Positions 1 through 64,000 of a stretch of 64,000 nucleotides of DNA are shown here, piece after piece. Source of the stretch: Chryseobacterium sp. T16E-39 (GTDB lineage Bacteria; Bacteroidota; Bacteroidia; Flavobacteriales; Weeksellaceae); the NCBI RefSeq assembly GCF_002216065.1, contig NZ_CP022282.1:3968001-4032000 (forward strand). Reading direction: 5' to 3'. The stretch's first letter is position 1. Every line of letters starts with the position of its first letter. The position numbers were made by a program, and so were the translations under genes. The notes beneath the pieces are model-generated. The model was not told where the DNA came from. It searched no databases and saw only the letters and a list, made by a program, of their open reading frames with translations.

Positions 1-278
1 GGGCAAAGGTAGATGAGGAACTTGGAGAATTTCATGCTGAAACAGATCCGCTGAAAAAAGAACAGGAACTGGGAGATGTATTTTTTTCCCTGATCAATTA
101 TGCCCGCATTACAGGAATTAATCCGGATTCCGCATTGGAAAGAACCAATTTGAAATTTATTTCAAGATTTCAAAAAATGGAGGAGATGGCTGTAGAAAGG
201 GATTTGAAGTTAGGAGAAATGTCTTTAGAAGAAATGGACCTGCTTTGGGATGAGGTTAAAATATTAAATAAAAATTGA
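1..278 (+). CDS. mazG: MazG family nucleotide pyrophosphohydrolase, C-terminal part
   Basis: Only the 3' end is in the window; the frame is open from base 3 to the TGA at 276-278. The translated part contains KVDEELGEF, then KEQELGDVFFSLINYAR, the helix with the ExxD metal-binding pattern of the all-alpha MazG NTP pyrophosphohydrolases, and ends LLWDEVKILNKN. This family hydrolyses NTPs or non-canonical dNTPs to NMP and pyrophosphate in the cytoplasm. The stop codon overlaps the ATG of the next gene (278-280), so the two are probably co-transcribed. Family assignment is firm; the exact substrate cannot be told. Confidence 0.85.
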   Translation, partial: AKVDEELGEFHAETDPLKKEQELGDVFFSLINYARITGINPDSALERTNLKFISRFQKMEEMAVERDLKLGEMSLEEMDLLWDEVKILNKN

Positions 279-1168
279 TGAAAATGTATATTTTGTGTGC
301 TGTAACCGCGATTTTAATGTTAGGATGCCATCCTAAATCTTCAAATGAACAGGTTGAAGGAGATACCTTAAAAGTTGAATTTTCCTTACCTAAAAAACTG
401 GAAGAGGTTTCTGGAATTACCCTTTCCCAAGACCAGAAAACAATTTGGGTAATAGAAGATCAGGGAAATAAAAATATGGTGTATGGATTGGATAGACAGG
501 GGAAATTAATAAAAGATGTTCTTGTAGAAGATACCGAAAATAATGACTGGGAAGAAATTACAAAAGATTCCAAAGGGAATATTTACATCGGTGATTTTGG
601 GAATAATGACAATGACAGAAGGAATCTGGCTATTTTGAAGATTGACCTGAAAGATCCTTCGCAGAACACTACAAAAGTCACCCAAACCACAAAATTCCAT
701 TATGAGGGGCAGACGGAATTTCCTCCTAAGAAATCGAATTGGTTATATGATTGCGAGGCATTCGTAGAAATGAATGGAAATTTTTATCTTTTTACCAAGA
801 ATAGAAGTAAAGGTTTTGATGGCACTTTTCTGGTTTTCAAAGTTCCTAATCAGAAAGGAGATTTTGAAGCTAAATTAGTAGGTAAACTGAAGCTGGATGG
901 AAAATATAATGATGCCGCAATCACTTCCGCATCGATCAACAGTAAACAGGATCAGATTGTATTATTAAATCACAAATATGTGCGTATCCTTTCCGGATTT
1001 ACCCCGGATAATTTCAATACGGCTAAAATCCAAAAGATAGCATTGAACCATAATTCGCAAAAAGAAGCTGTTGTTTTTCTAGATGATAAAACTCTTTTAA
1101 TAGCTGATGAAAAGGCGAAAAAGGTAGGCGGAAACGTTTATCTATTTAATATAAATCCTCACAAATAG
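278..1168 (+). CDS. Lipoprotein, probable beta-propeller protein
   Basis: The N-terminus MKMYILCAVTAILMLGC is a lipoprotein signal with lipobox LMLGC, so the mature protein should be lipid-anchored in the envelope. The body has propeller-like repeating strands (VSGITLSQDQKTIWVIEDQG, WEEITKDSKGNIYIGDFG, YNDAAITSASINSKQDQIV), resembling the SdiA-regulated or esterase-like phytase propellers. No catalytic motif is recognised. I chose ATG 278 over an in-frame TTG at 275 because it overlaps the mazG stop (ATGA) and directly begins the signal peptide. The stop codon lies in the loop of a terminator hairpin. Function unknown. Confidence 0.7.
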   Translation: MKMYILCAVTAILMLGCHPKSSNEQVEGDTLKVEFSLPKKLEEVSGITLSQDQKTIWVIEDQGNKNMVYGLDRQGKLIKDVLVEDTENNDWEEITKDSKGNIYIGDFGNNDNDRRNLAILKIDLKDPSQNTTKVTQTTKFHYEGQTEFPPKKSNWLYDCEAFVEMNGNFYLFTKNRSKGFDGTFLVFKVPNQKGDFEAKLVGKLKLDGKYNDAAITSASINSKQDQIVLLNHKYVRILSGFTPDNFNTAKIQKIALNHNSQKEAVVFLDDKTLLIADEKAKKVGGNVYLFNINPHK

Positions 1169-1182
1169 ACTTTGTGAGGATT
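1154..1182 (+). terminator. Intrinsic terminator, possibly bidirectional
   Basis: A perfect 12-bp stem (AATCCTCACAAA at 1154-1165 with its complement at 1171-1182) encloses a 5-base loop that contains the TAG stop of the lipoprotein gene. It lies between two convergent genes (stops at 1168 and 1209), so it can end transcription from both sides. T-tracts are short on both strands. Confidence 0.7.
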
Positions 1183-1208
1183 CTTTATTCTGAATGTGAT
1201 CCCTATCT

Positions 1209-1931
1209 CTATGGAGTAAGATAAGAGATGTGAATATTACCGCTCGATAACCTGAAACTTTGGGTGTATACGCAGCGTATTCTAAAGGTTTCCCCGGTAT
1301 TAAAATAAGTAATTGAGGAAAGATTATGATTAATACCTGTGGTGCGTTCTCCATGACCGGTAGATATGGCTGCCAATGTAGCTGTTGGAGATGAAACTTT
1401 TTGAATCGATGATTTTGCGGTTCCGGCTGTTCTCCCATTACCGTTTAAGTTTAAATCATAGGTGACATAGGGTACGATATTGTAAAAGCCGGGTTTGACC
1501 ACAGTAAATATTCCGCTGGTTGAATTATAAGTTATATAAGCAGTATCAATTTTGTTACTGATATTGAAGACATAGGTCTGGGTATAGTTTTCATGTGTGC
1601 TGATAGGATTACTCCCGGTTCCTGTATAACTGCCGCTACCTGGACTGATATCAGTTTTGTTGCCTACAAAAATTACCTTTAAAAAATTTTCAGATTCAAT
1701 ATTTCTCCAGACAGGTGCATTTCCAGAACCGTTAGACATCAGGAACTCGCCCCGGTTTCCGGAATTCCCTTTTGTATTGGCATTTCCTCCAACATTGAAG
1801 TCTTTTACAACCTGTAAGGATCCATTGATATGGAATGTGCTTTGTGGAGTGGGAGTATAAATACCTACTTGCGCACGGTATTGTAAAGATATGGCAAATA
1901 ATGCCATAAATAATAGCTGTTTTTTCATCAT
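1209..1931 (-). CDS. Secreted protein with probable C1q/TNF-like C-terminal domain
   Basis: A signal peptide (MMKKQLLFMALFAISLQYRA, cleaved near QVG) is followed by the arrangement common in Flavobacteriia surface proteins: a short STFHINGSLQVVKDFNVGG stretch, EFLMSNGSGNAPVW, then about 150 residues of beta-rich sequence (GIFTVVKPGFYNIVPYVTYD, FRIRCVYTQSF) that looks like a C1q/TNF jelly roll. The frame is open further upstream, but the signal peptide fixes the start at ATG 1931 or 1928. There is no T9SS tail. Likely an exported or surface protein of unknown ligand; the domain is judged by eye only. Confidence 0.65.
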   Translation of the reverse strand: MMKKQLLFMALFAISLQYRAQVGIYTPTPQSTFHINGSLQVVKDFNVGGNANTKGNSGNRGEFLMSNGSGNAPVWRNIESENFLKVIFVGNKTDISPGSGSYTGTGSNPISTHENYTQTYVFNISNKIDTAYITYNSTSGIFTVVKPGFYNIVPYVTYDLNLNGNGRTAGTAKSSIQKVSSPTATLAAISTGHGERTTGINHNLSSITYFNTGETFRIRCVYTQSFRLSSGNIHISYLTP

Positions 1932-2140
1932 TTTTATCGTGTTAAAATAATTTTTACAAATATAAATTTTTAAAAAATATTGATTTTTTTTAAAATTTAA
2001 CAAGCATATTCAGCTATGGTTGAGTTTGAGTTGTAAAGATGGGAATATGCTCTTATGTTGCTGATTGTAATTATTTTATAAGTAATGATTTAGAAATAGA
2101 AAATAAAAATACAAGAATTTTTTATTTATGAAATTTATAA

Positions 2141-2178
2141 ACAAAACCCATTGTAGTGGAAAGTACAATGGGTTTTGT
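2141..2178 (-). terminator. Intrinsic terminator downstream of the phosphoesterase-barrel gene
   Basis: A perfect 15-bp stem (ACAAAACCCATTGTA at 2141-2155 with its complement at 2164-2178) and an 8-base loop, about 30 bases after the stop of the minus-strand gene at 2211. An AT-rich stretch follows on the minus strand. The rest of the spacer 1932-2210 shows nothing else I can support. Confidence 0.75.
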
Positions 2179-2210
2179 GAAATTAATATGGATTGGATAT
2201 TAATTGTATC

Positions 2211-5200
2211 TTAGAAATTCATTCCTATACCTGCTGAAATCCTTCCACCATCGGAACCATAGAAATAATTTAGCCTTGCTGAAAACATTTCAACAACACT
2301 TAACCATAAACCAACTCCTGCAGCCTGGTGCCATTTTCTTGAATATTCGTTGTCATTCCAAACCCTTCCCAAATCATAGCCTATTAAAATACCCATATTG
2401 GCAGGGATGATATTGTTTTTAATTCTTCCAAAATCCCAACGGATCTCAGAATTATTGGTGAAATAAGATTTTCCTGAAAAACGGTCATTTCTAAAAGCAC
2501 GAAGGCCGTTATTCCCACCGATACTGGCAGCCTGATAGAATTCAAAATTATTATTGTTGATCCACATTACATTGTTGGAGTTTGAAAAAACGAAGTTTCC
2601 TCTTTTATCAATTCTATGGTGAAGGTTTAATGAGCCATTTAAAACTAAAAAGTTTCTGTCAAAATCTGAAAGGTTGGTTTTCCAGTTAACATTAGCAACT
2701 AACTCTAGGCCTAGCGTAGGAAAGGCGTTATTATCCAGGTTTTTATAGCTAAAAGTATAATTAGCTCCTCCAAACTGCTGGCTGTTGAAGACCGCAGGAT
2801 TTACATCCGGAGATTGGTCTACAAAACGATCACCATTTCTTTGTACTTTATTGTCTTCAAAGGTAAGCTGGAACTGATGTTGCAGATTAAGCCAGCTTTT
2901 TCTGGAAATTGAGGGTGCAAAATTAAATCTTGAAATTCTCGCTCTATTGTATTTTGTTTTGGTGTCATCTTTATCGTACTCACTCTCATTGGACAGTCCG
3001 AAAAAGTTTTCAGAAAATCGGGGAGTTGTGTAGGCCGCATCAATATTAAAATCCCACCCGTAAATAGCCTTTTTAAAGATTCCTTTGTACGCCAGATTGA
3101 AACCAGCCGTGTTTGTATAGAAATTAGCTTTTAAGCTGTGCTTTTGGGTATAAGGATCACGAATAAAATTATTCACTGTATAATTGGTAAGAAGTCCAAT
3201 AATAAGCCCATCATCAGGATTATAATCAGCATTAGGATATCCTGCCAAGAAATTGTATTTCGGATGTTTATAATTGTAGGTATTAATATCAAAATCGTCG
3301 GAAATATTTTTGGTGGCTGTATCAGCGTTATACGTATTCTTTTGAGATTTGAAATCGTAAATTTTCACCTTACTTCCGTTGGCAACATTATAGACGTCAT
3401 GATTGGGGCCACCAACAAGTCTTATAGTCATCTTAGGCCTTCCATTTCCCGATACTTCATAAATATCATCATCTTCCAATCCGTAGATCCAGAGTTCCTT
3501 TGTTTTATTATCGTGATAGGTTTTCTCAAATACCAATTCAGGGTTTTCACCTTTTTTATCAAGTTTATATTGTTTTACTTCAACCGAATGTCCGTTTTTT
3601 GTAATGACAAATTTATCCTGATTTACAGTACCTGCTAACGGAACTTTTTCCTGCAATACATCGTAGTATTGTGCTGCATAATTCTGTAATTTTTCTTTTC
3701 TTGATTTTAGCTTTCTTTGAATATCGGTTATCGTTTCATCTTTAACTTCTTTTGGTAAATTGTTGAAAGCATCGTCAATATCTTTATCTGTCAAATGCTC
3801 CTGAATATATTTCGCCTGAGCAATCCATTCTTCTTGTGTAGATCCCTTTAAAAATACCAGGTCAATAGGATAAGGTTCCATGGCCAGGCCTTTTACATTT
3901 TTAATATCATCCTTAAATGTTTGCATATGACGAACTGCCGGAACATTCATGATCAATTTAAAGGCTGCACCATCATATTTGCTAAAAGCCTGATCCCGGT
4001 CTCTTGGAATCGGTTTATAAGTTATTTTGTCACCATCTTTATATTCCGCCCATTTCCATTGATCGGAATGTCTGTCCCAATCTCCCAGTAGCATATCAAA
4101 GATTCTGGCTCTTATGTAAATATCTTTATCAACAGAATATTTGTAATTTTTGGAAATATTTTTCAATACATCATCAGTAGAAAGAATATCTCTGGCATTA
4201 TCCAGATATTGAAGTGTTTTAGGATCTGAAGAGAAACGCTCTTCGACCATATACATTTCATCACCATAATGTTCATTGTATTCCCCCAAAGCTTCTTGCT
4301 TAGGGATATAGAATAATCGGGCATTACTGTGGAAAAGATCTAATTTGTCTGCCAGATTTCCTACAGCAAAGGGAGTGAAGGGGTGATTGGTTGTATAAAA
4401 ATCAAGTAAAAATTTATCCGGAAATGTATTTTCAAGCTCATCTCCAAATGTACTTTTCTTAAAGGCCATATTATTCAGAAAACGAACTGCACTTTTTTTG
4501 ATCCCTCTCATCACAAATTCCTGTCCGTCTTTGGCTTTCAGCCTTAAACTATTGGATTGATTTCCCCCACCTTCTCTAAAAGGGGTATAGCCGCCATCCA
4601 ATTCGGAAATATTAGCAGTTTTTGCTTCGATAGGTATTCCATAGTATTTCCTATAATGATCTCCCCATAGCCATCTGTAAAATTTTCCCTTTTCGGTTAA
4701 ATTTTTAGGATATATTGTCGAAGTGATGGTTGCGGGGAAAGAATTGGGATAATTATTTACAAAATTATCAGGCTTGGCAATGACATCAATATGAGCCAGA
4801 GATTTTAGTTGAGCATCTTTAGTAGAAAAGTATTCAACATCACTGCTTTGATCTTTTCTGATATTCAGGACGGCAAAACCACTCCCTCCGTAAGAAAAAT
4901 CTGTTGGCTCAGCTATTGTAGCCGGATCAACTTTAGAACCAGCTCCGCTAACGATCTGTCTGATATTTCTTTCTGAATGATATTGTAAATTATGATCATG
5001 GCCGGAGACAAAAATGACATTTTCTTTATCCTGAACAATACTCTTTAACCGATTAGCCAAATCGGCATAATGCTGATTGTTTATGTCCTGTGTGCTGGCA
5101 CCAGAAGTATTTCTAAGAAAATTAATAACAGTTGCAATTCCGGGAGCAGGAATATTTCCTTTAAACGGAAACAGATGGGATCTTGCAGAATTGTATCCAG

Positions 5201-5927
5201 CATGGGTTCCACTGCTGATCACAGGATGGTGCAAAGCAACAATAATTCTTTTATTCTGATTTTTAGTAATCAGATCCTGGAATTCGTAAAACAAGTCATC
5301 CCGGGTTTTTATTGTACAGTTTTTATTGATCCCCGGATACCGGTCCCAATTGGCTAAAACCCATTCGCTATCAATTACGATTAATTTAATATCATCAGTA
5401 AGGTTGATGTCATCAATAGGGCATGAATTTTTCGGTAAATATGCTTTTTTGTCGTTAAGGTAACTTTTAACAAATTCTTCCTGCGCTTTTAGCCCGTCTA
5501 TTCCATGATACCAGTCGTGATTTCCCGGAATAACGAGCGTTTTTCCTTTGAAATTCTTTGTAATGGAAAGCTGTTTTTCCATTTTATCTTTGGCCAGGGG
5601 ATAATCTTTGTCCTTTTCTTTAGGCATTCCTGAAGGATAGATGTTGTCACCAAGAAAAATAAGCATAGAGTTCTTATCTGCCGAATCCAGCTGAGTTTTC
5701 AAGAGATTGAGCGTCTGCTTTCCCTGAGCTTCATCGGGGTTACCAGCATCTCCGACTAAGAAAATCTTAAAATCATTTTCAGATTTTATATTAGAATTTT
5801 TAGCTTCCAGTAAGTTTTTGCCTTTTTTTACGTTATAGGTAGCACAAGAATACAGGACTCCTGACACCAACAAGAACCTAAATGGAACAGAAATTATTTT
5901 TAAATGAGTTTTAAAGGATAAATTCAT
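2211..5927 (-). CDS. Lipoprotein: calcineurin-like metallophosphoesterase fused to an outer-membrane beta-barrel
   Basis: 1238 residues. The signal has a lipobox ending at Cys28 (SGVLYSC). Residues about 50-330 carry the full calcineurin-type metallophosphoesterase motif set: FLVGDAGN, FLGDNIYPSG, IPGNHDWYHG, ALHHPVISSG and SGHDHNLQYH, giving the metal-binding D, N and H residues. A middle region of about 500 residues (WLWGDHYRKYYG, RARIFDMLLGDWDRHSDQW, then PRDRDQAFSKYDG) has a kinase-like flavour. The last 350 residues are strand-rich (NFIRDPYTQKHSLKANFYTN, RISAGIGMNF) and end in Phe, as in surface-antigen/BamA-type barrels. Start codons of this gene and the next plus-strand gene are 26 bases apart. 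Substrate unknown; phosphate or phospholipid scavenging at the outer membrane is an inference. Confidence 0.8.
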   Translation of the reverse strand: MNLSFKTHLKIISVPFRFLLVSGVLYSCATYNVKKGKNLLEAKNSNIKSENDFKIFLVGDAGNPDEAQGKQTLNLLKTQLDSADKNSMLIFLGDNIYPSGMPKEKDKDYPLAKDKMEKQLSITKNFKGKTLVIPGNHDWYHGIDGLKAQEEFVKSYLNDKKAYLPKNSCPIDDINLTDDIKLIVIDSEWVLANWDRYPGINKNCTIKTRDDLFYEFQDLITKNQNKRIIVALHHPVISSGTHAGYNSARSHLFPFKGNIPAPGIATVINFLRNTSGASTQDINNQHYADLANRLKSIVQDKENVIFVSGHDHNLQYHSERNIRQIVSGAGSKVDPATIAEPTDFSYGGSGFAVLNIRKDQSSDVEYFSTKDAQLKSLAHIDVIAKPDNFVNNYPNSFPATITSTIYPKNLTEKGKFYRWLWGDHYRKYYGIPIEAKTANISELDGGYTPFREGGGNQSNSLRLKAKDGQEFVMRGIKKSAVRFLNNMAFKKSTFGDELENTFPDKFLLDFYTTNHPFTPFAVGNLADKLDLFHSNARLFYIPKQEALGEYNEHYGDEMYMVEERFSSDPKTLQYLDNARDILSTDDVLKNISKNYKYSVDKDIYIRARIFDMLLGDWDRHSDQWKWAEYKDGDKITYKPIPRDRDQAFSKYDGAAFKLIMNVPAVRHMQTFKDDIKNVKGLAMEPYPIDLVFLKGSTQEEWIAQAKYIQEHLTDKDIDDAFNNLPKEVKDETITDIQRKLKSRKEKLQNYAAQYYDVLQEKVPLAGTVNQDKFVITKNGHSVEVKQYKLDKKGENPELVFEKTYHDNKTKELWIYGLEDDDIYEVSGNGRPKMTIRLVGGPNHDVYNVANGSKVKIYDFKSQKNTYNADTATKNISDDFDINTYNYKHPKYNFLAGYPNADYNPDDGLIIGLLTNYTVNNFIRDPYTQKHSLKANFYTNTAGFNLAYKGIFKKAIYGWDFNIDAAYTTPRFSENFFGLSNESEYDKDDTKTKYNRARISRFNFAPSISRKSWLNLQHQFQLTFEDNKVQRNGDRFVDQSPDVNPAVFNSQQFGGANYTFSYKNLDNNAFPTLGLELVANVNWKTNLSDFDRNFLVLNGSLNLHHRIDKRGNFVFSNSNNVMWINNNNFEFYQAASIGGNNGLRAFRNDRFSGKSYFTNNSEIRWDFGRIKNNIIPANMGILIGYDLGRVWNDNEYSRKWHQAAGVGLWLSVVEMFSARLNYFYGSDGGRISAGIGMNF

Positions 5928-5953
5928 AAATTTACATTAACAAAAATTCAGTA

Positions 5954-7138
5954 ATGGATATTTTACAAAAAGCTAAAAATTATGTTGAAATCTTATTCAA
6001 AGATAAGTTATCTTCTGTATATTTCTATCATAATTTTATTCATACCACGTATACGGTTAATAAAGCCGAAGAAATAATGAAAAATACTCCGGTCTCTAAG
6101 GAAGATCAGGAGAAAGTAATATTGGCACTTTGGTTTCATGATACGGGATATATAGAATGCGCACAGAATCATGAAGAGAAAGGCGTTGAGATTATGAAAA
6201 ATTTTCTGATTAATGAAAATTATCCGGAAAATTATATCGAAGATGTCTCTCGCTTGATTCTGGCAACAAAAATCAATTACGAGCCTCAGAATTTACTGGA
6301 GAAAATAGCTAAGGATGCTGATTGCAGTCACTTTGCCAGTCATGATTACAACGATATTTCTGATGCTCTGAGAAAGGAGTGGGAACTTACCAATGTTCGA
6401 TGCTTTTCCAATGACGAGTGGAATTCCGGAAATCTTGATATGCTGAAAAATAAGCATCAATATTACACGGACTATGCCAAAGAAAATTGGGAACCTTTAA
6501 AGCAGAAGAATATCAAAAAAATTGAGAAAAAGCTGGAAAAAGAAGAGGATAAAAAAATGAATTCTGAAGCTAAAGAAAGTAAAAAGGAACCAAAGGAAAA
6601 AGAACCGAAGTCAGACAGGAGTGTAGATACACTATTCAGAGTTACCTTAAACAATCACACCCGGTTGAGTGATATTGCGGATAGTAAAGCAAACATCTTA
6701 CTTTCTGTAAATGCAATTATTATTTCAGTCTGTTTGTCTGTATTGGTTCCAAAATTAGATGCTCCTAAAAATGCACATCTGATCATTCCAAGTTTTCTTT
6801 TGTTGATCTCAAGTGTAATGACCATTATTTTTGCCATATTATCCACAAAGCCTAATGTTACAAAGACCAGGTTTACGAATCAGGATATTCAGAACAGAAA
6901 AGTGAATCTTTTATTCTTTGGAAATTTTCATCAAATGATTTTTGATGATTATCATAATGCAATGAAGGATCTTATTAAAGACAGGGATTACATTTATGAT
7001 TCTATGGTAAAAGATTTATATTATCTGGGTAAAGTTTTAGATAGAAAGTATAAGCTTTTATCAATCACTTATCAGATTTTTATGGCAGGAATTATTATTT
7101 CTGTACTTTCTTTTGCATTTGCATTCCTTACGCTTTAA
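5954..7138 (+). CDS. HD-domain protein fused to a Pycsar-type transmembrane effector (PycTM)
   Basis: 394 residues in three parts. Residues 1-170 form an HD phosphohydrolase domain: HNFIH (H26/H30), FHDTGY (H62, D63) and AKDADCSHFA (D121/D123). Residues 184-225 are a charged, Lys/Glu-rich linker. Residues 226-394 match the PycTM family of Pycsar effectors: LFRVTLNNHTRLSDIADSKA followed by a hydrophobic helix, a second helix at about 275-298 and a C-terminal helix (MAGIIISVLSFAFAFLTL). Known PycTM effectors are membrane proteins triggered by cyclic CMP or UMP; HD domains often hydrolyse nucleotides. A bestrophin-like channel gene follows after 19 bases, and no cyclase is nearby. Immune role is inferred only from the domain. 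Confidence 0.8.
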   Translation: MDILQKAKNYVEILFKDKLSSVYFYHNFIHTTYTVNKAEEIMKNTPVSKEDQEKVILALWFHDTGYIECAQNHEEKGVEIMKNFLINENYPENYIEDVSRLILATKINYEPQNLLEKIAKDADCSHFASHDYNDISDALRKEWELTNVRCFSNDEWNSGNLDMLKNKHQYYTDYAKENWEPLKQKNIKKIEKKLEKEEDKKMNSEAKESKKEPKEKEPKSDRSVDTLFRVTLNNHTRLSDIADSKANILLSVNAIIISVCLSVLVPKLDAPKNAHLIIPSFLLLISSVMTIIFAILSTKPNVTKTRFTNQDIQNRKVNLLFFGNFHQMIFDDYHNAMKDLIKDRDYIYDSMVKDLYYLGKVLDRKYKLLSITYQIFMAGIIISVLSFAFAFLTL

Positions 7139-7157
7139 TTTTTAAATTGTATAGGAG

Positions 7158-8081
7158 ATGATTGTAAGGCAGCGTACCAATTGGCTTAAAATGTTATTTA
7201 TATGGCGGGGTTCAGTGTTGAAGAAAATAATTGTTCAGCTTATTGCGATTACGTTGTTTTCTATTGGAGTTTATTTTTTCAAAGGAAAAATATATGATTA
7301 CAAAGTTCATTTAAATCCTACCATTTTTACATTGATAGGTTTGGCGTTGGCCATTTTTATGGGATTTTGTAATTCAGCGAGTTATGATCGTTTCTGGGAA
7401 GGACGGAAGCTTTGGGGGTTATTAGTCATAGAAACCAGGTCACTAACCAGACAGATACTATCTTACGTTAATGATTCTTCGACGCAGGCATTGGATGAAA
7501 AAAAGGAGATTGTAAAAATGATCTCTGCTTTTTCCTGGTCTTTAAATTATCAGTTACGTGATAAATCAGGAACAGAGCATCTTTCCAGACTGCTTTCCCC
7601 GGAACAGGTGGAACAACTTAAAAACAAAAAATTTATTCCGAGCATTATCCTGGGCTTCATCGCCGATTGGCTGAAAGTGCAGAATAAAAAAGGAAATATG
7701 GATACCATTGTAATGGCATCAATGGATCAGCAACTCAATCAGTTTTCCAATATTTCAGGAGGTTGTGAGAGGATCTATAACACTCCTTTACCTTTTGCTT
7801 ACAGTGTTCTTTTACACCGTACCGTTTATCTTTATTGTTTCTGGCTGCCATTTGGTTTGGTCGATAGCCTGGGTTGGATGATGCCGCTGATTGTGCTCTT
7901 AATCAGTTATACTTTTATAGCTTTAGATGCAATAATTCAGGAGATAGGGGAACCATTTGGAGAAGAGGAGAATGATCTCGCACTGAATAGTATATGCCGA
8001 ACGATTGAGTTTTCAATTTTCGAACAGGCAGGAATTCCACAAGGCGAATTGAAGAAACCGGATACTTATTTTGTTGATTAG
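7158..8081 (+). CDS. Bestrophin-like ion channel family protein
   Basis: 307 residues with the family's signature near the N-terminus: a hydrophobic helix (IIVQLIAITLFSIGVYFF), a second helix (IFTLIGLALAIFMGFCNSAS), then YDRFWEGRKLWG. Later come YNTPLPFAYSVLLHR and two more membrane helices (LYCFWLPFGLVDSLGW, LIVLLISYTFIALDAIIQEI), with the acidic GEPFGEEENDL segment before the C-terminus. Bacterial members form pentameric inner-membrane channels. It lies 19 bases downstream of the HD-PycTM gene on the same strand and is probably co-transcribed with it. It converges with the next gene 4 bases away. Ion selectivity cannot be judged here. Confidence 0.85.
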   Translation: MIVRQRTNWLKMLFIWRGSVLKKIIVQLIAITLFSIGVYFFKGKIYDYKVHLNPTIFTLIGLALAIFMGFCNSASYDRFWEGRKLWGLLVIETRSLTRQILSYVNDSSTQALDEKKEIVKMISAFSWSLNYQLRDKSGTEHLSRLLSPEQVEQLKNKKFIPSIILGFIADWLKVQNKKGNMDTIVMASMDQQLNQFSNISGGCERIYNTPLPFAYSVLLHRTVYLYCFWLPFGLVDSLGWMMPLIVLLISYTFIALDAIIQEIGEPFGEEENDLALNSICRTIEFSIFEQAGIPQGELKKPDTYFVD

Positions 8082-8085
8082 ATCA

Positions 8086-10386
8086 TTAAACAATTGAAAC
8101 TCTTAACGCTAATAAACCTGTAATTCCCTGCAGGTCTTCTACCTTTAAAAATTCGATATCAGATTGAAGAATTTCTTTTCTCTGAAGCTTGTAAATGTAT
8201 TCCAGATATTCTTTTTGATTTTCCATTCCAAAATAAACGATGGTTATTTTTCCAGGGCAGGTAATTCTTTCCGTTGAGTTTTTAATGTGTGCTTTATCAA
8301 TTCTCTTTTTTATGATTTCATAATAAGAATTATAAGCTCCGTCTACATCAAAACGCTTTTCATCCATTCGGAAACGAATATCTATTTTTTCGTTATAGAC
8401 AAAAATCAAAGAAGCAATATCCAAAGGAATGGGAAGTTCTTTTTTAAAAGTCTGAATTTCCTGTTCCATTCTGCATATGGTTTTCAATTGCCAGTATCTC
8501 AATTGATGAACTACTTTAGAGGTGTAATGAAGATCAGGTGAAATAGTGGGACCGATAAACAAATTATGCTCCACACCGTCTGATTTAAAACGTTCATAGT
8601 AATGTGGAAATATTAATTGTGCTTTTGCCTGACTTTCATCAAGCATATCTGCAAGCTTTCTATTAATTAGGGTGATAGAATCATCCAAACTTTTCCGGCT
8701 GTTATAAAACAGGTCGTTTTGAATGAAAACCTGCTCAAAGTATTCTAAAATTTTTGTTTTTATTTCTTTTGTAGAATGTACTTCCAGCTGTCCCTGCAGG
8801 TATGGGTGAATTTCATTACGCAATAATCTCTGGAAGCGCTGTTCTGTATCAGCTTTTATTTCATTGTTCAGTTCATTTTCAAAAATCTCCAGGGCAAGTA
8901 GGTATTTCTCTGAATCAGAGTTGATCAAAGAAAAAATATCATGAAGGCAGTCAATCTGCTTATTAAGATCTTCCAGCATCAGATTGAATCGTTTTTCTGA
9001 AGAAGAACGTATATCAGAGAATCCAAATAATGGTGTAAGATTTTTAAAGGAGATCTGTTTTAAAGTATATATTTTTTTTGCTAAAGAGGCATTAAAATAC
9101 TTCTCAGCTTCATTTCTGAATTTCCATACCACACTGTCATGTATGGAAGTATATTCACGCTGAATGATGGCTTCAATCTGGTAATTTTTTTCAAAGCTAA
9201 ACCGGTTAAGAGAGAAAAGGATCATATCCGTGAAAAATTCCAGTTTTTTTAGCTTTAATCCATTAAAACTATTGGGAATAGAAGAAGTAAATTCCATGAT
9301 CGCCAGCAATTCATTATCCCTCATAATAGGAATTACCATAAAACTGTTGATATGATGTTCTTTTAAAATACTGAACGAGGGCTGATCTTTTATTTCCTGC
9401 CCCATCTTATCAACATTGGAAATAACAATCGGCTTAGAGTTGTTATTTAAATTTTCAAAAGTATTTTTTTGGGTTTCCTCGTCAAAAGTATTGATCCAGA
9501 AATCAAGAATATGATTAGTGAACAGACTTTCATAGATGGGAATCTTTTCCAGTCTATTGTCTTTTTTATTAAAGAGCATTAATCCGAAATTGAGATCTGC
9601 CACATCAAAATAAGATTTGAAGATTTCAATTAAATTTTCATCTGGTGTCAGATTTTCCGGATCGATCTGTATCATACTTGATTTCAAATCAGATAAAGCC
9701 ACTTCTGAGGTACAGTCTACCAGGGAAATAATTGTAAATCCTTTTAGCACCCATGATTTAGGTGGGAAATGTTTCTTCCACAATCTGAAATCATCTAAAT
9801 TTTCTAAAAGCATGTCTATGACATCATCAGTTGGAACTTTAGCTCTTTCAGTAGGATAAATATCAGTAAAATCCGAATTTACAGTGATCTTATAGTGTTT
9901 CATGATTCCCTGTTTATTAGGGATATCATAATAGAAAGGAATAAAACTTCTTACATCTCTTTTAAAATAAGCCTGAAGAATCAGACAGCAACAGAAAACA
10001 TAAAATTCATTATCATCAATATTTCTAAGCTCTATTTCAAAATCTTTTCCTGCATCTTTAAGAATACTTTTAAACCTTTCTGTGTAATTGAAGGTGATCT
10101 TAGAGAGAGGGATACTTGCTGCTTTTATTTCATTATTCGTCAAGCCGGTTGGAAAAAGATCTGCCAGTAAAAGCCTGATGAGATCTTCGTGCTTTTCTAA
10201 TAATTTTACATCCTGAAAGCCTTCTTTCAGTTCTTTGAAATTCTTTGTTCTGTCAATAAGAGACTCTGCATAATTCACCCGGTATTCTAAACGGTCATTA
10301 TATCGGATATGCTCAAGAACATCCAAATATTTTTCGAATGATATATAAACCTGAAACGGGGCGTCTTTTTTGTAAAGATGTAGCAA
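8086..10386 (-). CDS. GAF-domain sensory protein
   Basis: 766 residues with no signal peptide or membrane segment. Residues about 255-420 form a GAF-like sensory domain (SYFDVADLNFGLMLFNKKDN, FMVIPIMRDNELLAIMEFTS). The N-terminal 250 residues and the helical C-terminal half have no motif I recognise; no histidine kinase, GGDEF or HTH output domain is visible. This full-length, output-less GAF protein is a common Flavobacteriia type. Role and ligand unknown. It is monocistronic, lying between the bestrophin gene (convergent) and the nuo operon terminator. Confidence 0.65.
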   Translation of the reverse strand: MLHLYKKDAPFQVYISFEKYLDVLEHIRYNDRLEYRVNYAESLIDRTKNFKELKEGFQDVKLLEKHEDLIRLLLADLFPTGLTNNEIKAASIPLSKITFNYTERFKSILKDAGKDFEIELRNIDDNEFYVFCCCLILQAYFKRDVRSFIPFYYDIPNKQGIMKHYKITVNSDFTDIYPTERAKVPTDDVIDMLLENLDDFRLWKKHFPPKSWVLKGFTIISLVDCTSEVALSDLKSSMIQIDPENLTPDENLIEIFKSYFDVADLNFGLMLFNKKDNRLEKIPIYESLFTNHILDFWINTFDEETQKNTFENLNNNSKPIVISNVDKMGQEIKDQPSFSILKEHHINSFMVIPIMRDNELLAIMEFTSSIPNSFNGLKLKKLEFFTDMILFSLNRFSFEKNYQIEAIIQREYTSIHDSVVWKFRNEAEKYFNASLAKKIYTLKQISFKNLTPLFGFSDIRSSSEKRFNLMLEDLNKQIDCLHDIFSLINSDSEKYLLALEIFENELNNEIKADTEQRFQRLLRNEIHPYLQGQLEVHSTKEIKTKILEYFEQVFIQNDLFYNSRKSLDDSITLINRKLADMLDESQAKAQLIFPHYYERFKSDGVEHNLFIGPTISPDLHYTSKVVHQLRYWQLKTICRMEQEIQTFKKELPIPLDIASLIFVYNEKIDIRFRMDEKRFDVDGAYNSYYEIIKKRIDKAHIKNSTERITCPGKITIVYFGMENQKEYLEYIYKLQRKEILQSDIEFLKVEDLQGITGLLALRVSIV

Positions 10387-10415
10387 TGCTGGAAATTATA
10401 AAGTAAAGTTATAAA

Positions 10416-10442
10416 AAAAGCACAACTTTTGGTTGTGCTTTT
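10416..10442 (-). terminator. Terminator of the nuo operon
   Basis: An 11-bp perfect stem (AAAAGCACAAC at 10416-10426 with its complement at 10432-10442) and a 5-base loop, followed on the minus strand by a T-run. It starts about 20 bases after the nuoN stop codon, so it ends the long minus-strand operon. It sits 30-56 bases upstream of the GAF gene start. Confidence 0.85.
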
Positions 10443-10460
10443 CTATTTTTATGATGATTC

Positions 10461-11840
10461 TTACAAACCAAATTGTTTAGCAAACATGTCAGGGAAGACA
10501 CCTAAAATAATAATCGAGGCAATAATAACAACTGCTACAACATTATAAGTAAGCGTTACCTTTTCTGAAGTTTTGAATGTTGTTTCTTTGAAGAAGAACA
10601 TAGCAATAATTAATCTCAGGTAGTATGCAATCGAAACTGCAGAACCCAGAACTGCGACTAAAACAAGAAATGCTGCTCCATTAATCGCTTGAGAGAATAG
10701 GGCAAATTTACCCATAAAACCAGCTGTTAATGGAACTCCTGCCATTGAAAGCATAGAAATAGCTGCAACAACTGCTAAAAGAGGTTCAGACTTAGCCAAT
10801 CCTTTAAAAGCACCAAAGGAGGTTTCTCTTTTTAATTTTTCTACCCAGATCAGACACATAAATACTCCAACAGTAGATAGTGAGTAAGCAAACAGGTAGA
10901 ATGCAAGATTATAAGTAGACAGATTTGTCATTCCAAAGAATACCAATCCAATATATCCAGCATGAGAAACAGATGAATAGGCTAACATTCTTTTTACATT
11001 AGTTTGCGCAAGTCCCATTACATTGGCTAAAAGTAATGTAATGATCACAAATACACCAAGAACGTTGATCCATTCATGCGTAACTCCTGTAAACCCTATC
11101 GTCATTAATCTGAAAAATGCAAAAAATCCGGAGATCTTTACTACACTTGCCATAAAGGCTGTGATCAATGATGGAGAACCATAATAAACATCAGGGCTCC
11201 ACATGTGGAAAGGAGCTAATGCCACTTTAAATGCCAATGCACATAACATCAGGATTACTCCAAGAATGAACATTACATTTTTAGGATTTGCTGCTCCGAA
11301 ATCATGTATTTTATAGAGATCAAAAGTTCCTGCACTACCATAGATGAATGTGATACCAAATAACAGGAATCCGGTTGCAAATGCACCCATCAGGAAGTAC
11401 TTTATAGAAGCTTCATTAGATCTTAAATCAGTTTTATTGGCACCGGCCATTACGTATAATGGGATGGAAAGAATTTCAATACCTAAGAACAATGTCACTA
11501 AGTTCTGGAAACCGAAAAGAATAATACCACCACAGAGTGCGAATAGCATTAATGCATACAGTTCGGACTGGTGACTTCTATGGTTGCTGAACGCAAAACC
11601 TCCCAGAAAGAACAATAGTAAAGTAGTTACAATTGAAATTTTTGTGAATAAAGCCGTATTAGAACCATATTCATACATATGTCTGTAATGTTCGAAGAAT
11701 GAACATTCAGGCAGGAAGCTAACATATAATGCAATGATTAACCCCAAAATCCCAATGTATCTTGCGAATTTCCCTTGTTCAAAAACTCCTGAAAATAACG
11801 CAGCAACTGCAGTTAGGAAAACAATAATTAAAACACTCAT
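10461..11840 (-). CDS. nuoN: NADH-quinone oxidoreductase subunit N
   Basis: 459 residues, about 14 membrane helices, the usual size for NuoN. It is an antiporter-like proton-pumping subunit of the complex I membrane arm. Core motifs of the proton-translocating MrpD-like domain are present: ALCGGIILFGFQNLVTLFLG, SNEASIKYFLMGAFATG, KVALAPFHMWSPDVYYG with its conserved Lys, and NVKRMLAYSSVSHAGYIG. It is the last gene of the nuo operon, 16 bases after nuoM and followed by a strong terminator. Confidence 0.95.
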   Translation of the reverse strand: MSVLIIVFLTAVAALFSGVFEQGKFARYIGILGLIIALYVSFLPECSFFEHYRHMYEYGSNTALFTKISIVTTLLLFFLGGFAFSNHRSHQSELYALMLFALCGGIILFGFQNLVTLFLGIEILSIPLYVMAGANKTDLRSNEASIKYFLMGAFATGFLLFGITFIYGSAGTFDLYKIHDFGAANPKNVMFILGVILMLCALAFKVALAPFHMWSPDVYYGSPSLITAFMASVVKISGFFAFFRLMTIGFTGVTHEWINVLGVFVIITLLLANVMGLAQTNVKRMLAYSSVSHAGYIGLVFFGMTNLSTYNLAFYLFAYSLSTVGVFMCLIWVEKLKRETSFGAFKGLAKSEPLLAVVAAISMLSMAGVPLTAGFMGKFALFSQAINGAAFLVLVAVLGSAVSIAYYLRLIIAMFFFKETTFKTSEKVTLTYNVVAVVIIASIIILGVFPDMFAKQFGL

Positions 11841-11856
11841 TTCTTAAAATATCAAA

Positions 11857-13350
11857 TTAACTAACCATTGATTGGTAGATAAACTTTAACGAACTACTCA
11901 CCATTTCGATTACCGGCTGAGGGAAAATACCAAGTACTATCACAAAAACCGCCAAACTAGCCAACACAGAAAATTCTACGCCTGATAAATCTTTTGCTGT
12001 ATTTAATACTGCCTCATCTCCTTTACCAAACATTGCTTTTCCGTAGAATCTCAATAGGTAAACTGCAGAAAGAATTATGGTTAAACCGGCAATAACAGCA
12101 GCTAAAACATTGAAATCAAAAATTGATTTAATCAAAATAAATTCTCCAATGAAACCATTAGTCAATGGAACTCCCATTGAGCCTAACAGAATAAGAAGGA
12201 ATAATACTGCAAACTTAGGAGCTACTTTCGCTAAACCTCCCATTTGTCTTATATCTCTTGATTTAAATCTTTTATATAAAATATCTGCACAGTAGAACAA
12301 ACCTACCACATTAATACCGTGAGCAAAAGTTTGTACCAGAGCACCTTCAGCACCTTCAGTTGTAAAAGTTCCTCTCAGTGTCAAAACAGCTGACGCAAAA
12401 ATACCTGCCACCATTAATCCAACGTGAGAAAAAGATGAATAAGCAATAATTCTCTTCATATCATTTTGGATAATGGCAATCAGTGCTCCGTGAAGGATAC
12501 CTACAATTGCCAGGATAATTACGATCTGTCCGGAGATTCCCATAATAGGAATAGGAGTGATTGGTAATAGGTAACGGATTACACCATATACTGCCATTTT
12601 CAACATGATCCCTGATAACAACATCGATCCCTGAGTAGGAGAGTAGGTATAAGTGTCAGGCTGCCACGTATGGAACGGGAATATGGGTAATTTCACTGCA
12701 AAAGCAAAGAATATAAACCAAAATACGACCGTTTGCTGAGTTTCGTTCAATGAAGCATTGTATAGATCTGTTAAAGCAAATGACGCAGAGTGATTGTAAA
12801 CGTAAATCAATCCTGCTAACATGAACAGTGATCCTACAAATGTATATACGAAGAACTTCGTTGTAAATTCAAATCTTTTATTTTCCTGACCCCAAAGTCC
12901 AGCGATTAACCAGATAGGAATCAATGTTACCTCCCAGAAAATATAGAATAATAAACCATCTAAAGAAGTGAAAACCCCTACAAGTCCGAACTGCATCAAC
13001 AGGATCAGACCGTAAAAAGAGTTTCTGTAGTTTACATTCTCATTAAATGAAGATAAAATAATTAAAGGCGAAAGAATATTGGTCAATAACAAAAGCAACA
13101 TGCTCATCCCGTCAATACCGAAATGAAGAGAGCTTTTGATAAATTGTGACCAAGGATAATTGATCTCATGCTGCAATACACTATCTACAGTCGGCGTAAA
13201 ATCAAAATCCGAAAGTATATAAAATGTAAGAAGCATTTGTACCAATGCAATTCCTAACGCCAAATATTTGCTGGATTTATTTTTCCAGGCAAAAACTAAT
13301 CCCGAACCTACTAGAGGTAATAGTAATAATGTTAATAATAAACCAGACAT
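11857..13350 (-). CDS. nuoM: NADH-quinone oxidoreductase subunit M
   Basis: 497 residues with about 14 membrane helices. It is the second antiporter-like proton-pumping subunit of complex I. It shows the family landmarks: FYIFWEVTLIPIWLIAGLWG with the key membrane Glu, AVKLPIFPFHTWQPDTYTYS with the conserved Lys, and NDMKRIIAYSSFSHVGLM. Its ATG overlaps the nuoL stop by one base (13350), which indicates translational coupling. Confidence 0.96.
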   Translation of the reverse strand: MSGLLLTLLLLPLVGSGLVFAWKNKSSKYLALGIALVQMLLTFYILSDFDFTPTVDSVLQHEINYPWSQFIKSSLHFGIDGMSMLLLLLTNILSPLIILSSFNENVNYRNSFYGLILLMQFGLVGVFTSLDGLLFYIFWEVTLIPIWLIAGLWGQENKRFEFTTKFFVYTFVGSLFMLAGLIYVYNHSASFALTDLYNASLNETQQTVVFWFIFFAFAVKLPIFPFHTWQPDTYTYSPTQGSMLLSGIMLKMAVYGVIRYLLPITPIPIMGISGQIVIILAIVGILHGALIAIIQNDMKRIIAYSSFSHVGLMVAGIFASAVLTLRGTFTTEGAEGALVQTFAHGINVVGLFYCADILYKRFKSRDIRQMGGLAKVAPKFAVLFLLILLGSMGVPLTNGFIGEFILIKSIFDFNVLAAVIAGLTIILSAVYLLRFYGKAMFGKGDEAVLNTAKDLSGVEFSVLASLAVFVIVLGIFPQPVIEMVSSSLKFIYQSMVS

Positions 13351-15263
13351 TATTGTAATATAAAGTTAACAATCAGTATAATTCCCACCGCTAAAGACAT
13401 GATAAGAATGTATGTCTCAACATTTCCGTTTTGAATACGTTTCATAGATTTTCCGCTATCTTCGGCACCTTCACCTACAAAGTCTACAAAACGATCTAGA
13501 ACACCCTTATCAAACATTTTACCTCCACGTCCTAATCCTTCAACAGTTTTTACAATTAATGCATTGTAAAGTTCGTCAATATATAATTTTTTAGCAGAAA
13601 GCTTTTCCCATCCGGTATAACTTTCCTCCGGTAAAGCTCTCTTTTTCTTATTCACATACGTATTTTTAACAATGAACCATACAGAGAAGAACATCACAAC
13701 CGTTGCTCCTAAAAGTATCATTTCAGTATTAAAATCAACTCCTGAAAGGGTAGCTTCCATTTGCTTGAAACTTTCTTCAGTCAAGACAGGTTTCAACCAC
13801 TCCATTAGTTTTGCGTAATGACCGTGACCAATAAAGTGTGGTAAATTAATGAAACCTCCGATTACAGACAGAATAGCCAATACGACCAATGGTAATGTCA
13901 TATTCATCGGGCTTTCATGCAAATGATGTTTTTGCTCTTCAGTACCTCTGAACTCCCCATGGAAAGTTAAATAATACAATCTGAACATATAGGTAGCCGT
14001 AATTGCCGCTAAAATAAACAGCATTACCCAATAGATTGGATTTTTAGCAAATGCTGCAACTAAAATTTCATCTTTAGAAATCATCCCTGATAATAAAGGG
14101 AATCCTGAAATTGCTAAAGTTCCGATAAGGAAAGTAGCATGGGTAATTGGAATTACTTTTTTAAGTCCACCCATAAAACGCATATCCTGTTCATTGCTCA
14201 TAGCGTGGATCACAGAACCTGCACCTAAGAATAATAAAGCTTTGAAGAATGCGTGTGTCATTACGTGGAACATAGCTGTTGTATAAGCTCCTAATCCTAA
14301 AGCAATGAACATAAATCCAAGTTGTGAAACTGTAGAATAAGCCAATACTTTTTTGATGTCGTTTTGGCGAAGTGCATAGAAACCTGCTAACGCTGCAGTT
14401 AAGAATCCTATCAATAAAATTCCTCCCTGAACAGTTGGCGCTAAAGTGAATAAGAAATTAGATCTTACTACCAAATAGATCCCTGCAGTTACCATCGTTG
14501 CTGCGTGAATTAACGCAGAAACAGGTGTTGGTCCCGCCATTGCATCCGGTAACCATGTATATAAAGGAACCTGAGCAGATTTACCGGTAGCACCGATAAA
14601 TAAACTTGCCGTAATAAAGATAATTACCGTTCCGTCTAATTCAAATTTTGAAGAATTTTGTGCTACTGAAAGGAAATCAATAGCGTTGGTTTGAGAAGCG
14701 ATCATAAAGATACCGATCAATAAACCAAGGTCACCAATCCTGTTCATGATAAATGCTTTTCTTGCAGCTTTACCATATTCTTCGTTTGTGAACCAGAATC
14801 CGATCAATAAATAAGAACACAAACCTACACCTTCCCATCCGATGAACAGGATCAGGTAATTGCTTCCCATTACCAAAAGTAACATAGAGAAGATGAAAAG
14901 ATTCAGATAAGTAAAGAACTTATAGAAACCTTTATCATGACTCATATATCCGATAGAGTATAAGTGGATCAATGATCCGATACCTGTAATGATCATAATC
15001 ATCATTAAAGATAACTGATCGATCTGGAAACCAAAGTTAATCTGAACTCCATTGACTCTAAACCATTCGAAAGCTTTTACGATTATCGGCTGACTTTCAG
15101 AATTGAAATTCATGAAAATACTTACAGCAATGCAGAAAGATCCGAAAACCGCTGCTGTTGCTAATCCTCCAACTAATATTTTTGGAAGGTTTTTTCCGAA
15201 CAAACCGTTTATAAGAAAGCCTAAAAGTGGTAAAAGTATTATTGCATACACTAAATTTTCCAT
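13350..15263 (-). CDS. nuoL: NADH-quinone oxidoreductase subunit L
   Basis: 637 residues. It is the largest antiporter-like subunit, with the distal lateral helix that runs along the membrane arm. Landmarks: ILFIGWEGVGLCSYLLIGFW, NRIGDLGLLIG, KSAQVPLYTWLPDAMAGPTP, ALIHAATMVTAGIYL and NDIKKVLAYSTVSQLGFM. Helical content and length are normal for NuoL, and the C-terminal region about 540-637 carries the lateral-helix segment. Three bases separate it from the nuoK stop. Confidence 0.97.
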   Translation of the reverse strand: MENLVYAIILLPLLGFLINGLFGKNLPKILVGGLATAAVFGSFCIAVSIFMNFNSESQPIIVKAFEWFRVNGVQINFGFQIDQLSLMMIMIITGIGSLIHLYSIGYMSHDKGFYKFFTYLNLFIFSMLLLVMGSNYLILFIGWEGVGLCSYLLIGFWFTNEEYGKAARKAFIMNRIGDLGLLIGIFMIASQTNAIDFLSVAQNSSKFELDGTVIIFITASLFIGATGKSAQVPLYTWLPDAMAGPTPVSALIHAATMVTAGIYLVVRSNFLFTLAPTVQGGILLIGFLTAALAGFYALRQNDIKKVLAYSTVSQLGFMFIALGLGAYTTAMFHVMTHAFFKALLFLGAGSVIHAMSNEQDMRFMGGLKKVIPITHATFLIGTLAISGFPLLSGMISKDEILVAAFAKNPIYWVMLFILAAITATYMFRLYYLTFHGEFRGTEEQKHHLHESPMNMTLPLVVLAILSVIGGFINLPHFIGHGHYAKLMEWLKPVLTEESFKQMEATLSGVDFNTEMILLGATVVMFFSVWFIVKNTYVNKKKRALPEESYTGWEKLSAKKLYIDELYNALIVKTVEGLGRGGKMFDKGVLDRFVDFVGEGAEDSGKSMKRIQNGNVETYILIMSLAVGIILIVNFILQ

Positions 15264-15266
15264 TCT

Positions 15267-15596
15267 TTATCCTCTTAATTTATTAAATATACTAACATCT
15301 ACAGAACGGGTATTTCTATATAGCATAGCAATAATTGCCAAACCTACTGCAACTTCTGCAGCAGCAACCACCATAATGAAGAAAACTAAAAGTTGTCCAT
15401 CGCTATTTCCTTTATATGCTGAAAAAGCAGCTAATAAAAGATTTGCAGAATTGAGCATAAGCTCTACACAACCCAAAATAACAATAGCGTTTTTTCTCAA
15501 TAATACTCCCAACACTCCCAAACTGAATAATACTGAAGAGAGGATGATGAAATAATTTAAAGGGACGCTTTGTATAAATGTATTTACTTCTCCCAT
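15267..15596 (-). CDS. nuoK: NADH-quinone oxidoreductase subunit K
   Basis: 109 residues, three membrane helices, the normal NuoK size. The conserved membrane glutamates are visible in CVELMLNSANLLL and in AAAEVAVGLAIIAMLYR, both needed for proton coupling in complex I. It lies between nuoJ and nuoL with 3-4 base spacers. Confidence 0.96.
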   Translation of the reverse strand: MGEVNTFIQSVPLNYFIILSSVLFSLGVLGVLLRKNAIVILGCVELMLNSANLLLAAFSAYKGNSDGQLLVFFIMVVAAAEVAVGLAIIAMLYRNTRSVDVSIFNKLRG

Positions 15597-15600
15597 AATT

Positions 15601-16098
15601 TTATAAATCTTTTTTACCGATTAATACCGCACCTACAATACCTGCCAAAATAAGGATCGAAGCAAGCTCAAACGGTAAGACATATTCATTAAATAAAAGC
15701 TTACCCAGATTTTTAGTAAGTCCAACCCCTCTGTCTACATTCTCTACTACAATGTGGTTGTCCTGAACTCCTCTGAATACTCCTAAAATACCAATCAATA
15801 AGAGACCAGCTGTAAAAACTCCAATAAATTTTAAAGTATTGTTCTTCTTACTTTCGTCTTCCTTATTAAGATTAAGCATCATTAGAATATAAAGGAACAA
15901 TACCATGATTGCTCCGGCATACACTATAATCTGAATAATTGCTAGGAATTGTGCATTTAAAAGGATGTACATTCCGGCAATAGAAAACATTGTAACAATT
16001 AATGACAAAATAGCATATAAAGGATTTTTTGCAAATACGAAGTATACTGCACTCGCCACTGCTAAAAACGCCACCAAGAAAAATAAAAACTGATCCAT
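15601..16098 (-). CDS. nuoJ: NADH-quinone oxidoreductase subunit J
   Basis: 165 residues with five hydrophobic helices; IIQIIVYAGAIMVLFLYILM is the family signature (the pi-bulge helix TM3 that moves during the complex I cycle). Its start codon overlaps the nuoI stop by one base (16098), implying coupled translation. The length matches short NuoJ forms. Confidence 0.95.
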   Translation of the reverse strand: MDQFLFFLVAFLAVASAVYFVFAKNPLYAILSLIVTMFSIAGMYILLNAQFLAIIQIIVYAGAIMVLFLYILMMLNLNKEDESKKNNTLKFIGVFTAGLLLIGILGVFRGVQDNHIVVENVDRGVGLTKNLGKLLFNEYVLPFELASILILAGIVGAVLIGKKDL

Positions 16099-16655
16099 TA
16101 TTTTACCGCATTTTTTTGTTTCTCGGACTGTCTCGCTGTGATGTCAATCCTTTCATTTATCTTTTCAACTAGTTTATCTTTTCCATAGATAAAAGAACCT
16201 CTGTTGGTTTCCACATCCACCAATCTATCGGTAAGATAAATTGCTGATTTTGGACAGGCCTCTTCACACATTCCACAGAAAATACATCTTAGCATATTGA
16301 TTTCATACACAGAAGCGTATTTCTCTTCTCTGTAAAGACCTTTCTCTTCTTTTGTTCTTTCTGAAGCTGTCATTGTAATAGCTTCAGCAGGACAAGCTAC
16401 GGCACACAGTCCACAAGCTGTACATCTTTCTCTTCCTTCTTCATCTCTTTTCAGTACATGCTGGCCACGCCAAACCTGAGCTCTTGGTTTCTGTACTTCT
16501 GGATACGAATAAACTGCAGGAGCACCTTTTACTACGGTTCTTACAGCATGCTTGAATGTAATCCCCATACCTTTGAAAATCGCCGGAAGGTAGATTTTTT
16601 CAGCAAGGGTCATTTCTTTATTAGAAACAACTTTGGATCTGTTAGTAAGTTTCAT
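16098..16655 (-). CDS. nuoI: NADH-quinone oxidoreductase subunit I (2 x 4Fe-4S)
   Basis: 185 residues carrying two ferredoxin-type motifs, CTACGLCAVACP and CIFCGMCEEACP, which hold clusters N6a and N6b on the electron path to NuoB. It is a peripheral-arm subunit on the cytoplasmic face. The Asn/Lys-rich C-terminal tail is unremarkable. A 151-base spacer containing degenerate repeats separates it from nuoH upstream. Confidence 0.96.
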   Translation of the reverse strand: MKLTNRSKVVSNKEMTLAEKIYLPAIFKGMGITFKHAVRTVVKGAPAVYSYPEVQKPRAQVWRGQHVLKRDEEGRERCTACGLCAVACPAEAITMTASERTKEEKGLYREEKYASVYEINMLRCIFCGMCEEACPKSAIYLTDRLVDVETNRGSFIYGKDKLVEKINERIDITARQSEKQKNAVK

Positions 16656-16664
16656 TTAATTATA

Positions 16665-16700
16665 GATGTTAGATGTTAGACATTAGATTCTAGACTAATC
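16665..16700. repeat. Degenerate TTAGAT-type intergenic repeat, copy 1
   Basis: In the nuoH-nuoI spacer, imperfect repeats of the unit GATGTTAGA run across these 36 bases and end TCTAGACTAATC. The stretch can be aligned over most of its length with the repeat at 17881-17919 in the next spacer upstream. No ORF or clear hairpin was seen. The remainder of this spacer (16701-16806) is AT-rich with nothing recognisable. Confidence 0.6.
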
Positions 16701-16806
16701 TTGTCTCTTATCTTAATTTTTAATATTTTATGTTTGAATAAAAGCTAAATAAAGATAAAATTTTGATTCTATTTTCAAATTAGCTCATTTTCAAATTATC
16801 AAATTT

Positions 16807-17868
16807 TTAATGTCCGAATGCTAAAATTAAAGCTCCGGTAATAACAAGGTTTACAACCGCCAATGGAATTAATGTTTTCCATCCTAAATGCATCAACTGG
16901 TCGTATCTGAATCTAGGAAGCGTCCATCTGATCCACATAAAGATCAGAATTCCGACAATGGTTTTGGTTAAAAATGCTACAATACTTAAGATTCCAGCAA
17001 TGTTTTCACCCCAATGTTGTGTTACCCATTCAATTCCAGGGTAGTTATACCCCCCAAAGAATAGAACCACCATAAAAGCATTTGAAATAAACATGTTCAC
17101 ATATTCTCCGAACATGTATAACCCTAACTTCATTGAAGAATATTCCGTAGAATATCCTGTTACCAATTCAGATTCACACTCAGGTAAATCGAAAGGGTGT
17201 CTGTTGGTTTCCGCTAACGCAGCAACCATAAAAATAAGGAAAGCTAATGGTTGATAGAAAATATTCCAGTTCATCCCATCAATATGGATAAGTCCCCATA
17301 ATTTTCCTGTAGTCTGAGTTTCAGTAATTACTTTTAAATCTAAACTTCCTGTCATCATGATGATAGAAAGCAAAGCTAACCCCATTGCTAATTCATAAGA
17401 GATCATCTGTGAAGAAGCACGGATAGCACCTAATAATGAATATTTATTATTTGAGGCCCAACCTCCGATCATGATTCCGTAAACACCAATAGAAGCCATT
17501 CCGATAATGAAAAGTACACCAACATCAATGTTGGCAACCTGAAGATCGTAAGACATCCCACCAATATTTAAGCTTTTACCCCAAGGGATAACGGCACCCG
17601 TGATCAATGAAATAAACATTACCAATGCCGGCCCCAATACGAAAAGGAATTTTTCTGCATTGGCAGGAGTAAAGTCTTCTTTAAAGAAAAACTTTCCACC
17701 ATCAGCAAGAGGCTGCAGCAATCCGAAAGGACCTGCTCTGTTTGGTCCGATTCTATCCTGCATAATAGAAGCCACTTTTCTTTCTGCCCAGGTAGAGTAG
17801 GCTGCTATCGTTAGTGAAAGCAAGAAAAGCGCTAGTACAAGTATTAATTTAAATGTAATTAAATCCAT
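16807..17868 (-). CDS. nuoH: NADH-quinone oxidoreductase subunit H
   Basis: 353 residues and eight or nine membrane helices. It is the subunit at the junction of the two arms that helps form the quinone chamber. Landmarks: STWAERKVASIMQDRIGPNR, AGPFGLLQPLADGGKFFFKE and the acidic loop AETNRHPFDLPECESELVTG followed by EYSSMKLGLYMFGEY. His replaces the more usual residue in the NRxPFD motif (NRHPFD). Otherwise full length and normal. Confidence 0.96.
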   Translation of the reverse strand: MDLITFKLILVLALFLLSLTIAAYSTWAERKVASIMQDRIGPNRAGPFGLLQPLADGGKFFFKEDFTPANAEKFLFVLGPALVMFISLITGAVIPWGKSLNIGGMSYDLQVANIDVGVLFIIGMASIGVYGIMIGGWASNNKYSLLGAIRASSQMISYELAMGLALLSIIMMTGSLDLKVITETQTTGKLWGLIHIDGMNWNIFYQPLAFLIFMVAALAETNRHPFDLPECESELVTGYSTEYSSMKLGLYMFGEYVNMFISNAFMVVLFFGGYNYPGIEWVTQHWGENIAGILSIVAFLTKTIVGILIFMWIRWTLPRFRYDQLMHLGWKTLIPLAVVNLVITGALILAFGH

Positions 17869-17880
17869 TTTATTATTAAA

Positions 17881-17955
17881 GATGTTAGATACGAGATATT
17901 AGATGCTAGATTCAGATCTTAAATCCGATGTCTGTAGTCTGATATCTGAAATCTT
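17881..17955. repeat. Degenerate TTAGAT-type intergenic repeat, copy 2
   Basis: The nuoG-nuoH spacer is filled by imperfect 7-9-base units (GATGTTAGA, GAGATATTAGA, GATGCTAGA, then GATGTCTGTAGTCTGATATC). The first about 38 bases align with the repeat at 16665. Such low-complexity direct repeats recur in several spacers of this operon. Function unknown. Confidence 0.6.
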
Positions 17956-17962
17956 ATTAAAG

Positions 17963-18961
17963 TTATTTTTCGTCTTTTTCACTAATTTCCTTTGCCATTG
18001 GATTGTCAAGAACTCTTAGCTGATCCTTAGGCTTCTCATAATGGTTGAGTGAAATTACAGAGTGTCTGTCGATATGTCTAGGACCTTCAATATTCCAGTC
18101 TTTCAATTCTTTTCTTTCGAAACGGCAAGTGTCACAGATGAATTCTTCAACCTCTCCCCACTGATCTTTTCTTGCGGTAACTCTTACCACTTCATCACCT
18201 TTCATCCAAACAACAGCCTTTCCTGAACACTTATCACATTTACATGATGCATTCATTGGGTTGGTAAACCAAACTCTGCTTGCGAAACGTGCTGTTCTGT
18301 CCGTTAAAGCTCCCACCGGGCAAACGTCAATTACGTTTCCGATGAAATCATTATCCAGGGCTTTATTTAAATAGGTTGAAATTTCAGCATGATCACCTCT
18401 GAAAAGAATACCGTGTTCTCTGGTATTGGTAAGTTGATTCGCTGTAAGTACACATCTTGCACAAAGAATACAACGATTCATGTTCAGCTTAATATTCGGA
18501 CCAAGATCATCTGCTTCGTAGGTATTTCTTTCAAACTCAGTTCTGGTACTTTCAACCCCATGCTCATACCCTAGATCCTGAAGATGACATTCTCCAGCCT
18601 GATCACAAACCGGGCAGTCTAACGGGTGGTTAACCAATAAAAATTCAGTAACGGCTTTTCTACCTTCTTGAGCTTTATCCGATGTAAGGTTTTTCACTTC
18701 CATCCCGTCCATTACATTAGTTCTGCAACTTGCCACTAATTTAGGCATGGGACGAGGATCTGCTTCAGATCCTTTAGAAACCTCTACCAAACAAGTTCTG
18801 CATCTTCCTCCACTGGTTTCCAATTTGCTATAATAGCACATTGCCGGAGGGACTGATTTTCCACCGATCTGTCTTGCTGCTTCCAAAATGGAAGTTCCAG
18901 GCAATACTTCAGCAGTCTGTCCGTCTATAGTGATTTTGAATTTTTTAACTTCTTCGCTCAT
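17963..18961 (-). CDS. nuoG: NADH-quinone oxidoreductase subunit G, short form
   Basis: 332 residues. The N-terminal half holds the expected clusters: the 2Fe-2S motif CYYSKLETSGGRCRTC with the partner Cys before NVMDG, HPLDCPVCDQAGECHLQD (the His-ligated 4Fe-4S cluster) and CILCARCVLT with VCPVGALT. A Cys-rich segment (SCKCDKCSG, FICDTCRFE) follows. The long molybdopterin-oxidoreductase-like C-terminal domain of NuoG in E. coli (about 900 residues) is absent; the gene ends normally with a Lys/Glu-rich tail. I believe the short form is usual in Flavobacteriia. Confidence 0.92.
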   Translation of the reverse strand: MSEEVKKFKITIDGQTAEVLPGTSILEAARQIGGKSVPPAMCYYSKLETSGGRCRTCLVEVSKGSEADPRPMPKLVASCRTNVMDGMEVKNLTSDKAQEGRKAVTEFLLVNHPLDCPVCDQAGECHLQDLGYEHGVESTRTEFERNTYEADDLGPNIKLNMNRCILCARCVLTANQLTNTREHGILFRGDHAEISTYLNKALDNDFIGNVIDVCPVGALTDRTARFASRVWFTNPMNASCKCDKCSGKAVVWMKGDEVVRVTARKDQWGEVEEFICDTCRFERKELKDWNIEGPRHIDRHSVISLNHYEKPKDQLRVLDNPMAKEISEKDEK

Positions 18962-19002
18962 ATTATACGCTTTAAGCTTTATGCAGTAAGCAATAGGCCT
19001 TG
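18962..19002. repeat. Short degenerate repeat spacer upstream of nuoG
   Basis: The 41-base spacer between nuoG and the inserted barrel gene reads CGCTTTAAGCTTTATGCAGT and continues AAGCAATAGGCC, with imperfect repeats of a GCTTTA / GCAATAGGC unit that resemble those at 21246-21284 and 23190-23248. Confidence 0.4.
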
Positions 19003-19878
19003 TTATTTATATTTTTTCGTATTAAATGTATATCCAATTCCGGCCAGAACCTGTCCGAAAACAAAATCCTGTCTGGCTTTGTCCGGTTTATTATTCAATG
19101 TGGTTTTAATATCCCACATATTAATATAACCCGCTTTAGCCTCTAACCTTGCCATCCAATGATTCCAGAAAACTAAGTTTAAACTGGTTCTTACATCGGT
19201 TCCCATACCTGCTACATGAAAACGATCACTTCTTTCATTACCAAAAAGTTTTATATTACTTTTCGGAAACATCACCCCGATTCCAGCTCCATAAGACCAT
19301 ACCAAATCAATATTCTTTTTATTAATAAGGTTTTGGTATTTCTCAAGACCTAAGTTTTCATAATTAAGTCCATCAGTATGTTCGAAAGTAAGAAACTTTT
19401 CGTCTGCTAAATTTACCTGTCCGTTTTGCACCATTCCAGCATATTCAGGGTCTGAAATATGTCCTTTAAAGCCAACGGTCTGATTTTGATCCATTACATA
19501 TTTCATATGGTCAATTCCCAGAACCAAAGCCAAATTATCTTTAATAAAGTAACCCGCTCTGAAGTTATATTGCACTACCGTAAACCAACCTGGATTTACG
19601 TAAACGATACCAAACTTTGTAGGTCTGTCCTGTGCTGATACATTATTCAACTGAAAATTATAACCATTTCCTGAAAAATTGATATCGGAATTGCTGAAAG
19701 CAGCTCTGTTCCAACCAAAGAAAACGAACATCTGACCTTTCTTTGATAATGGTTCTGGTTTTTGTTTCTTCTCAATAGGTGCTGAACCTAGTGTTGATAA
19801 TTGTAAAGTATCACTTTTAGTTTTTTGTGCAAACACAAAATTCGAGATAACTAAACTAACAACTAATAACTTCTTCAT
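19003..19878 (-). CDS. Outer-membrane beta-barrel-like protein inserted between nuoF and nuoG
   Basis: 291 residues. The signal peptide MKKLLVVSLVISNFVFAQ is followed by a Pro/Lys-rich linker, then strands typical of small barrels: QMFVFFGWNRAAFSNSDINF, YNFRAGYFIKDNLALVLGID, RLEAKAGYINMWDIKTTLNN and VLAGIGYTFNTKKYK. No catalytic motif is seen. It lies in the same orientation, 5 bases after the nuoF stop and 41 bases before nuoG, so it is probably transcribed with complex I although it has no known place in it. Function unknown. Confidence 0.7.
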   Translation of the reverse strand: MKKLLVVSLVISNFVFAQKTKSDTLQLSTLGSAPIEKKQKPEPLSKKGQMFVFFGWNRAAFSNSDINFSGNGYNFQLNNVSAQDRPTKFGIVYVNPGWFTVVQYNFRAGYFIKDNLALVLGIDHMKYVMDQNQTVGFKGHISDPEYAGMVQNGQVNLADEKFLTFEHTDGLNYENLGLEKYQNLINKKNIDLVWSYGAGIGVMFPKSNIKLFGNERSDRFHVAGMGTDVRTSLNLVFWNHWMARLEAKAGYINMWDIKTTLNNKPDKARQDFVFGQVLAGIGYTFNTKKYK

Positions 19879-19883
19879 TTTAA

Positions 19884-21242
19884 CTACGCATTTTTTTCAA
19901 CAGCAGGAATTGGATTAGCATAATTGGCCAGTCCATAATTTTGAGTTAAACACAACTCAGGATTTTTAATGTGCCATTCAAATTCATCTCTGAAATGGCG
20001 TATAGCTGCTGCAACAGGCCATGCTGCTGCATCACCTAAAGGACAAATAGTATTTCCTTCGATTTTTCTTTGGATATCCCAAAGTAGATCAATGTCTTCC
20101 ATTTTTCCTTGTCCGCTTTCAATTTTCTTCAAAATTTTGTACATCCATCCCGTTCCTTCACGGCAAGGAGTACATTGTCCACAACTTTCGTGATTATAAA
20201 ATCTCGCAAGTGTCATGGTATGTTCTACGATACACTGGTCTTCATCCAAAACGATAAAACCTCCTGAACCCATCATTGTTCCGGTAGCAAAGCCACCATC
20301 AGCTAAAGATTCGTAATTCATATATCTCGGTTCTCCGTTTACTGTTCTTAGCAATAGATTGGCAGGAACAATTGGAACAGAACTACCACCTGGAATACAG
20401 GCTTTTAGTTTTTTTCCATTGGGAATACCACCACAATATTCGTCGGAGTAAATGAATTCCTCAACGGTTATTGTCATATCAATTTCGTAAACCCCAGGCT
20501 TATTGATGTTTCCACAAGCGGAAATCAATTTAGTACCCGTAGATCTTCCTACTCCTATTTTTGCAAATTCAGCTCCTGTAATGTTGATAATTGGAACTAC
20601 TGCTGCAATAGATTCAACATTATTTACCACAGTTGGTCTTTCCCAAAGTCCTTTTACAGCTGGGAATGGTGGTTTTAATCTTGGGTTTCCTCTTTTACCT
20701 TCAAGAGATTCAAGCAATGCTGTTTCTTCTCCACAGATATAAGCTCCACCACCTCTCTGAACATAGATTTCGCAATCGAAACCTGTTCCCAGAATGTTTT
20801 TACCTAAAAATCCAGCTGCTTTTGCCTCTTCAATCGCTTCTTCCAAGATATCCGGAATCCAAGAATATTCTCCACGGATGTAGATATAAGAAACATTTGA
20901 ACCTAAACAAAAAGAAGAGATAAGCATTCCTTCAATCAATAAATGAGGAAGGAATTCCATTAAATATCTGTCTTTAAAAGTTCCCGGCTCAGATTCATCT
21001 GCATTCACTACCAAGTGTCTTGGAATACCTTCCGGTTTTGCCAAAAAGCTCCATTTCATCCCTGTAGGAAATCCTGCACCACCACGACCACGAAGTCCTG
21101 AAGTTTTTACTTCTTCTAAAATCTCATCGGGTGTCATCTTCAAGGCTTTTTCTGCAGCTTCGTAACCTCCCTGTTTACGGTATGTTTCGAAATAGCGAAT
21201 GCCTTCTATATGTGCGTCTTTAAGTAAAAGTTTTTTACTCAT
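19884..21242 (-). CDS. nuoF: NADH-quinone oxidoreductase subunit F
   Basis: About 452 residues. It holds the FMN and NADH sites and the 4Fe-4S cluster N3. Landmarks: SGLRGRGGAGFPTGMKW, the FMN/NADH region NADESEPGTFKDR, GGGAYICGEETALLESLEG, and the cluster motif ESCGQCTPCREGTGW with its distal Cys in NTICPLGDAAAWP. The frame opens slightly further upstream; I place the start at ATG 21242 (MSKKLLLKDAH). Confidence 0.96.
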   Translation of the reverse strand: MSKKLLLKDAHIEGIRYFETYRKQGGYEAAEKALKMTPDEILEEVKTSGLRGRGGAGFPTGMKWSFLAKPEGIPRHLVVNADESEPGTFKDRYLMEFLPHLLIEGMLISSFCLGSNVSYIYIRGEYSWIPDILEEAIEEAKAAGFLGKNILGTGFDCEIYVQRGGGAYICGEETALLESLEGKRGNPRLKPPFPAVKGLWERPTVVNNVESIAAVVPIINITGAEFAKIGVGRSTGTKLISACGNINKPGVYEIDMTITVEEFIYSDEYCGGIPNGKKLKACIPGGSSVPIVPANLLLRTVNGEPRYMNYESLADGGFATGTMMGSGGFIVLDEDQCIVEHTMTLARFYNHESCGQCTPCREGTGWMYKILKKIESGQGKMEDIDLLWDIQRKIEGNTICPLGDAAAWPVAAAIRHFRDEFEWHIKNPELCLTQNYGLANYANPIPAVEKNA

Positions 21243-21245
21243 TGT

Positions 21246-21340
21246 TATTTGCATATTGCAATTGGCTTTTGGCTTCTTGCATTAATTATTATTAAACGTT
21301 AAGTGAATAATTTAAAATCTAAAATTTAGAATTTAAAATT
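21246..21340. repeat. Degenerate repeats in the nuoE-nuoF spacer
   Basis: Two kinds of low-complexity repeat are present. At 21246-21284 imperfect units such as TTGGCTTTTGGCTT and GCATATTGCAATTGG occur. At 21309-21340 AT-only units (AAAATCTAAAATTTAGAATT) follow. Similar AT units occur at 21855-21916 and 24312-24345. No ORF or terminator was found. Confidence 0.5.
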
Positions 21341-21344
21341 TCTA

Positions 21345-21854
21345 TTAATCTAAAGCAATCTGGCCCTCTCTGCAAAGATCAAGGATTTCGTCTACTTTTT
21401 CTATCGTTAAATTTTCATGAAAGAATTTTCCTAACTGCATCATCGGTGCATATCCACAAGCACCAAGACATTCAGCAGGCTTTAATGTGAACATACCGTC
21501 TTCAGTAGTCTGTCCATCTTTAATGTTCAGTTTCGTTCTGATATGATTTAGAATCTTTTCGCTTCCGCAAACCATACATGGTCCCGTTCTGCACACTTCT
21601 AAAACATATTTACCAACCGGTTTCATATTGAACATGGTATAGAAAGTAGCTACTTCGTATACTTCAATTGGCGTAATACTCAATAATTCTGCAACATAAT
21701 CCATTACCGGAACATCCAGCCATCCTCCAAATTCTTTTTGTGCTAAATGAAGAACAGGAAGAAGAGCAGACTTTTGTCTTCCTTCAGGATATCTTGCGAT
21801 AATTTTATGTACCTGTGCTAAACTTTCCGGTTTAAAAGCTATTGTTTCGCTCAC
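21345..21854 (-). CDS. nuoE: NADH-quinone oxidoreductase subunit E (2Fe-2S)
   Basis: 169 residues with the four thioredoxin-fold 2Fe-2S ligands: CRTGPCMVCGSEKI and AECLGACGYAPMMQ. With NuoF and NuoG it forms the NADH dehydrogenase module. The predicted start codon is GTG (minus strand, 21852-21854), giving MSETIAFKPESL; no in-frame ATG lies close upstream. Confidence 0.95.
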   Translation of the reverse strand: MSETIAFKPESLAQVHKIIARYPEGRQKSALLPVLHLAQKEFGGWLDVPVMDYVAELLSITPIEVYEVATFYTMFNMKPVGKYVLEVCRTGPCMVCGSEKILNHIRTKLNIKDGQTTEDGMFTLKPAECLGACGYAPMMQLGKFFHENLTIEKVDEILDLCREGQIALD

Positions 21855-21916
21855 TTTTTTAAATTTTAAATTTTGAATTTTAGATTTTAGATTCTAAAAA
21901 ATTTCAATTTTTATAT
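21855..21916. repeat. AT-only degenerate repeat in the nuoD-nuoE spacer
   Basis: The stretch consists of imperfect 7-8-base units based on TTTTAAATTTTAAATTTTGA and TTTTAGATTCTA. It is the same type of low-complexity sequence as at 21309-21340 and 24312-24345. Confidence 0.5.
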
Positions 21917-21962
21917 TAGTTTGGATTAATCTAAAATTCATAATCCAAAATCTGTAATTTTT

Positions 21963-23186
21963 TTATGCGTCTAATTCTCCCGCAATAATATTCATACTAC
22001 ACATTGTTACAATCGCATCAGATATTACAGCACCTGTAATCATTTCCGGATATGCCTGGTAGTAGATAAAACATGGTCTTCTGAAGTGCAGTCTGTAAGG
22101 ACTTCTTCCTCCATCACTCACTAAATAGAATCCTAATTCTCCATTTCCTCCTTCTACTGCATGGTATACTTCTCCTTTAGGAATTTCAGTTTCTCCCATT
22201 ACAATTTTGAAGTGGTAGATCAAAGCTTCCATTTTATTATAAACATCTGCCTTCTCCGGAAGATAGAAATCAGGTACATCAGCATGGAAATCTCCTTCCG
22301 GAAGATTGCTGTATGCCTGTTCGATTATTTTAATTGATTCCCAGATTTCCTGTTGACGAACCATGAAACGGTCGTAAGTGTCACCTGCTGTTCCCACTGG
22401 AATAATGAAGTCGAAATCCTGATAAGAAGAATAAGGTTGTGCAACTCTTACATCATAATCTATACCCGCTGCACGTAAATTAGGACCTGTAAAACCATAG
22501 CTTAATGCTCTTTCCGCAGAAATGGCTCCTGCACCAATGGTTCTGTCCATAAAAATTCTGTTTCTTTCCAGAAGTTGGCCAAATTCAGCAAACTTTTTAG
22601 GGAAAGTTTTTAAGAAGTCTTTGATTAATTCATGACACTTTGGGGTCAGATCTCTTTCAAAACCTCCGATTCTTCCCATATTGGTCGTCATCCTTGCTCC
22701 ACAGATCTGCTCATAAATATCATAGATACGCTCTCTTTCAATAAACATATACGTAAGACCTGTAATCGCTCCGGCATCCATTCCTGTTACTCCATTACAG
22801 ATCAGGTGATCTCCGATTCTTGCCAGCTCCATTAGGATTACACGAATATAATCTACACGTTTAGGAACCTCAATCCCTATAAGCTTCTCAACCGTCATGT
22901 GCCATCCCAGATTGTTGATCGGGGCAGAACAGTAGTTCATACGATCGGTAAGGGTAGTGATCTGAGTATAGTTTCTTCTTTCAGAAATTTTTTCAAATGC
23001 TCTGTGAATGTATCCTACTGTTTGCTCTGCATGAAGAATTCTTTCTCCATCCATCGTTAGGACATTCTGGAAAATCCCGTGAGTTGCAGGGTGAGTTGGA
23101 CCTAAATTGAGGGTGTATAATTGTCCGTCAATCTGTTCCTTACTTTCGTATTGGTTAAGTATATTAGATAATGAGTTATCTTTCAT
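21963..23186 (-). CDS. nuoD: NADH-quinone oxidoreductase subunit D
   Basis: 407 residues. It belongs to the [NiFe]-hydrogenase large-subunit-like family that forms the quinone-binding site with NuoB. Landmarks: LNLGPTHPATHGIFQNVLTM, GYIHRAFEKISE, LTDRMNYCSAPINNLGW and the C-terminal SDGGRSPYRLHFRRPCF with DAIVTMCSMNIIAGELDA. NuoC and NuoD are separate genes here, not fused. Confidence 0.96.
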   Translation of the reverse strand: MKDNSLSNILNQYESKEQIDGQLYTLNLGPTHPATHGIFQNVLTMDGERILHAEQTVGYIHRAFEKISERRNYTQITTLTDRMNYCSAPINNLGWHMTVEKLIGIEVPKRVDYIRVILMELARIGDHLICNGVTGMDAGAITGLTYMFIERERIYDIYEQICGARMTTNMGRIGGFERDLTPKCHELIKDFLKTFPKKFAEFGQLLERNRIFMDRTIGAGAISAERALSYGFTGPNLRAAGIDYDVRVAQPYSSYQDFDFIIPVGTAGDTYDRFMVRQQEIWESIKIIEQAYSNLPEGDFHADVPDFYLPEKADVYNKMEALIYHFKIVMGETEIPKGEVYHAVEGGNGELGFYLVSDGGRSPYRLHFRRPCFIYYQAYPEMITGAVISDAIVTMCSMNIIAGELDA

Positions 23187-23189
23187 AAT

Positions 23190-23248
23190 GATTGCTTTTA
23201 GCTGTTTGCTTCTGGCTATTGGCTACCTGCCATTGGCCATTCGCTTTT
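23190..23248. repeat. Degenerate GGCTATTGGC-type repeat in the nuoC-nuoD spacer
   Basis: The spacer contains imperfect repeats of a roughly 8-9-base unit (TTTAGCTGTTTGCTTCTGGC, TATTGGC, CCATTGGCCATTCGC). It resembles the units at 21246-21284. No gene. Confidence 0.5.
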
Positions 23249-23742
23249 TATCTTCCGAACATGCTATCGTTCTTGTCAGTTCTGGTACCATCTTCAAGAC
23301 GATATTCTTTCAACATTGGGTGATAACCCAGATCCTCCATATTCAAGATTGCTCTTAAATCCGGATGTCCTTTAAATTTAATTCCAAAGAAATCAAAAGT
23401 CTCTCTTTCCATCCAGTTAGCCCCGGCATATAATTCTGTAAGAGAATCTACCTCTATATTTTCTCTGGACATGAATACCTTAAGACGAATTCTGAAATTG
23501 GTCATCATATTATGCAAATGATAAACTACTCCGATTTCTTTTTCAGGGAATTCAGGATAATGTATTCCACAGATATCTGTAAGGAAGTTAATTTCTAAAG
23601 ACGAATCCTTAAGGTAATGGATTACTTTTTTAATATCTTCTTTTTTCACTTCAACGGTCAGCATTCCATAAGGTTCCGAACTGGAAAGTACAGTATCCGG
23701 AAATTCTCTTGTTATTGCTTCTAATACAAATTCGTTCGTCAT
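23248..23742 (-). CDS. nuoC: NADH-quinone oxidoreductase subunit C
   Basis: 164 residues, the standard 30-kDa-subunit core: LTDICGIHYPEFPEKEIGVV and, near the C-terminus, WMERETFDFFGIKFKGHPDL, then ILNMEDLGYHPMLKEYRL. It connects NuoB and NuoD in the peripheral arm. It begins 6 bases after the nuoB stop. Confidence 0.95.
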   Translation of the reverse strand: MTNEFVLEAITREFPDTVLSSSEPYGMLTVEVKKEDIKKVIHYLKDSSLEINFLTDICGIHYPEFPEKEIGVVYHLHNMMTNFRIRLKVFMSRENIEVDSLTELYAGANWMERETFDFFGIKFKGHPDLRAILNMEDLGYHPMLKEYRLEDGTRTDKNDSMFGR

Positions 23743-23748
23743 TTCCGT

Positions 23749-24309
23749 TTAGTTGCTTATGTTGTAAGAATCTAATAAATTCTGATATTCAGGCATATCT
23801 CTTCTTCTGATGCTTTCGCTTTCTGCAAGAGCCTGAACCTGCATTACTCCTTCAATGATCTGCTCTGGTCTTGGTGGACATCCAGGAACATATACGTCTA
23901 CAGGAATGATTTTATCTATTCCCTGTAAAACAGAGTAAGTGTCGAAAATACCACCACTAGAAGCACAAGCTCCTACTGCAACCACCCATTTTGGCTCTGC
24001 CATCTGGGTGTATACTTCTTTTAGGACAGGGCCTAATTTCTTCGATATAGTTCCACAAACCATCAACATGTCTGCCTGTCTTGGTGAGAAAGAGTTTCTT
24101 TCCATACCAAATCTTGAAGCATCATAAGTAGGGTTTAGGGTAGCCATAAACTCGATACCACAACAAGAGGTTGCAAATGGTAACGGCCAGAGAGAAAACT
24201 TTCTTGCCATCCCGATTACACTGCTCAATTTTGTTGCGAAAAATCCTTCTCCTTCAAATCCTTCCGGAGCAGGTGCATCTGTTCTTATTACTGGTTTTTG
24301 ATCTGACAT
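23749..24309 (-). CDS. nuoB: NADH-quinone oxidoreductase subunit B (4Fe-4S N2)
   Basis: 186 residues with the N2 cluster ligands: adjacent cysteines in FATSCCGIEFM, then GACASSGGIFD and VPGCPPRPEQII. It passes electrons from N2 to quinone. Length and motifs are normal. Confidence 0.96.
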   Translation of the reverse strand: MSDQKPVIRTDAPAPEGFEGEGFFATKLSSVIGMARKFSLWPLPFATSCCGIEFMATLNPTYDASRFGMERNSFSPRQADMLMVCGTISKKLGPVLKEVYTQMAEPKWVVAVGACASSGGIFDTYSVLQGIDKIIPVDVYVPGCPPRPEQIIEGVMQVQALAESESIRRRDMPEYQNLLDSYNISN

Positions 24310-24401
24310 TTTATTAAATATTTAAAGATTAAAAATCTAAAATTTAAAAACATAACAATTTTTAAATTCGTTAAATAATTAAACCTTTTTAATGTTAAAA
24401 T

Positions 24402-24773
24402 TTATTTATCCCAATCTAATGCGCCACGTTTCCACACATAGATAAATCCTACAAAGAAAATAGCTACAAATGTAAGTACCGCTAGAAATCCTTCAAATCC
24501 GAATTCTCTGAAGTTAACAGCATACGGATAAAAAAATACGATTTCAATATCGAATAGAACAAACAATACAGCGGTAAGGAAATACTTAATAGAAAAAGGT
24601 GTTCTGGCATTACCTTCTACAGGTATACCACATTCCCAGCTTTGATTTTTTACAGAATTTCCTTTCTTCTGACGAGGTCCTAAGAAATGCGCTCCAAGCA
24701 AAGAAACAGCCACAAAACCAATTGCAACACCGGCTTGGATAAGGATCGGAATATAACTTTCAGGTAAATTCAT
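24402..24773 (-). CDS. nuoA: NADH-quinone oxidoreductase subunit A
   Basis: 123 residues with three membrane helices. The loop after TM1 carries the invariant Cys motif NQSWECGIPVEGNARTPFSI, followed by KYFLTAVLFVLFDIEIVFFY with the conserved Asp/Glu pair. It is the first gene of the nuo operon; a promoter-like sequence lies just upstream. Confidence 0.95.
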   Translation of the reverse strand: MNLPESYIPILIQAGVAIGFVAVSLLGAHFLGPRQKKGNSVKNQSWECGIPVEGNARTPFSIKYFLTAVLFVLFDIEIVFFYPYAVNFREFGFEGFLAVLTFVAIFFVGFIYVWKRGALDWDK

Positions 24774-24796
24774 TTTTGCATTATTATCTCAATTTG

Positions 24797-24804
24797 CAAA
24801 TTTA
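24797..24804 (-). promoter_or_regulatory. Candidate promoter of the nuo operon
   Basis: On the minus strand TAAATTTG matches the Bacteroidetes -7 element TANNTTTG and lies 24 bases before the nuoA ATG. A possible, weak -33 box (TTTC at 24825-24828) lies 20 bases upstream. No other good match is found before the operon. Confidence 0.5.
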
Positions 24805-24888
24805 GCGAATAAACAAGAAAGCATGAAATTAATAAGCTTAAATGTGGAGTTAAAATAGGGAAAACCGGTAATTTAGAATGAATAAAAA

Positions 24889-25932
24889 TTAGAGACTGAT
24901 TATTATTTTTTTAGTGTATTTTTCACCATTTTTTGTAGTCACTATCAAAAGATATTGTCCATGTGTTATATCAGAGACATCTAATTTTTCAATGCTGTTC
25001 TGTTTTGAAAAATCTTTAATAAGCTTTCCGGAACTATCAAACATTTGTATGGACGTGATTTGTTGCCTTTCAATATTAGTTTTGCAAATAATATTGGTTT
25101 TGGTTGGATTAACCACATTGAAATAGATACCTGTAGTATTGGCTTCCTGAACTCCCAAAGTTGGTATACATGTCGATTCTATACCCGTTAAGTCATAATA
25201 GGATGCTGCACCGTTAATCTGATAATTGTATGTTCTGATTGGTGGTCCAACTTGTTTAGTGATCATGTCCAGTTCATGTAGGGTAGAGTTATATCCTGAA
25301 GAGCCTATAACATATACTTTGGAATAGCTTCCATAATGTATTGAAAAAGCTGAGTATAGGTTTGATAAGGTACCGAAATTGATAAACGGGCAGCTTGCCG
25401 AAGGGGTATTCATATTGATTTCAAGTATCCCCGTTAACGTAGTTACGAAAAGCCTCCTGTCATAAAAAAAGAGATCTCCTGCTACGTATTGTCCGGACGG
25501 CAGATCGCCCATATACGAAAACGTTCCGGTACTAATTTCATATTTGTAAAGCTTGGCCGGAGATCCTACTGCGTATAAATAGGGTCCGGAATCGGAAGTT
25601 AAAGCTCTAATTGAGCCGTATGGATTAGTGAAATCACCAAGGAATTCGCAGGTGTCGTTAGAGCTTTTTTTTCTGTATAATGATCCTGAAGTAGTTACAT
25701 AATACAGATTGTTGGAAGCGTCTATGGCAATATCTGTATACACTTCGTTTGCGGGATTCGTAGGCGGGCAGAAAGTTTCTTCTATTTCATTTGTATTTGC
25801 AACGTTAAGCTTATATACCTTATTTACGTTACTGGTGAAGTTTAAAGTAGTGCTTACATAAAATTCCTGGGAATCTATTTTTATTAAAATAAAAAAAGCT
25901 CCTAAAAGGATAGTTTTTAATAATAAGTTCAT
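24889..25932 (-). CDS. T9SS-sorted secreted protein with propeller-like repeats
   Basis: 347 residues. A signal peptide (MNLLLKTILLGAFFILIKI) is followed by about 230 residues of repeats of the form DIAIDASNNLYYVTTSGSLY and YLYAVGSPAKLYKYEISTGT, typical of beta-propellers. The last 80 residues are a type A T9SS sorting domain (IQMFDSSGKLIKDF, HGQYLLIVTTKNGEKYTKKI). It is expected to be exported by the type IX system and anchored or released at the cell surface. Ligand unknown. Monocistronic. Confidence 0.75.
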   Translation of the reverse strand: MNLLLKTILLGAFFILIKIDSQEFYVSTTLNFTSNVNKVYKLNVANTNEIEETFCPPTNPANEVYTDIAIDASNNLYYVTTSGSLYRKKSSNDTCEFLGDFTNPYGSIRALTSDSGPYLYAVGSPAKLYKYEISTGTFSYMGDLPSGQYVAGDLFFYDRRLFVTTLTGILEINMNTPSASCPFINFGTLSNLYSAFSIHYGSYSKVYVIGSSGYNSTLHELDMITKQVGPPIRTYNYQINGAASYYDLTGIESTCIPTLGVQEANTTGIYFNVVNPTKTNIICKTNIERQQITSIQMFDSSGKLIKDFSKQNSIEKLDVSDITHGQYLLIVTTKNGEKYTKKIIISL

Positions 25933-26009
25933 GGTATACAGTGTATTAGTGTAGTGTAAAAATATAAAAATATTTTTAACAAAACTAAAAAATACTCTGT
26001 AAGGAGCTG

Positions 26010-26186
26010 TTACTTCTTCATTTTTTTAAGAAGTGAGTAAGCCATAAATGAAATATAACCAAAAAGAATACTTGCATATGCAATGTTGATTACCGTATTC
26101 GTCTTGTCATCTCCGTTTTGAAAAAAGAAGTTGTACACGATAAACCCGGCAATAAGAATGGCGAAAACGATAAGATGTGGTTTCAT
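26010..26186 (-). CDS. Small two-helix membrane protein
   Basis: 58 residues, MKPHLIVFAILIAGFIVYNF, a short polar loop (FQNGDDKTNT), a second hydrophobic helix (IAYASILFGYISFMAYSLL) and a basic tail KKMKK. The length, clean two-helix architecture and positive C-terminus support a real small inner-membrane protein; the family is not recognised. It lies between the T9SS protein and the GNAT gene on the same strand. Confidence 0.55.
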   Translation of the reverse strand: MKPHLIVFAILIAGFIVYNFFFQNGDDKTNTVINIAYASILFGYISFMAYSLLKKMKK

Positions 26187-26204
26187 GAGGAGAATTGTAT
26201 TTTA

Positions 26205-26335
26205 TTTGTTACGAGATGCGGGGTTCGGGTTATCAGATGTGGATTTCGGGGTTGTGATCAGGATGAGAAATGATGATCTCATTTCAAATTTGGATAGGAT
26301 TTTCTCCAATCTCACAATCCGAATCTCGAATCTTA
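26205..26335. repeat. GC-richer degenerate repeat downstream of the GNAT gene
   Basis: Imperfect units such as GATGCGGGGTTCGGGTTATC, AGATGTGGATTTCGGGGTTG and AATCCGAATCTCGAATC fill the spacer. It is visibly richer in GC than its surroundings and recalls the intergenic repeats in the nuo operon. No ORF of its own. Confidence 0.45.
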
Positions 26336-27466
26336 TTAGCCATTTACCATTAAAGAATACGTCCTCCTTCTTTTATGATTCACGGGGTTATAATCCTGCC
26401 AAAGAACCTGTACGCTTTTATTTTCCTCTAATTCAGGATTGGTTTCAGCGAATTCAATTCCCATACTGGTAAAACGGACAAAAATTTCTTTAAAAATAAT
26501 TGCGGTAACACCTCTTCGCTGATACTCCGGATGTATTCCGATAAGATAGAAATTAGCGCGGTCATTCTTCTTGCCAGCTTGTAAAAAATGCCACCATCCA
26601 AATGGGAAAAGTTTACCTTTTGATTTTTGTAAAGCTTTTGAATAAGATGGCATGGTAATAGCGAATGATACAAGTTGGTTATTTTCATCAACAACGCAGA
26701 TTACATAATTTTTATCTATAAAAGGAAAGTATTTTTCCCTGTATGTTTTTATTTGTTCATCAGAAATAGGTGTGTATGTAGACAGGTGTTTGTAGGTTTC
26801 GTCCAGTAATTTGAACATAGGTTCTACAAAAGGAAGAATCTCTTCTTTAGATTTGAAATTAAGGACCTTAAGTTTGTATTTCTGTGCAATCAACCCACTG
26901 AATTTTTCCACTTTTTCGGGTAAAACTTTTGGGAAGTTCATTTCGTATTCTACCCATTCCTTTTCTTTGACCATTCCCAGTGCTTCAAGATGTTTTGGAT
27001 AGTATTCGTGATTGTAGATCCCTATCATTGTTGCCAGTTTGTCAAATCCCATGGTCAGCATTCCTGCTTTGTCGAGATTTGTGAAGCCCATTGGCCCTTC
27101 AATCATATCAATTGTATGTTCCTTGGCATAATCAATCACTTTTTGAATAAGTGCCTTAGAAACTTCTTTGTCATCAATGAAATCTATCCAGCCAAATCTT
27201 ACTTTCTTTATGCCAAGTTCTTTTTCTTCTTTGTGATTAATAATTACCGCAATTCTTCCAACTACTTTTTGGTCTTTAAAGGCAAGGTACTGTTTTGATT
27301 CTGAATAGTTAAGTGCCGGGTTTTCTATAGCATTCCAGATTTTAAATTCATCTTTTATGAAAGACGGAACGTAATACGGATTGTTTTTGTATAAATCCAT
27401 CGGGAATTTTACAAACTGTTTTAAATCGTTCTGGGTTTTTACTTCTAGAATTGAAACTTTTGACAT
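26336..27466 (-). CDS. GNAT-like N-acetyltransferase family protein
   Basis: About 376 residues. The C-terminal half holds an acetyl-CoA-binding-type fold: FYLIGIHPEYQRRGVTAIIF matches the GNAT motif A (hxxxPxxQ/RxxG/A). The N-terminal half contains VKFPMDLYKNNPYYVPSF and a duplicated acetyltransferase-like region (IEGPMGFTNLDKAGML). The frame opens 27 bases further upstream; the chosen ATG 27466 (MSKVSILEVKTQ) fits the promoter position. Substrate unknown. Confidence 0.75.
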   Translation of the reverse strand: MSKVSILEVKTQNDLKQFVKFPMDLYKNNPYYVPSFIKDEFKIWNAIENPALNYSESKQYLAFKDQKVVGRIAVIINHKEEKELGIKKVRFGWIDFIDDKEVSKALIQKVIDYAKEHTIDMIEGPMGFTNLDKAGMLTMGFDKLATMIGIYNHEYYPKHLEALGMVKEKEWVEYEMNFPKVLPEKVEKFSGLIAQKYKLKVLNFKSKEEILPFVEPMFKLLDETYKHLSTYTPISDEQIKTYREKYFPFIDKNYVICVVDENNQLVSFAITMPSYSKALQKSKGKLFPFGWWHFLQAGKKNDRANFYLIGIHPEYQRRGVTAIIFKEIFVRFTSMGIEFAETNPELEENKSVQVLWQDYNPVNHKRRRTYSLMVNG

Positions 27467-27490
27467 AGTTTTTGAGGGTAATTTAAAAGA

Positions 27491-27498
27491 CAAAGATA
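27491..27498 (-). promoter_or_regulatory. Candidate promoter of the GNAT gene
   Basis: TATCTTTG on the minus strand matches TANNTTTG, 24 bases before the chosen ATG. No clear -33 box. It supports starting at 27466 and not 27493. Confidence 0.4.
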
Positions 27499-27572
27499 AA
27501 TAATAAAATGTAATACTTTGGCACAGTTTTTACATCTTACAGGGTAAAAATATCTATAAAATTTAATAAAAA

Positions 27573-28283
27573 ATGATTGGTTATTATGTAATTATTGGGA
27601 TTACAATGCTGGTGAGCTGGTATGTTTCATCAAAATTGAAATCTAAATTTGAGTATTATTCCAATGTGCACCTTCGAAATGGCCTATCTGGGAAAGAAGT
27701 GGCCGAAAAAATGCTAAGAGATAACGGAATTAATGATGTTCAGGTAATTTCAGTTCCTGGACAATTAACAGATCACTATAATCCAGGAGATAAAACGGTT
27801 AACCTTTCAGAAGGGGTGTACATGCAGAGGAATGCAGCCGCAGCAGCGGTAGCAGCTCACGAATGTGGTCATGCGGTACAGCATGCAGTAGGATATTCGA
27901 TGCTGCAATTGAGGTCAAAATTAGTGCCCATTGTTAATATAAGCTCTAATTTGATGCAGTTTGTTATTATGGCTGGTATTGCTGTAATGGTTGCCAGTAG
28001 AAGTATTGAAAACCCTAACGGGAATACAACGGTATTAGCTATAGGGGTAGCCTTGTTTGCAGTTACTACTCTTTTCGCATTTGTAACTCTTCCTGTGGAA
28101 TATGATGCAAGTAACAGGGCGATGAAGTGGCTAAAAGACACCGGAACAGTAACAGCCGAAGAGTATGTAGGTGTACAGGATAGTTTAAAATGGGCTGCAA
28201 GAACATATGTTGTGGCGGCGATTGGATCTTTAGTTCAACTTCTCTATTGGGTATCCTTATTGATGGGGGGACGAAGAAATTAA
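27573..28283 (+). CDS. Membrane zinc metallopeptidase (YugP family)
   Basis: 236 residues. The zinc-binding motif AAHECGHAVQHA (HExxH) lies near residue 93, followed by two membrane helices (NLMQFVIMAGIAVMVAS and VLAIGVALFAVTTLFAFVTL) and VEYDASNRAMKWL, the usual C-terminal part of this neutral zinc peptidase family. N-terminal helix MIGYYVIIGITMLVSWYV anchors it. Substrate unknown. It converges with and overlaps the next gene by 4 bases. Confidence 0.88.
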   Translation: MIGYYVIIGITMLVSWYVSSKLKSKFEYYSNVHLRNGLSGKEVAEKMLRDNGINDVQVISVPGQLTDHYNPGDKTVNLSEGVYMQRNAAAAAVAAHECGHAVQHAVGYSMLQLRSKLVPIVNISSNLMQFVIMAGIAVMVASRSIENPNGNTTVLAIGVALFAVTTLFAFVTLPVEYDASNRAMKWLKDTGTVTAEEYVGVQDSLKWAARTYVVAAIGSLVQLLYWVSLLMGGRRN

Positions 28284-28882
28284 TCTTTAAATTCAAAAGA
28301 AACATATTGCATCTCTGATAGTTTATCGGAGATGTTTTCTTTTTGTGCTGTCTTTAAGGAAGCGGTAAGAATGCAGTTGTCATCCGCATCGAAATTCAAG
28401 ACTTTTGCATCAAACTTTGATAACAGGGTAAAGATAGTGTTCTGCTGGTTAAAGTTAAATTGAATTTCAACTTCTGTTTCCAGTTCTCTGGTAATAATGT
28501 GGGCTTCTTCCAATGTGAATTTTGCAGATTCTTTGTATGCTTTTACCAAACCCGAAACGCCCAGTTTAGTCCCTCCATAATAACGGACAACAATAACCAG
28601 GACGTTTGTTATTTCATGAGCAAGCAACTGATTGTAGATGGGCAGGCCAGCACTGCCTGAAGGTTCACCATCATCATTTGCACGGTAATTTTCACCGTTT
28701 AATCCCATTCTGAAAGCGTAACAATGATGCGTGGCTTTTGGATGCTCAGTTCTTACTTTTTCCAGAGCATTTTTAAGTTCATTGTCATTATTAACAGGAT
28801 AAGCAAATCCTATAAACTTGCTTCCTTTCTCCTTTATTAATGTATTTTCAATAGGGTTTTCGATTGTTTTATACTCGTGCAT
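28280..28882 (-). CDS. YigZ/IMPACT family protein
   Basis: 200 residues, typical of the family. Landmarks: KGSKFIGFAYPVNNDNEL, HHCYAFRMG, NDDGEPSGSAGLPIYNQLL and VRYYGGTKLGVSGLVKAYKE. These are the signature motifs of the UPF0029/IMPACT fold. The C-terminal part is a ferredoxin-like domain. Function in bacteria is not settled. Convergent, 4-base overlap with the zinc peptidase gene. Confidence 0.92.
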   Translation of the reverse strand: MHEYKTIENPIENTLIKEKGSKFIGFAYPVNNDNELKNALEKVRTEHPKATHHCYAFRMGLNGENYRANDDGEPSGSAGLPIYNQLLAHEITNVLVIVVRYYGGTKLGVSGLVKAYKESAKFTLEEAHIITRELETEVEIQFNFNQQNTIFTLLSKFDAKVLNFDADDNCILTASLKTAQKENISDKLSEMQYVSFEFKD

Positions 28883-28909
28883 TTAGTCAGTTGTCATTTT
28901 GCTGATTTA

Positions 28910-28917
28910 CAAAGGTA
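28910..28917 (-). promoter_or_regulatory. Candidate promoter of the YigZ gene
   Basis: TACCTTTG on the minus strand matches TANNTTTG, 27 bases before the ATG at 28882 and directly downstream of the terminator at 28927-28951. Confidence 0.45.
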
Positions 28918-28926
28918 AGATTTTAC

Positions 28927-28951
28927 ACAAAAAAAGAGCGTTTCCGCTCTT
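28927..28951 (-). terminator. Terminator of the bacteriocin-like peptide genes
   Basis: A 7-bp stem (AAGAGCG / CGCTCTT) with a 4-base GAAA-type tetraloop is followed on the minus strand by a run of seven T. It lies 24 bases after the stop of the first peptide gene. Strong rho-independent terminator. Confidence 0.88.
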
Positions 28952-28974
28952 ATAATCATTGTCAGTTAAATTTT

Positions 28975-29148
28975 TTAACATGCTTCAGGGAAACTACCCT
29001 CAACCCAGGCTGGTGGACAGTTCATGTCCTGTGAGTTTGTACAACATTTTGCCTGTAATGATGGTGGGTAATAGGTGCAGCATTGAGCGTGCACTCCTCC
29101 GGTTACTTTTTTTAAATTCTGACGTGTCACTTTTTTAAGATTTTTCAT
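28975..29148 (-). CDS. Double-glycine-leader, Cys-rich bacteriocin-like peptide 1
   Basis: 57 residues. The leader MKNLKKVTRQNLKKVTGG ends in a GG cleavage site at residues 17-18; the 39-residue core has six Cys (C23, C24, C35, C36, C44, C57) including two CC pairs. The leader is almost the same as in the next peptide, while the cores differ, the pattern expected of bacteriocin or RiPP-type precursors exported by a C39-peptidase transporter. None of the processing genes is in this window. ATG 29148 is the only plausible start. Genes this short are easily missed. Activity unknown. Confidence 0.75.
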   Translation of the reverse strand: MKNLKKVTRQNLKKVTGGVHAQCCTYYPPSLQAKCCTNSQDMNCPPAWVEGSFPEAC

Positions 29149-29203
29149 AATGATATATTACTTAGTTTGGAATGTATAAATTGTTTAATATATATGGGAC
29201 GGT

Positions 29204-29377
29204 TTAGTCACATAAATCCATTGGGAGTAGGCACATATTGGTATTTGGACCACAAAAATCTGCTGGACAGTGATCTTTACAAGTAGTCGTTTGTCCGTTT
29301 GGTAAAATGCATGCTACCCGTGCTCCTCCAGTAATACTTTTCAAATTGATTCTGGTGATTTTTTTAAGATTTTTCAT
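29204..29377 (-). CDS. Double-glycine-leader, Cys-rich bacteriocin-like peptide 2
   Basis: 57 residues, same length as peptide 1. Leader MKNLKKITRINLKSITGG shares 13 of 18 positions or better with its neighbour and ends in GG at 17-18. The core has six Cys (C23, C33, C37, C42, C49, C56) in a different spacing. It lies 55 bases upstream of peptide 1 and 69 bases downstream of ribD on the same strand. The identical length, leader and position of C23 argue for gene duplication followed by divergence of the core. Activity unknown. Confidence 0.75.
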   Translation of the reverse strand: MKNLKKITRINLKSITGGARVACILPNGQTTTCKDHCPADFCGPNTNMCLLPMDLCD

Positions 29378-29446
29378 AATATGATAGTTTAGTTTAAGCC
29401 AAATTACTCATATTATTTCAAATCATTGTGATAATTTAATGAGAAA

Positions 29447-30475
29447 TTAAGAATTGTCAGAAGAGTAAAATGACAATGTGTTATCTCTTACTGTTTGATT
29501 TTTAAATGGTTTTGAATCTAAGTGAGGTGCTTTTGTTCCACTATCAAGCTTTAGATTCTCATTTTTAATAACGATCGCTTCATCCCAAAGGCCGGCATTA
29601 ATAAATTGCTGTAAGGTAAAGCTTCCTCCTTCTATAATAACAGATTGGATCTGTTCTTTATATAAAGCGCTCATTAGAGTAGGGATAAAATTATCTTTTT
29701 CAATTTTGATCCAGTGGATATGATCTTTTTCTTCTTCTTTGATGGAGTTAAAAACTAATGTTTTTGCTTCATTATTATAGATCTTAAAATCAATGGGAAC
29801 CTTTAAATCAAAATCAATTAAAATTCTTACAGGGTTGATACCCTCAACATTTCTGACCGTTAAGCTAGGATTGTCATTAAGTGCAGTTTGGGTTCCTACT
29901 AAAATAGCATGTTCGTCGGCTCGTAATTGATGGACAAACTGATTGACGAGCGAATTTGAAATGGATACCGGTTTAAAATCCTTATCTAAGAATCCATCTG
30001 CAGATTCCGCCCATTTTAGAATAATATAAGGTCTTTTCTTTTCGTGATAGGTGAAAAATCTTTTATTGAGTGCAATACATTCTTTTTCCAGGATACCAGA
30101 AATTACTTCTATTCCTGCATCCTGAATAATCTTTTTACCCTTACCATTCACCTTGTCATGGGAGTCCATAGCTCCGATTACAACTTTTTTGAATCCAAGT
30201 TCTTTGATCTTTAAGGCGCATGGAGGTGTTTTTCCATAATGCGCGCATGGTTCAAGAGATACATAGATGGTAGATTCAGGAATAAGATCTTTGTCGATTA
30301 CAGAATTGATGGCATTGATCTCAGCATGAGGTTCACCGGCCTTGTGATGATATCCTTCCCCAATGATTTCATCTTTGTAAACAATAACACTTCCTACTAA
30401 AGGATTGGGATAGGTTCTGCCCAAAGCTTTTTGGGCCAGTTCAATACATCTTTGTAAATATAGTTCGTCCTGCAT
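29447..30475 (-). CDS. ribD: Bifunctional riboflavin deaminase/reductase RibD
   Basis: 342 residues. The N-terminal deaminase has GEPHAEINAI with the zinc-binding His and catalytic Glu, and PCAHYGKTPPC with the two Cys ligands. The C-terminal reductase (YIILKWAESADGFLDKDF, VIIEGGSFTLQQFINAGLWD) completes the enzyme, which converts the diamino-ribosylamino pyrimidine to the ribityl form in riboflavin synthesis. Start ATG 30475 is only 5 bases after a terminator T-run, which is unusual. No FMN riboswitch was recognised upstream. Confidence 0.93.
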   Translation of the reverse strand: MQDELYLQRCIELAQKALGRTYPNPLVGSVIVYKDEIIGEGYHHKAGEPHAEINAINSVIDKDLIPESTIYVSLEPCAHYGKTPPCALKIKELGFKKVVIGAMDSHDKVNGKGKKIIQDAGIEVISGILEKECIALNKRFFTYHEKKRPYIILKWAESADGFLDKDFKPVSISNSLVNQFVHQLRADEHAILVGTQTALNDNPSLTVRNVEGINPVRILIDFDLKVPIDFKIYNNEAKTLVFNSIKEEEKDHIHWIKIEKDNFIPTLMSALYKEQIQSVIIEGGSFTLQQFINAGLWDEAIVIKNENLKLDSGTKAPHLDSKPFKNQTVRDNTLSFYSSDNS

Positions 30476-30480
30476 GATAT

Positions 30481-30514
30481 AAAAAAGGCGAAGACAAATT
30501 TCTTTGCTTCGCCC
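30481..30514 (-). terminator. Terminator between DUF349 gene and ribD
   Basis: A stem of GGGCGAAG / CTTCGCC type with a one-base bulge, four more pairs (GCAAA / TTTG) and a TTTC-type loop is followed on the minus strand by six T. It should end the DUF349 transcript, which stops at 30533. Confidence 0.8.
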
Positions 30515-30532
30515 TTATAATTTTTTTATGAA

Positions 30533-32335
30533 TTAGTCTCCTACAATAATATTGTGAAGATTTTGTTTTAAAGTTTCCAGATGTGCTTTCTTTTCATCAA
30601 TCGTATTGAAAGTATCTGTTAATAAAGGATTATCTCTTGAAGGCTTATTGAAGAATGCGAGGTTGTTTTCTAATTTTACAATTTCAGATTCAAGATCAGA
30701 AATCTGACTCTTCATTTTTCTTGCTTTATCTGTCAATTGGTTTTCAGAAAGGCCATCTTCTTTCAATTCAAGTTCGTTGATCTTATTCAGCTTTAATTTT
30801 TCTCTTAAAGTTTTATTGAACTCGGAGTTGATCGAGATTTTATCTCTAGGAACTTTACCAATATTATTCCACGATGTTTTTATGGTTTCAATTTTCTCTA
30901 TACTTCCTTCATCGTTAGAAATAGTTTTCAGTTCTTCAAGAAGTTCTTTTTTCTGTTTGTAATTTTCTTTCCAGTTATCGGTGGAAGCATTACTTTTTTC
31001 TCTGTAGTTATTGAAGAACGTGTTGCAGGCATCACGGAATTCATCCCATATTTTATTGGTCATGCTTTTTGGTACATGGCCAATTTTTTTCCAGTCTTCC
31101 TGAAGCTTTTTGAACAATGGAACGGCAATATCCCATTCTTCGTTATTCATATTGTCCTGAGCCGTTTGAATCAATTTTAGTTTTTCTTCTAAATTGGTTT
31201 GCTGAGAGCCTTTTAAGGACTTGTAATAATTGTTTTTTGTTGTATTAAAGTTTCGGAGTGTCGTTTTGAAATCATTCCAGTTTTGATTGGATAGTTTTCT
31301 TGGAACACTACCGGTTTTTAAAAAATCAGAACGTAAATCCTCAACTCTTTTAATCGCATTTTGCCAATAGTTGTGGTTAGGTGTTTCTGAAGGTTCTGAG
31401 AGTTTTTTAATTTCTTCAATAACCTTGTTTTTCTTTTCAAGGTTTTCAGTTTGCTCGGATTCAATAGCAGCAGAAAGTTCTGATTTTCTTTCGTGAATTT
31501 TATTAGAGATCTCTTTAAATTCTTCCCATGTTTTTTCACGGAATTCTTCAGCTACAGGTTCAGCTTCCTCTTTCCAAAGTTTATGAAGGTATTGAAGTTC
31601 ATTCAACGCCTTTTGGATCACGGGTTCATTTTCAAGTTCTTTTGCACGGGCAATGATGTGTTGTCTTTTTTCAAGATTATGACCATATTCCTGCTCCAGA
31701 AATTCTTTATTCAGATCCAGCATTTGATAAAACTGATTCAAATGGTGGAAATAATTATTGTTAAGAATTTTAAATTCAGATTTTGCAACTTGCCCTGCGT
31801 TAGACCAGTCTTCTTTTATCTCACGGATAGATTTGAATAAATTAGTATTGGGCTCTGAATTGGTATATAGATTTTTAAGTCTTTCAATAATGCTCTGACG
31901 GTGTTCCAGATTTTTCTTTTGCTCCTGTTCCTGTCCTTTCTGGAAGTTGTCATGCTTTTCTCTGAAAATATTAACTAAAGCCGAAAGTTTTGATTGTGAA
32001 GGGTGTTCATAGCTGAAGTTTTCAGCTGGGTTTCCTGCTTCTACATAATCATGCTTTTTGTCCTCTACTTCGTCGTGGATGTAATGACTTGCTTTTTCTT
32101 TTAATTGATTGAATCTTCTGTTATCTTCGCCTGCGTTGGGAGCGTTGATGATTTTTTCCATTTCTTTCAATGCATCAGCAAGGGAAATATCGGCATCCGC
32201 ATGCTCTTCAAGGTGCTCAACATCTTCATGCTGATTTTCATCCTGAGGTACAGCGTTTTCCAAGGTTTCTTCTTGAGGTACTTCGATCGAATTTTTATTT
32301 TCTTCGTTTTCAGAAAGATTATTTTCTGTTGTCAT
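30533..32335 (-). CDS. DUF349 repeat protein
   Basis: 600 residues, highly charged. After an acidic N-terminus of about 60 residues come several DUF349 repeats of 70-80 residues, each with a W-KxxG/W pattern (KSIREIKEDWSNAGQ, LFKKLQEDWKKIGHVPKSM, IKTSWNNIGKVPRDK) and FRDACNTFFNNYR-like helices. The family is wholly helical, likely coiled, and cytoplasmic; its function is unknown. The C-terminal QISDLESEIVKLENNLAFF is a coiled coil. Confidence 0.85.
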   Translation of the reverse strand: MTTENNLSENEENKNSIEVPQEETLENAVPQDENQHEDVEHLEEHADADISLADALKEMEKIINAPNAGEDNRRFNQLKEKASHYIHDEVEDKKHDYVEAGNPAENFSYEHPSQSKLSALVNIFREKHDNFQKGQEQEQKKNLEHRQSIIERLKNLYTNSEPNTNLFKSIREIKEDWSNAGQVAKSEFKILNNNYFHHLNQFYQMLDLNKEFLEQEYGHNLEKRQHIIARAKELENEPVIQKALNELQYLHKLWKEEAEPVAEEFREKTWEEFKEISNKIHERKSELSAAIESEQTENLEKKNKVIEEIKKLSEPSETPNHNYWQNAIKRVEDLRSDFLKTGSVPRKLSNQNWNDFKTTLRNFNTTKNNYYKSLKGSQQTNLEEKLKLIQTAQDNMNNEEWDIAVPLFKKLQEDWKKIGHVPKSMTNKIWDEFRDACNTFFNNYREKSNASTDNWKENYKQKKELLEELKTISNDEGSIEKIETIKTSWNNIGKVPRDKISINSEFNKTLREKLKLNKINELELKEDGLSENQLTDKARKMKSQISDLESEIVKLENNLAFFNKPSRDNPLLTDTFNTIDEKKAHLETLKQNLHNIIVGD

Positions 32336-32409
32336 AGCAAATCTTTTATGTGAGCGGCGTTAATATCTTTTGTAAGTAGCTAAAATGCCAATTAATGCAC
32401 TAATTTATG

Positions 32410-33147
32410 TTATTTTTTTTGAAAATTCCAAATTTCCCAAGCTTTTTCTGCTTGTTGTTCAAGCATGTAATATCCGTTCACTGTTTTCGCTCCTTTTTCG
32501 GATGCATTAATAATGAACCTCGTGTAATTGGGATTATATATTAAATCGATGACCAAATGTTGCTTAGAAAGTCCCTCAAATGGGAATTTTAGGCAATCGT
32601 TAATGTTAGGGAAAGTTCCCACCGGAGTAGTCTGAATAATGAGCTTGTGATCCTGAACCATCTCTGTGCTAAGATTATCAAAATTTAATATAGAATTTCT
32701 TGAAATAATTTCTGAGGGAATTCCGTTTTTGTCTAATACATACTTCACTGCTTTTGCAGCACCTCCGTTTCCTAAAATTAATGCAGATAGGTGATGTTCT
32801 TTTTTATGTAAAAGCAATGTCTTCTCGAATCCAACGGCATCTGTATTGTAACCTGTTTTTTTTCCGTTTTGAATCAGAACACAGTTGACTGCACCAATTT
32901 TTTCAGCTTCCTCACTTAATTCATCCAGGTAGTCAATGATTTTTTCTTTGTAGGGAATAGTAACATTAAACCCTAAAACCTCCGGTTGTGAAAATAAATT
33001 TTCAACTTCATCAATTTCTTTAAGATCAAAAATATCATAAGAAATACCTTTTAACATTAATTTTTGGAATTTATTCTCGAAGAATTTTTTAGAAAAAGAA
33101 TACGAAATATTTCTTCCTACTAAGCCTAATTTTTTATTGGAATCCAT
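32410..33147 (-). CDS. aroE: Shikimate dehydrogenase
   Basis: 245 residues, slightly short for AroE. The substrate site is present: GRNISYSFSKKFF and NVTIPYKEKIIDYLDELS with the catalytic Lys, then GAVNCV; the NADPH-binding loop is ILGNGGAAKAVKYVL. The Asp partner is in GYNTDAVGFEKTL. It reduces 3-dehydroshikimate in the aromatic amino-acid pathway. A TATTTTTG promoter-like element ends only 5 bases before the ATG. Confidence 0.92.
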   Translation of the reverse strand: MDSNKKLGLVGRNISYSFSKKFFENKFQKLMLKGISYDIFDLKEIDEVENLFSQPEVLGFNVTIPYKEKIIDYLDELSEEAEKIGAVNCVLIQNGKKTGYNTDAVGFEKTLLLHKKEHHLSALILGNGGAAKAVKYVLDKNGIPSEIISRNSILNFDNLSTEMVQDHKLIIQTTPVGTFPNINDCLKFPFEGLSKQHLVIDLIYNPNYTRFIINASEKGAKTVNGYYMLEQQAEKAWEIWNFQKK

Positions 33148-33151
33148 CTAT

Positions 33152-33159
33152 CAAAAATA
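33152..33159 (-). promoter_or_regulatory. Candidate promoter of aroE (near-leaderless)
   Basis: TATTTTTG on the minus strand matches TANNTTTG. It ends 5 bases before the ATG at 33147 and abuts the T-run of the terminator at 33164-33186, so the transcript would be close to leaderless. Confidence 0.4.
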
Positions 33160-33163
33160 AAAA

Positions 33164-33186
33164 AAAGACCGAACAAATCGGTCTTT
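33164..33186 (-). terminator. Terminator of the endonuclease gene
   Basis: A 9-bp stem (AAAGACCGA / TCGGTCTTT) and a 5-base loop, followed on the minus strand by an uninterrupted T-run. It starts 23 bases after the endonuclease stop codon (33209). Confidence 0.88.
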
Positions 33187-33208
33187 AAAGATTAAAAAAT
33201 TTTTAAGA

Positions 33209-34996
33209 TTATTCTACAATGAATTTTGTAGATATATTATCTGTTTTAAGGATGTAATTTCCTTTTACTAAACCTTTTAACTGAATTTTATTAGAGTTCT
33301 TGAATGGGTTTACAAAGACCTCGATCAATTTTCCTGAAAGGTCATAGATCTCAGCTTTAGAAATTTTACTTAAATGATCTCCTTTTACATACAATTCATT
33401 GTTTTTAACCGGGTTAGGGTATACAATGAAAGGAGATTGGTTTTTAGTGGAGTCTACTGTTCCTAATGTTGAATTACATGTCCAGCTAAGATCATCCATT
33501 GCTATTCTATTGCTCGAAGAAGAAGTCGTGATAATCTTAATTACAGCATTTCCTACAACATTAATATTGTTGATCGTTGTTGTGTTAACTGTAGCACTAT
33601 ATGGGATTGTACCTACAACGGTTCCATTAACTTCGACATTTAATGTTCCTGCGCTACCGGTATATTTTAATTGTGTTGTTAACGTTAAGCTTTGTACACC
33701 TCCGGAAATTGTTGAACTTGTAAGTACTCCATTACGAATTGTGATTGATTTTCCGTTAATCGTTTCGTCTGTTCTGGCTGAAGTTGCAGTCCAGGTAATG
33801 CCATTATTAGTCCACGTTCTGTCAATGTAAGAACTAGGAGTAGGGGTTGTTGGTATCGTGTCAAAAGTTTCTGTTCCACAGCTACCTCCTGTTTGCCCTG
33901 CTAATGTTGTTCCCTGGGCAATATTACTTTGCGGAGATGAATTTCCTCCGGCATCTTTGGCGATAACATAGAAATCATAGTTTGTTGATGGAGATAATCC
34001 TGAAACCACAGCAGAAGTTCCTGTGACATAAGTTTTGAAAGTATTGTTCGCATAAATATCATAACCAAGCACTCCAATATTGTCGGTTGCTGCAGTCCAG
34101 CTTAAAGACATCGAATTCGATGTTGGATTGCTTGCGATAAGGTTTGTAGCTGCTGTCGGTGCCTGAGTGTCGATAACAGGTGTTCCCCAGATCTGAGCTA
34201 CATATTCAGGGTGATCAATATAAGGGTTTCTATTATTCTGGTAAATGTAAGATGCATTGTTTCTTGCAATTTCTTCTGGTGAAACAGGATCTGCGGCATG
34301 CCATGCTAAGAGTTGATTCAATTCCCAAGGCTGTAAACCTGGAAAAGCAGAACCACCCAGTATATTTCCTGTACTGAATGTGGAAAGCTGGTCTTCATAT
34401 CTTGTTACAAAGTAAAGAACCATTCTTGCAACATCACCTTTAAAGGCATTGTTTGGTTCAAATACAGTATCTGTATATCCTGCAGAAGCTGAGTTTCCAA
34501 GTTTAGATCCGTTTTGGGAAACGAATGTAGGTGTTTCTACAACTCCAAACGGATAATTAGACCTCATGCCGTTTACTTTGTAATCTGTAGGGCGGATAAA
34601 GTGTACATCCGACTTCATAGGCAGGTTTTCACTGAAAAGACTTTGAGGAACTATATGTTCTCTATTGTAGCAGGTTCCTTCAGGTCCGTTATTGCTTCCG
34701 CATTGATTGACTGTGAAATTGAAATTGTATGGATCAACCCCTGTTGGGTTTTCAGAATAAATATCTAAAACAGTCCCATCGTTCTCGTAAAAACTGTCTT
34801 TGTCTGTCGTTTGATAGGCTCCCCAAAGGTCATTATAAGTGTGCTGAACATATCCGGTAGAAATGATTTCCTTTAGTTTGGTCTTTAGGGGTGCTCCTGA
34901 TAATCCGGCAGCCGGATCATAGTATCCTGCCGGAATCTGTGCAAATGTATAAAATGAGACAAAAGCAAGTAAAAAAGAGAGTAAAATTCGTTTCAT
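33209..34996 (-). CDS. T9SS-secreted endonuclease I with fibronectin type III domain
   Basis: 595 residues. Signal peptide (MKRILLSFLLAFVSFYTFAQ); endonuclease I domain at about 25-265 with GTCYNREHIVPQSLF (the metal and His active site), DVHFIRPTDYKVNGMRSNYP and FKGDVARMVLYFVTRYED; fibronectin type III domain at about 275-365 (SLSWTAATDNIGVLGYDIY); a beta-sandwich module; and a C-terminal T9SS sorting domain (PFIVYPNPVKNNELY). It likely degrades extracellular DNA for nutrients. It has its own promoter and terminator. Confidence 0.88.
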   Translation of the reverse strand: MKRILLSFLLAFVSFYTFAQIPAGYYDPAAGLSGAPLKTKLKEIISTGYVQHTYNDLWGAYQTTDKDSFYENDGTVLDIYSENPTGVDPYNFNFTVNQCGSNNGPEGTCYNREHIVPQSLFSENLPMKSDVHFIRPTDYKVNGMRSNYPFGVVETPTFVSQNGSKLGNSASAGYTDTVFEPNNAFKGDVARMVLYFVTRYEDQLSTFSTGNILGGSAFPGLQPWELNQLLAWHAADPVSPEEIARNNASYIYQNNRNPYIDHPEYVAQIWGTPVIDTQAPTAATNLIASNPTSNSMSLSWTAATDNIGVLGYDIYANNTFKTYVTGTSAVVSGLSPSTNYDFYVIAKDAGGNSSPQSNIAQGTTLAGQTGGSCGTETFDTIPTTPTPSSYIDRTWTNNGITWTATSARTDETINGKSITIRNGVLTSSTISGGVQSLTLTTQLKYTGSAGTLNVEVNGTVVGTIPYSATVNTTTINNINVVGNAVIKIITTSSSSNRIAMDDLSWTCNSTLGTVDSTKNQSPFIVYPNPVKNNELYVKGDHLSKISKAEIYDLSGKLIEVFVNPFKNSNKIQLKGLVKGNYILKTDNISTKFIVE

Positions 34997-35014
34997 TGTT
35001 TAAAAATTGGGAGC

Positions 35015-35022
35015 CAAAGGTA
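35015..35022 (-). promoter_or_regulatory. Candidate promoter of the secreted endonuclease
   Basis: TACCTTTG on the minus strand matches TANNTTTG, 18 bases before the ATG at 34996. Confidence 0.45.
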
Positions 35023-35045
35023 CAAAAAAACGTATGCGAGGTGTA

Positions 35046-36251
35046 TTAACTTTTAGTAATATACTCTTTGCTTATTTTTGAGAACACCCATGAAATAATG
35101 AAGCCGAATAATGATGCAGTGACCGCAACAATAAGATAGTTTTTGCCAACGATTTTTACAGGGAATGGAAGTGTTTCATTAGCTTTAAAAAATTCCGTGA
35201 ACAATTGGAAATAGCAAAGTGCTGTTCCCAAAATCAATCCGGAAATAATTCCCGAAATAACGATCAGGAGACCTGTATAAAAATAGATCCTTCTTAAATG
35301 GTTTAGAGGGAACCCTAAAGAGATCAGTGACCTTGCCTGTTCTTTTTTATCAAGCTGTAAAATAATAATGGCGCCTGCGAGATTAAAAGTGGTAATAAAT
35401 ATGACTAAAGCAAAAATTAGATAGATAAAAAGCTTTTCTGTATTAATCATTTTCCAGAACGCCGCATTTTCTTCTTCCTTGGTTTTGATATCAATACCTT
35501 TTCCTAATGTGGAAAGAAGCTTACTTTTGATCTGGTCTGCATTTTCCGGACTTTTTAATTTTACAACAATTTGATAAGCAGAATTTTTCGGGAGACTGAG
35601 GAGCTGTTCCGTCAGTTCGATAGGGGAAATGATGTAACTGTCGAGTTGGTCTTTCCCAGGAAAGATACCTGTAACCAGAATATCTTTTTTATTATAAATA
35701 TCTTCTTCTTTACTAATAATCCCTAATCCGGGTTTAGGCATAAAGATCGTGGCATAATCTTTTGAGGAAGCCACCGGAATTGATAATCTGTTGTCTAAAG
35801 AGTTTTCCATTAGTACTTCATTCGAATACTCGAAGCTTGGATAGCTTCCGTAAAAAACATCTCGATTAATAGGATTTACAATGGTGTAAGCGGAATCAAC
35901 ACCCCGCAGATAAGCAATGTCTCCTTTGCCGTTATAATTGATGTAAACCTTTTCTTCAATAACTCTTGAAAAACTAACGATATCCTGATTCTTTTTTAGT
36001 ATATCTTCAATTTTGGTCAGATTTTTTAAAGTTTTTCCTGAAGAACTTTTAATGGTGAGATCAGCATGAAGATTGGAGATCAGATCCTTATTAAGATCTT
36101 CCAGTCCTGAGAAAACGGATATGATAACAAACATTGCAGTTACAGCAACCATCATTGCTCCCACGGATAACCATGTGATAAAAGTAACGGCTGTGCTTCC
36201 TTTTTTAGCTAAAAGGTATCTGGAAGCAATATAAAATGCAATGTTTTTCAA
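35046..36251 (-). CDS. ABC transporter permease, LolC/E or FtsX-like
   Basis: 401 residues. An N-terminal helix (ITWLSVGAMMVAVTAMFVII) follows FYIASRYLLAKKGS, a LolC/LolE-type beginning. A periplasmic domain of about 200 residues comes next (YLRGVDSAY, VTGIFPGKDQ), then three C-terminal helices (LIFALVIFITTFNLAGAII, FYTGLLIVISGIISGLILGT, YLIVAVTASLFGFIISWVF) with SLISLGFPLNHLRRIYFY, the coupling loop. It is likely part of a lipoprotein-release exporter. The ATPase is not adjacent. It begins 3 bases after rbfA. Confidence 0.85.
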   Translation of the reverse strand: MKNIAFYIASRYLLAKKGSTAVTFITWLSVGAMMVAVTAMFVIISVFSGLEDLNKDLISNLHADLTIKSSSGKTLKNLTKIEDILKKNQDIVSFSRVIEEKVYINYNGKGDIAYLRGVDSAYTIVNPINRDVFYGSYPSFEYSNEVLMENSLDNRLSIPVASSKDYATIFMPKPGLGIISKEEDIYNKKDILVTGIFPGKDQLDSYIISPIELTEQLLSLPKNSAYQIVVKLKSPENADQIKSKLLSTLGKGIDIKTKEEENAAFWKMINTEKLFIYLIFALVIFITTFNLAGAIIILQLDKKEQARSLISLGFPLNHLRRIYFYTGLLIVISGIISGLILGTALCYFQLFTEFFKANETLPFPVKIVGKNYLIVAVTASLFGFIISWVFSKISKEYITKS

Positions 36252-36254
36252 GAT

Positions 36255-36614
36255 CTACAGTACAGGATTATCTCCTTCTCCTCTTAATTCTTTTTCAATT
36301 TTTTCAACATCATCCAGAGTGGTATCCAGATAAAAATTAAGCTGCGGAATAATACGCACCTGTTTAGCCATTTTCTGACCTATGAAATTTCTGTATTGGG
36401 TTTTATTTTCCTCGATCTCCTTCATAATGTTAGGACGGAATTCCTGAGGAAAAATGCTTAAGTAAATTTTTGCAATACTTAAATCTGCAGTTACTTTAAC
36501 ATCAGAAACAGAAACTAAAATATTCTGCTTGCTTTCAGCAGACTGTTTGCGGAACAATTCTGCAAAATCTTCCTGTATAATCTGTGCTACTTTTCTTTGT
36601 CTGTTACTTTCCAT
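36255..36614 (-). CDS. rbfA: Ribosome-binding factor A
   Basis: 119 residues, the usual RbfA length. It shows the KH-like fold motifs VAQIIQEDFAELF, VSVSDVKVTADLSIAKIYLS and RNFIGQKMAKQVRIIPQLNF followed by the Asp-rich DTTLDDVEKIEKEL. It helps mature the 30S subunit's 16S rRNA 5' end and in cold adaptation. First gene of the rbfA-permease pair. Confidence 0.93.
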   Translation of the reverse strand: MESNRQRKVAQIIQEDFAELFRKQSAESKQNILVSVSDVKVTADLSIAKIYLSIFPQEFRPNIMKEIEENKTQYRNFIGQKMAKQVRIIPQLNFYLDTTLDDVEKIEKELRGEGDNPVL

Positions 36615-36622
36615 AATTTATG

Positions 36623-36639
36623 CAAATTTACTACTTTTG
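36623..36639. promoter_or_regulatory. Divergent promoter pair between rbfA and the epimerase gene
   Basis: TAAATTTG on the minus strand (36623-36630) points to rbfA, 8 bases before its ATG. TACTTTTG on the plus strand (36632-36639) points to the epimerase ATG at 36706, with a TTTC -33-like box near 36608. The two -7 elements are one base apart, so RNA polymerase binding at one should exclude the other. Confidence 0.5.
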
Positions 36640-36705
36640 TTTGAATTGCTCATTTGAAATGTAATGGGTATTTCAAATTTACGATTTAATTATAGTATTT
36701 TACTT

Positions 36706-37101
36706 ATGAAGTTAGAACATATCGGCATTGCCGTGAAATCTTTAGGTGTTTCCGATGAACTTTTTGAAAAGCTTTTAGGAAAATCTTCTTATAAAAAAGA
36801 AACCGTAGAAAGGGAAGGAGTGGTAACTTCTTTTTATGAAACAGGAGAAAGCAAAATCGAGCTTCTTGAAGCCAGCAATCCTGAGAGTCCGATCTCAAAA
36901 TTCATCGATAAAAAAGGGGAGGGTATCCATCATTTAGCCTTTGGTGTTGAAAACATCGTGGAAGAAGTAAAAAGATTAAAAAAAGAAGGCTTTCAATTTA
37001 TCTCCGAAGAGCCGAAAGAAGGTGCTGATAACAAATTAGTTGTCTTCCTTCATCCCAAATCTACCAATGGAGTACTCGTAGAACTTTGTCAAGAAAAGTG
37101 A
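36706..37101 (+). CDS. mce: Methylmalonyl-CoA epimerase
   Basis: 131 residues in the vicinal-oxygen-chelate fold. MKLEHIGIAVKSL has the first metal-binding His, EGIHHLAFGVENI the second, and FLHPKSTNGVLVELCQ the last ligand Glu. It interconverts R- and S-methylmalonyl-CoA in the propionate/succinyl-CoA route. The frame is open 42 bases upstream, but ATG 36706 begins exactly at the conserved MKLEHIGIAV. Confidence 0.92.
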   Translation: MKLEHIGIAVKSLGVSDELFEKLLGKSSYKKETVEREGVVTSFYETGESKIELLEASNPESPISKFIDKKGEGIHHLAFGVENIVEEVKRLKKEGFQFISEEPKEGADNKLVVFLHPKSTNGVLVELCQEK

Positions 37102-37109
37102 TAAAAAGT

Positions 37110-37139
37110 TTTGTAGTGAAAGAAATTTTACTATTTTTG
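37110..37139 (+). promoter_or_regulatory. Promoter of the tRNA gene
   Basis: A TTTG -33 box (37110-37113) and a TATTTTTG -7 box (37132-37139) with an 18-base spacer match the Bacteroidetes consensus. It lies 27 bases upstream of the tRNA. Confidence 0.65.
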
Positions 37140-37166
37140 CAAGCACAAAATTTAACCAAGTTTTGA

Positions 37167-37240
37167 GGTCCTATAGCTCAGTTGGTTAGAGCACCTGACT
37201 CATAATCAGGTGGTCCCTGGTTCGAGCCCAGGTGGGACCA
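37167..37240 (+). tRNA. tRNA with CAU anticodon (elongator Met or Ile2)
   Basis: 74 bases fold as a cloverleaf: acceptor GGTCCTA / TGGGACC (one G-T pair), D arm AGCTCAGTTGGTTAGAGC, anticodon arm CCTGA-CTCATAA-TCAGG and T arm GGTTCGAGCCC. The discriminator is A and CCA is not encoded. CAU in a CTCATAA loop fits elongator Met and also Ile2 (lysidine-modified); the sequence does not decide between them. Confidence 0.9.
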
Positions 37241-37243
37241 CAC

Positions 37244-37278
37244 AAAAAGCCACTTACAGTAGATGTGAGTGGCTTTTT
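37244..37278 (+). terminator. Terminator after the tRNA
   Basis: AAAAAGCCACT pairs with AGTGGCTTTTT (11 bp), with further TAC/GTG pairing around a 7-base loop, followed by T residues. It starts 4 bases after the tRNA. Confidence 0.85.
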
Positions 37279-37343
37279 TATAGGTTGTAAGGTAATGTCA
37301 AAATTTTATCTCAATTCTAATAATAATTATATCAAAAAAAATC

Positions 37344-37916
37344 ATGAAAAATATTTTACTTAGTTTCTTTGCCATTCTATTAGGTGCTTTCATAATATTC
37401 AATGTTTGGTGGTCTCATGGTGGAGGAAGATTTTTGGGGATCATAGCTTTTTTTGTTATTGCTGGTGGTTCTCTTTTTTTAAGTATTTCTTTGACAAAAA
37501 TTATGATCCCAATCCAGGCAGATATTAGTTTTTCAGTTCTTTCAGAAAAAGATAAATATGAAATTCTCAAACGTTCTATTGGTCAGAAAAAACTAAAAAT
37601 GATCAATATTTGCTACATTTCATTATTTCTGATTTTATTTGCTGCTACAGCCGTTGGATTGGTTATTTCTGTAAACAAATATGAAAAATATCAACTGAAA
37701 ACTTACGGACTTATTCAGAAAGTGAAAATCAATACGATTGAGCATAAAGGAAAGGGGGATCCCTATGCGTTTTTCGATTTTTATCTTGATGGTAAGAAAT
37801 ATTCTACAGACTTAAGTCAGAAAAACTATACTGTAGGTGATAGTGCAACTATTATTTTTTCTACTGATAATACTGATATTGTAGACTGGGCTGAAGACTT
37901 CAATGTCAGTGAATAA
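37344..37916 (+). CDS. Small membrane protein, DUF3592-like
   Basis: 190 residues with three to four hydrophobic helices (NILLSFFAILLGAFIIFNVW, GIIAFFVIAGGSLFLSISLT, YISLFLILFAATAVGLVI) and a soluble C-terminus (FFDFYLDGKKYSTDLSQKNY, VGDSATIIFSTDNTDIVDW) that resembles the DUF3592 beta domain. Function unknown. It is monocistronic. The spacer 37917-38274 that follows carries only short open stretches without starts that look like decayed coding sequence. Confidence 0.55.
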   Translation: MKNILLSFFAILLGAFIIFNVWWSHGGGRFLGIIAFFVIAGGSLFLSISLTKIMIPIQADISFSVLSEKDKYEILKRSIGQKKLKMINICYISLFLILFAATAVGLVISVNKYEKYQLKTYGLIQKVKINTIEHKGKGDPYAFFDFYLDGKKYSTDLSQKNYTVGDSATIIFSTDNTDIVDWAEDFNVSE

Positions 37917-38274
37917 ATAAACCAGTTTTTACTAAACCAACCCAAACAATCTCACCAAGTAAATGGATATTAAGCATCAGTTCACTTATCATGATTGTTT
38001 TATCTTTTTCAGCTTATGTTGTTCAGTCACCTACATTTCCTGAAATTTTATTTACTCAGCCATTCTGTATAGTATTTTGATATAAAATGTAATATTATAT
38101 CTGTTGCTTTTATTTACTGGTATTTAAGCAAAGGACATCGACGATCGATCCATCAAATTTTATAATGACTGCAAAATCAGATGAAAAGATTAGGCAGTTG
38201 AACTATCTGCCAGGAATATATGTGCTATTAGTGAGATTATAAGGTCCGTAAATAAAATTACTTTTCAATGCCAA

Positions 38275-40838
38275 TTAAAAATTATATTTCAGCCCACCGG
38301 TAATGTAGCCTTGTAAAGCTGTTATAGAGGCTTCATCGGTACCTAATTGTGAAGTGTAACTATTTATATAATTGAAGGATTTAAGATTCAAAATATTATT
38401 AAATCTTATGTTATATTCCCAGTCAGACTTTTCTTTTCGATAAGATACCTGTCCACCAATTAAAAAATTTCTTAATGTATTCTGTTCAGTTTTCTGGATT
38501 AAATACTCTCCCAGAATATTTCCTATTAATTCTTTTTTATATTCGTTCTTATACCCAATGATATTTTTAGATTATCTTGTTTAGAGTTTGTATTAAAGAA
38601 ACTTTGCTCAAAAATACCTTTTGTGAAAGTGTACCCCAGATCAAATTGTAAAGGTCTGTTTTTAAAATTAGTCGATAATTTTTGAGAAAGCTCAAAGTTG
38701 TAAATAGAAGTTACATTATTATTTCCTGCAATAAAATTTGAATCTTTAAAAATAGATCCCGAAAATTTTGATTTCAAATTCAGACTTTTTGATAGTCTGT
38801 TGTCACTGGAAAGCACTGAGACATATCTGTCTTTAGATTGTCCTATAGTATTTTGTAAAGCTGAAAATGTTCCAAAGTTTTTTAAATCAGAAGTGATACT
38901 TGGCTTAATCTTCTCATATATAAAAATAAAAAACAGTAAAGAACCTTTTTCCATATTAAACCTGTTCCAGGTGAATTTGTAGTTTTCGATATTACTTAAC
39001 AGATCAGGCGTCAGTAATCCATTTTGGGAAGAAGATAATTCTTTTGTATATACAGGGCTATATTGAAGAAGTCTTATGTTGGGAGTTGTATATCTGGAAT
39101 TATATTCTATTCCGATCTCCGTGCTAGCTTCCGATTTCGGGCTATATTTTATTTTAAAGCTTTTTTCAAAATAGTGTTTTTCGGACTCATTTATGGTGAG
39201 AAAATGAGAACTTAACGATCCGGAAAAATCAAATTTACCAAACTGTTTATAGAAGCTTAAATCATTTATATAATGATATATCTTTATCTTTTTGCTTTCA
39301 TTGGTTTGAGAAGCAAACTCTAAGAGTTCAGATGCATCTTTTTTGTAAGAAAGCCCGGAATGAAAGTTGAAATTTACAAGCTTATTTTTATTTTTCAAAT
39401 AAGCATCTAACGAATATTTATTTGAAGTGATATCATATCTTTGAGAAAGAAAATCGTTATTCGTTAAGAACAGATTGTTATTGGAAAGCACATTCAATCT
39501 ACCCGAATAATTTTCATTTAATTGGCTTAAGGCTAATATTATTTTTGAATTATTCATTTGCTTATTCCAGGATAGAAAGTTGCTCAGATTATTATTTTTT
39601 ACAGTATTCCGGATGTCATAAAAAGTAGAAGCTTCAGAATAACGTTCAGTTTGTTGATTGAAATTATCCTGAGTAGGGTTGTATCCAAAATTGTAATATA
39701 AAAAGCTTTTGTCATCAAAACTCTTTTTAATTTTAATCTGGGTTGTTCCTAAATAACCTTTATTTTTTTCTGCCTTTTGTTCATTGAAATTATAATTTTG
39801 CGGTTGCCCTTCAAATGCAGTTCTTTTTGTAGTTGAAAGTTTTTCCAAACTGGCATTATTTAAAATTGAAAATGCAGTGATGCTAAAACTCTTTTTTGAT
39901 TTGGAATATTGTAAAGCTCCAAACTGATTAGATTTAGATTTTACTTTATTATCATTATTTAAAAAAGAAGGGATCTCCACATCCACAGAACTGCTCGAAT
40001 TTTCTATGTTTTCCTGAGAATTCATTTCATAGAAATCCATAAAGCTAATTGGGTCTTTAGCAATATTATTTGCATCTGCAATTAAAGCAAGATTACCGAT
40101 TTTACCAAGCTTAAATAGATTAGAATGAGCAAGATAAGAATTTTTAGTACCATAATTTCCTTCAATATTTCCTGTTATTTTTCCTTTGTATTCTTCTTTT
40201 AATTTTAAATTTAAAGCGGTGGATTGGTTTCCACTTAAAGTAGTGAAATTCTGCCAGAGATCAATCCCACTAATCATATCAGCTGAAAGATTTTGAGTTG
40301 CTATTTTATGATTTTTTCCAAAAAATTCATTTCCTTCGACCAAAACCTGACCAATTGTATTTCCTTTGTAGGTTACTTTCCCATTATCTGAAATATCTAA
40401 CCCCGGAAGTTTTTTAATCAGATCTTCCGTGGTTCTTTCTGTTCCGTCGCGAACAGCTTTTAAGTTAAAAGAAATTGTATCTTCTTTTGCTTTTGCTATT
40501 TTAGGACGGGATTTTATTTCGACCTCCTGTATTTCTTGTACCTGTGGTTCTAAAACGATTTCAAAATCAGATTGATCAAGAGTGTTGATCTCAAGGATTT
40601 TTGTTTTATAAAAAACAGAAGTGAATTTTAAAGAAAAAACCCCCTTTTCAGAGAGTTCAAATATACATTGTCCTGCATTATTAGTTTTTTTGAAATCTAT
40701 TGTTTTACCATTTTTAATGAGTTGTACATTTACATTTTCAGAAGATTTATTTGTATTGTCTTTTATTTTAATGTGAATACTTTGAGACCATGCTATTGAA
40801 AAACTCATTAAAAATAGAACGTATAGTAATTTCTGCAT
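38275..40838 (-). pseudogene. TonB-dependent receptor-like outer-membrane protein, frameshifted near its C-terminus
   Basis: Signal peptide (MQKLLYVLFLMSFSIAWSQ), carboxypeptidase-regulatory-like domain, plug region (TEDLIKKLPGLDISDNGKVT, VLVEGNEFFGKNHKIATQNL) and barrel strands. The first frame ends at 38526 after IRTNIKKN. One extra base in the A6 run (minus strand, 38533-38538) would continue the frame as IKKELIGNILGEYLIQ through ITGGLKYNF to 38275, a normal barrel ending in Phe, about 854 residues. The shift may be a sequencing error, phase variation or true decay. It is 4 bases downstream of the GLPGLI gene, the usual partner. Confidence 0.8.
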
Positions 40839-40842
40839 TATT

Positions 40843-41595
40843 TTAAAGCTTTATTTCTTCAAAAGTAGGTTTGCTTCTTTGCTCATTAACCTCTTTTAAT
40901 TTTTTATCATAGTCTTCATTTTTAAATACTTTTAATCTTGTATTAATTTTTTCAATATCAGACTCTTTTGCATCATTGCTAATTTTTGTGGCAGTTATGG
41001 TATAGTTTTCAGTTTCAACTCTTAAAACGAGTCCCGGGAAATTATTAAATGAAAAAGGACCAGCAGAAATAGGAATCGCTTCCGTATACCAAACTTTATA
41101 ATTTGTCATTGAATCAAAACTTACTTCAACCAGTTTACAAACATAGTTGTCTATATTCATCGTATCATCTTTGTACTCTATTTTCGCAAATTTTGTGTCT
41201 TTATAGCCGTAAAATTCTTCATTAGTATCTTTAAAATTATGATAAGCATAATTGCCGTCATCATTTTTATTATGGTACATTTTTAGTTCGATTTCTTTAT
41301 AGATTTCTCTTTTATGAATTTGTACATCATTTTCCTTTTTGTCTCCTGCATTATGGGATATTGAATTACGGGGAATGGACTTAAAAAATGAATATCCATC
41401 TGTATAATAAAGAAAATATTTCTGCGGCTTTTTACGCTCGGTATTTACTTTGTCCTGGTATTCTTTTGTTAAATTACTATTATGGTCTATATCTTTTAGG
41501 TCATATTTTTCATATTCAACCTTTAGATGTTGGGAGGAAATCAGGATGTTGATCAGTAATGTAGCTAATAAAATTAATTTAATTCTAAATTTCAT
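40843..41595 (-). CDS. GLPGLI family protein
   Basis: About 250 residues with signal peptide MKFRIKLILLATLLINILIS. The family landmark is AGPFSFNNFPGLVLRVETEN, the variant of the GLPGLI motif, preceded by YKVWYTEAIPIS and followed by TATKISND. Such proteins are found beside TonB-like receptors in Flavobacteriia and are believed to act in the envelope; function unknown. The frame opens 165 bases further upstream, but the chosen ATG 41595 is the only one followed by a signal peptide. A terminator lies between this gene and the next gene upstream. Confidence 0.8.
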   Translation of the reverse strand: MKFRIKLILLATLLINILISSQHLKVEYEKYDLKDIDHNSNLTKEYQDKVNTERKKPQKYFLYYTDGYSFFKSIPRNSISHNAGDKKENDVQIHKREIYKEIELKMYHNKNDDGNYAYHNFKDTNEEFYGYKDTKFAKIEYKDDTMNIDNYVCKLVEVSFDSMTNYKVWYTEAIPISAGPFSFNNFPGLVLRVETENYTITATKISNDAKESDIEKINTRLKVFKNEDYDKKLKEVNEQRSKPTFEEIKL

Positions 41596-41612
41596 ATTTA
41601 TTATATTTAAAA

Positions 41613-41643
41613 AATAGTGTGTATTAAAATTATACACACTATT
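41613..41643 (-). terminator. Terminator after the small secreted Cys protein
   Basis: A 12-bp perfect stem (AATAGTGTGTAT / ATACACACTATT) with a 7-base loop is followed on the minus strand by six T. It separates the small secreted protein from the GLPGLI and receptor genes; attenuation between them is possible. Confidence 0.8.
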
Positions 41644-41653
41644 CAGTTTAGTT

Positions 41654-41950
41654 CTAAGGATTTGGATTTCCGTCAACAAAAGTAGTTCTTGGATCGTTTG
41701 CTCCACACCAGCTAGATGTTTGTGCTGTGTGCTGTTGTGTATTAACATATGTCTGACCATCCATTCCTACGGAAGTAGTCTCAGTAGTCCAGCTCCAGAT
41801 TGTTGTACAGATTTTACGAAGTTGTACATCAATCTCTTTTTGTTCTTTAGTTTTAGAATCTACATTAGTCTTAATGTTTACAACATTTTCTTTTGCGAAC
41901 CCTAAAGTTGTTCCGCCTAATAAGATTGCTCCTAATAATACTTTTTTCAT
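41654..41950 (-). CDS. Small secreted protein of the RiPP island
   Basis: 98 residues. Signal peptide MKKVLLGAILLGGTTLGFA, then a Thr/Ser-rich chain with two Cys (LRKICTTIWSWTTETTSVGM and TAQTSSWCGANDPRTTF) and a Pro/Asn end. No family is recognised. It sits between the AraC regulator and the GLPGLI gene on the same strand. It could be a substrate, an accessory or an immunity factor; nothing in the sequence decides. Confidence 0.6.
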   Translation of the reverse strand: MKKVLLGAILLGGTTLGFAKENVVNIKTNVDSKTKEQKEIDVQLRKICTTIWSWTTETTSVGMDGQTYVNTQQHTAQTSSWCGANDPRTTFVDGNPNP

Positions 41951-42120
41951 TTTTTTAACTATTTAAAATATGCTATTATTTTTTTGTCATATGATCCCTG
42001 ACATGGGTTTGCTGATCAGCTCTATTTATACTTTTCATACTGCGCATTATGAAAAGAAAATATTATGTTTTGTCTGAGGCAAAGATGCAGCAAAGCGAAA
42101 TTACTTTACAAGTGATCGCT

Positions 42121-42164
42121 TTATAAATTCAAGAATCAATAGGTATAGATTCTTGAATTTATAA
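42121..42164. repeat. 17-bp perfect inverted repeat between the regulator and the small secreted protein
   Basis: Arms at 42121-42137 and 42148-42164 are exact complements with a 10-base loop. The right arm contains the 18-mer TAGATTCTTGAATTTATA (42146-42163), which recurs at 44033-44050 and, with one change, at 62428-62445. It lies 26 bases after the regulator's stop codon, so it may also act as a terminator. Confidence 0.8.
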
Positions 42165-42190
42165 GTTTTAAATAGTGTAAAATGAGTGTT

Positions 42191-43906
42191 TTATGCTTTT
42201 TTTATTTCTAGGGCTTCAATTTCTTTTAAATAAATGGAAAGAGTTGTTCCTGTTCTTTTTTTGAAAGCTAATGTGAAAGCCTGCTCGTTATTGTATCCCA
42301 GTTCTTCAGCAATAAATGGTATTTTATAGGATCTGAATTTTCTATCATTTGCTAATCTGCTAATTGCATAATCAATACGAAGATCATTCAAATAGGTTGC
42401 GAAATTTTTTTCTTTATAAATGTTGATAATCTCAGATAGATATCGGGAATTTGTTTTTGCTTTTTTTGCAACACTATTTAAAGTAATTCCTTTTTGAAGA
42501 AATTGCCTTTTTGCCTCAAAAGAATCGAGTTCTCTTAGAATGTTTTGTGCAACATCCTCGGAAGTAGCTCTGATAATTTTAGATTCTGTATTTTCAAAAT
42601 TTACTACTTTAGATGGCGGATCATCTAATTCGTCCTTTGTTATTTGTACTTCAACCTTATTGTATACAGACTGCAATAATTCCTGAGCAATTTTTTTATA
42701 TTTCCTTTCTGATTTATAATATAAGAATAATACTAAAGCAAGTACCAATGTTAGAATACCAATAGAAAAATAGAGAATTATTTTTCTGTTTTCAAGTTCC
42801 GAGATGATTTTAGCTTTTTCATTAACAAGACTTGGTGTATCATATCTTCTGGGAAGCTCTCTTGATACATACCTAAACCGGGAATCAAGCTGCTTATCAA
42901 TATTTAAAAACCGATCAATATAATAAAGTTGCTTTTCTTTATCACCTTTTTCCTTGTAATATCCTATAATATAAGGATACACTTCACGAAGCTCAGGGAA
43001 AGTACTATTGTTCTTTTTTATCAAAGAGTCTATTGCCAAAAAGTTTTGCATAGCTTTTTCTTTTTGTCCCATTCCTGCATATGACTGTCCAAGATAGAAT
43101 GTCGCATAATTTATACTTAATGCATCTGAACCGGATTTAATAAAATATTGCCTGGAACTCATTAAATTATTGACAGCATCTTTGTAATTTTTTACCTTTA
43201 GATTGTACAGTCCGGATAATGATAAATATTGATTATAACGATAAATATTATCCTTTTGAAATGATTTTAGGCCTTCTCCGATAAGTACCTTAGCAGAGTC
43301 TAGCTTTTCAATATCAAGATAAGTACTTGCTAAACTTAAATGAATATCAGAAAGTTCATTTTTACTAAGGTATGGAGCATTATATAAATAAAATCTTAGT
43401 TTTTTTGCAGCTTCATAATGTTTTCCAATATAGTTATTAAGGTATGCAATACTTACTTCTGCAAAAGCAATTTGTCGTTTATTACCTTTTTCCTGAGCAA
43501 ACTTTAAACCTAATACATAGTTATTCAGGGCTTCTTTTTGATGATCGTAGCGGAAATATATATTTCCCCTTAATAAATAGAGACGTGCAGGATAAGTTTC
43601 TTTTTTTGAATTTCTTGTAGATATTTGCACACTATCAAGATATTTTAGCGCATTGGGAAATGATTCATTAAAATGCATGAGAACATAGCCCTCCACAATT
43701 TTTTCACTATTTTTTTCACTTTTGGCTTTTTCAAGATAATAATGACTGATCAAATTTGCATCCTTAATCTTATCAATACTGTTGTATTCATAGTATTTTG
43801 TTTCTAATTCGGAGAATGAGTATTTTTTTAGGGTGTCGGGCTGATTAGTTTGTGCTACTAATACACGAAAAGATAGAAGGAGTAAAAAAATAAGTCTAAT
43901 TTTCAT
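42191..43906 (-). CDS. TPR-containing, membrane-anchored AraC-type regulator
   Basis: 571 residues. Signal sequence MKIRLIFLLLLSFRVLVAQ, about 320 residues of TPR-like helices (LYLLRGNIYFRYDHQKEALN, FYLGQSYAGMGQKEKAMQNF), one membrane helix (IILYFSIGILTLVLALVLFL at about 372-393), and a C-terminal AraC HTH: FLQKGITLNSVAKKAKTNSR, YLNDLRIDYAISRL, PFIAEELGYNNEQAFTLAFK. This layout (periplasmic TPR sensor, TM, cytoplasmic HTH) is common in Flavobacteriia. It is divergent from the RiPP precursor gene, so it is a good candidate regulator of the island. Confidence 0.8.
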   Translation of the reverse strand: MKIRLIFLLLLSFRVLVAQTNQPDTLKKYSFSELETKYYEYNSIDKIKDANLISHYYLEKAKSEKNSEKIVEGYVLMHFNESFPNALKYLDSVQISTRNSKKETYPARLYLLRGNIYFRYDHQKEALNNYVLGLKFAQEKGNKRQIAFAEVSIAYLNNYIGKHYEAAKKLRFYLYNAPYLSKNELSDIHLSLASTYLDIEKLDSAKVLIGEGLKSFQKDNIYRYNQYLSLSGLYNLKVKNYKDAVNNLMSSRQYFIKSGSDALSINYATFYLGQSYAGMGQKEKAMQNFLAIDSLIKKNNSTFPELREVYPYIIGYYKEKGDKEKQLYYIDRFLNIDKQLDSRFRYVSRELPRRYDTPSLVNEKAKIISELENRKIILYFSIGILTLVLALVLFLYYKSERKYKKIAQELLQSVYNKVEVQITKDELDDPPSKVVNFENTESKIIRATSEDVAQNILRELDSFEAKRQFLQKGITLNSVAKKAKTNSRYLSEIINIYKEKNFATYLNDLRIDYAISRLANDRKFRSYKIPFIAEELGYNNEQAFTLAFKKRTGTTLSIYLKEIEALEIKKA

Positions 43907-44032
43907 TATTAATTTTCAAATATGTTGTAAAAATATTATTTTAATTTATCATAAGTCCAATGGTTTCATTTTTTTTTGATTTTCTATAGTAAATGATTGT
44001 CATTTAGATATTTATTGTTGGTATTGTGTTGA

Positions 44033-44050
44033 TAGATTCTTGAATTTATA
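44033..44050. promoter_or_regulatory. Candidate operator in the regulator-RiPP divergent region
   Basis: TAGATTCTTGAATTTATA, identical to 42146-42163, forms an imperfect palindrome with its flanking bases. It lies 72 bases before the precursor ATG and 126 bases before the regulator ATG. The spacer 43907-44122 otherwise holds no recognisable gene. Confidence 0.5.
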
Positions 44051-44122
44051 GAAGTACTCTTTAGTATATTGAAAAAATATTATTTTATTTGCCAACGATT
44101 TTAGTTTAAAATAATTTGAAAA

Positions 44123-44326
44123 ATGAAAAAACGAAAGCAAGTTCAAAGTGAAAAAAAGTTATCTTTGATAAAATTACAGCTTAGTAAAATTAATAACATG
44201 GCTAGTATTCATGGAGGTATACGATTACCAATTCAAGAAGTAATTGGTGATGGTTCTGACGGATGTATATTTCCAGAAGATGCCAGCGCTCCTGTAGACC
44301 ATGGTATTAAACCACCTACACAATAA
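44123..44326 (+). CDS. Class I lanthipeptide-like RiPP precursor
   Basis: 67 residues. The leader contains KKLSLIKLQLSKINN, the pattern K-L-x-L-x-K-x-x-L/I-x-K-I/L-x-N of Bacteroidetes class I lanthipeptide leaders, followed by MASIHGG. The predicted core after Gly32 is about 35 residues with one Cys (C48), Ser45, Ser55 and Thr66. SDGC (45-48) could form a two-residue-spaced lanthionine ring like the TPGC ring of nisin. With one Cys only one ring is possible. Divergent from the regulator and followed 15 bases later by the peptidase gene. Confidence 0.75.
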   Translation: MKKRKQVQSEKKLSLIKLQLSKINNMASIHGGIRLPIQEVIGDGSDGCIFPEDASAPVDHGIKPPTQ

Positions 44327-44341
44327 TTTTGTAGAAACTTT

Positions 44342-46525
44342 ATGAAACACAGAATATTTATTATTACTTCTTTTTTGTCAGTTTTCCTTCATGCGCAGAA
44401 AACAAATCTTGCACCTTCAGTACCAGTAATAGAGGAAAATTTTGGAATTTCAATTACAGACGATTACAGAAATCTCGAAGATGTAAATGATCCTTTAACT
44501 AAGCAATGGATGAAATCTCAAACAGATTATACACATTCTACGCTTAGAAGTATTCCTAATTGGAATAATTATTTAAATCTAAGAACTGAATTGGATAAAA
44601 AACAAGGATATTCTATATCTGATTTAAGAATTACAAGTAATGATAAATATTTTTATTTAAAAAGAAATGCTGGCGAAAAGACAGCAAAAGTATATTATAG
44701 AGAAGGATTTGCGGGTAAAGAAGAACTATTATATGATCCATCTAATTTTGTTTCTGCAGGTGCAAACAAAACTTCGGGCAGTCACGAATTTGTAATCAAT
44801 GTAATAAGTCCGAGTTGGGATGGTAGCAGGTTAGCTATTTCCTTATCTGAAAAGGGAAAAGAAATATCCGAAGTAGTCATTATGGAGGTAAAAACCAAAG
44901 CTGTTCATCCTGAAATTATCACACAACTTAATCCATCTACAATTGGTGGTATTAAATGGTTGGAGGACAACTCTGGCTTTTTGTATGTACACTATCCTGA
45001 TGCAGATGTGAAGTCTCCGTTGTTTGCAAAAAATACCCAAACCGTCATGTATAAAATTGGGGAAGATCCTAATAAACGGAATGTTGTTTTTTCAAACCTT
45101 CATAATCCTGACCTAAACATTACAAAGAATGAATATCCTGCAATACTAACGTATGATCCTAGTGATAAGTATTACATTGGGATATTAGTTGATGCAGAAG
45201 ATTTTAGGAAGACATTTATTATAGATAAAAAAGACTTTCTGTCTGGCAAAAAAAATTGGAAACCTTTATATAATAAGGATAGTAAGGTATTTTTTTTAAG
45301 AGTTGTTGGAAATGAAATTTATTTCTTGTCAGGATTAAATTCTTCCAATTATAAATTATGCAAAACCAATCTCAAAAATCCAGACTTCAAAAATCCAGAG
45401 GTATTAGTTCCTGAAAAGAAAGACGAAGTGATAAAAGGTTATTCGATCACTAAAGATGGAATTTATTACAATACTACTAAAAACGGAGTAGAGGCAAAAT
45501 TGTATGTATTGAAGGGGAATAAAGAAATTTCTATTAAGCTTCCATTTGTTTCTGGAAATATTGATTTGTCATCAAAAGGGAAAGATTTTTCTGATATATG
45601 GGTAAAATGTTCAGGCTGGGCAAATGCAGAACAAAGGTACAGATACATACTTAATACAAACACTTTTACTAAAGAGAATATTGCTCCGGTTCTTGAATAT
45701 CCGGAATTTAAAGATATTATAGTAGAAGAAATAACCGTAAAATCATATGATGGGACCGAAGTTCCTTTATCCATAATTTATAGTAAGAACCTTAAAAGAG
45801 ATGGTTCAGCACCAGTGCTTATGCAGTGTTATGGGGCATTTGGTGAATCTTATTCTCCATTTTTTGCCATTAGCTATCTGTCTTGGGCAAGCCAAGGAGG
45901 AATTGTAGCAGTACCTCATGTACGTGGAGGAGGAGAAAAAGGAGAGCAATGGCATATTGATGGAAAAAAATTAAAGAAGCCGAATTCATGGAAAGATTTA
46001 ATTGCTTGTACAGAATTTTTAATCAATGAAAAATATACTTCAGCTAAAAAAGTTGCTGTATGGGGTACAAGTGCAGGGGGAATATTAGTGGGTAGAGCCA
46101 TTACAGAAAGACCTGATTTATTTGGTGCTGTTATTGCAGAATCGGGAGTTTTAAATCCACTTCGAGTAGAAAAGAGTGGTAATGGAGGAACCAGTATTAA
46201 AGAATATGGTGATCCTAATGATTCAACTGAGTTTAAAGGGGTGCTTGAAATGGACGCTTATCAGCATATTAAAAAGGGTATTAAATATCCATCTATGTTG
46301 CTTTGTGCAGGAATTAATGATCCAAGAGTTGCACCATGGCAATCCGCTAAATTTTCTGCAAAGGCGCTAGCAAGTAGCACATCTGATAATCCAATTTTAT
46401 TAAATATTGACTATGAAGGAGGGCATGGAAGTGATATCACAGTATTGAAAAGATACACAAGTTTAAGCGAGATCTTTGCTTTTGCCTTCTGGCAGTTGGG
46501 GCACCCAAATTATCAGAAAAAATAA
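44342..46525 (+). CDS. Secreted prolyl oligopeptidase (S9) in the RiPP operon
   Basis: 727 residues. A signal peptide (MKHRIFIITSFLSVFLHAQ) precedes the propeller domain and a C-terminal alpha/beta-hydrolase domain with the catalytic triad: Ser in WGTSAGGILVGRA, Asp in AGINDPRVAPW and His in YEGGHGSD. The S9A family cuts short peptides after Pro. In class III lanthipeptides FlaP-type prolyl oligopeptidases remove the leader; here it lies between the precursor and LanB genes, so a maturation or detoxifying protease role is likely. Periplasmic by its signal. Confidence 0.85.
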   Translation: MKHRIFIITSFLSVFLHAQKTNLAPSVPVIEENFGISITDDYRNLEDVNDPLTKQWMKSQTDYTHSTLRSIPNWNNYLNLRTELDKKQGYSISDLRITSNDKYFYLKRNAGEKTAKVYYREGFAGKEELLYDPSNFVSAGANKTSGSHEFVINVISPSWDGSRLAISLSEKGKEISEVVIMEVKTKAVHPEIITQLNPSTIGGIKWLEDNSGFLYVHYPDADVKSPLFAKNTQTVMYKIGEDPNKRNVVFSNLHNPDLNITKNEYPAILTYDPSDKYYIGILVDAEDFRKTFIIDKKDFLSGKKNWKPLYNKDSKVFFLRVVGNEIYFLSGLNSSNYKLCKTNLKNPDFKNPEVLVPEKKDEVIKGYSITKDGIYYNTTKNGVEAKLYVLKGNKEISIKLPFVSGNIDLSSKGKDFSDIWVKCSGWANAEQRYRYILNTNTFTKENIAPVLEYPEFKDIIVEEITVKSYDGTEVPLSIIYSKNLKRDGSAPVLMQCYGAFGESYSPFFAISYLSWASQGGIVAVPHVRGGGEKGEQWHIDGKKLKKPNSWKDLIACTEFLINEKYTSAKKVAVWGTSAGGILVGRAITERPDLFGAVIAESGVLNPLRVEKSGNGGTSIKEYGDPNDSTEFKGVLEMDAYQHIKKGIKYPSMLLCAGINDPRVAPWQSAKFSAKALASSTSDNPILLNIDYEGGHGSDITVLKRYTSLSEIFAFAFWQLGHPNYQKK

Positions 46526-46537
46526 AGCAGAAAGTAA

Positions 46538-48742
46538 ATGCCAAGTTTTCCGTATCAGTTTTTTGAAGAATTCGCAGTTCGGACACCCTTATTTTCATAT
46601 AAAACATTTATGAGTCGTTTGAGTCAGGACGACATTTCAGATAATGAACTCAAGGAGATTTATTCAGATGCTTCTTTTCAAGAAGCAGTCTATCTTGCCT
46701 CACCAGATCTGTATAATGAATTAAGGAAATGGTTTAGTGGGGAAAAAGAATATTCGGATAAGGATCAATACAGATTAAAAAATACGCTTTTAAAATATTT
46801 CAGTCGTATTAGTTCACGATGTACGCCGTTTGGACTGTTCGCTGGAGTAAGTTTAGGAGAATTCAATAAAGATATTTCAATTTTATCTGAAAAAGAAAAT
46901 GTGGAATTCAAAATAGTTCGGAATACTACATTGGATATGCATTTTCTTGTTTTACTATCTCAACATTTTACTGAAGTGCCTGAAATTAGGGAAAAATTGT
47001 TGTTTTTCCCGAATACCTCTATTTATAAGACAAGAAATAAACTAAGGTACATAGAATTTGAAAACCTTAATGGAAGAAGAGAATATGTAACATCAGTTGC
47101 AGCTCTTTCCAATGAACTAGACAAAGTATTGCAATTTTCCAGACAAGGTAAAGCCATTTCTCAAATTGCAGATATTCTGGTTAATGAGGATATAACAAAG
47201 GAAGAAGCAGAAGAGTTTATTAATGAACTTATAGAAAATCAGATATTAATTAGTGAATTAGAGCCTTGTGTATCTGGAGTAGACTTTTTATCTAAACTTA
47301 TTTCTCTGTTAAAAAGTAAGGAAATAACAGAAGCATATACTATTTTGATGACCATCCGGAAAAAGCTTGAAAGATTGGATGAAAATATTTCTAATAACAT
47401 ACAGCTTTACCACGAAATTGAAGATCTTATAAAATCTTTTAAGATAAAATATGAAGGTAAATTTCTTTTCCAAACTGATTTATATTATCAGAATAAAGCA
47501 GAACTTCCAGTACGTTGGAAAAAAGAAATAAAAACAGGAATAAGCTTTTTAAATAAAATAATATCAGCTAATACAGATACCTATATTGATAATTTTAAAA
47601 AAGCATTTCTTGAAAGATTTGAGCATGAAGAAGTTCCATTGCTTTTTGCTTTAGATACGGAAATAGGAATTGGATATCGACAGGATATTCTAGCTAAAGG
47701 TGTACATCCATATCTTGATGATCTGCCTAAACGTAAGTCTAAAGTAAAGCAAGAGCTAACTATAAAACTAACTCCCATACAACTTCTCCTTAATCAAAAG
47801 CTGCAGGAAATACAGCTTGAAAATACGACGATTGTTCAATTAACAAATGAAGATTGTAGCCATTACACAGAAAATTGGGAGGATATCCCAGATACTTTTT
47901 CTATCGTTGCAGAGATTATTTCTGAAAATAATGAAGAAAAAATTGTATTGCAAGGATTTAGGGGTGGCAGTGCTGCTAACTTATTAGCAAGATTTTGTTC
48001 TGAAAAATCTGATATACAGGATGTATTAAAAAAAATTACAGAAAAAGAAGCCGAATTAAATTCTGATTATATTCTGGCAGAAATCATTCATTTACCAGAA
48101 GCCCGAATTGGAAATATAATAAGAAGGCCAACGCTTAGAACTTATGAAATTCCATATTTAGCACAATCTATTCTACCTAAAGAAAATCAAATACCTGTTG
48201 ATGATTTATATATTTCCGTGCGGGAAAATAAAATCATTTTACGGTCTAAAAAATTAAATAAAGAAATACGACCTTATTTAACCAATTCTCATAATTATTC
48301 AGCGAATTCACTACCTGTTTATCATTTTCTGTGTGATTTACATTCACAAAATAGTAGGCCACGATTGCAGTTCGATTGGGGAGACATGAAGTTTTTATAT
48401 AACTTCTTTCCTAGAATAGAGTACCGGAATATTATTTTTTCTAAAGCATGCTGGAAAATTAATGAAAAAGAAATTGAGGAGATAAATAAGATAGCTGACA
48501 ACAAGATAAAATTGTTAGAGCAAGCAAATGAGTGGAGAAGAAAAAGAAAAATTCCTACATGGATACAATGGGTAAGGAATGATAATACCTTAACCTTGAA
48601 TTTAGAGAATTATGAAATGTTAAAATTATTCATTCAAATTGTTACTAAGGAAAAAACAATTTTGATAGAGGAGTTTTTGTACAATGAAAATGATGATTTT
48701 AAACGTGAGTTTATCTTTCCTATGTATAAAATAAACACTTAA
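46538..48742 (+). CDS. Lantibiotic dehydratase, glutamylation (N-terminal) part of a split LanB
   Basis: 734 residues. It carries the Lant_dehydr_N landmarks: RTPLFSYKTFMSRLSQDD, YFSRISSRCTPFGLFAGVSL, RNTTLDMHFLVLLSQHF, and later EIIHLPEARIGNIIRRPTLR and YEIPYLAQS. This part of LanB attaches Glu from Glu-tRNA to core Ser/Thr. The C-terminal elimination domain is absent and encoded separately 2 bases downstream. It begins 12 bases after the peptidase stop, indicating an operon. Confidence 0.88.
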   Translation: MPSFPYQFFEEFAVRTPLFSYKTFMSRLSQDDISDNELKEIYSDASFQEAVYLASPDLYNELRKWFSGEKEYSDKDQYRLKNTLLKYFSRISSRCTPFGLFAGVSLGEFNKDISILSEKENVEFKIVRNTTLDMHFLVLLSQHFTEVPEIREKLLFFPNTSIYKTRNKLRYIEFENLNGRREYVTSVAALSNELDKVLQFSRQGKAISQIADILVNEDITKEEAEEFINELIENQILISELEPCVSGVDFLSKLISLLKSKEITEAYTILMTIRKKLERLDENISNNIQLYHEIEDLIKSFKIKYEGKFLFQTDLYYQNKAELPVRWKKEIKTGISFLNKIISANTDTYIDNFKKAFLERFEHEEVPLLFALDTEIGIGYRQDILAKGVHPYLDDLPKRKSKVKQELTIKLTPIQLLLNQKLQEIQLENTTIVQLTNEDCSHYTENWEDIPDTFSIVAEIISENNEEKIVLQGFRGGSAANLLARFCSEKSDIQDVLKKITEKEAELNSDYILAEIIHLPEARIGNIIRRPTLRTYEIPYLAQSILPKENQIPVDDLYISVRENKIILRSKKLNKEIRPYLTNSHNYSANSLPVYHFLCDLHSQNSRPRLQFDWGDMKFLYNFFPRIEYRNIIFSKACWKINEKEIEEINKIADNKIKLLEQANEWRRKRKIPTWIQWVRNDNTLTLNLENYEMLKLFIQIVTKEKTILIEEFLYNENDDFKREFIFPMYKINT

Positions 48743-48744
48743 GG

Positions 48745-49587
48745 ATGAAAAGAAAATTTACACCTGGGTCAGAATGGATATATCTCAAAATTTACACGGG
48801 GGTCAAGACTGCTGATATTATTTTGGAAGAAGCAGTATTGCCTTTAATTGATTATCTGAAACAAACTCATGGTATTTCTTGCTGGTTTTTCATTCGTTAT
48901 AACGATCCTAAGTCTCATTTAAGAATAAGAATTAAATGTAATACTCAGAATCATAGCGAAATTTTTGCTAAGATTAATAAGGATTTTTATGAATATGTAG
49001 AAAGTGGGGAAATATCCAATATACTATTTGACAGCTATCACAGAGAGATTGAAAGATACGGAGTAAATACCTATCACAATGCTGAGGTATTATTCCATCA
49101 AAACAGTGAATTCGTAGTAGAATGTCTGGATTATGATGATGAAGAAAAAATCATTATTTCCCTATTTTATATTGATGAAATTCTGAATAAATTAAATCTT
49201 CCCATTCAGGAAAAATTGGAATGGATCAAAGGTTTTAATTTTTCTTTTAAAGAAGAATTCAATGCAGATAAAAAACTTAATTCGCAGCTTGATAAAAAGT
49301 ATCGGGAGTTGAAACCAAAGTTTCTTGAATTTCTTAATTCTGAAGAATTTTCAGAAGAGAGAAATGAGGTTATTGCCAATATTGAAGAGAGTAGTGCTGA
49401 ATTTCAAAATATATACAGCTGCCATGAAAACCAGTCTTTGGGAATGCCATTGCAGAATTTTTTCCAAAGCATATTTCATATGAACATCAACAGGCTTTTT
49501 GTTTCTAATCAGAGAGTATTTGAAATGGTGATCTATGATTATCTATTCAGATATTATAAAAGTAGTGTTTATAGCCTTCGTAAATAG
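48745..49587 (+). CDS. Thiopeptide-type bacteriocin biosynthesis protein, elimination part of a split LanB
   Basis: 280 residues. The signature WIYLKIYTGVKTADIIL, then GISCWFFIRYNDPKSHLRIR and the conserved tail SIFHMNINRLFVSNQR with FEMVIYDYLFRYYKS match the SpaB_C/TIGR03891 family, which eliminates glutamate from glutamylated Ser/Thr to give dehydroamino acids. The split between this and the preceding protein recalls the pinensin enzymes of Chitinophaga. No LanC gene follows. Confidence 0.88.
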   Translation: MKRKFTPGSEWIYLKIYTGVKTADIILEEAVLPLIDYLKQTHGISCWFFIRYNDPKSHLRIRIKCNTQNHSEIFAKINKDFYEYVESGEISNILFDSYHREIERYGVNTYHNAEVLFHQNSEFVVECLDYDDEEKIIISLFYIDEILNKLNLPIQEKLEWIKGFNFSFKEEFNADKKLNSQLDKKYRELKPKFLEFLNSEEFSEERNEVIANIEESSAEFQNIYSCHENQSLGMPLQNFFQSIFHMNINRLFVSNQRVFEMVIYDYLFRYYKSSVYSLRK

Positions 49588-49632
49588 ATCGGTAAAAGCT
49601 TATTATAAGGTATTTAAAGTGAAAATAAAAAT

Positions 49633-49670
49633 TAAATACTGTTAAAAAGTATAACATCTCAACAGTATTT
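49633..49670 (+). terminator. Weak terminator after the RiPP operon
   Basis: AAATACTGTT pairs with AACAGTATTT across an 18-base loop, followed by TTTG, 46 bases after the elimination-protein stop. The loop is long and the T-run short, so it is uncertain. Confidence 0.35.
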
Positions 49671-49899
49671 TGAAAGGATAAAGATTATTAATCAAATGAC
49701 CCTCAATATTATCAGGAAACGATTGTTCAAGATTGTCAACCCATTTATCTCTTAGAATGTTTTTTATTACTGTTACAATACCGTCACAATCATAATCCAC
49801 GAACCTTTGTTGTTTATTGGTCTCGAATGTGGAATTTATCTTCTGGTCATCATACTGAAATCTAAGTTCTTTATCTTTTCTGCAATTATTTTCAGTTCT
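49642..49899 (-). pseudogene. Possible remnant of a gene (no start codon)
   Basis: The minus strand has an 85-codon open stretch without ATG, preceded directly by TAA. Its translation looks protein-like (FQYDDQKINSTFETNKQQRF, RDKWVDNLEQSFPDNIEGHL). No family recognised. It lies between the RiPP operon and the terminators of the toxin operon. It may be the tail of a decayed gene. Confidence 0.25.
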
Positions 49900-49930
49900 T
49901 TAATAAAATATAGTTGCATTAAAAGCAAAA

Positions 49931-49992
49931 CCCTCGCAAAAGCGAAGGCTCTGTTATCTACAAAGGCCCGTGCAGTATACTCGCACAGGCCT
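49931..49992 (-). terminator. Two tandem terminators after the toxin operon
   Basis: First hairpin 49964-49992 (AGGCC-GTGC type stem with one mismatch), then 49932-49948 (GCCTTCGC-TTTT-GCGAGG-like stem with one bulge), followed on the minus strand by GTTTTGCTTTT. The first begins about 10 bases after the last gene of the operon. Confidence 0.75.
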
Positions 49993-50000
49993 AGAGAACT

Positions 50001-50528
50001 TTATTTTATTATTTTTAAAGTATTTATTTTTATCAAATTCCTAGCGGCATTTTTGGTATGATAATACTTTACAATTTTCATATCCTTATCTATGCATATT
50101 CTAATGGATAATTCTTTTTTATCGTAGTTCCATTTTTTTATTTCTTTTTGGTCGTTTTGTACAAAATCCACATAGGCAAAACAATATTTTTTAGTTTCAC
50201 ATGATTCTGAATTTAAAAACACTTTATCAAAAATATCCCCATTTCTAAATGTACCAAAACCCAATCCTCTTTCAAAAATAATACTTTTTGCATTTTGTAA
50301 TATTTTCTGCTTGGAGATCTCTTTGGGGTCTTCTAGATTTATTTTAAAATGAAATGGTATAAAGATCATGTCATAATAACTTCCACTATCTATTTCAAAA
50401 TAATAAAAAATACCTAAACCTTTGTAAGAGTTTTCGTTAATACTATTATTATTATTATTATTTGTACATCCAAATGTAAAAATGAGCAAAAGTAAGAAAC
50501 ATAATATTTTAATTTTTTTCTTTAGCAT
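50001..50528 (-). CDS. Small lipoprotein, candidate immunity protein of the RHS toxin
   Basis: 175 residues. MLKKKIKILCFLLLLIFTFG ends in lipobox FTFGC, followed by a six-Asn run encoded by AAT repeats (about 50444-50462). The mature part has no known domain (FYYFEIDSGSYYDMIFIPF, CETKKYCFAYVDFVQND). It starts 13 bases after the RHS stop codon on the same strand, where cognate immunity genes normally lie. Immunity is inferred from position only; periplasmic location would suit protection from a protease toxin. Confidence 0.6.
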   Translation of the reverse strand: MLKKKIKILCFLLLLIFTFGCTNNNNNNSINENSYKGLGIFYYFEIDSGSYYDMIFIPFHFKINLEDPKEISKQKILQNAKSIIFERGLGFGTFRNGDIFDKVFLNSESCETKKYCFAYVDFVQNDQKEIKKWNYDKKELSIRICIDKDMKIVKYYHTKNAARNLIKINTLKIIK

Positions 50529-50541
50529 AAATGTATTTTCA

Positions 50542-53500
50542 TTATTTAATTAAGTTTCCTTTCTTATCTCTTCCAATTTGAATATAGGATGGTGTATCTT
50601 TACCCTTATTTTTATTTGCCCTTTCAAGATAATCCTTATAATAATTGCTATTTAGTTTTTTTCCTTTATCACCCATCAAATCACCAACGAAGCCGGAATG
50701 CGCCTTTGAAATAACATTACCTTTTTTATCAGTAACATCCGTATACCTATCGGGTAAACCGATAAAGTGACCTGTTTCATGCATGATAGTCATATTATCA
50801 CCGTCTGAATAAATAGTTCCTGTATTACCTGTAAAGTGTGTTAAACTGCCATCAAATGAGTCTTCAGATATAACTCCATTGACTTCTGATCTCCCACTCT
50901 TATTAACTAAATTTAAAATATTTTCTCCATCTTTTAAATCATTAGAATTAATATTCTTTTTATAAACATACTTTATATTAAATCCTACTTCCGCTCCATC
51001 AACTTTTTTACTTTTAAATGTACCTTTTGCTAAAGTGTTCAACTCTTTTGCTCGTGCTGCTGATGCATTTGCTCCAGTAATATAAACTGTTGCTCTTACT
51101 TCCATTTTAGATACAGTTCTATCTTTACGGAACATTCCTAAAATTCCAAGTATAAAATCTCGCCCATCAGGATCAACATATTTTACGGGGTTATTAGCTG
51201 TATAAACGTATGGAGACATTTCAGGATACTTCTCAGCTAATGGATCAACTCCATACCAGATACTCAATCTCGGATTATAATATCTCGCTCCATAATAATA
51301 TAATCCAGTGTCTTCATCTAATTCTTTTGCATTGAATTTATATGGATTGTTGTATGAACCATCCATTTGTTCCAACATTGTTTCCCCGAAAGGTAAATTT
51401 ACAAAAAACTGGGTAGCTTGTGAAAATGAATTGGTTACAAATGTAGATGTTCCGAGATGGTCTCCATGCAGGTAATATAATCCAGGATTTTGATTCGTTT
51501 CTCTCAATTCTGTAGAAATATCCTTGCCTAGTCCTGCTTTTTTAAGATAAGCTTTGAAATCTACTTCAGGATCTACTGTTTCCTTTTTATTGCTTTGATC
51601 TGCTATTTTTGTAGTTGTTGGAAGGTTTTCAAAAATAGAGGCATTATCAAGGAGTCGGCTTGCAAATCTTTTTGATCCTTCAAAATAATGTTTTGTATAC
51701 TGCCCGGTAGAGCTTACGGTAACATATGCATTTGGATAAATTTTGTAATCAATAAGTCTTACATCATCCGGATTAATCAATTCGCCATTCTGATAAAGAT
51801 CCGCAGGACGTTCTAATCCATATCTAATGGTTCTTTCCCCTTCATCATCATATACATGGTATTGATATAGTCCCGAGTTATCATTATAAAATGCTTTCAT
51901 ACGGTCTTGTTCATCCCAAAACATTCGTTTTTCTCCAGTAGGATCAATATGTCGGACAGGGTTTCCGTTTAAGTCATATTCAAATTTTTCAACATTTCCG
52001 GAAGCTCCATCCGCAACCTCTGCTACTTGATGAGTTTTTGGAATGTATTCATATTTATTCTCATAAGTATTCTCATGGACAACGTTTTGGTCTCTTTCAT
52101 GGAATTGGTTTTTTGATATGATTCCTCCTGATTCATTATATTTCATTTCCAATTTATAGGATGTAGGAACGTTCATCGTAACTGGGATAGGTTGGTTTTC
52201 TCCATCCGTCAATACTTTTTCGGAACCAGTACCTATCAGTCTGTTAAGGGTATCATATTTGAAACCAAATAAAAACATTCCTCCCATTCCATTAGCTAGC
52301 TGAGAAGCCTCATTCTTAATTGTTGTAATGTTTCCAAAATCATCATACTCGTAGGTATTTCTAAGCATCTGATTATTGGAAGAGTTTCTCAGCCCATAAT
52401 TTCGTAATCTACGGTTGCTATCATTGTAATAATAATCATGAGAAGTTCCATTTCCATTGATAATTGATGTTCGCTGTTCATAATGATCATAGGTTATATT
52501 CTGGATATAAGTTTCACCTCTGTCGTTATTTACTGATTTAAGATTACCACCCAGATCATAGTGATAGGAAACTATTTCATTGTCAGGATATTTAATTTTG
52601 GTCACACGGTTCCAACTGTCATAATTAAAGTAGGTTTTAAAGTACATATTAGGGAAATAATAACCGCGTATAAATCGCTCTTCTGAAATAACTTCTCCCA
52701 TTCTTCCATACGTGTATTTTGTATTACCTGTACCGTCATATTTTGCAATAAGTCTTCCTAGGTTGTTATTACCGGCTCCAATGTATCCATACTGATAAGA
52801 AACATTATTGGGATTAGGGTGTCCATTAGGAAGGTCCGGTAACTTAATGTCAGTAAGCCTGTTGTATTCATATGTATATTGAATAGCGGGTTGTCCTGCA
52901 GCGCTCAGATTATTGGTTAACAACTCAGTAAGATTTCCTGAAGGATCATAACGATACGTTGTAATTCCTTTGTCAGGATGTATTTGTTGTGTCTTCCTTC
53001 CCGCAAGGTTGTAGGAGTATTCAGTTCTCAATCCTTGAGGGTCTTCAGCAACCATGAGTTCACCAATAGTATTATATTTAAATTTGGTGGAAAGTGGTTG
53101 AGTGTAAAGGTAATCGTTTTTCTGAATCATTTTCCCTTCAACATTAGATAAGATTTCTGATTTTTCTGACAAAAACTCGTCAGTCACTTTTAACAAATTA
53201 TTTTCAATACTATACGTTGTCTTTTTAGTGTTGTTGTCTTCATCGGTATCTGCAATTACCCGATCCTGGCTGTCATATAGCTTTGAGGTAGATGCATATC
53301 CCGTAGCAGTATTGAAGTTTTGCATACTTGCAGCTTCATAAGTAGGATGATACTGGCGAATAACTCTTCCCAAATTATCAAATACTTGTTTCCCTGATAC
53401 GGATCTGCTTTCAGCACCTTGTTGTTCAATATCCTTTTTGACCTGTATGATTCTTCCAAGGAAATCAGAATAGGTTTCTGTCATAATTTTATTTCCGGCA

Positions 53501-56500
53501 GCAGCATATTCCGGATCAAAATTGGCCGTTGATGCACGGTATACTTTAACTGTCGCGTCATTGTTTGGAATTCCTGCATGATCGAACCAATAACGGTAGG
53601 CTACTGTTGGGACAGTAGAACCACTTGCGATCTCATTAGGTCCCATAATTGATTTTGTTCTTCCAAATCCATCATAATAAAAGACCATTGCATTTCCTCC
53701 TGTATCTACTTTTCTGGTTACCACATCAAAAAGAGGATTATAAATAGCAGTAGAAGTTAATTGGAAGGTGTCCTTTGTTTTGATGATATATTTTCCCGTT
53801 ACTGTATCATCATATGTATAATCTAATGTATATCGCTCGTTGTTATTATTCGGAGGATAGGTGACTTTAATAATATTTCCTGCAGCATTATACTTTATAT
53901 CAGTAGCGATATACTGTGAACCATCAAAGGTAGAAAAAGTTCCAATATCTCCTGTATTCAAATTGATATTAGAGGCTTTTCTTCTTCTTAACAGCTGACC
54001 TGTAGTAGTTCCTTCAAACACTTCAATAAGGGTAGGGACTCCGATAATATTATTATTAAGTGCCTGGTATTTAATATTAGAATTATAAATAGCAGAAGGA
54101 CTGGTATATTGATATTTTGAAATTTGCCCTTTGGTTGTATAGGTAAATTGTTCAGTAGTTTTTATACTGCCTCCTGGCTCAGAAATTGTTTTTGTCTTTT
54201 TATCTAATAAAGCAATAGCCATTTTCCTTCCTTCTCTACCTCCTGCATCATAATCTAATGATAGATCTGAAGCAAGGTCTATTTTTGTCACATTATCTGT
54301 GAACTTTCGAAGTTTATAGGTGTAGCTTACATCTGAAGATGAGCTTCCACCGCTAACTGTGCTTCGTTTTATAAGACCGTTCAGTAAATAAGTGTTGGTG
54401 AAATAAGTATCTGTAGATGTTCTTACAACTGAACTTCCATCCATCTCTTGTTTTGTCACAGTTCCAAACCCAAAGTCTTCTCTCTCTCTTCTGTCGTACC
54501 TTCTATTGCTAAACGAATATCTGGTTTCCATTTTATTTCCTTGCTCAGTAGTGTAACCGGAAGAATACATATCTGGATTGACAACGTTTATTTTGCTCAC
54601 AACTAATTTAGCATGAGGGTTAGCATAATTAGCCCTTGCGAATTGGTAATCCAGTAAATATTTCCCTTTTGTAAAACTGTTGGTAACGGATTTAAGTTTA
54701 TTGGTTCTGCCAATTAATGAATAATTCACCGTAAAACCTGAGTTGTCATCGATTACAAGATCTGTAAATCCATCACCGTTCATATCTTTAAACGCTTTTC
54801 TCGTTTCAGATACATTGAGCCCTAAATTAGCTGTTGCGCCAAGTCCTGCCTTAATATAAAGGATAAGGACAATGAAAGGGGGAATAAGGGTAATTGGACC
54901 AATATTGAACATATAGTTCCCTCCAAAAGAGAATGAACCATTAAATGATCTGGTTTCATCTGTAAAGTCCACATTTCCTGTGCTTTTTACTAGAGGAACA
55001 GCTGTATCAAATTTACTTCCAAGATTATATCGAACGGTAGTTGAGTTATTAGAATTGTTGATCTCAAGAATATCTATTAAGCCATCCCCATTTACATCTT
55101 CATATACAACATCTCCAGTTCCAATAGAGGCAGAGGCTCCTACGCTTGCACTGATTCCGAAACCAAAACTACTTAAAGCTCCCAGATTAGCAGATGAACC
55201 AAGTCCGCCGCCAATTCCAAGGCTTAAGCTTCCTTTAGGGTGAGAACGATAGGTAATCATATTTTCATATGGAGCTGCGGCCCCTAATCCTTTTCCAAGA
55301 TTTAATGCATATCCCATATTGGCACCAGCGCCACCAACCACTCTATCAGGGAGACCATCCCCATTAATGTCCATCCAGAAATTAATCCCAGAGTCACTAG
55401 AGTCATAATAAGAATTTGCTCCTGCACTTATGGATCCTCCTCCTGACCATGGTAATCCTGAATCTGGTTTGGAAGACGTTCCCAGGTCACCCTGAGCGCC
55501 TAATCTTCCTGCAACAGAAAAAGCATTATAAGAGAATCCTACAGAGTTCATTTTCAGGTGACTTGAATTGCTTGTTGGATAATCATCAACAGACATAAGT
55601 TGGATATCCTCTAAACTTCCTGTAGAGTTTGTAAACTGCATTGATTTAGGATATATGATATCAGGATATCCATCCCCGTTAAGGTCAGAGAACATCTGTG
55701 TTTCCACACTCCCGATTCCTGTAAGATAGGTTTCAGAATTTCCTCCGCTTCCCATATTGAAGCTTAATCCATCAGTCGTATTACGTGAGCTGCTTTTCTG
55801 TATTTTACTAATTGCTTTCATCGTAGTACTTACCGATAATTGCCCAGATGTGTACGTTGTAGGTACTACGGCAGGTGTAGAAGGTACAGGGTTGCTGAAA
55901 TAATCTACAGTTTCATCATTTTGAAATCCTAAATCTGTTGAATATTGATTTGGAGCTATACCTACCCAGTAACTTCTGAAATACATTCCTCTGGTTCTTT
56001 GTATACTTGGCTTCATGGAAGCAATATTCTGAGAAACAGTATTATTTCCGGCATTTGGATCGCTGGTTGCATTTAGAATACACTGAGCTAAAGCAGCATT
56101 ATCATTGGTTATACTATAACATGACTGATATGGGTTTTGCGTTGAAACTGCCGCTGAAAAAGCTGATATTTCAATTGGTCCTCCATAGGCGTAATCACTT
56201 AAGATTCCAGGTTGATACAAAAATTGTCCCCAGTTGTTAAAAAGTGGTGTTTTTGTATTGTACATGGCCGTATTTACTGCTGTTGCAGAAGTATTAGCAT
56301 AAAAGCTTGTAGTATCATAATAAACAGTAAATGGCTTACCCTGGAAATACTCTGAATATTTATTAAATAAAGCATAATCACCTCCAGTTTTACAATATAC
56401 CTCAACGGTTACTAAAAGATTATTTCCTGCAACAGTGGAAATATCTCCATTAAAGATTTCGACTGGTGAAGTACCGGAAATAGTTTGCCCTGAAACCATA

Positions 56501-59500
56501 TCTTCTTCTATGAGGATGCTGTTGGTATGAGATACAACAACTTTCCTTTTACCGAGAACTTCATTCCCTCTTTTGATGATATAATAAAAGGATCCTGTTC
56601 CTAAGCTGGAGAAATTGATGTTATCTTTTTTGATCTGTACGCCAAAAGTATGGTTGCCAAGAATACCTGTCATGGATACATTTCTGATATCCAGTTTTTT
56701 GGTTAATTGAGTAACTGCAAACGAAGGATACTCTACGATAGGTAAAAAGTTAACATTAACATTTTGATTGGTAGTCGTTGATGCATTATAATCAACAGTT
56801 ATCTTATTCGTCCAGTTTGAATTAAGGAAATTAGTGTGAGAATCGGATTCTACGATAAATCTCAAATAAACGGGTTCAGCTGGATTAACGTTAAGTGTTA
56901 ATGAATGGGAAGGTGTAAATGCTGAGGTGTTATGAAGGTATACTTCTGGTGTAATTAAGTTTGTAATTGCACCAGTAACTGCATTTTCAGTTACGATCTT
57001 AAATGTAAAATCATCACTGATATTCCCAAGCATAACACTATCCACATTAATGGTAGCTGTTCCCTGTGCATCCAGATAGATAGGTGCTGACAGATTATTC
57101 AAAAGCATATTGCTGCCATAGCTACCATTATTTAACTGAAACTGATTTTGGGAAAGTTCAACAGTGTTTGGAATGGCATTTCCCATTGAATCAACATAAG
57201 TAATATTCGGATCACATGATACAGCATAATTCTTTACCATATTTTTATGCAGTCTTACATATACTTTATCCCCACTTTTAACAAACAATCTGTTAGGATT
57301 GTCAATACCCCATACATTATTGGATGCGAACTGAGGAACGGTTTGCATTTGGGCATAATAGCTGTTGTATCTTTCTATAGTGATGAATTGATAAGGATCA
57401 CCCGCATGGAGTTCGGTAAGATAAATTCTTCCGTTTTTGTAAATATTGGTGCTTCCATTAGGAGTAGGATCCTGAATCTCCACTGAATAGTACATTTTTT
57501 GTGGTGGAGTTTGAATCACACCATAAGAAGACATTACTATATTATCTGTAAACTTAATATAGCCATCCATAGGAGCTACCCAAACTTTAACAACATCGGT
57601 GATAGAAGTTGGAGGGTATACAGGCTCGATAGGATCTTTAGGTCCCGGATTGATAATTGGAGGTTGTATAGCTTTTGCTTTGACTACCATATTTTCGGTG
57701 TATTCAGAGTGTTTTGTCATTTCTGAAATACCAGTGCTGGGAGTGTATTTGTTAAACCAAACGTCTCCATTATCTACAATGTCTATTAATCCATCAGCAT
57801 TAGCATCTGTAAGATAGATAGGTGTTTTACCTGTACTTGAAGAGCTTGTTTTAGAATGGCTGTAAACGATTGCTCCCATGTCCCAACCTGAATTGGTGGT
57901 GCTGGTTTCTGTATAAGAAAAATCGCCGCCATAATTGGAAATCTTTTTCGAAAGAGAAAACGTAAGGTTGCCCTGAGCGTCTAAGATTCCGGATCTTAAG
58001 AAAAGTCCTTCGCCGGGAACTCTGTAGATCATATCCTGTATTCCGTCACCATTGAAGTCGATAAGCTGTTGCGCATTTCTTGCCTCAGCATTCGAGTATC
58101 CGAATGGAAACCCAAACATCAGGTGTCCGTAGGCATCACTTGAAGGATAATAGAAATTTAATCCGGCAGCAGGTCTGAAATTAAGTCCTTTTTCTGAAGA
58201 AATGTTACCGTTAATTTTGGAAGGACTGACAAGACCTCTTATAAAACCTGAGTACGCTTCTTTGTCATTCTGAAGATTAATATGAGTGTCAGGTCCAAAT
58301 ATTCTTACATTTCCTTGGGCATCTTTAACGTCATTATGATATTCGAAAACGTAGCTGTCACTAATTTCGTTACAGGTGGGTTCGATACCCCCGTTGGTAC
58401 CTCCGCCTCCGCCACTCCCATCATCCATGGGATCGCGTTCACCAGCCTTATTGGCAAGAGTAGTTGAACAAGGATTATTAGGAACTATATATAGTCTTTT
58501 TAAAAGAGTTTTATAAAACTCTCCATCTATATAATCCATTTTATAGGTTCTGATAATCTCCGTTTTATATTTAACCTCGATGTTTTTCAGTAAATAAGGC
58601 TCAACACTTTTGAAGCCTTGTTTTCCATTGATACTGATGTCTTTGCGGGTAATAGTCGTCTCTTTATTGAAATTCACACTGTAATCCTTGTTTTTTCCAT
58701 AAGCGATTTTTTTGATCTGGAAGAATTTTCCACCCGAAACGCTGGCAGGTGCCGATGATACAGATTCGTTGTAATAGGTGAATTCCATCGTGTTTCCGTG
58801 GACATCTTCAATCATTCGAAGACCCCAATGAACAATTCCTCCGGAGCCATAAAGTACAGAATCTGGCGTACCCCCATAATAGCTTTTCGTTCCATTAGTA
58901 GAAGTTACTTTCCAGGAATAATCACTTGGGCTGGTTCCGATTCTTTCGATAAGTGTAAAGTCATGATTTTTTCTAAGATAAAATTGCTTTACACCACCGG
59001 TAGTGTAGTCGGTTCTCAGCTGTCTTTCTGTAGTAATGGCAGTATTGGTCTCACTCACATCGTTATGTCTGTGAGGCATATATCCATTGGGATATACCAG
59101 CATTTCTCCATCCAAAGAATAGAGTTCTGTTTCCCCGCTTCCAAATGAAGGGACCCCCCATTTTGTATCTGCGCTGATAGAGGAGAGGCCGTTGATATTC
59201 CAACCGTCACCCATCCAGCCGTTGCCTCCGCCACTATTATATCCTATAGATAAAGAAGGCTGCAGGCCTCCTAAGCCTGAAGGAACACGAATAGGGTAGT
59301 TCATATTGGCATCTCCCTTTTGTGTTGCGGTTGGGACTTCCATGAGTTGTAGCCCGGAAGTCGGGTCAGCTGCTTTTAGTCCACTGATGCTGGTTGGAGC
59401 AAAGGCCTCCAATTGTGATGATTCAGGGACGGAAATGATCCCGTTGATATAATCTCCATCACCCTTATTTTCAACGGTGATAACCTTTTTCTCGGTGTCG

Positions 59501-60771
59501 ACTACTGAGGTTGGATCTACTTTCCATTTCCTTGATGCATAATCGAAGTAAAACGCCTTGATCTCTTTTGCTGATCTTGCTCCCAACTTCTTTTCATCGT
59601 ACGGAAAAGAGAATTTAACAGCCTTGGTCAACTCTCCTGATTGGGTTTCTAAACGATACGCATAAGAATTTGCTGTGAGGTTTTTGATGTCTCCGGAAAG
59701 TGCAGGGTAGTCCTTTTTTCTAAGTTTTAGGACCTGTATCCTAGCAACATCTGCCACGGAATTTTTTTCAATGGAGATCGTTGTGTTCTCATAATTTTCC
59801 TTGTATTCAGAATCTTTGGAGATATTTATAGTAAGCGGATTGAACTTCTCTTCGCTTAAAACCTTGAAAGAACTTGTATTTTGTGGGATTTTGTATTCTT
59901 TTACTCCCTTAGCCCCTGTAATTGTTACGAAACCTCTGACTTTATCTTCTTCTGTTAATTTAACTAAAGTTTCATATTCTCCTTTTAGGGATGGAATTGT
60001 TTTATTGTTAATTTGAACAGGATTCAATGTAGCTGTGCTTTCAACACCTTTTATGTAAAGCTGGTCTCCTGATAATAATGAAGAAACATCTTGTTGGGAA
60101 TTTCCATTATTTTCCAGTATGATTTTTACATTTTTAACTTTATACTTGATGCCATTTGCGGAAGAAGTAAAAAGAATACTGTTTTTACCTTGTTTTAAAG
60201 AATTTAAACTGATTTCTTCTTTTTGTGGACTCCACGTATTCCCCGAAACAATAATATTACCTCCAAAAGCAATGTTTCTGTTGATAGATCTCGAAACAGA
60301 ATGGTATGAACCAAGACCCAATAGATCATATACTAAGTATGCTCTGGTATTTTGGTTTTTTATCTCAGGAATATTGATGGTGAAAAAGTTGTCAGAAGGG
60401 CTGTCAGGCTCCTCATCAGAAAACTCTCCAATCATTCCCTGTTTTTCTTCAGAATCAAAAACGTTATCAATGCTTTTGTATTCTGAGGTCCTAGGCAATA
60501 ATGAGGTAAATGTATTATTTCCTGTTTGTATCTCCTTTCCTGGTATAGGTGAAAGAATATCATTTGTAAGACTGTCCTTTTTTGGGTTATCTGTTGAAGT
60601 ACCATCTTCTATCTTATGATGATAGATATATTTATCCATCATTTTCAATTTGAAGGCTCTTACTTTGAGCCGGTCTTCTTTAGTAAAGCTGGCAAAAACA
60701 AATATATTCGCAAAGAATAATAGTTTAAGGAGCAGACTTTTTCTAAGCCTAAATTTAAATTTGGTTTCCAT
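50542..60771 (-). CDS. Giant SpvB/RHS polymorphic toxin with C-terminal metzincin-like protease domain
   Basis: 3409 residues. Signal-like start (KSLLLKLLFFANIFVFASFT), about 450 residues of accessory beta domains, SpvB-type domain (about 470-740, SGLGGLQPSLSIGYNSGGGN), FG-GAP/VCBS calcium repeats (DFNGDGIQD ~910, DLNGDGYPD ~1697, DINGDGLPD ~1804, DVNGDGLID ~1894, DMNGDGFTD ~1997), then YD/RHS repeats (about 2300-2930) and the RHS core end (GLYYYGARYYNPRLSIWYGV, YVDPDGRD ~3202). The variable C-terminal 207 residues hold HETGHFIGLPD (H3331, E3332, H3335, D3341), an HExxHxxGxxD zinc site, and DLMGD as a possible Met-turn. The domain should be the toxin; targets unknown. Confidence 0.85.
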   Translation of the reverse strand: METKFKFRLRKSLLLKLLFFANIFVFASFTKEDRLKVRAFKLKMMDKYIYHHKIEDGTSTDNPKKDSLTNDILSPIPGKEIQTGNNTFTSLLPRTSEYKSIDNVFDSEEKQGMIGEFSDEEPDSPSDNFFTINIPEIKNQNTRAYLVYDLLGLGSYHSVSRSINRNIAFGGNIIVSGNTWSPQKEEISLNSLKQGKNSILFTSSANGIKYKVKNVKIILENNGNSQQDVSSLLSGDQLYIKGVESTATLNPVQINNKTIPSLKGEYETLVKLTEEDKVRGFVTITGAKGVKEYKIPQNTSSFKVLSEEKFNPLTINISKDSEYKENYENTTISIEKNSVADVARIQVLKLRKKDYPALSGDIKNLTANSYAYRLETQSGELTKAVKFSFPYDEKKLGARSAKEIKAFYFDYASRKWKVDPTSVVDTEKKVITVENKGDGDYINGIISVPESSQLEAFAPTSISGLKAADPTSGLQLMEVPTATQKGDANMNYPIRVPSGLGGLQPSLSIGYNSGGGNGWMGDGWNINGLSSISADTKWGVPSFGSGETELYSLDGEMLVYPNGYMPHRHNDVSETNTAITTERQLRTDYTTGGVKQFYLRKNHDFTLIERIGTSPSDYSWKVTSTNGTKSYYGGTPDSVLYGSGGIVHWGLRMIEDVHGNTMEFTYYNESVSSAPASVSGGKFFQIKKIAYGKNKDYSVNFNKETTITRKDISINGKQGFKSVEPYLLKNIEVKYKTEIIRTYKMDYIDGEFYKTLLKRLYIVPNNPCSTTLANKAGERDPMDDGSGGGGGTNGGIEPTCNEISDSYVFEYHNDVKDAQGNVRIFGPDTHINLQNDKEAYSGFIRGLVSPSKINGNISSEKGLNFRPAAGLNFYYPSSDAYGHLMFGFPFGYSNAEARNAQQLIDFNGDGIQDMIYRVPGEGLFLRSGILDAQGNLTFSLSKKISNYGGDFSYTETSTTNSGWDMGAIVYSHSKTSSSSTGKTPIYLTDANADGLIDIVDNGDVWFNKYTPSTGISEMTKHSEYTENMVVKAKAIQPPIINPGPKDPIEPVYPPTSITDVVKVWVAPMDGYIKFTDNIVMSSYGVIQTPPQKMYYSVEIQDPTPNGSTNIYKNGRIYLTELHAGDPYQFITIERYNSYYAQMQTVPQFASNNVWGIDNPNRLFVKSGDKVYVRLHKNMVKNYAVSCDPNITYVDSMGNAIPNTVELSQNQFQLNNGSYGSNMLLNNLSAPIYLDAQGTATINVDSVMLGNISDDFTFKIVTENAVTGAITNLITPEVYLHNTSAFTPSHSLTLNVNPAEPVYLRFIVESDSHTNFLNSNWTNKITVDYNASTTTNQNVNVNFLPIVEYPSFAVTQLTKKLDIRNVSMTGILGNHTFGVQIKKDNINFSSLGTGSFYYIIKRGNEVLGKRKVVVSHTNSILIEEDMVSGQTISGTSPVEIFNGDISTVAGNNLLVTVEVYCKTGGDYALFNKYSEYFQGKPFTVYYDTTSFYANTSATAVNTAMYNTKTPLFNNWGQFLYQPGILSDYAYGGPIEISAFSAAVSTQNPYQSCYSITNDNAALAQCILNATSDPNAGNNTVSQNIASMKPSIQRTRGMYFRSYWVGIAPNQYSTDLGFQNDETVDYFSNPVPSTPAVVPTTYTSGQLSVSTTMKAISKIQKSSSRNTTDGLSFNMGSGGNSETYLTGIGSVETQMFSDLNGDGYPDIIYPKSMQFTNSTGSLEDIQLMSVDDYPTSNSSHLKMNSVGFSYNAFSVAGRLGAQGDLGTSSKPDSGLPWSGGGSISAGANSYYDSSDSGINFWMDINGDGLPDRVVGGAGANMGYALNLGKGLGAAAPYENMITYRSHPKGSLSLGIGGGLGSSANLGALSSFGFGISASVGASASIGTGDVVYEDVNGDGLIDILEINNSNNSTTVRYNLGSKFDTAVPLVKSTGNVDFTDETRSFNGSFSFGGNYMFNIGPITLIPPFIVLILYIKAGLGATANLGLNVSETRKAFKDMNGDGFTDLVIDDNSGFTVNYSLIGRTNKLKSVTNSFTKGKYLLDYQFARANYANPHAKLVVSKINVVNPDMYSSGYTTEQGNKMETRYSFSNRRYDRREREDFGFGTVTKQEMDGSSVVRTSTDTYFTNTYLLNGLIKRSTVSGGSSSSDVSYTYKLRKFTDNVTKIDLASDLSLDYDAGGREGRKMAIALLDKKTKTISEPGGSIKTTEQFTYTTKGQISKYQYTSPSAIYNSNIKYQALNNNIIGVPTLIEVFEGTTTGQLLRRRKASNINLNTGDIGTFSTFDGSQYIATDIKYNAAGNIIKVTYPPNNNNERYTLDYTYDDTVTGKYIIKTKDTFQLTSTAIYNPLFDVVTRKVDTGGNAMVFYYDGFGRTKSIMGPNEIASGSTVPTVAYRYWFDHAGIPNNDATVKVYRASTANFDPEYAAAGNKIMTETYSDFLGRIIQVKKDIEQQGAESRSVSGKQVFDNLGRVIRQYHPTYEAASMQNFNTATGYASTSKLYDSQDRVIADTDEDNNTKKTTYSIENNLLKVTDEFLSEKSEILSNVEGKMIQKNDYLYTQPLSTKFKYNTIGELMVAEDPQGLRTEYSYNLAGRKTQQIHPDKGITTYRYDPSGNLTELLTNNLSAAGQPAIQYTYEYNRLTDIKLPDLPNGHPNPNNVSYQYGYIGAGNNNLGRLIAKYDGTGNTKYTYGRMGEVISEERFIRGYYFPNMYFKTYFNYDSWNRVTKIKYPDNEIVSYHYDLGGNLKSVNNDRGETYIQNITYDHYEQRTSIINGNGTSHDYYYNDSNRRLRNYGLRNSSNNQMLRNTYEYDDFGNITTIKNEASQLANGMGGMFLFGFKYDTLNRLIGTGSEKVLTDGENQPIPVTMNVPTSYKLEMKYNESGGIISKNQFHERDQNVVHENTYENKYEYIPKTHQVAEVADGASGNVEKFEYDLNGNPVRHIDPTGEKRMFWDEQDRMKAFYNDNSGLYQYHVYDDEGERTIRYGLERPADLYQNGELINPDDVRLIDYKIYPNAYVTVSSTGQYTKHYFEGSKRFASRLLDNASIFENLPTTTKIADQSNKKETVDPEVDFKAYLKKAGLGKDISTELRETNQNPGLYYLHGDHLGTSTFVTNSFSQATQFFVNLPFGETMLEQMDGSYNNPYKFNAKELDEDTGLYYYGARYYNPRLSIWYGVDPLAEKYPEMSPYVYTANNPVKYVDPDGRDFILGILGMFRKDRTVSKMEVRATVYITGANASAARAKELNTLAKGTFKSKKVDGAEVGFNIKYVYKKNINSNDLKDGENILNLVNKSGRSEVNGVISEDSFDGSLTHFTGNTGTIYSDGDNMTIMHETGHFIGLPDRYTDVTDKKGNVISKAHSGFVGDLMGDKGKKLNSNYYKDYLERANKNKGKDTPSYIQIGRDKKGNLIK

Positions 60772-60792
60772 AGAACGAGAAAATGGTATTAG

Positions 60793-62175
60793 TTAGTCAA
60801 CAATAACTTTAAAAGCCTTTATTATTTTTTTGTTTTCCTTAAGAATGACAAGGTATACACCCTGTACATTAAGTTTGTTTTGATATATCTCGGAATTAGA
60901 GGCAATTTTTTCGGATGAGAGTATTCTTCCACCTCCATCGTATATTAAAATTTCTAAGCCCTCAGTGGGTGGGAATTTAACAGTGAAAAGAGCATTCATT
61001 TTTACCGGGTTGGGATACAGGAGATATTTTAAATCGGAAGTGCCGTCTCCGGGTCCCTTTGTCCGAATAGGAACCTGGTTTCCATTCGGATTTCCGGCAC
61101 CCGGCTGGGATTCTTTGCTTATGTTTGTGGCAAAAGTGAAGAGAGAGCTGTTTTTTTCTTCAGGAAATGAGACATTTGGATACTCTATGAAGTCCTCTTT
61201 GGGTTTACCTTCTATCTTTTGAATTGTACCATCATCATTTTTAATAAGCATCCAATAGTCTAAGGAAAGATCATCAGGGTTCATCAGGTTTTTACCAATC
61301 TGAACGGCATATCCTTTTTTAGGAATCGATTTGCCGACAAAATTAATTTCCCAGTTTCTTTTTAAGACTTTTAAACCTTCTTTATCTTCAAAACTGAGAT
61401 CTTTATTATCATCTGACCAGATAGCAAAGTTGTTATTGTCTAATGCTGAGGTGTTTTCAAAATTGGTTCTTGAAATTCCCTCTCTGCCAATGGTTACAAC
61501 TTTATCCTCCTGATTTGAAGATTGTTTTTGATAGAGCTCATTGGAATCATCCCGACCTATTCCTGTGGGTCTTTTTTTGAATTCTTTGTGTTTTTCAGGG
61601 TCCCAGATCACATCACCGTTGCTGCTAAAATACTTAACGCCTTCCAGTGATATCCCATATTTAATGGAAAGATAAGTGTGGATCCTTTCTAAATCGGTCT
61701 TTTTAATCTTTTTGGGAATAAATAATGATTCATAAAGATTAGTATCCTTCAATCTAACACTTAAAGTATCTTTTGCAGAACTTCTGGCATTTTTAGAACC
61801 GAGATAGGAAAAGATGCTTGGCTTCATCCTAAGCGTTATAGATTTTCCATTTTTTGAGCTTTTATAAGAGTTGCTGTTAAGCTCGGCAATCACATCTTTG
61901 TTGTTCCATATATTTTCTTCATCATTTGAGTTGTGGACAACAATAAGAGTCTGAGAGTCATTCTTATTATATTTTATAGGTTGCGAAATCTGTTCTCTGA
62001 TATTACAGTGAAAATTAAGAAGAGATTCCTTGTCGCATTTGTTAGTATTACGGGACATTTCAGGTTTTGCTTTTTGCCAAGCTTTATTTTCCTGATTGAC
62101 GATTTGGGCTTGTAGCGAAAAGAATCCAGCGAAAAGTATTGATAGACATGTGAAATGTTTACTTTTGGTATTCAT
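60793..62175 (-). CDS. T9SS-sorted partner protein of the RHS toxin
   Basis: 460 residues. Signal peptide MNTKSKHFTCLSILFAGFFS, a middle region with ERIHTYLSIKYGISLEGVKY and PTGIGRDDSNELYQKQSSNQ (the LamG-adjacent module frequent before T9SS toxins in Flavobacteriia), and a C-terminal type A sorting domain (YLLYPNPVKMNALFTVKF, GVYLVILKENKKIIKAFKVI). It lies 21 bases upstream of the RHS gene on the same strand, so it is the first gene of the operon. Its role may be surface display or help in export of the toxin. Confidence 0.75.
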   Translation of the reverse strand: MNTKSKHFTCLSILFAGFFSLQAQIVNQENKAWQKAKPEMSRNTNKCDKESLLNFHCNIREQISQPIKYNKNDSQTLIVVHNSNDEENIWNNKDVIAELNSNSYKSSKNGKSITLRMKPSIFSYLGSKNARSSAKDTLSVRLKDTNLYESLFIPKKIKKTDLERIHTYLSIKYGISLEGVKYFSSNGDVIWDPEKHKEFKKRPTGIGRDDSNELYQKQSSNQEDKVVTIGREGISRTNFENTSALDNNNFAIWSDDNKDLSFEDKEGLKVLKRNWEINFVGKSIPKKGYAVQIGKNLMNPDDLSLDYWMLIKNDDGTIQKIEGKPKEDFIEYPNVSFPEEKNSSLFTFATNISKESQPGAGNPNGNQVPIRTKGPGDGTSDLKYLLYPNPVKMNALFTVKFPPTEGLEILIYDGGGRILSSEKIASNSEIYQNKLNVQGVYLVILKENKKIIKAFKVIVD

Positions 62176-62427
62176 GTCGTGGTAAATTTGATTGTTAGTT
62201 TTTAATTGGCTGTTAAATTAACTAAAATTATGATTTAGTTGATATTTTATTTTGTGTAATTTTGAATTTGTAGTATCCATGGTGTATCTGGTGTTCTTTT
62301 TCATCACTTTTTTGTGACTTTTTAAAGATTTAATCGATTTTTTAAGATATTTTGAAAATCATGGTTATTATTTTTTACTATAATCAAAGATGTCATGATT
62401 TTCGTTGCCTTACAAATAAATACTTTA

Positions 62428-62445
62428 TAGATTCATGAATTTATA
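62428..62445. promoter_or_regulatory. Third copy of the shared near-palindrome, upstream of the toxin operon
   Basis: TAGATTCATGAATTTATA differs by one base from the copies at 42146 and 44033. ATTCATGAAT is a perfect 10-base palindrome inside it. It lies 253 bases upstream of the first toxin-operon gene. The rest of the spacer 62176-62687 holds only a short inverted repeat AACTAAA...TTTAGTT at 62220-62240. Confidence 0.45.
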
Positions 62446-62687
62446 TAGGTGATTTTATGATTTGTAATATTTTAATTAGTTGTTTTTCAGTTGTTTGTGT
62501 TTGTTGGTTTAATTTTTTTCTCTCTCTATTCTATTTCTTGTTATATGTGTCATTCCAATAGGTTCATATTGATATTTGTCAATGTTTTTTTCGGTCAAAA
62601 ATCAATGAAAATATTCTTATTGATCATGCAACTTTGTACTTGTAAATGATTATGAAAATTCAGATCTAATTAAAATAAATAGCGAAA

Positions 62688-62773
62688 ATGAAAGCTCAAC
62701 ATTATTCTCACTATCGCTTTTACTTATACTGTCATCTTGTAAGCAGAGCAGTACAGACAGTCCAAACAATTAA
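62688..62773 (+). pseudogene. Broken small lipoprotein
   Basis: ATG 62688 opens MKAQH, and one frame over 62702-62773 reads LFSLSLLLILSSCKQSSTDS followed by PNN and a stop, a typical lipoprotein signal with lipobox LSSC. A one-base shift separates the two. The ORF is too short to be a working protein and lies 12 bases before the NTF2-like gene. It could be a frameshifted lipoprotein leader once fused to that gene. Confidence 0.3.
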
Positions 62774-62785
62774 ATTTCACATTCT

Positions 62786-63166
62786 ATGACAGCAAAAGAA
62801 TTATTATTGGAATATTTGCAGAACATTCAAAACCCCCAAAGAGTAGCAGAATTGTTTGCCGAAGATGGCGCGATAGAATTGCCTTATTTTAAATCAGTTA
62901 ACATTCCTCCAAGATACCAGGGGAAGAAGGAGATTGAAACTTTTATTTCAGACCTCTTAGAGCAGGCTCCAACTTTCGAATTTATTAATATCAAAGTATT
63001 GATTGAAACCCCGGAGCAAGTATTTGCAGAATACGAAATCAATACAGTTTTTAATGGTAAGCCTTACAAACAATTGTATATGGGACGACTGGTTTCTAAA
63101 AACGGAAAGATCGTTTTACTTCGGGAAGCATGTGATACTGTACCCATTGAAAGACTTAAAAATTAA
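62786..63166 (+). CDS. NTF2-like (SnoaL) fold protein
   Basis: 126 residues. The cone-shaped alpha+beta fold of the NTF2/SnoaL superfamily is visible: LEYLQNIQNPQRVAELFAED, GAIELPYFKSVNIPPRYQGK, EIETFISDLLEQAPTFEFIN and FAEYEINTVFNGKPYKQLYM. A Trp/Asp active-site pair is not obvious. Members are often small hydrolases or isomerases or ligand-binding proteins; substrate unknown. Confidence 0.75.
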   Translation: MTAKELLLEYLQNIQNPQRVAELFAEDGAIELPYFKSVNIPPRYQGKKEIETFISDLLEQAPTFEFINIKVLIETPEQVFAEYEINTVFNGKPYKQLYMGRLVSKNGKIVLLREACDTVPIERLKN

Positions 63167-63224
63167 AATTCAAAATTCAAAATCGGCAAGGCTACTACAT
63201 TTAAACTAAAACATTTTAATTCAC

Positions 63225-63232
63225 TAACTTTG
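63225..63232 (+). promoter_or_regulatory. Candidate promoter of map
   Basis: TAACTTTG matches TANNTTTG. Transcription should start near 63239, giving a 5' UTR of about 70 bases that contains the short upstream ORF and the hairpin ACTATG-TCAGC-CATAGT (63254-63270). Confidence 0.5.
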
Positions 63233-63255
63233 TTGCTCCAAATGAGCACGTAACT

Positions 63256-63306
63256 ATGTCAGCCATAGTCATGAGGCTTGGAAAATTATATGAATTAAAA
63301 ATATAA
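63256..63306 (+). CDS. 16-residue upstream ORF of map
   Basis: ATG 63256 gives MSAIVMRLGKLYELKI and stops at 63304-63306, 2 bases before the map ATG. The start codon lies inside the loop and stem of a hairpin (63254-63270). The tight coupling to map suggests a leader peptide or a translational coupling device. No family recognised. Confidence 0.4.
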   Translation: MSAIVMRLGKLYELKI

Positions 63307-63308
63307 CA

Positions 63309-64000
63309 ATGTCAATAACAAACGAATCCGAATTAGCAGGAATGCAAAAAGCAAGTGAAGCGGTTGCCTATACCTTAAAGGAGATGATCAATTATACTCA
63401 GCCTGGTATGACGACTAAGGAGCTTGATGAGTTTGGAGCAAAAATACTTTCCGATTTTGGTGCGAAATCGGCACCTTATCTTACATATGGATTTCCAGGA
63501 TGGACGTGCATCAGCGTAGATAATGAATTTTGCCATGGTATTCCGACTGAAGAGAGAGTTTTAAAAGAAGGAGACTTGATTAATATTGATGTTTCCGCAG
63601 AATTAAATGGATTCTGGGCAGATAATGGAGGGTCTTTTATTATTGGAAAGGACATCAACCAGCACCAGAAACTGGTGAACGCTTCTAAGGATATTTTAGA
63701 AAAAGCAATCAGTAACATAAAGGGCGGGGTCAAAATAGCAGATATTGGATTGCTTATGGAGACTGAAGCTAAAAAAAGAGGTTTTAAGGTTATTAAAAAT
63801 TTAGCAGGACATGGCATCGGAAGAAGTCTGCATGAACAGCCTGATGAATTGTTTAATTATAAAAATCGTTTTGATTCAAGGAGATTCAAGAAAAATTCCG
63901 TTGTTGCAATTGAAACATTTATCTCGACCTCTTCCAATTTAGCTGTTGAATTGAGTGATGGATGGACAATGGTAGGAAATAACGGGGGATATATGGCGCA
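63309..64000 (+). CDS. map: Methionine aminopeptidase, type I (3' end cut by the window)
   Basis: The frame is open from ATG 63309 to the window end (about 230 residues seen). The metal and His ligands are in order: DNEFCHGIPTEERVL, NIDVSAELNGFWADNGGSF, LAGHGIGRSLHEQPDEL and VAIETFIS. It removes the initiator Met from nascent proteins. Start confirmed by MSITNESELAGMQKASEAVA, the typical N-terminus. Confidence 0.93.
   Translation, partial: MSITNESELAGMQKASEAVAYTLKEMINYTQPGMTTKELDEFGAKILSDFGAKSAPYLTYGFPGWTCISVDNEFCHGIPTEERVLKEGDLINIDVSAELNGFWADNGGSFIIGKDINQHQKLVNASKDILEKAISNIKGGVKIADIGLLMETEAKKRGFKVIKNLAGHGIGRSLHEQPDELFNYKNRFDSRRFKKNSVVAIETFISTSSNLAVELSDGWTMVGNNGGYMA

Follow-up and report, generated by a model that had tools for sequence, protein, structure and literature searches.

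Genes of the locus

The window, a stretch of 64,000 nucleotides from Chryseobacterium sp. T16E-39, holds a module of five genes: four ORFs arranged head to tail on the plus strand, in the order GG-leader precursor, secreted S9 peptidase, LanB-N and LanB-C, and a divergent regulator gene.

42191–43906, minus strand: regulator and putative receptor, 571 aa (HTH_18 match, topology, AlphaFold, gene neighbourhood)
44123–44326, plus strand: precursor, 67 aa (ORF, relatives, leader profile)
44123–44218, plus strand: leader, 32 aa, KKLSLIKLQLSKI ... GG (leader profile)
44219–44323, plus strand: core of 35 aa containing the C-x6-S motif CIFPEDAS (motif count among cores)
44342–46525, plus strand: S9 serine peptidase, N-terminus signal-like, with a prolyl-oligopeptidase fold and an altered S1 pocket
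46538–48742, plus strand: LanB glutamylation half (PF04738)
48745–49587, plus strand: LanB elimination half (PF14028, TIGR03891)

The first-pass annotation had placed the four operon genes correctly, as confirmed by ORF positions and Pfam/NCBIfam matches, and had missed the TPR-TM-AraC regulator. Its picture of a RiPP operon of unusual composition (split LanB and a secreted serine peptidase, with neither LanC nor exporter) is borne out; the next gene downstream (50001–50528) sits on the opposite strand. Of the 173 genomes sampled from the genus, 92 carry the module among the matches listed. Loci resembling the window's are present in C. oranimense DSM 19055 and C. antibioticum RP-3-3. From these matches 120 regions were fetched; fragmentary or interrupted copies (G151, G157, G159) and second copies (G103, G117, G062) were left unfetched, and their genomes are still counted among the 92. 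Close LanB-N copies were defined by a 45% identity cut, placed after seeing a gap between 48% and 42%, and the tree covers 35 of these 103 copies.

The precursor has no family match in the Pfam/NCBIfam search. Relatives elsewhere were found at E<1e-14 (seven) and 5e-6 (one), a ninth row being the window's own shorter reading. Since the seven carry the same leader and FPEDAS core motif, the precursor is a real gene. A leader profile locates a precursor for 96/106 close LanBN rows and gives no match for the other 10. The 94 cores compared come from 95 loci with a precursor, one precursor being used where a locus had two. They are short, with a Ser/Thr median of four; Cys is missing from 51, and 26 of the 43 Cys-bearing cores have the C-x6-S motif. 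The window's precursor falls in the Cys branch and has, as first described, one Cys and few Ser/Thr (two Ser and one Thr after GG).

The S9 peptidase matches Peptidase_S9_N (1.4e-41) and Peptidase_S9 (8.5e-44; Pfam/NCBIfam), and the Ser-Asp-His triad is present in 73/73 S9 peptidases aligned. The column of the S1-pocket Trp for proline (porcine W595) holds Trp in two PDB enzymes compared and Q, S, N, G or T in 70/73 of the aligned peptidases. The earlier label of prolyl oligopeptidase therefore stands for the fold and triad, while proline specificity is doubtful. Pro is present in 63/67 cores at S9 loci versus 10/23 at S15-type loci; these counts would fit proline-specific processing, yet with the S1 Trp gone we do not claim it. 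Peptidases of more than one family (S9, S15 and S8) occupy the protease slot, and at 26 close loci a 740–758-aa protein replaces S9, the three scanned being S15.

Only LanBN, LanBC, S9 and the regulator are widely common to 23 loci (families of at least 90 aa, within 10 kb). A dedicated exporter was rejected, as no such family, and no shared transporter, is among those common within 10 kb of these loci. C39 exporters were seen by eye about 5–15 kb from the module in several genomes.

Predicted LanB chemistry and LanC

LanB-N matches Lant_dehydr_N (PF04738) at 6.2e-131, and LanB-C matches Lant_dehydr_C (PF14028) at 2.7e-61 and TIGR03891 at 4.7e-58. Positions aligned with NisB R784, R786, E823 and R826 are kept in 102/102, and H961 in 101, so that the pair has the glutamylation and elimination residues of the LanB dehydratase by which class I lanthipeptides are recognised. 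With RiPP dehydratases matched and the tested catalytic residues kept, the match to non-RiPP proteins that would have undone the first reading is so far not seen. LanB-N would glutamylate core Ser/Thr from glutamyl-tRNA, and LanB-C would eliminate glutamate to give Dha/Dhb. That the pair instead performs stable glutamylation or some other transfer would agree with the absence of LanC and the few Ser/Thr, but the conservation of the NisB-aligned residues makes this very unlikely.

LanC was looked for at the same locus in other strains and lies within 3 kb of 0/103 full-length LanB-N copies (at least 45% identity, among the matches listed). Without LanC action the dehydroamino acids would stay in the peptide; in the Cys branch, including the window, the upstream Cys may add to the Dha seven residues later. 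Genome-wide, the window's own genome holds two LanC, both elsewhere. This would allow a class I lanthipeptide with antimicrobial activity, in which one of these LanC closes the single ring in trans or the ring forms spontaneously, and the C-x6-S motif is kept in the majority of Cys cores, as such a ring would need. LanC is also commoner in module genomes (54/92) than in other genomes of the genus (30/81; Fisher p 0.006), which we provisionally take as general RiPP richness. We consider such a lanthipeptide improbable, since both LanC sit beside their own LanB and Cys-bearing precursors, no LanC match is found in 38/92 genus genomes carrying the module or in 9/22 with a C-x6-S core, and Cys precedes Ser, the less usual ring order. 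The 38 genomes also led us to reject a trans-acting LanC as a general rule. Because 51/94 cores are Cys-free, the earlier term "lanthipeptide-like" fails for the group: judged from the core sequences, its predicted product is not a lanthipeptide in general.

The regulator and its candidate operator

The regulator consists of a signal-like N-terminus, a TPR region (~24–345, predicted periplasmic), a TM helix (373–400) and an AraC-type HTH_18 domain (480–561; Pfam match at 6e-11). HTH_18 is found in all 66 homologues aligned and TPR_12 in 46, and a central TM is predicted in 90/90 regulators. The AlphaFold model (mean pLDDT 86.6) has a TPR part that resembles the Rap/NprR pheromone receptors, with other TPR proteins matching as well or better. 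The gene lies near 91/103 of the LanC-less close LanB-N copies, 11/16 loci fetched outside the family and 1/17 LanC-bearing split-LanB loci.

A palindrome precedes the precursor and recurs in the window, with the following predicted features.

44031–44050, no strand: candidate operator GATAGATTCTTGAATTTATA, centred 82 bp 5' of the precursor start codon (ATG), 17/20 to the group consensus
44088–44091, plus strand: TTTG of a likely -7 promoter element, its last base 41 bp downstream of the operator
42122–42163, no strand: two tandem palindrome copies beyond the regulator gene 3' end, the nearer one followed at 42 bp by a TTTG directed towards 41654–41950
41654–41950, minus strand: predicted target, 98-aa small protein with signal-like start (palindrome and TTTG)
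62426–62445, no strand: site matching the operator pattern exactly, followed at 41 bp by a minus-strand TTTG, its centre 261 bp before gene 60793–62175
50001–62175, minus strand: predicted target operon (operator-pattern match at 62426–62445)

Scored with templates taken from the same data, the palindrome is located 70–95 bp 5' of the precursor, and its distance to TTTG is 40–42 bp in 42/55 loci. The tandem pair is also present in G017, G058 and G077. The predicted target operon encodes a 460-aa protein whose T9SS sorting tail scores below threshold, a 3409-aa RHS/SpvB/TcdB-mid-like protein and a 175-aa lipoprotein-like protein. Further copies in the window's own genome stand 5' of an RHS operon, a C39-exporter operon and a gene for a secreted peptide. 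Strict operator specificity is doubtful, given similar sites before asnS elsewhere.

Gene content, clade, catalytic residues, regulator topology, candidate operator and co-variation were computed; from these we infer that the locus is probably a self-sensing module for dehydrated-peptide signalling, its receptor being a one-component membrane protein. Cleavage at GG and export would fall to a C39 exporter encoded at another site, and the secreted peptidase would trim the product. The mature peptide may then bind the TPR groove, predicted periplasmic, of the neighbouring putative receptor. The cytosolic AraC domain of this receptor would bind the palindrome 5' of the precursor and, if control is positive, activate the operon together with a small number of other genes of the secreted-peptide and RHS kinds.

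The "divergent" and "co-oriented" groups are separated at 45% identity of their regulators to that of the window. In the window's group the TPR part co-varies with the core, and TPR A helices track the core better than B helices. The regulator could answer an unrelated envelope or nutrient cue, with the co-variation produced by exchange of a linked DNA block; TPR, core and S9 are indeed contiguous and vary together, and the distant-regulator group shows neither co-evolution nor a TPR-specific signal with the core. The leader lies between TPR and core, yet in the window's group it tracks TPR less well (0.59 vs 0.79 for the core), although leaders vary little and leader and core are level over the full set of 86 loci (0.57, 0.56). 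This, together with the A-helix signal, argues against the unrelated cue, which we consider unlikely. Similarly doubtful is an auto-regulated bacteriocin, a dehydrated peptide for killing competitors, with a regulator that senses the product in the manner of nisin-type autoinduction. That role would suit the co-predicted targets, which include an RHS operon and small secreted peptides, but no immunity-like or exporter family (at least 90 aa) is common within 10 kb, and the cores are short and modest in Ser/Thr.

To our knowledge, peptide quorum sensing is poorly known in Bacteroidota. Extending the signalling reading, Flavobacteriales may use dehydroamino-acid ribosomal peptides as species-specific pheromones that control secreted-peptide, exporter and RHS operons, a tentative proposal to which we give slightly less than an even chance. 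Their receptor architecture (periplasmic TPR, one membrane helix, AraC DNA-binding domain) would be new, a membrane-bound one-component counterpart of RRNPP quorum sensing. With ligand, receptor, operator and target genes all predicted for the defined five-gene module, the question can be tested directly: a single peptide, synthetic or co-expressed, and a single reporter would be enough.

Comparison with known systems

Thiopeptides are LanC-less split-LanB RiPPs. They are mentioned in the excerpts of PMC7268733, and dehydrazoles (PMC10676384) belong to the same kind. Azole-forming (YcaO) or cycloaddition genes in the cluster mark these two classes. Split LanB is shared with both, whereas here no further modification gene of at least 90 aa is common to the 23 loci. 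Pinensin-type class I lanthipeptides likewise have split LanB, and the leader motif LxLxKx5L, often ending in GG, is shared with the Bacteroidetes systems in the excerpts of PMC7268733, where a C39 protease is often in the cluster; the present module differs in its lack of LanC near the close copies and its frequent Cys-free cores. Since that survey, according to the same excerpts, used the LanC model PF05147 as query, LanC-less loci were outside its reach, and this LanB clade is invisible to LanC-based genome mining. The lanthipeptide Chm, from Chryseobacterium OV715, belongs to the same genus and differs, in the excerpts of PMC9993889, by a LanABC cluster that includes LanC and by three rings formed from Cys; the producer's GluRS/tRNA-Glu improves LanB dehydration there.

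A literature search of titles and abstracts found no description of the module, though one may exist in print beyond that scope. RRNPP receptors (Rap, NprR, Rgg) are cytosolic, sense imported peptides and have an N-terminal HTH followed by TPR. A TPR superhelix and a regulator beside a peptide gene are common to them and the module; the window's regulator lacks the cytosolic N-terminal HTH and instead has an N-terminal TPR predicted periplasmic, then TM, then a C-terminal AraC HTH. The Rgg/SHP-controlled RaS-RiPPs, in the excerpts of PMC13361665, are alike in a TPR-type regulator adjoining a RiPP operon under cell-density control, and differ in a separate SHP pheromone, radical SAM chemistry and streptococcal hosts; a word search of that paper for Gram-negative, AraC and LanB gave no hits. 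The Bacteroidales RiPP clusters are presented in the excerpts of PMC10352776 without LanB, receptor architecture or operator; TPR-domain genes, for which pheromone binding is suggested, occur in two of the nine and are shared with the module described here.

The LanB operon, its protease and the absence of LanC

The operon is best described as a dehydrated-peptide module that lacks LanC and has its own dedicated TPR-AraC regulator in the membrane. Its genes are:

42191-43906, minus strand: regulator (571 aa; signal-like start, TPR, TM helix, AraC-type HTH)
44123-44326, plus strand: precursor
44342-46525, plus strand: S9 peptidase
46538-48742, plus strand: LanBN, LanB glutamylation domain (PF04738)
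48745-49587, plus strand: LanBC, LanB elimination domain (PF14028)

The ORFs of the four plus-strand genes were confirmed head to tail, separated by 15, 12 and 2 bp, and Pfam and NCBIfam matches bear out the enzyme names in the first-pass annotation. The RiPP operon that it pointed out is real and unusual, and at sequence level the links within the module are strong. The precursor matched no family model in Pfam or NCBIfam. Not counting a shorter version of this same gene, eight relatives were found elsewhere, seven of them at E<1e-14 and the eighth at 5e-6. A 32-aa leader ends in GG; the 35-aa core that follows contains a single Cys, two Ser and one Thr, as annotated (one Cys, few Ser/Thr).

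The protease slot is not constant. S9 occupies it in the majority of close loci (LanBN sharing 45% identity or more with that of the window), while a 740-758-aa protein replaces it in 26, S15/PepX in the three scanned. Outside the family, the seven proteins scanned include four subtilases (L207, L208, L209, L211) and one S9 (L210). The catalytic triad is kept in 73/73 S9 proteins and a hydrophobic N-terminal stretch in 70/73, but where prolyl oligopeptidases have the proline-binding Trp, at least 70 of the 73 carry Q, S, N, G or T instead. Because this position is replaced, we read S9 as a secreted processing peptidase; the proposed secreted-type start is kept and the proposed proline specificity is not.

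LanBN relatives (E<=1e-40) occur in 142 of 320 family genomes, and 120 regions were fetched around LanBN matches, from among the matches listed. A search with LanBC gave 31 loci with a named source, 27 of them from Chryseobacterium. Identities among the matches listed stop at 48% and resume at 42%, so the cut was placed at 45%. No LanC lies within 3 kb of any of the 103 full-length LanBN copies above this cut (among the matches listed), extending the annotated absence of LanC at the locus, and LanC is that close to 14 of 19 copies below it. A close copy is carried by 92 of 173 genus genomes, and in 38 of these 92 nothing matches LanC at E<=0.001. A genome-wide check had been proposed: the window's own genome does contain two further LanB systems, each with LanC and a Cys-bearing GG-type precursor, but none at this operon. 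Given the absence of LanC locally and the lack of a LanC match in those 38 genomes, LanC acting in trans is not required in general. A LanB-LanC cluster of this genome at 1.42 Mb (L001/L005/L008) encodes a 637-aa LanC-containing protein; its GG-leader precursor is read from the other strand.

In a LanBN tree built by a quick method (71 rows, including 35 of the 103 close copies; fused LanB as outgroup), LanC-less copies of both families group together in a single clade (48 rows, SH-aLRT 88; the regulator accompanies 42 of them). Adjoining it is another clade, made up of 14 rows with LanC (SH-aLRT 98); outside both fall the outgroup, three further rows with LanC and five without.

The regulator as a putative peptide receptor

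Of the 103 close copies, 91 have a homologue of the regulator no more than 4.5 kb away. Across close, lower-identity and 16 outside-family loci (the latter drawn from 395 genomes searched across the order), it accompanies 105/121 LanC-less versus 1/17 LanC-bearing copies; for two of the 105 the regulator is that of an adjacent close copy, and for a third (L189) it belongs to a LanB-less module. The outside-family loci divide into 11 with regulator and no LanC, three with LanC and no regulator, and two with neither. A chance association with a common neighbour is not the explanation, since the own genome has 13 regulator matches (E<=1e-5), four of which, the regulator itself included, span most of its length. 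Among 23 loci with 10 kb flanks, the regulator is present in 22, S9 in 20, and LanBN and LanBC in 23 each; among other families of at least 90 aa the most widespread, an ORF antisense to S9, is found in 6 loci and the next in 5. In one genome (G078, L194), regulator, precursor and S9 occur with recombinase-type genes (by eye) in the LanB place, with a distant LanB pair (L189) on the opposite flank.

The TPR-AraC protein is probably the receptor of the module. In distance-matrix correlations, which remove phylogeny only partly, core distance at divergent loci (those where regulator identity to the window's is 45% or higher) correlates with TPR at 0.79 (55 loci) and S9 at 0.81 (53 loci), and more weakly, in the same 55, with leader (0.53), LanBN (0.53) and the regulator's own HTH (0.48). 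The core-TPR partial is 0.61 given leader, LanBN and HTH (0/1000 permutations as high) and 0.39 given S9, LanBN and HTH. TPR helices A, taken as groove-lining, give a partial of 0.40 (raw 0.79) versus 0.09 (raw 0.71) for helices B, taken as outer. Along the block (52 loci), core correlation runs from HTH (0.47) through TPR (0.78-0.79) and S9 (0.79 and 0.69) to LanBN (0.53-0.58) and LanBC (0.34). Ligand handling predicts this two-sided drop-off, but exchange of the block would give it too. At 31 loci with more distant regulators the core-TPR partial is 0.12, below leader-TPR (0.35), and helices A (0.05) and B (0.08) do not differ; pooling the 86 loci gives a core-TPR partial of 0.36, with 0.25 for helices A and -0.08 for B.

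A candidate operator and its other sites

At divergent loci, the best match to a palindrome like TATAAATTCATGAATTTATA is centred 67-99 bp upstream of the precursor start in 52/55, with a mean score of 15.75/20 (shuffled 13.2, sd 0.12). ATTTATAAAT is part of it in 42/55, though absent from the window, and has a density of 4.1 per kb versus 0.75 in other non-coding DNA of the same loci. The 30 co-oriented loci, with more distant regulators, have a palindrome with other ends, CGAAATTTATAAATTTCG, 69-95 bp upstream (15.63/18; shuffled 11.08, sd 0.15). Template-free 18-mers with at least 8/9 pairs occur in 32/55 divergent and 12/30 co-oriented loci (shuffled 10.8 and 3.0), 29/32 and 12/12 of them 65-99 bp upstream. 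TTTG, the usual -7 promoter core in this phylum, ends 40-42 bp past the palindrome in 42/55 divergent loci (chance about 1.4% per position). In the own genome (4.87 Mb) the pattern occurs at six sites with up to two mismatches (reversed control, one).

Palindrome sites in the own genome
Site 1: precursor promoter; TTTG at 41-42 bp
Sites 2-3: tandem pair past the regulator 3' end, centred 182 and 204 bp upstream of a 98-aa gene; TTTG at 41-42 bp from the nearer copy
Site 4: upstream of the 460-aa/RHS operon, window 62 kb; TTTG at 41-42 bp
Site 5: upstream of a peptide operon, 2.94 Mb; TTTG at 41-42 bp
Site 6: within a coding gene, two mismatches; no TTTG at that spacing

The 98-aa gene (41654-41950, minus strand) encodes a secreted-type protein; a GLPGLI-family gene and an outer-membrane-like gene come next. 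The three-gene operon at 50001-62175 (minus strand) encodes a 460-aa protein whose T9SS-type tail scores below the Pfam cut-off, a 3409-aa RHS protein (SpvB and TcdB-mid domains and, by eye, an HExxH-like C-terminus) and a small lipoprotein-like product that could be the RHS protein's partner. The peptide operon (2935703-2941853, L215) encodes an outer-membrane protein, a 96-aa GG peptide, a radical SAM protein and a C39 exporter, and adjoins a broken piece resembling the regulator's HTH.

The tandem pair is also found near the module in G017, G058 and G077 and, with two mismatches, in G085. Inspection of G017, G077 and G085 showed small peptides, secreted or of the GG type, coming after the pair, and TTTG again at 41-42 bp. 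A scan of 173 genomes gave 85 sites, spread over 56 of them (control 5), averaging 1.41 in genomes with a C-x6-S core, 0.56 in other module genomes and 0.19 in the remainder. Twelve of the 56 lack the module. For one sequence type, six of seven inspected sites lie 550-680 bp upstream of a gene read as asnS (asparaginyl-tRNA synthetase; L220, L221, L224, L235, L236, L240) with identical TTTG spacing; four of the six are in genomes that carry the module and two are not. The module-less genomes and the putative asnS sites speak against specificity, and the palindrome is probably shared by further regulators.

Core peptides and LanB enzymes

The proposed lanthipeptide-like character stands as far as RiPP and split LanB are concerned; the module is not best described as an incomplete lanthipeptide cluster, and 51 of 94 cores lack Cys. 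The other 43 have one and none has more; median length is 27 aa, with a median of four Ser/Thr. C-x6-S is common to 26 cores of the window's branch (CIFPEDAS, CNNPDNGS, CANGDDGS), and Cys+7 is Ser/Thr in 29/43 Cys cores, the highest among offsets -9 to +11 (runner-up -3, 15). No LanC was found in 9 of 22 genus genomes having a C-x6-S core. A Cys-to-Dha ring of unusual polarity, spontaneous or LanB-assisted, is possible; Cys-less cores must lack such a ring.

In LanBN, the NisB-aligned R83, R87, D299 and R464 are kept in 103/103 copies, T89 in 97, and an RTP arginine in 102 (one gap); in LanBC, R784, R786, E823 and R826 are kept in 102/102 and H961 in 101. We take these NisB positions to be functional residues of the dehydratase. 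Judging by this conservation, both half-reactions of dehydration, glutamylation and elimination, should be functional. Another Chryseobacterium LanB is described as dehydrating, improved by that strain's own GluRS/tRNA-Glu (PMC9993889).
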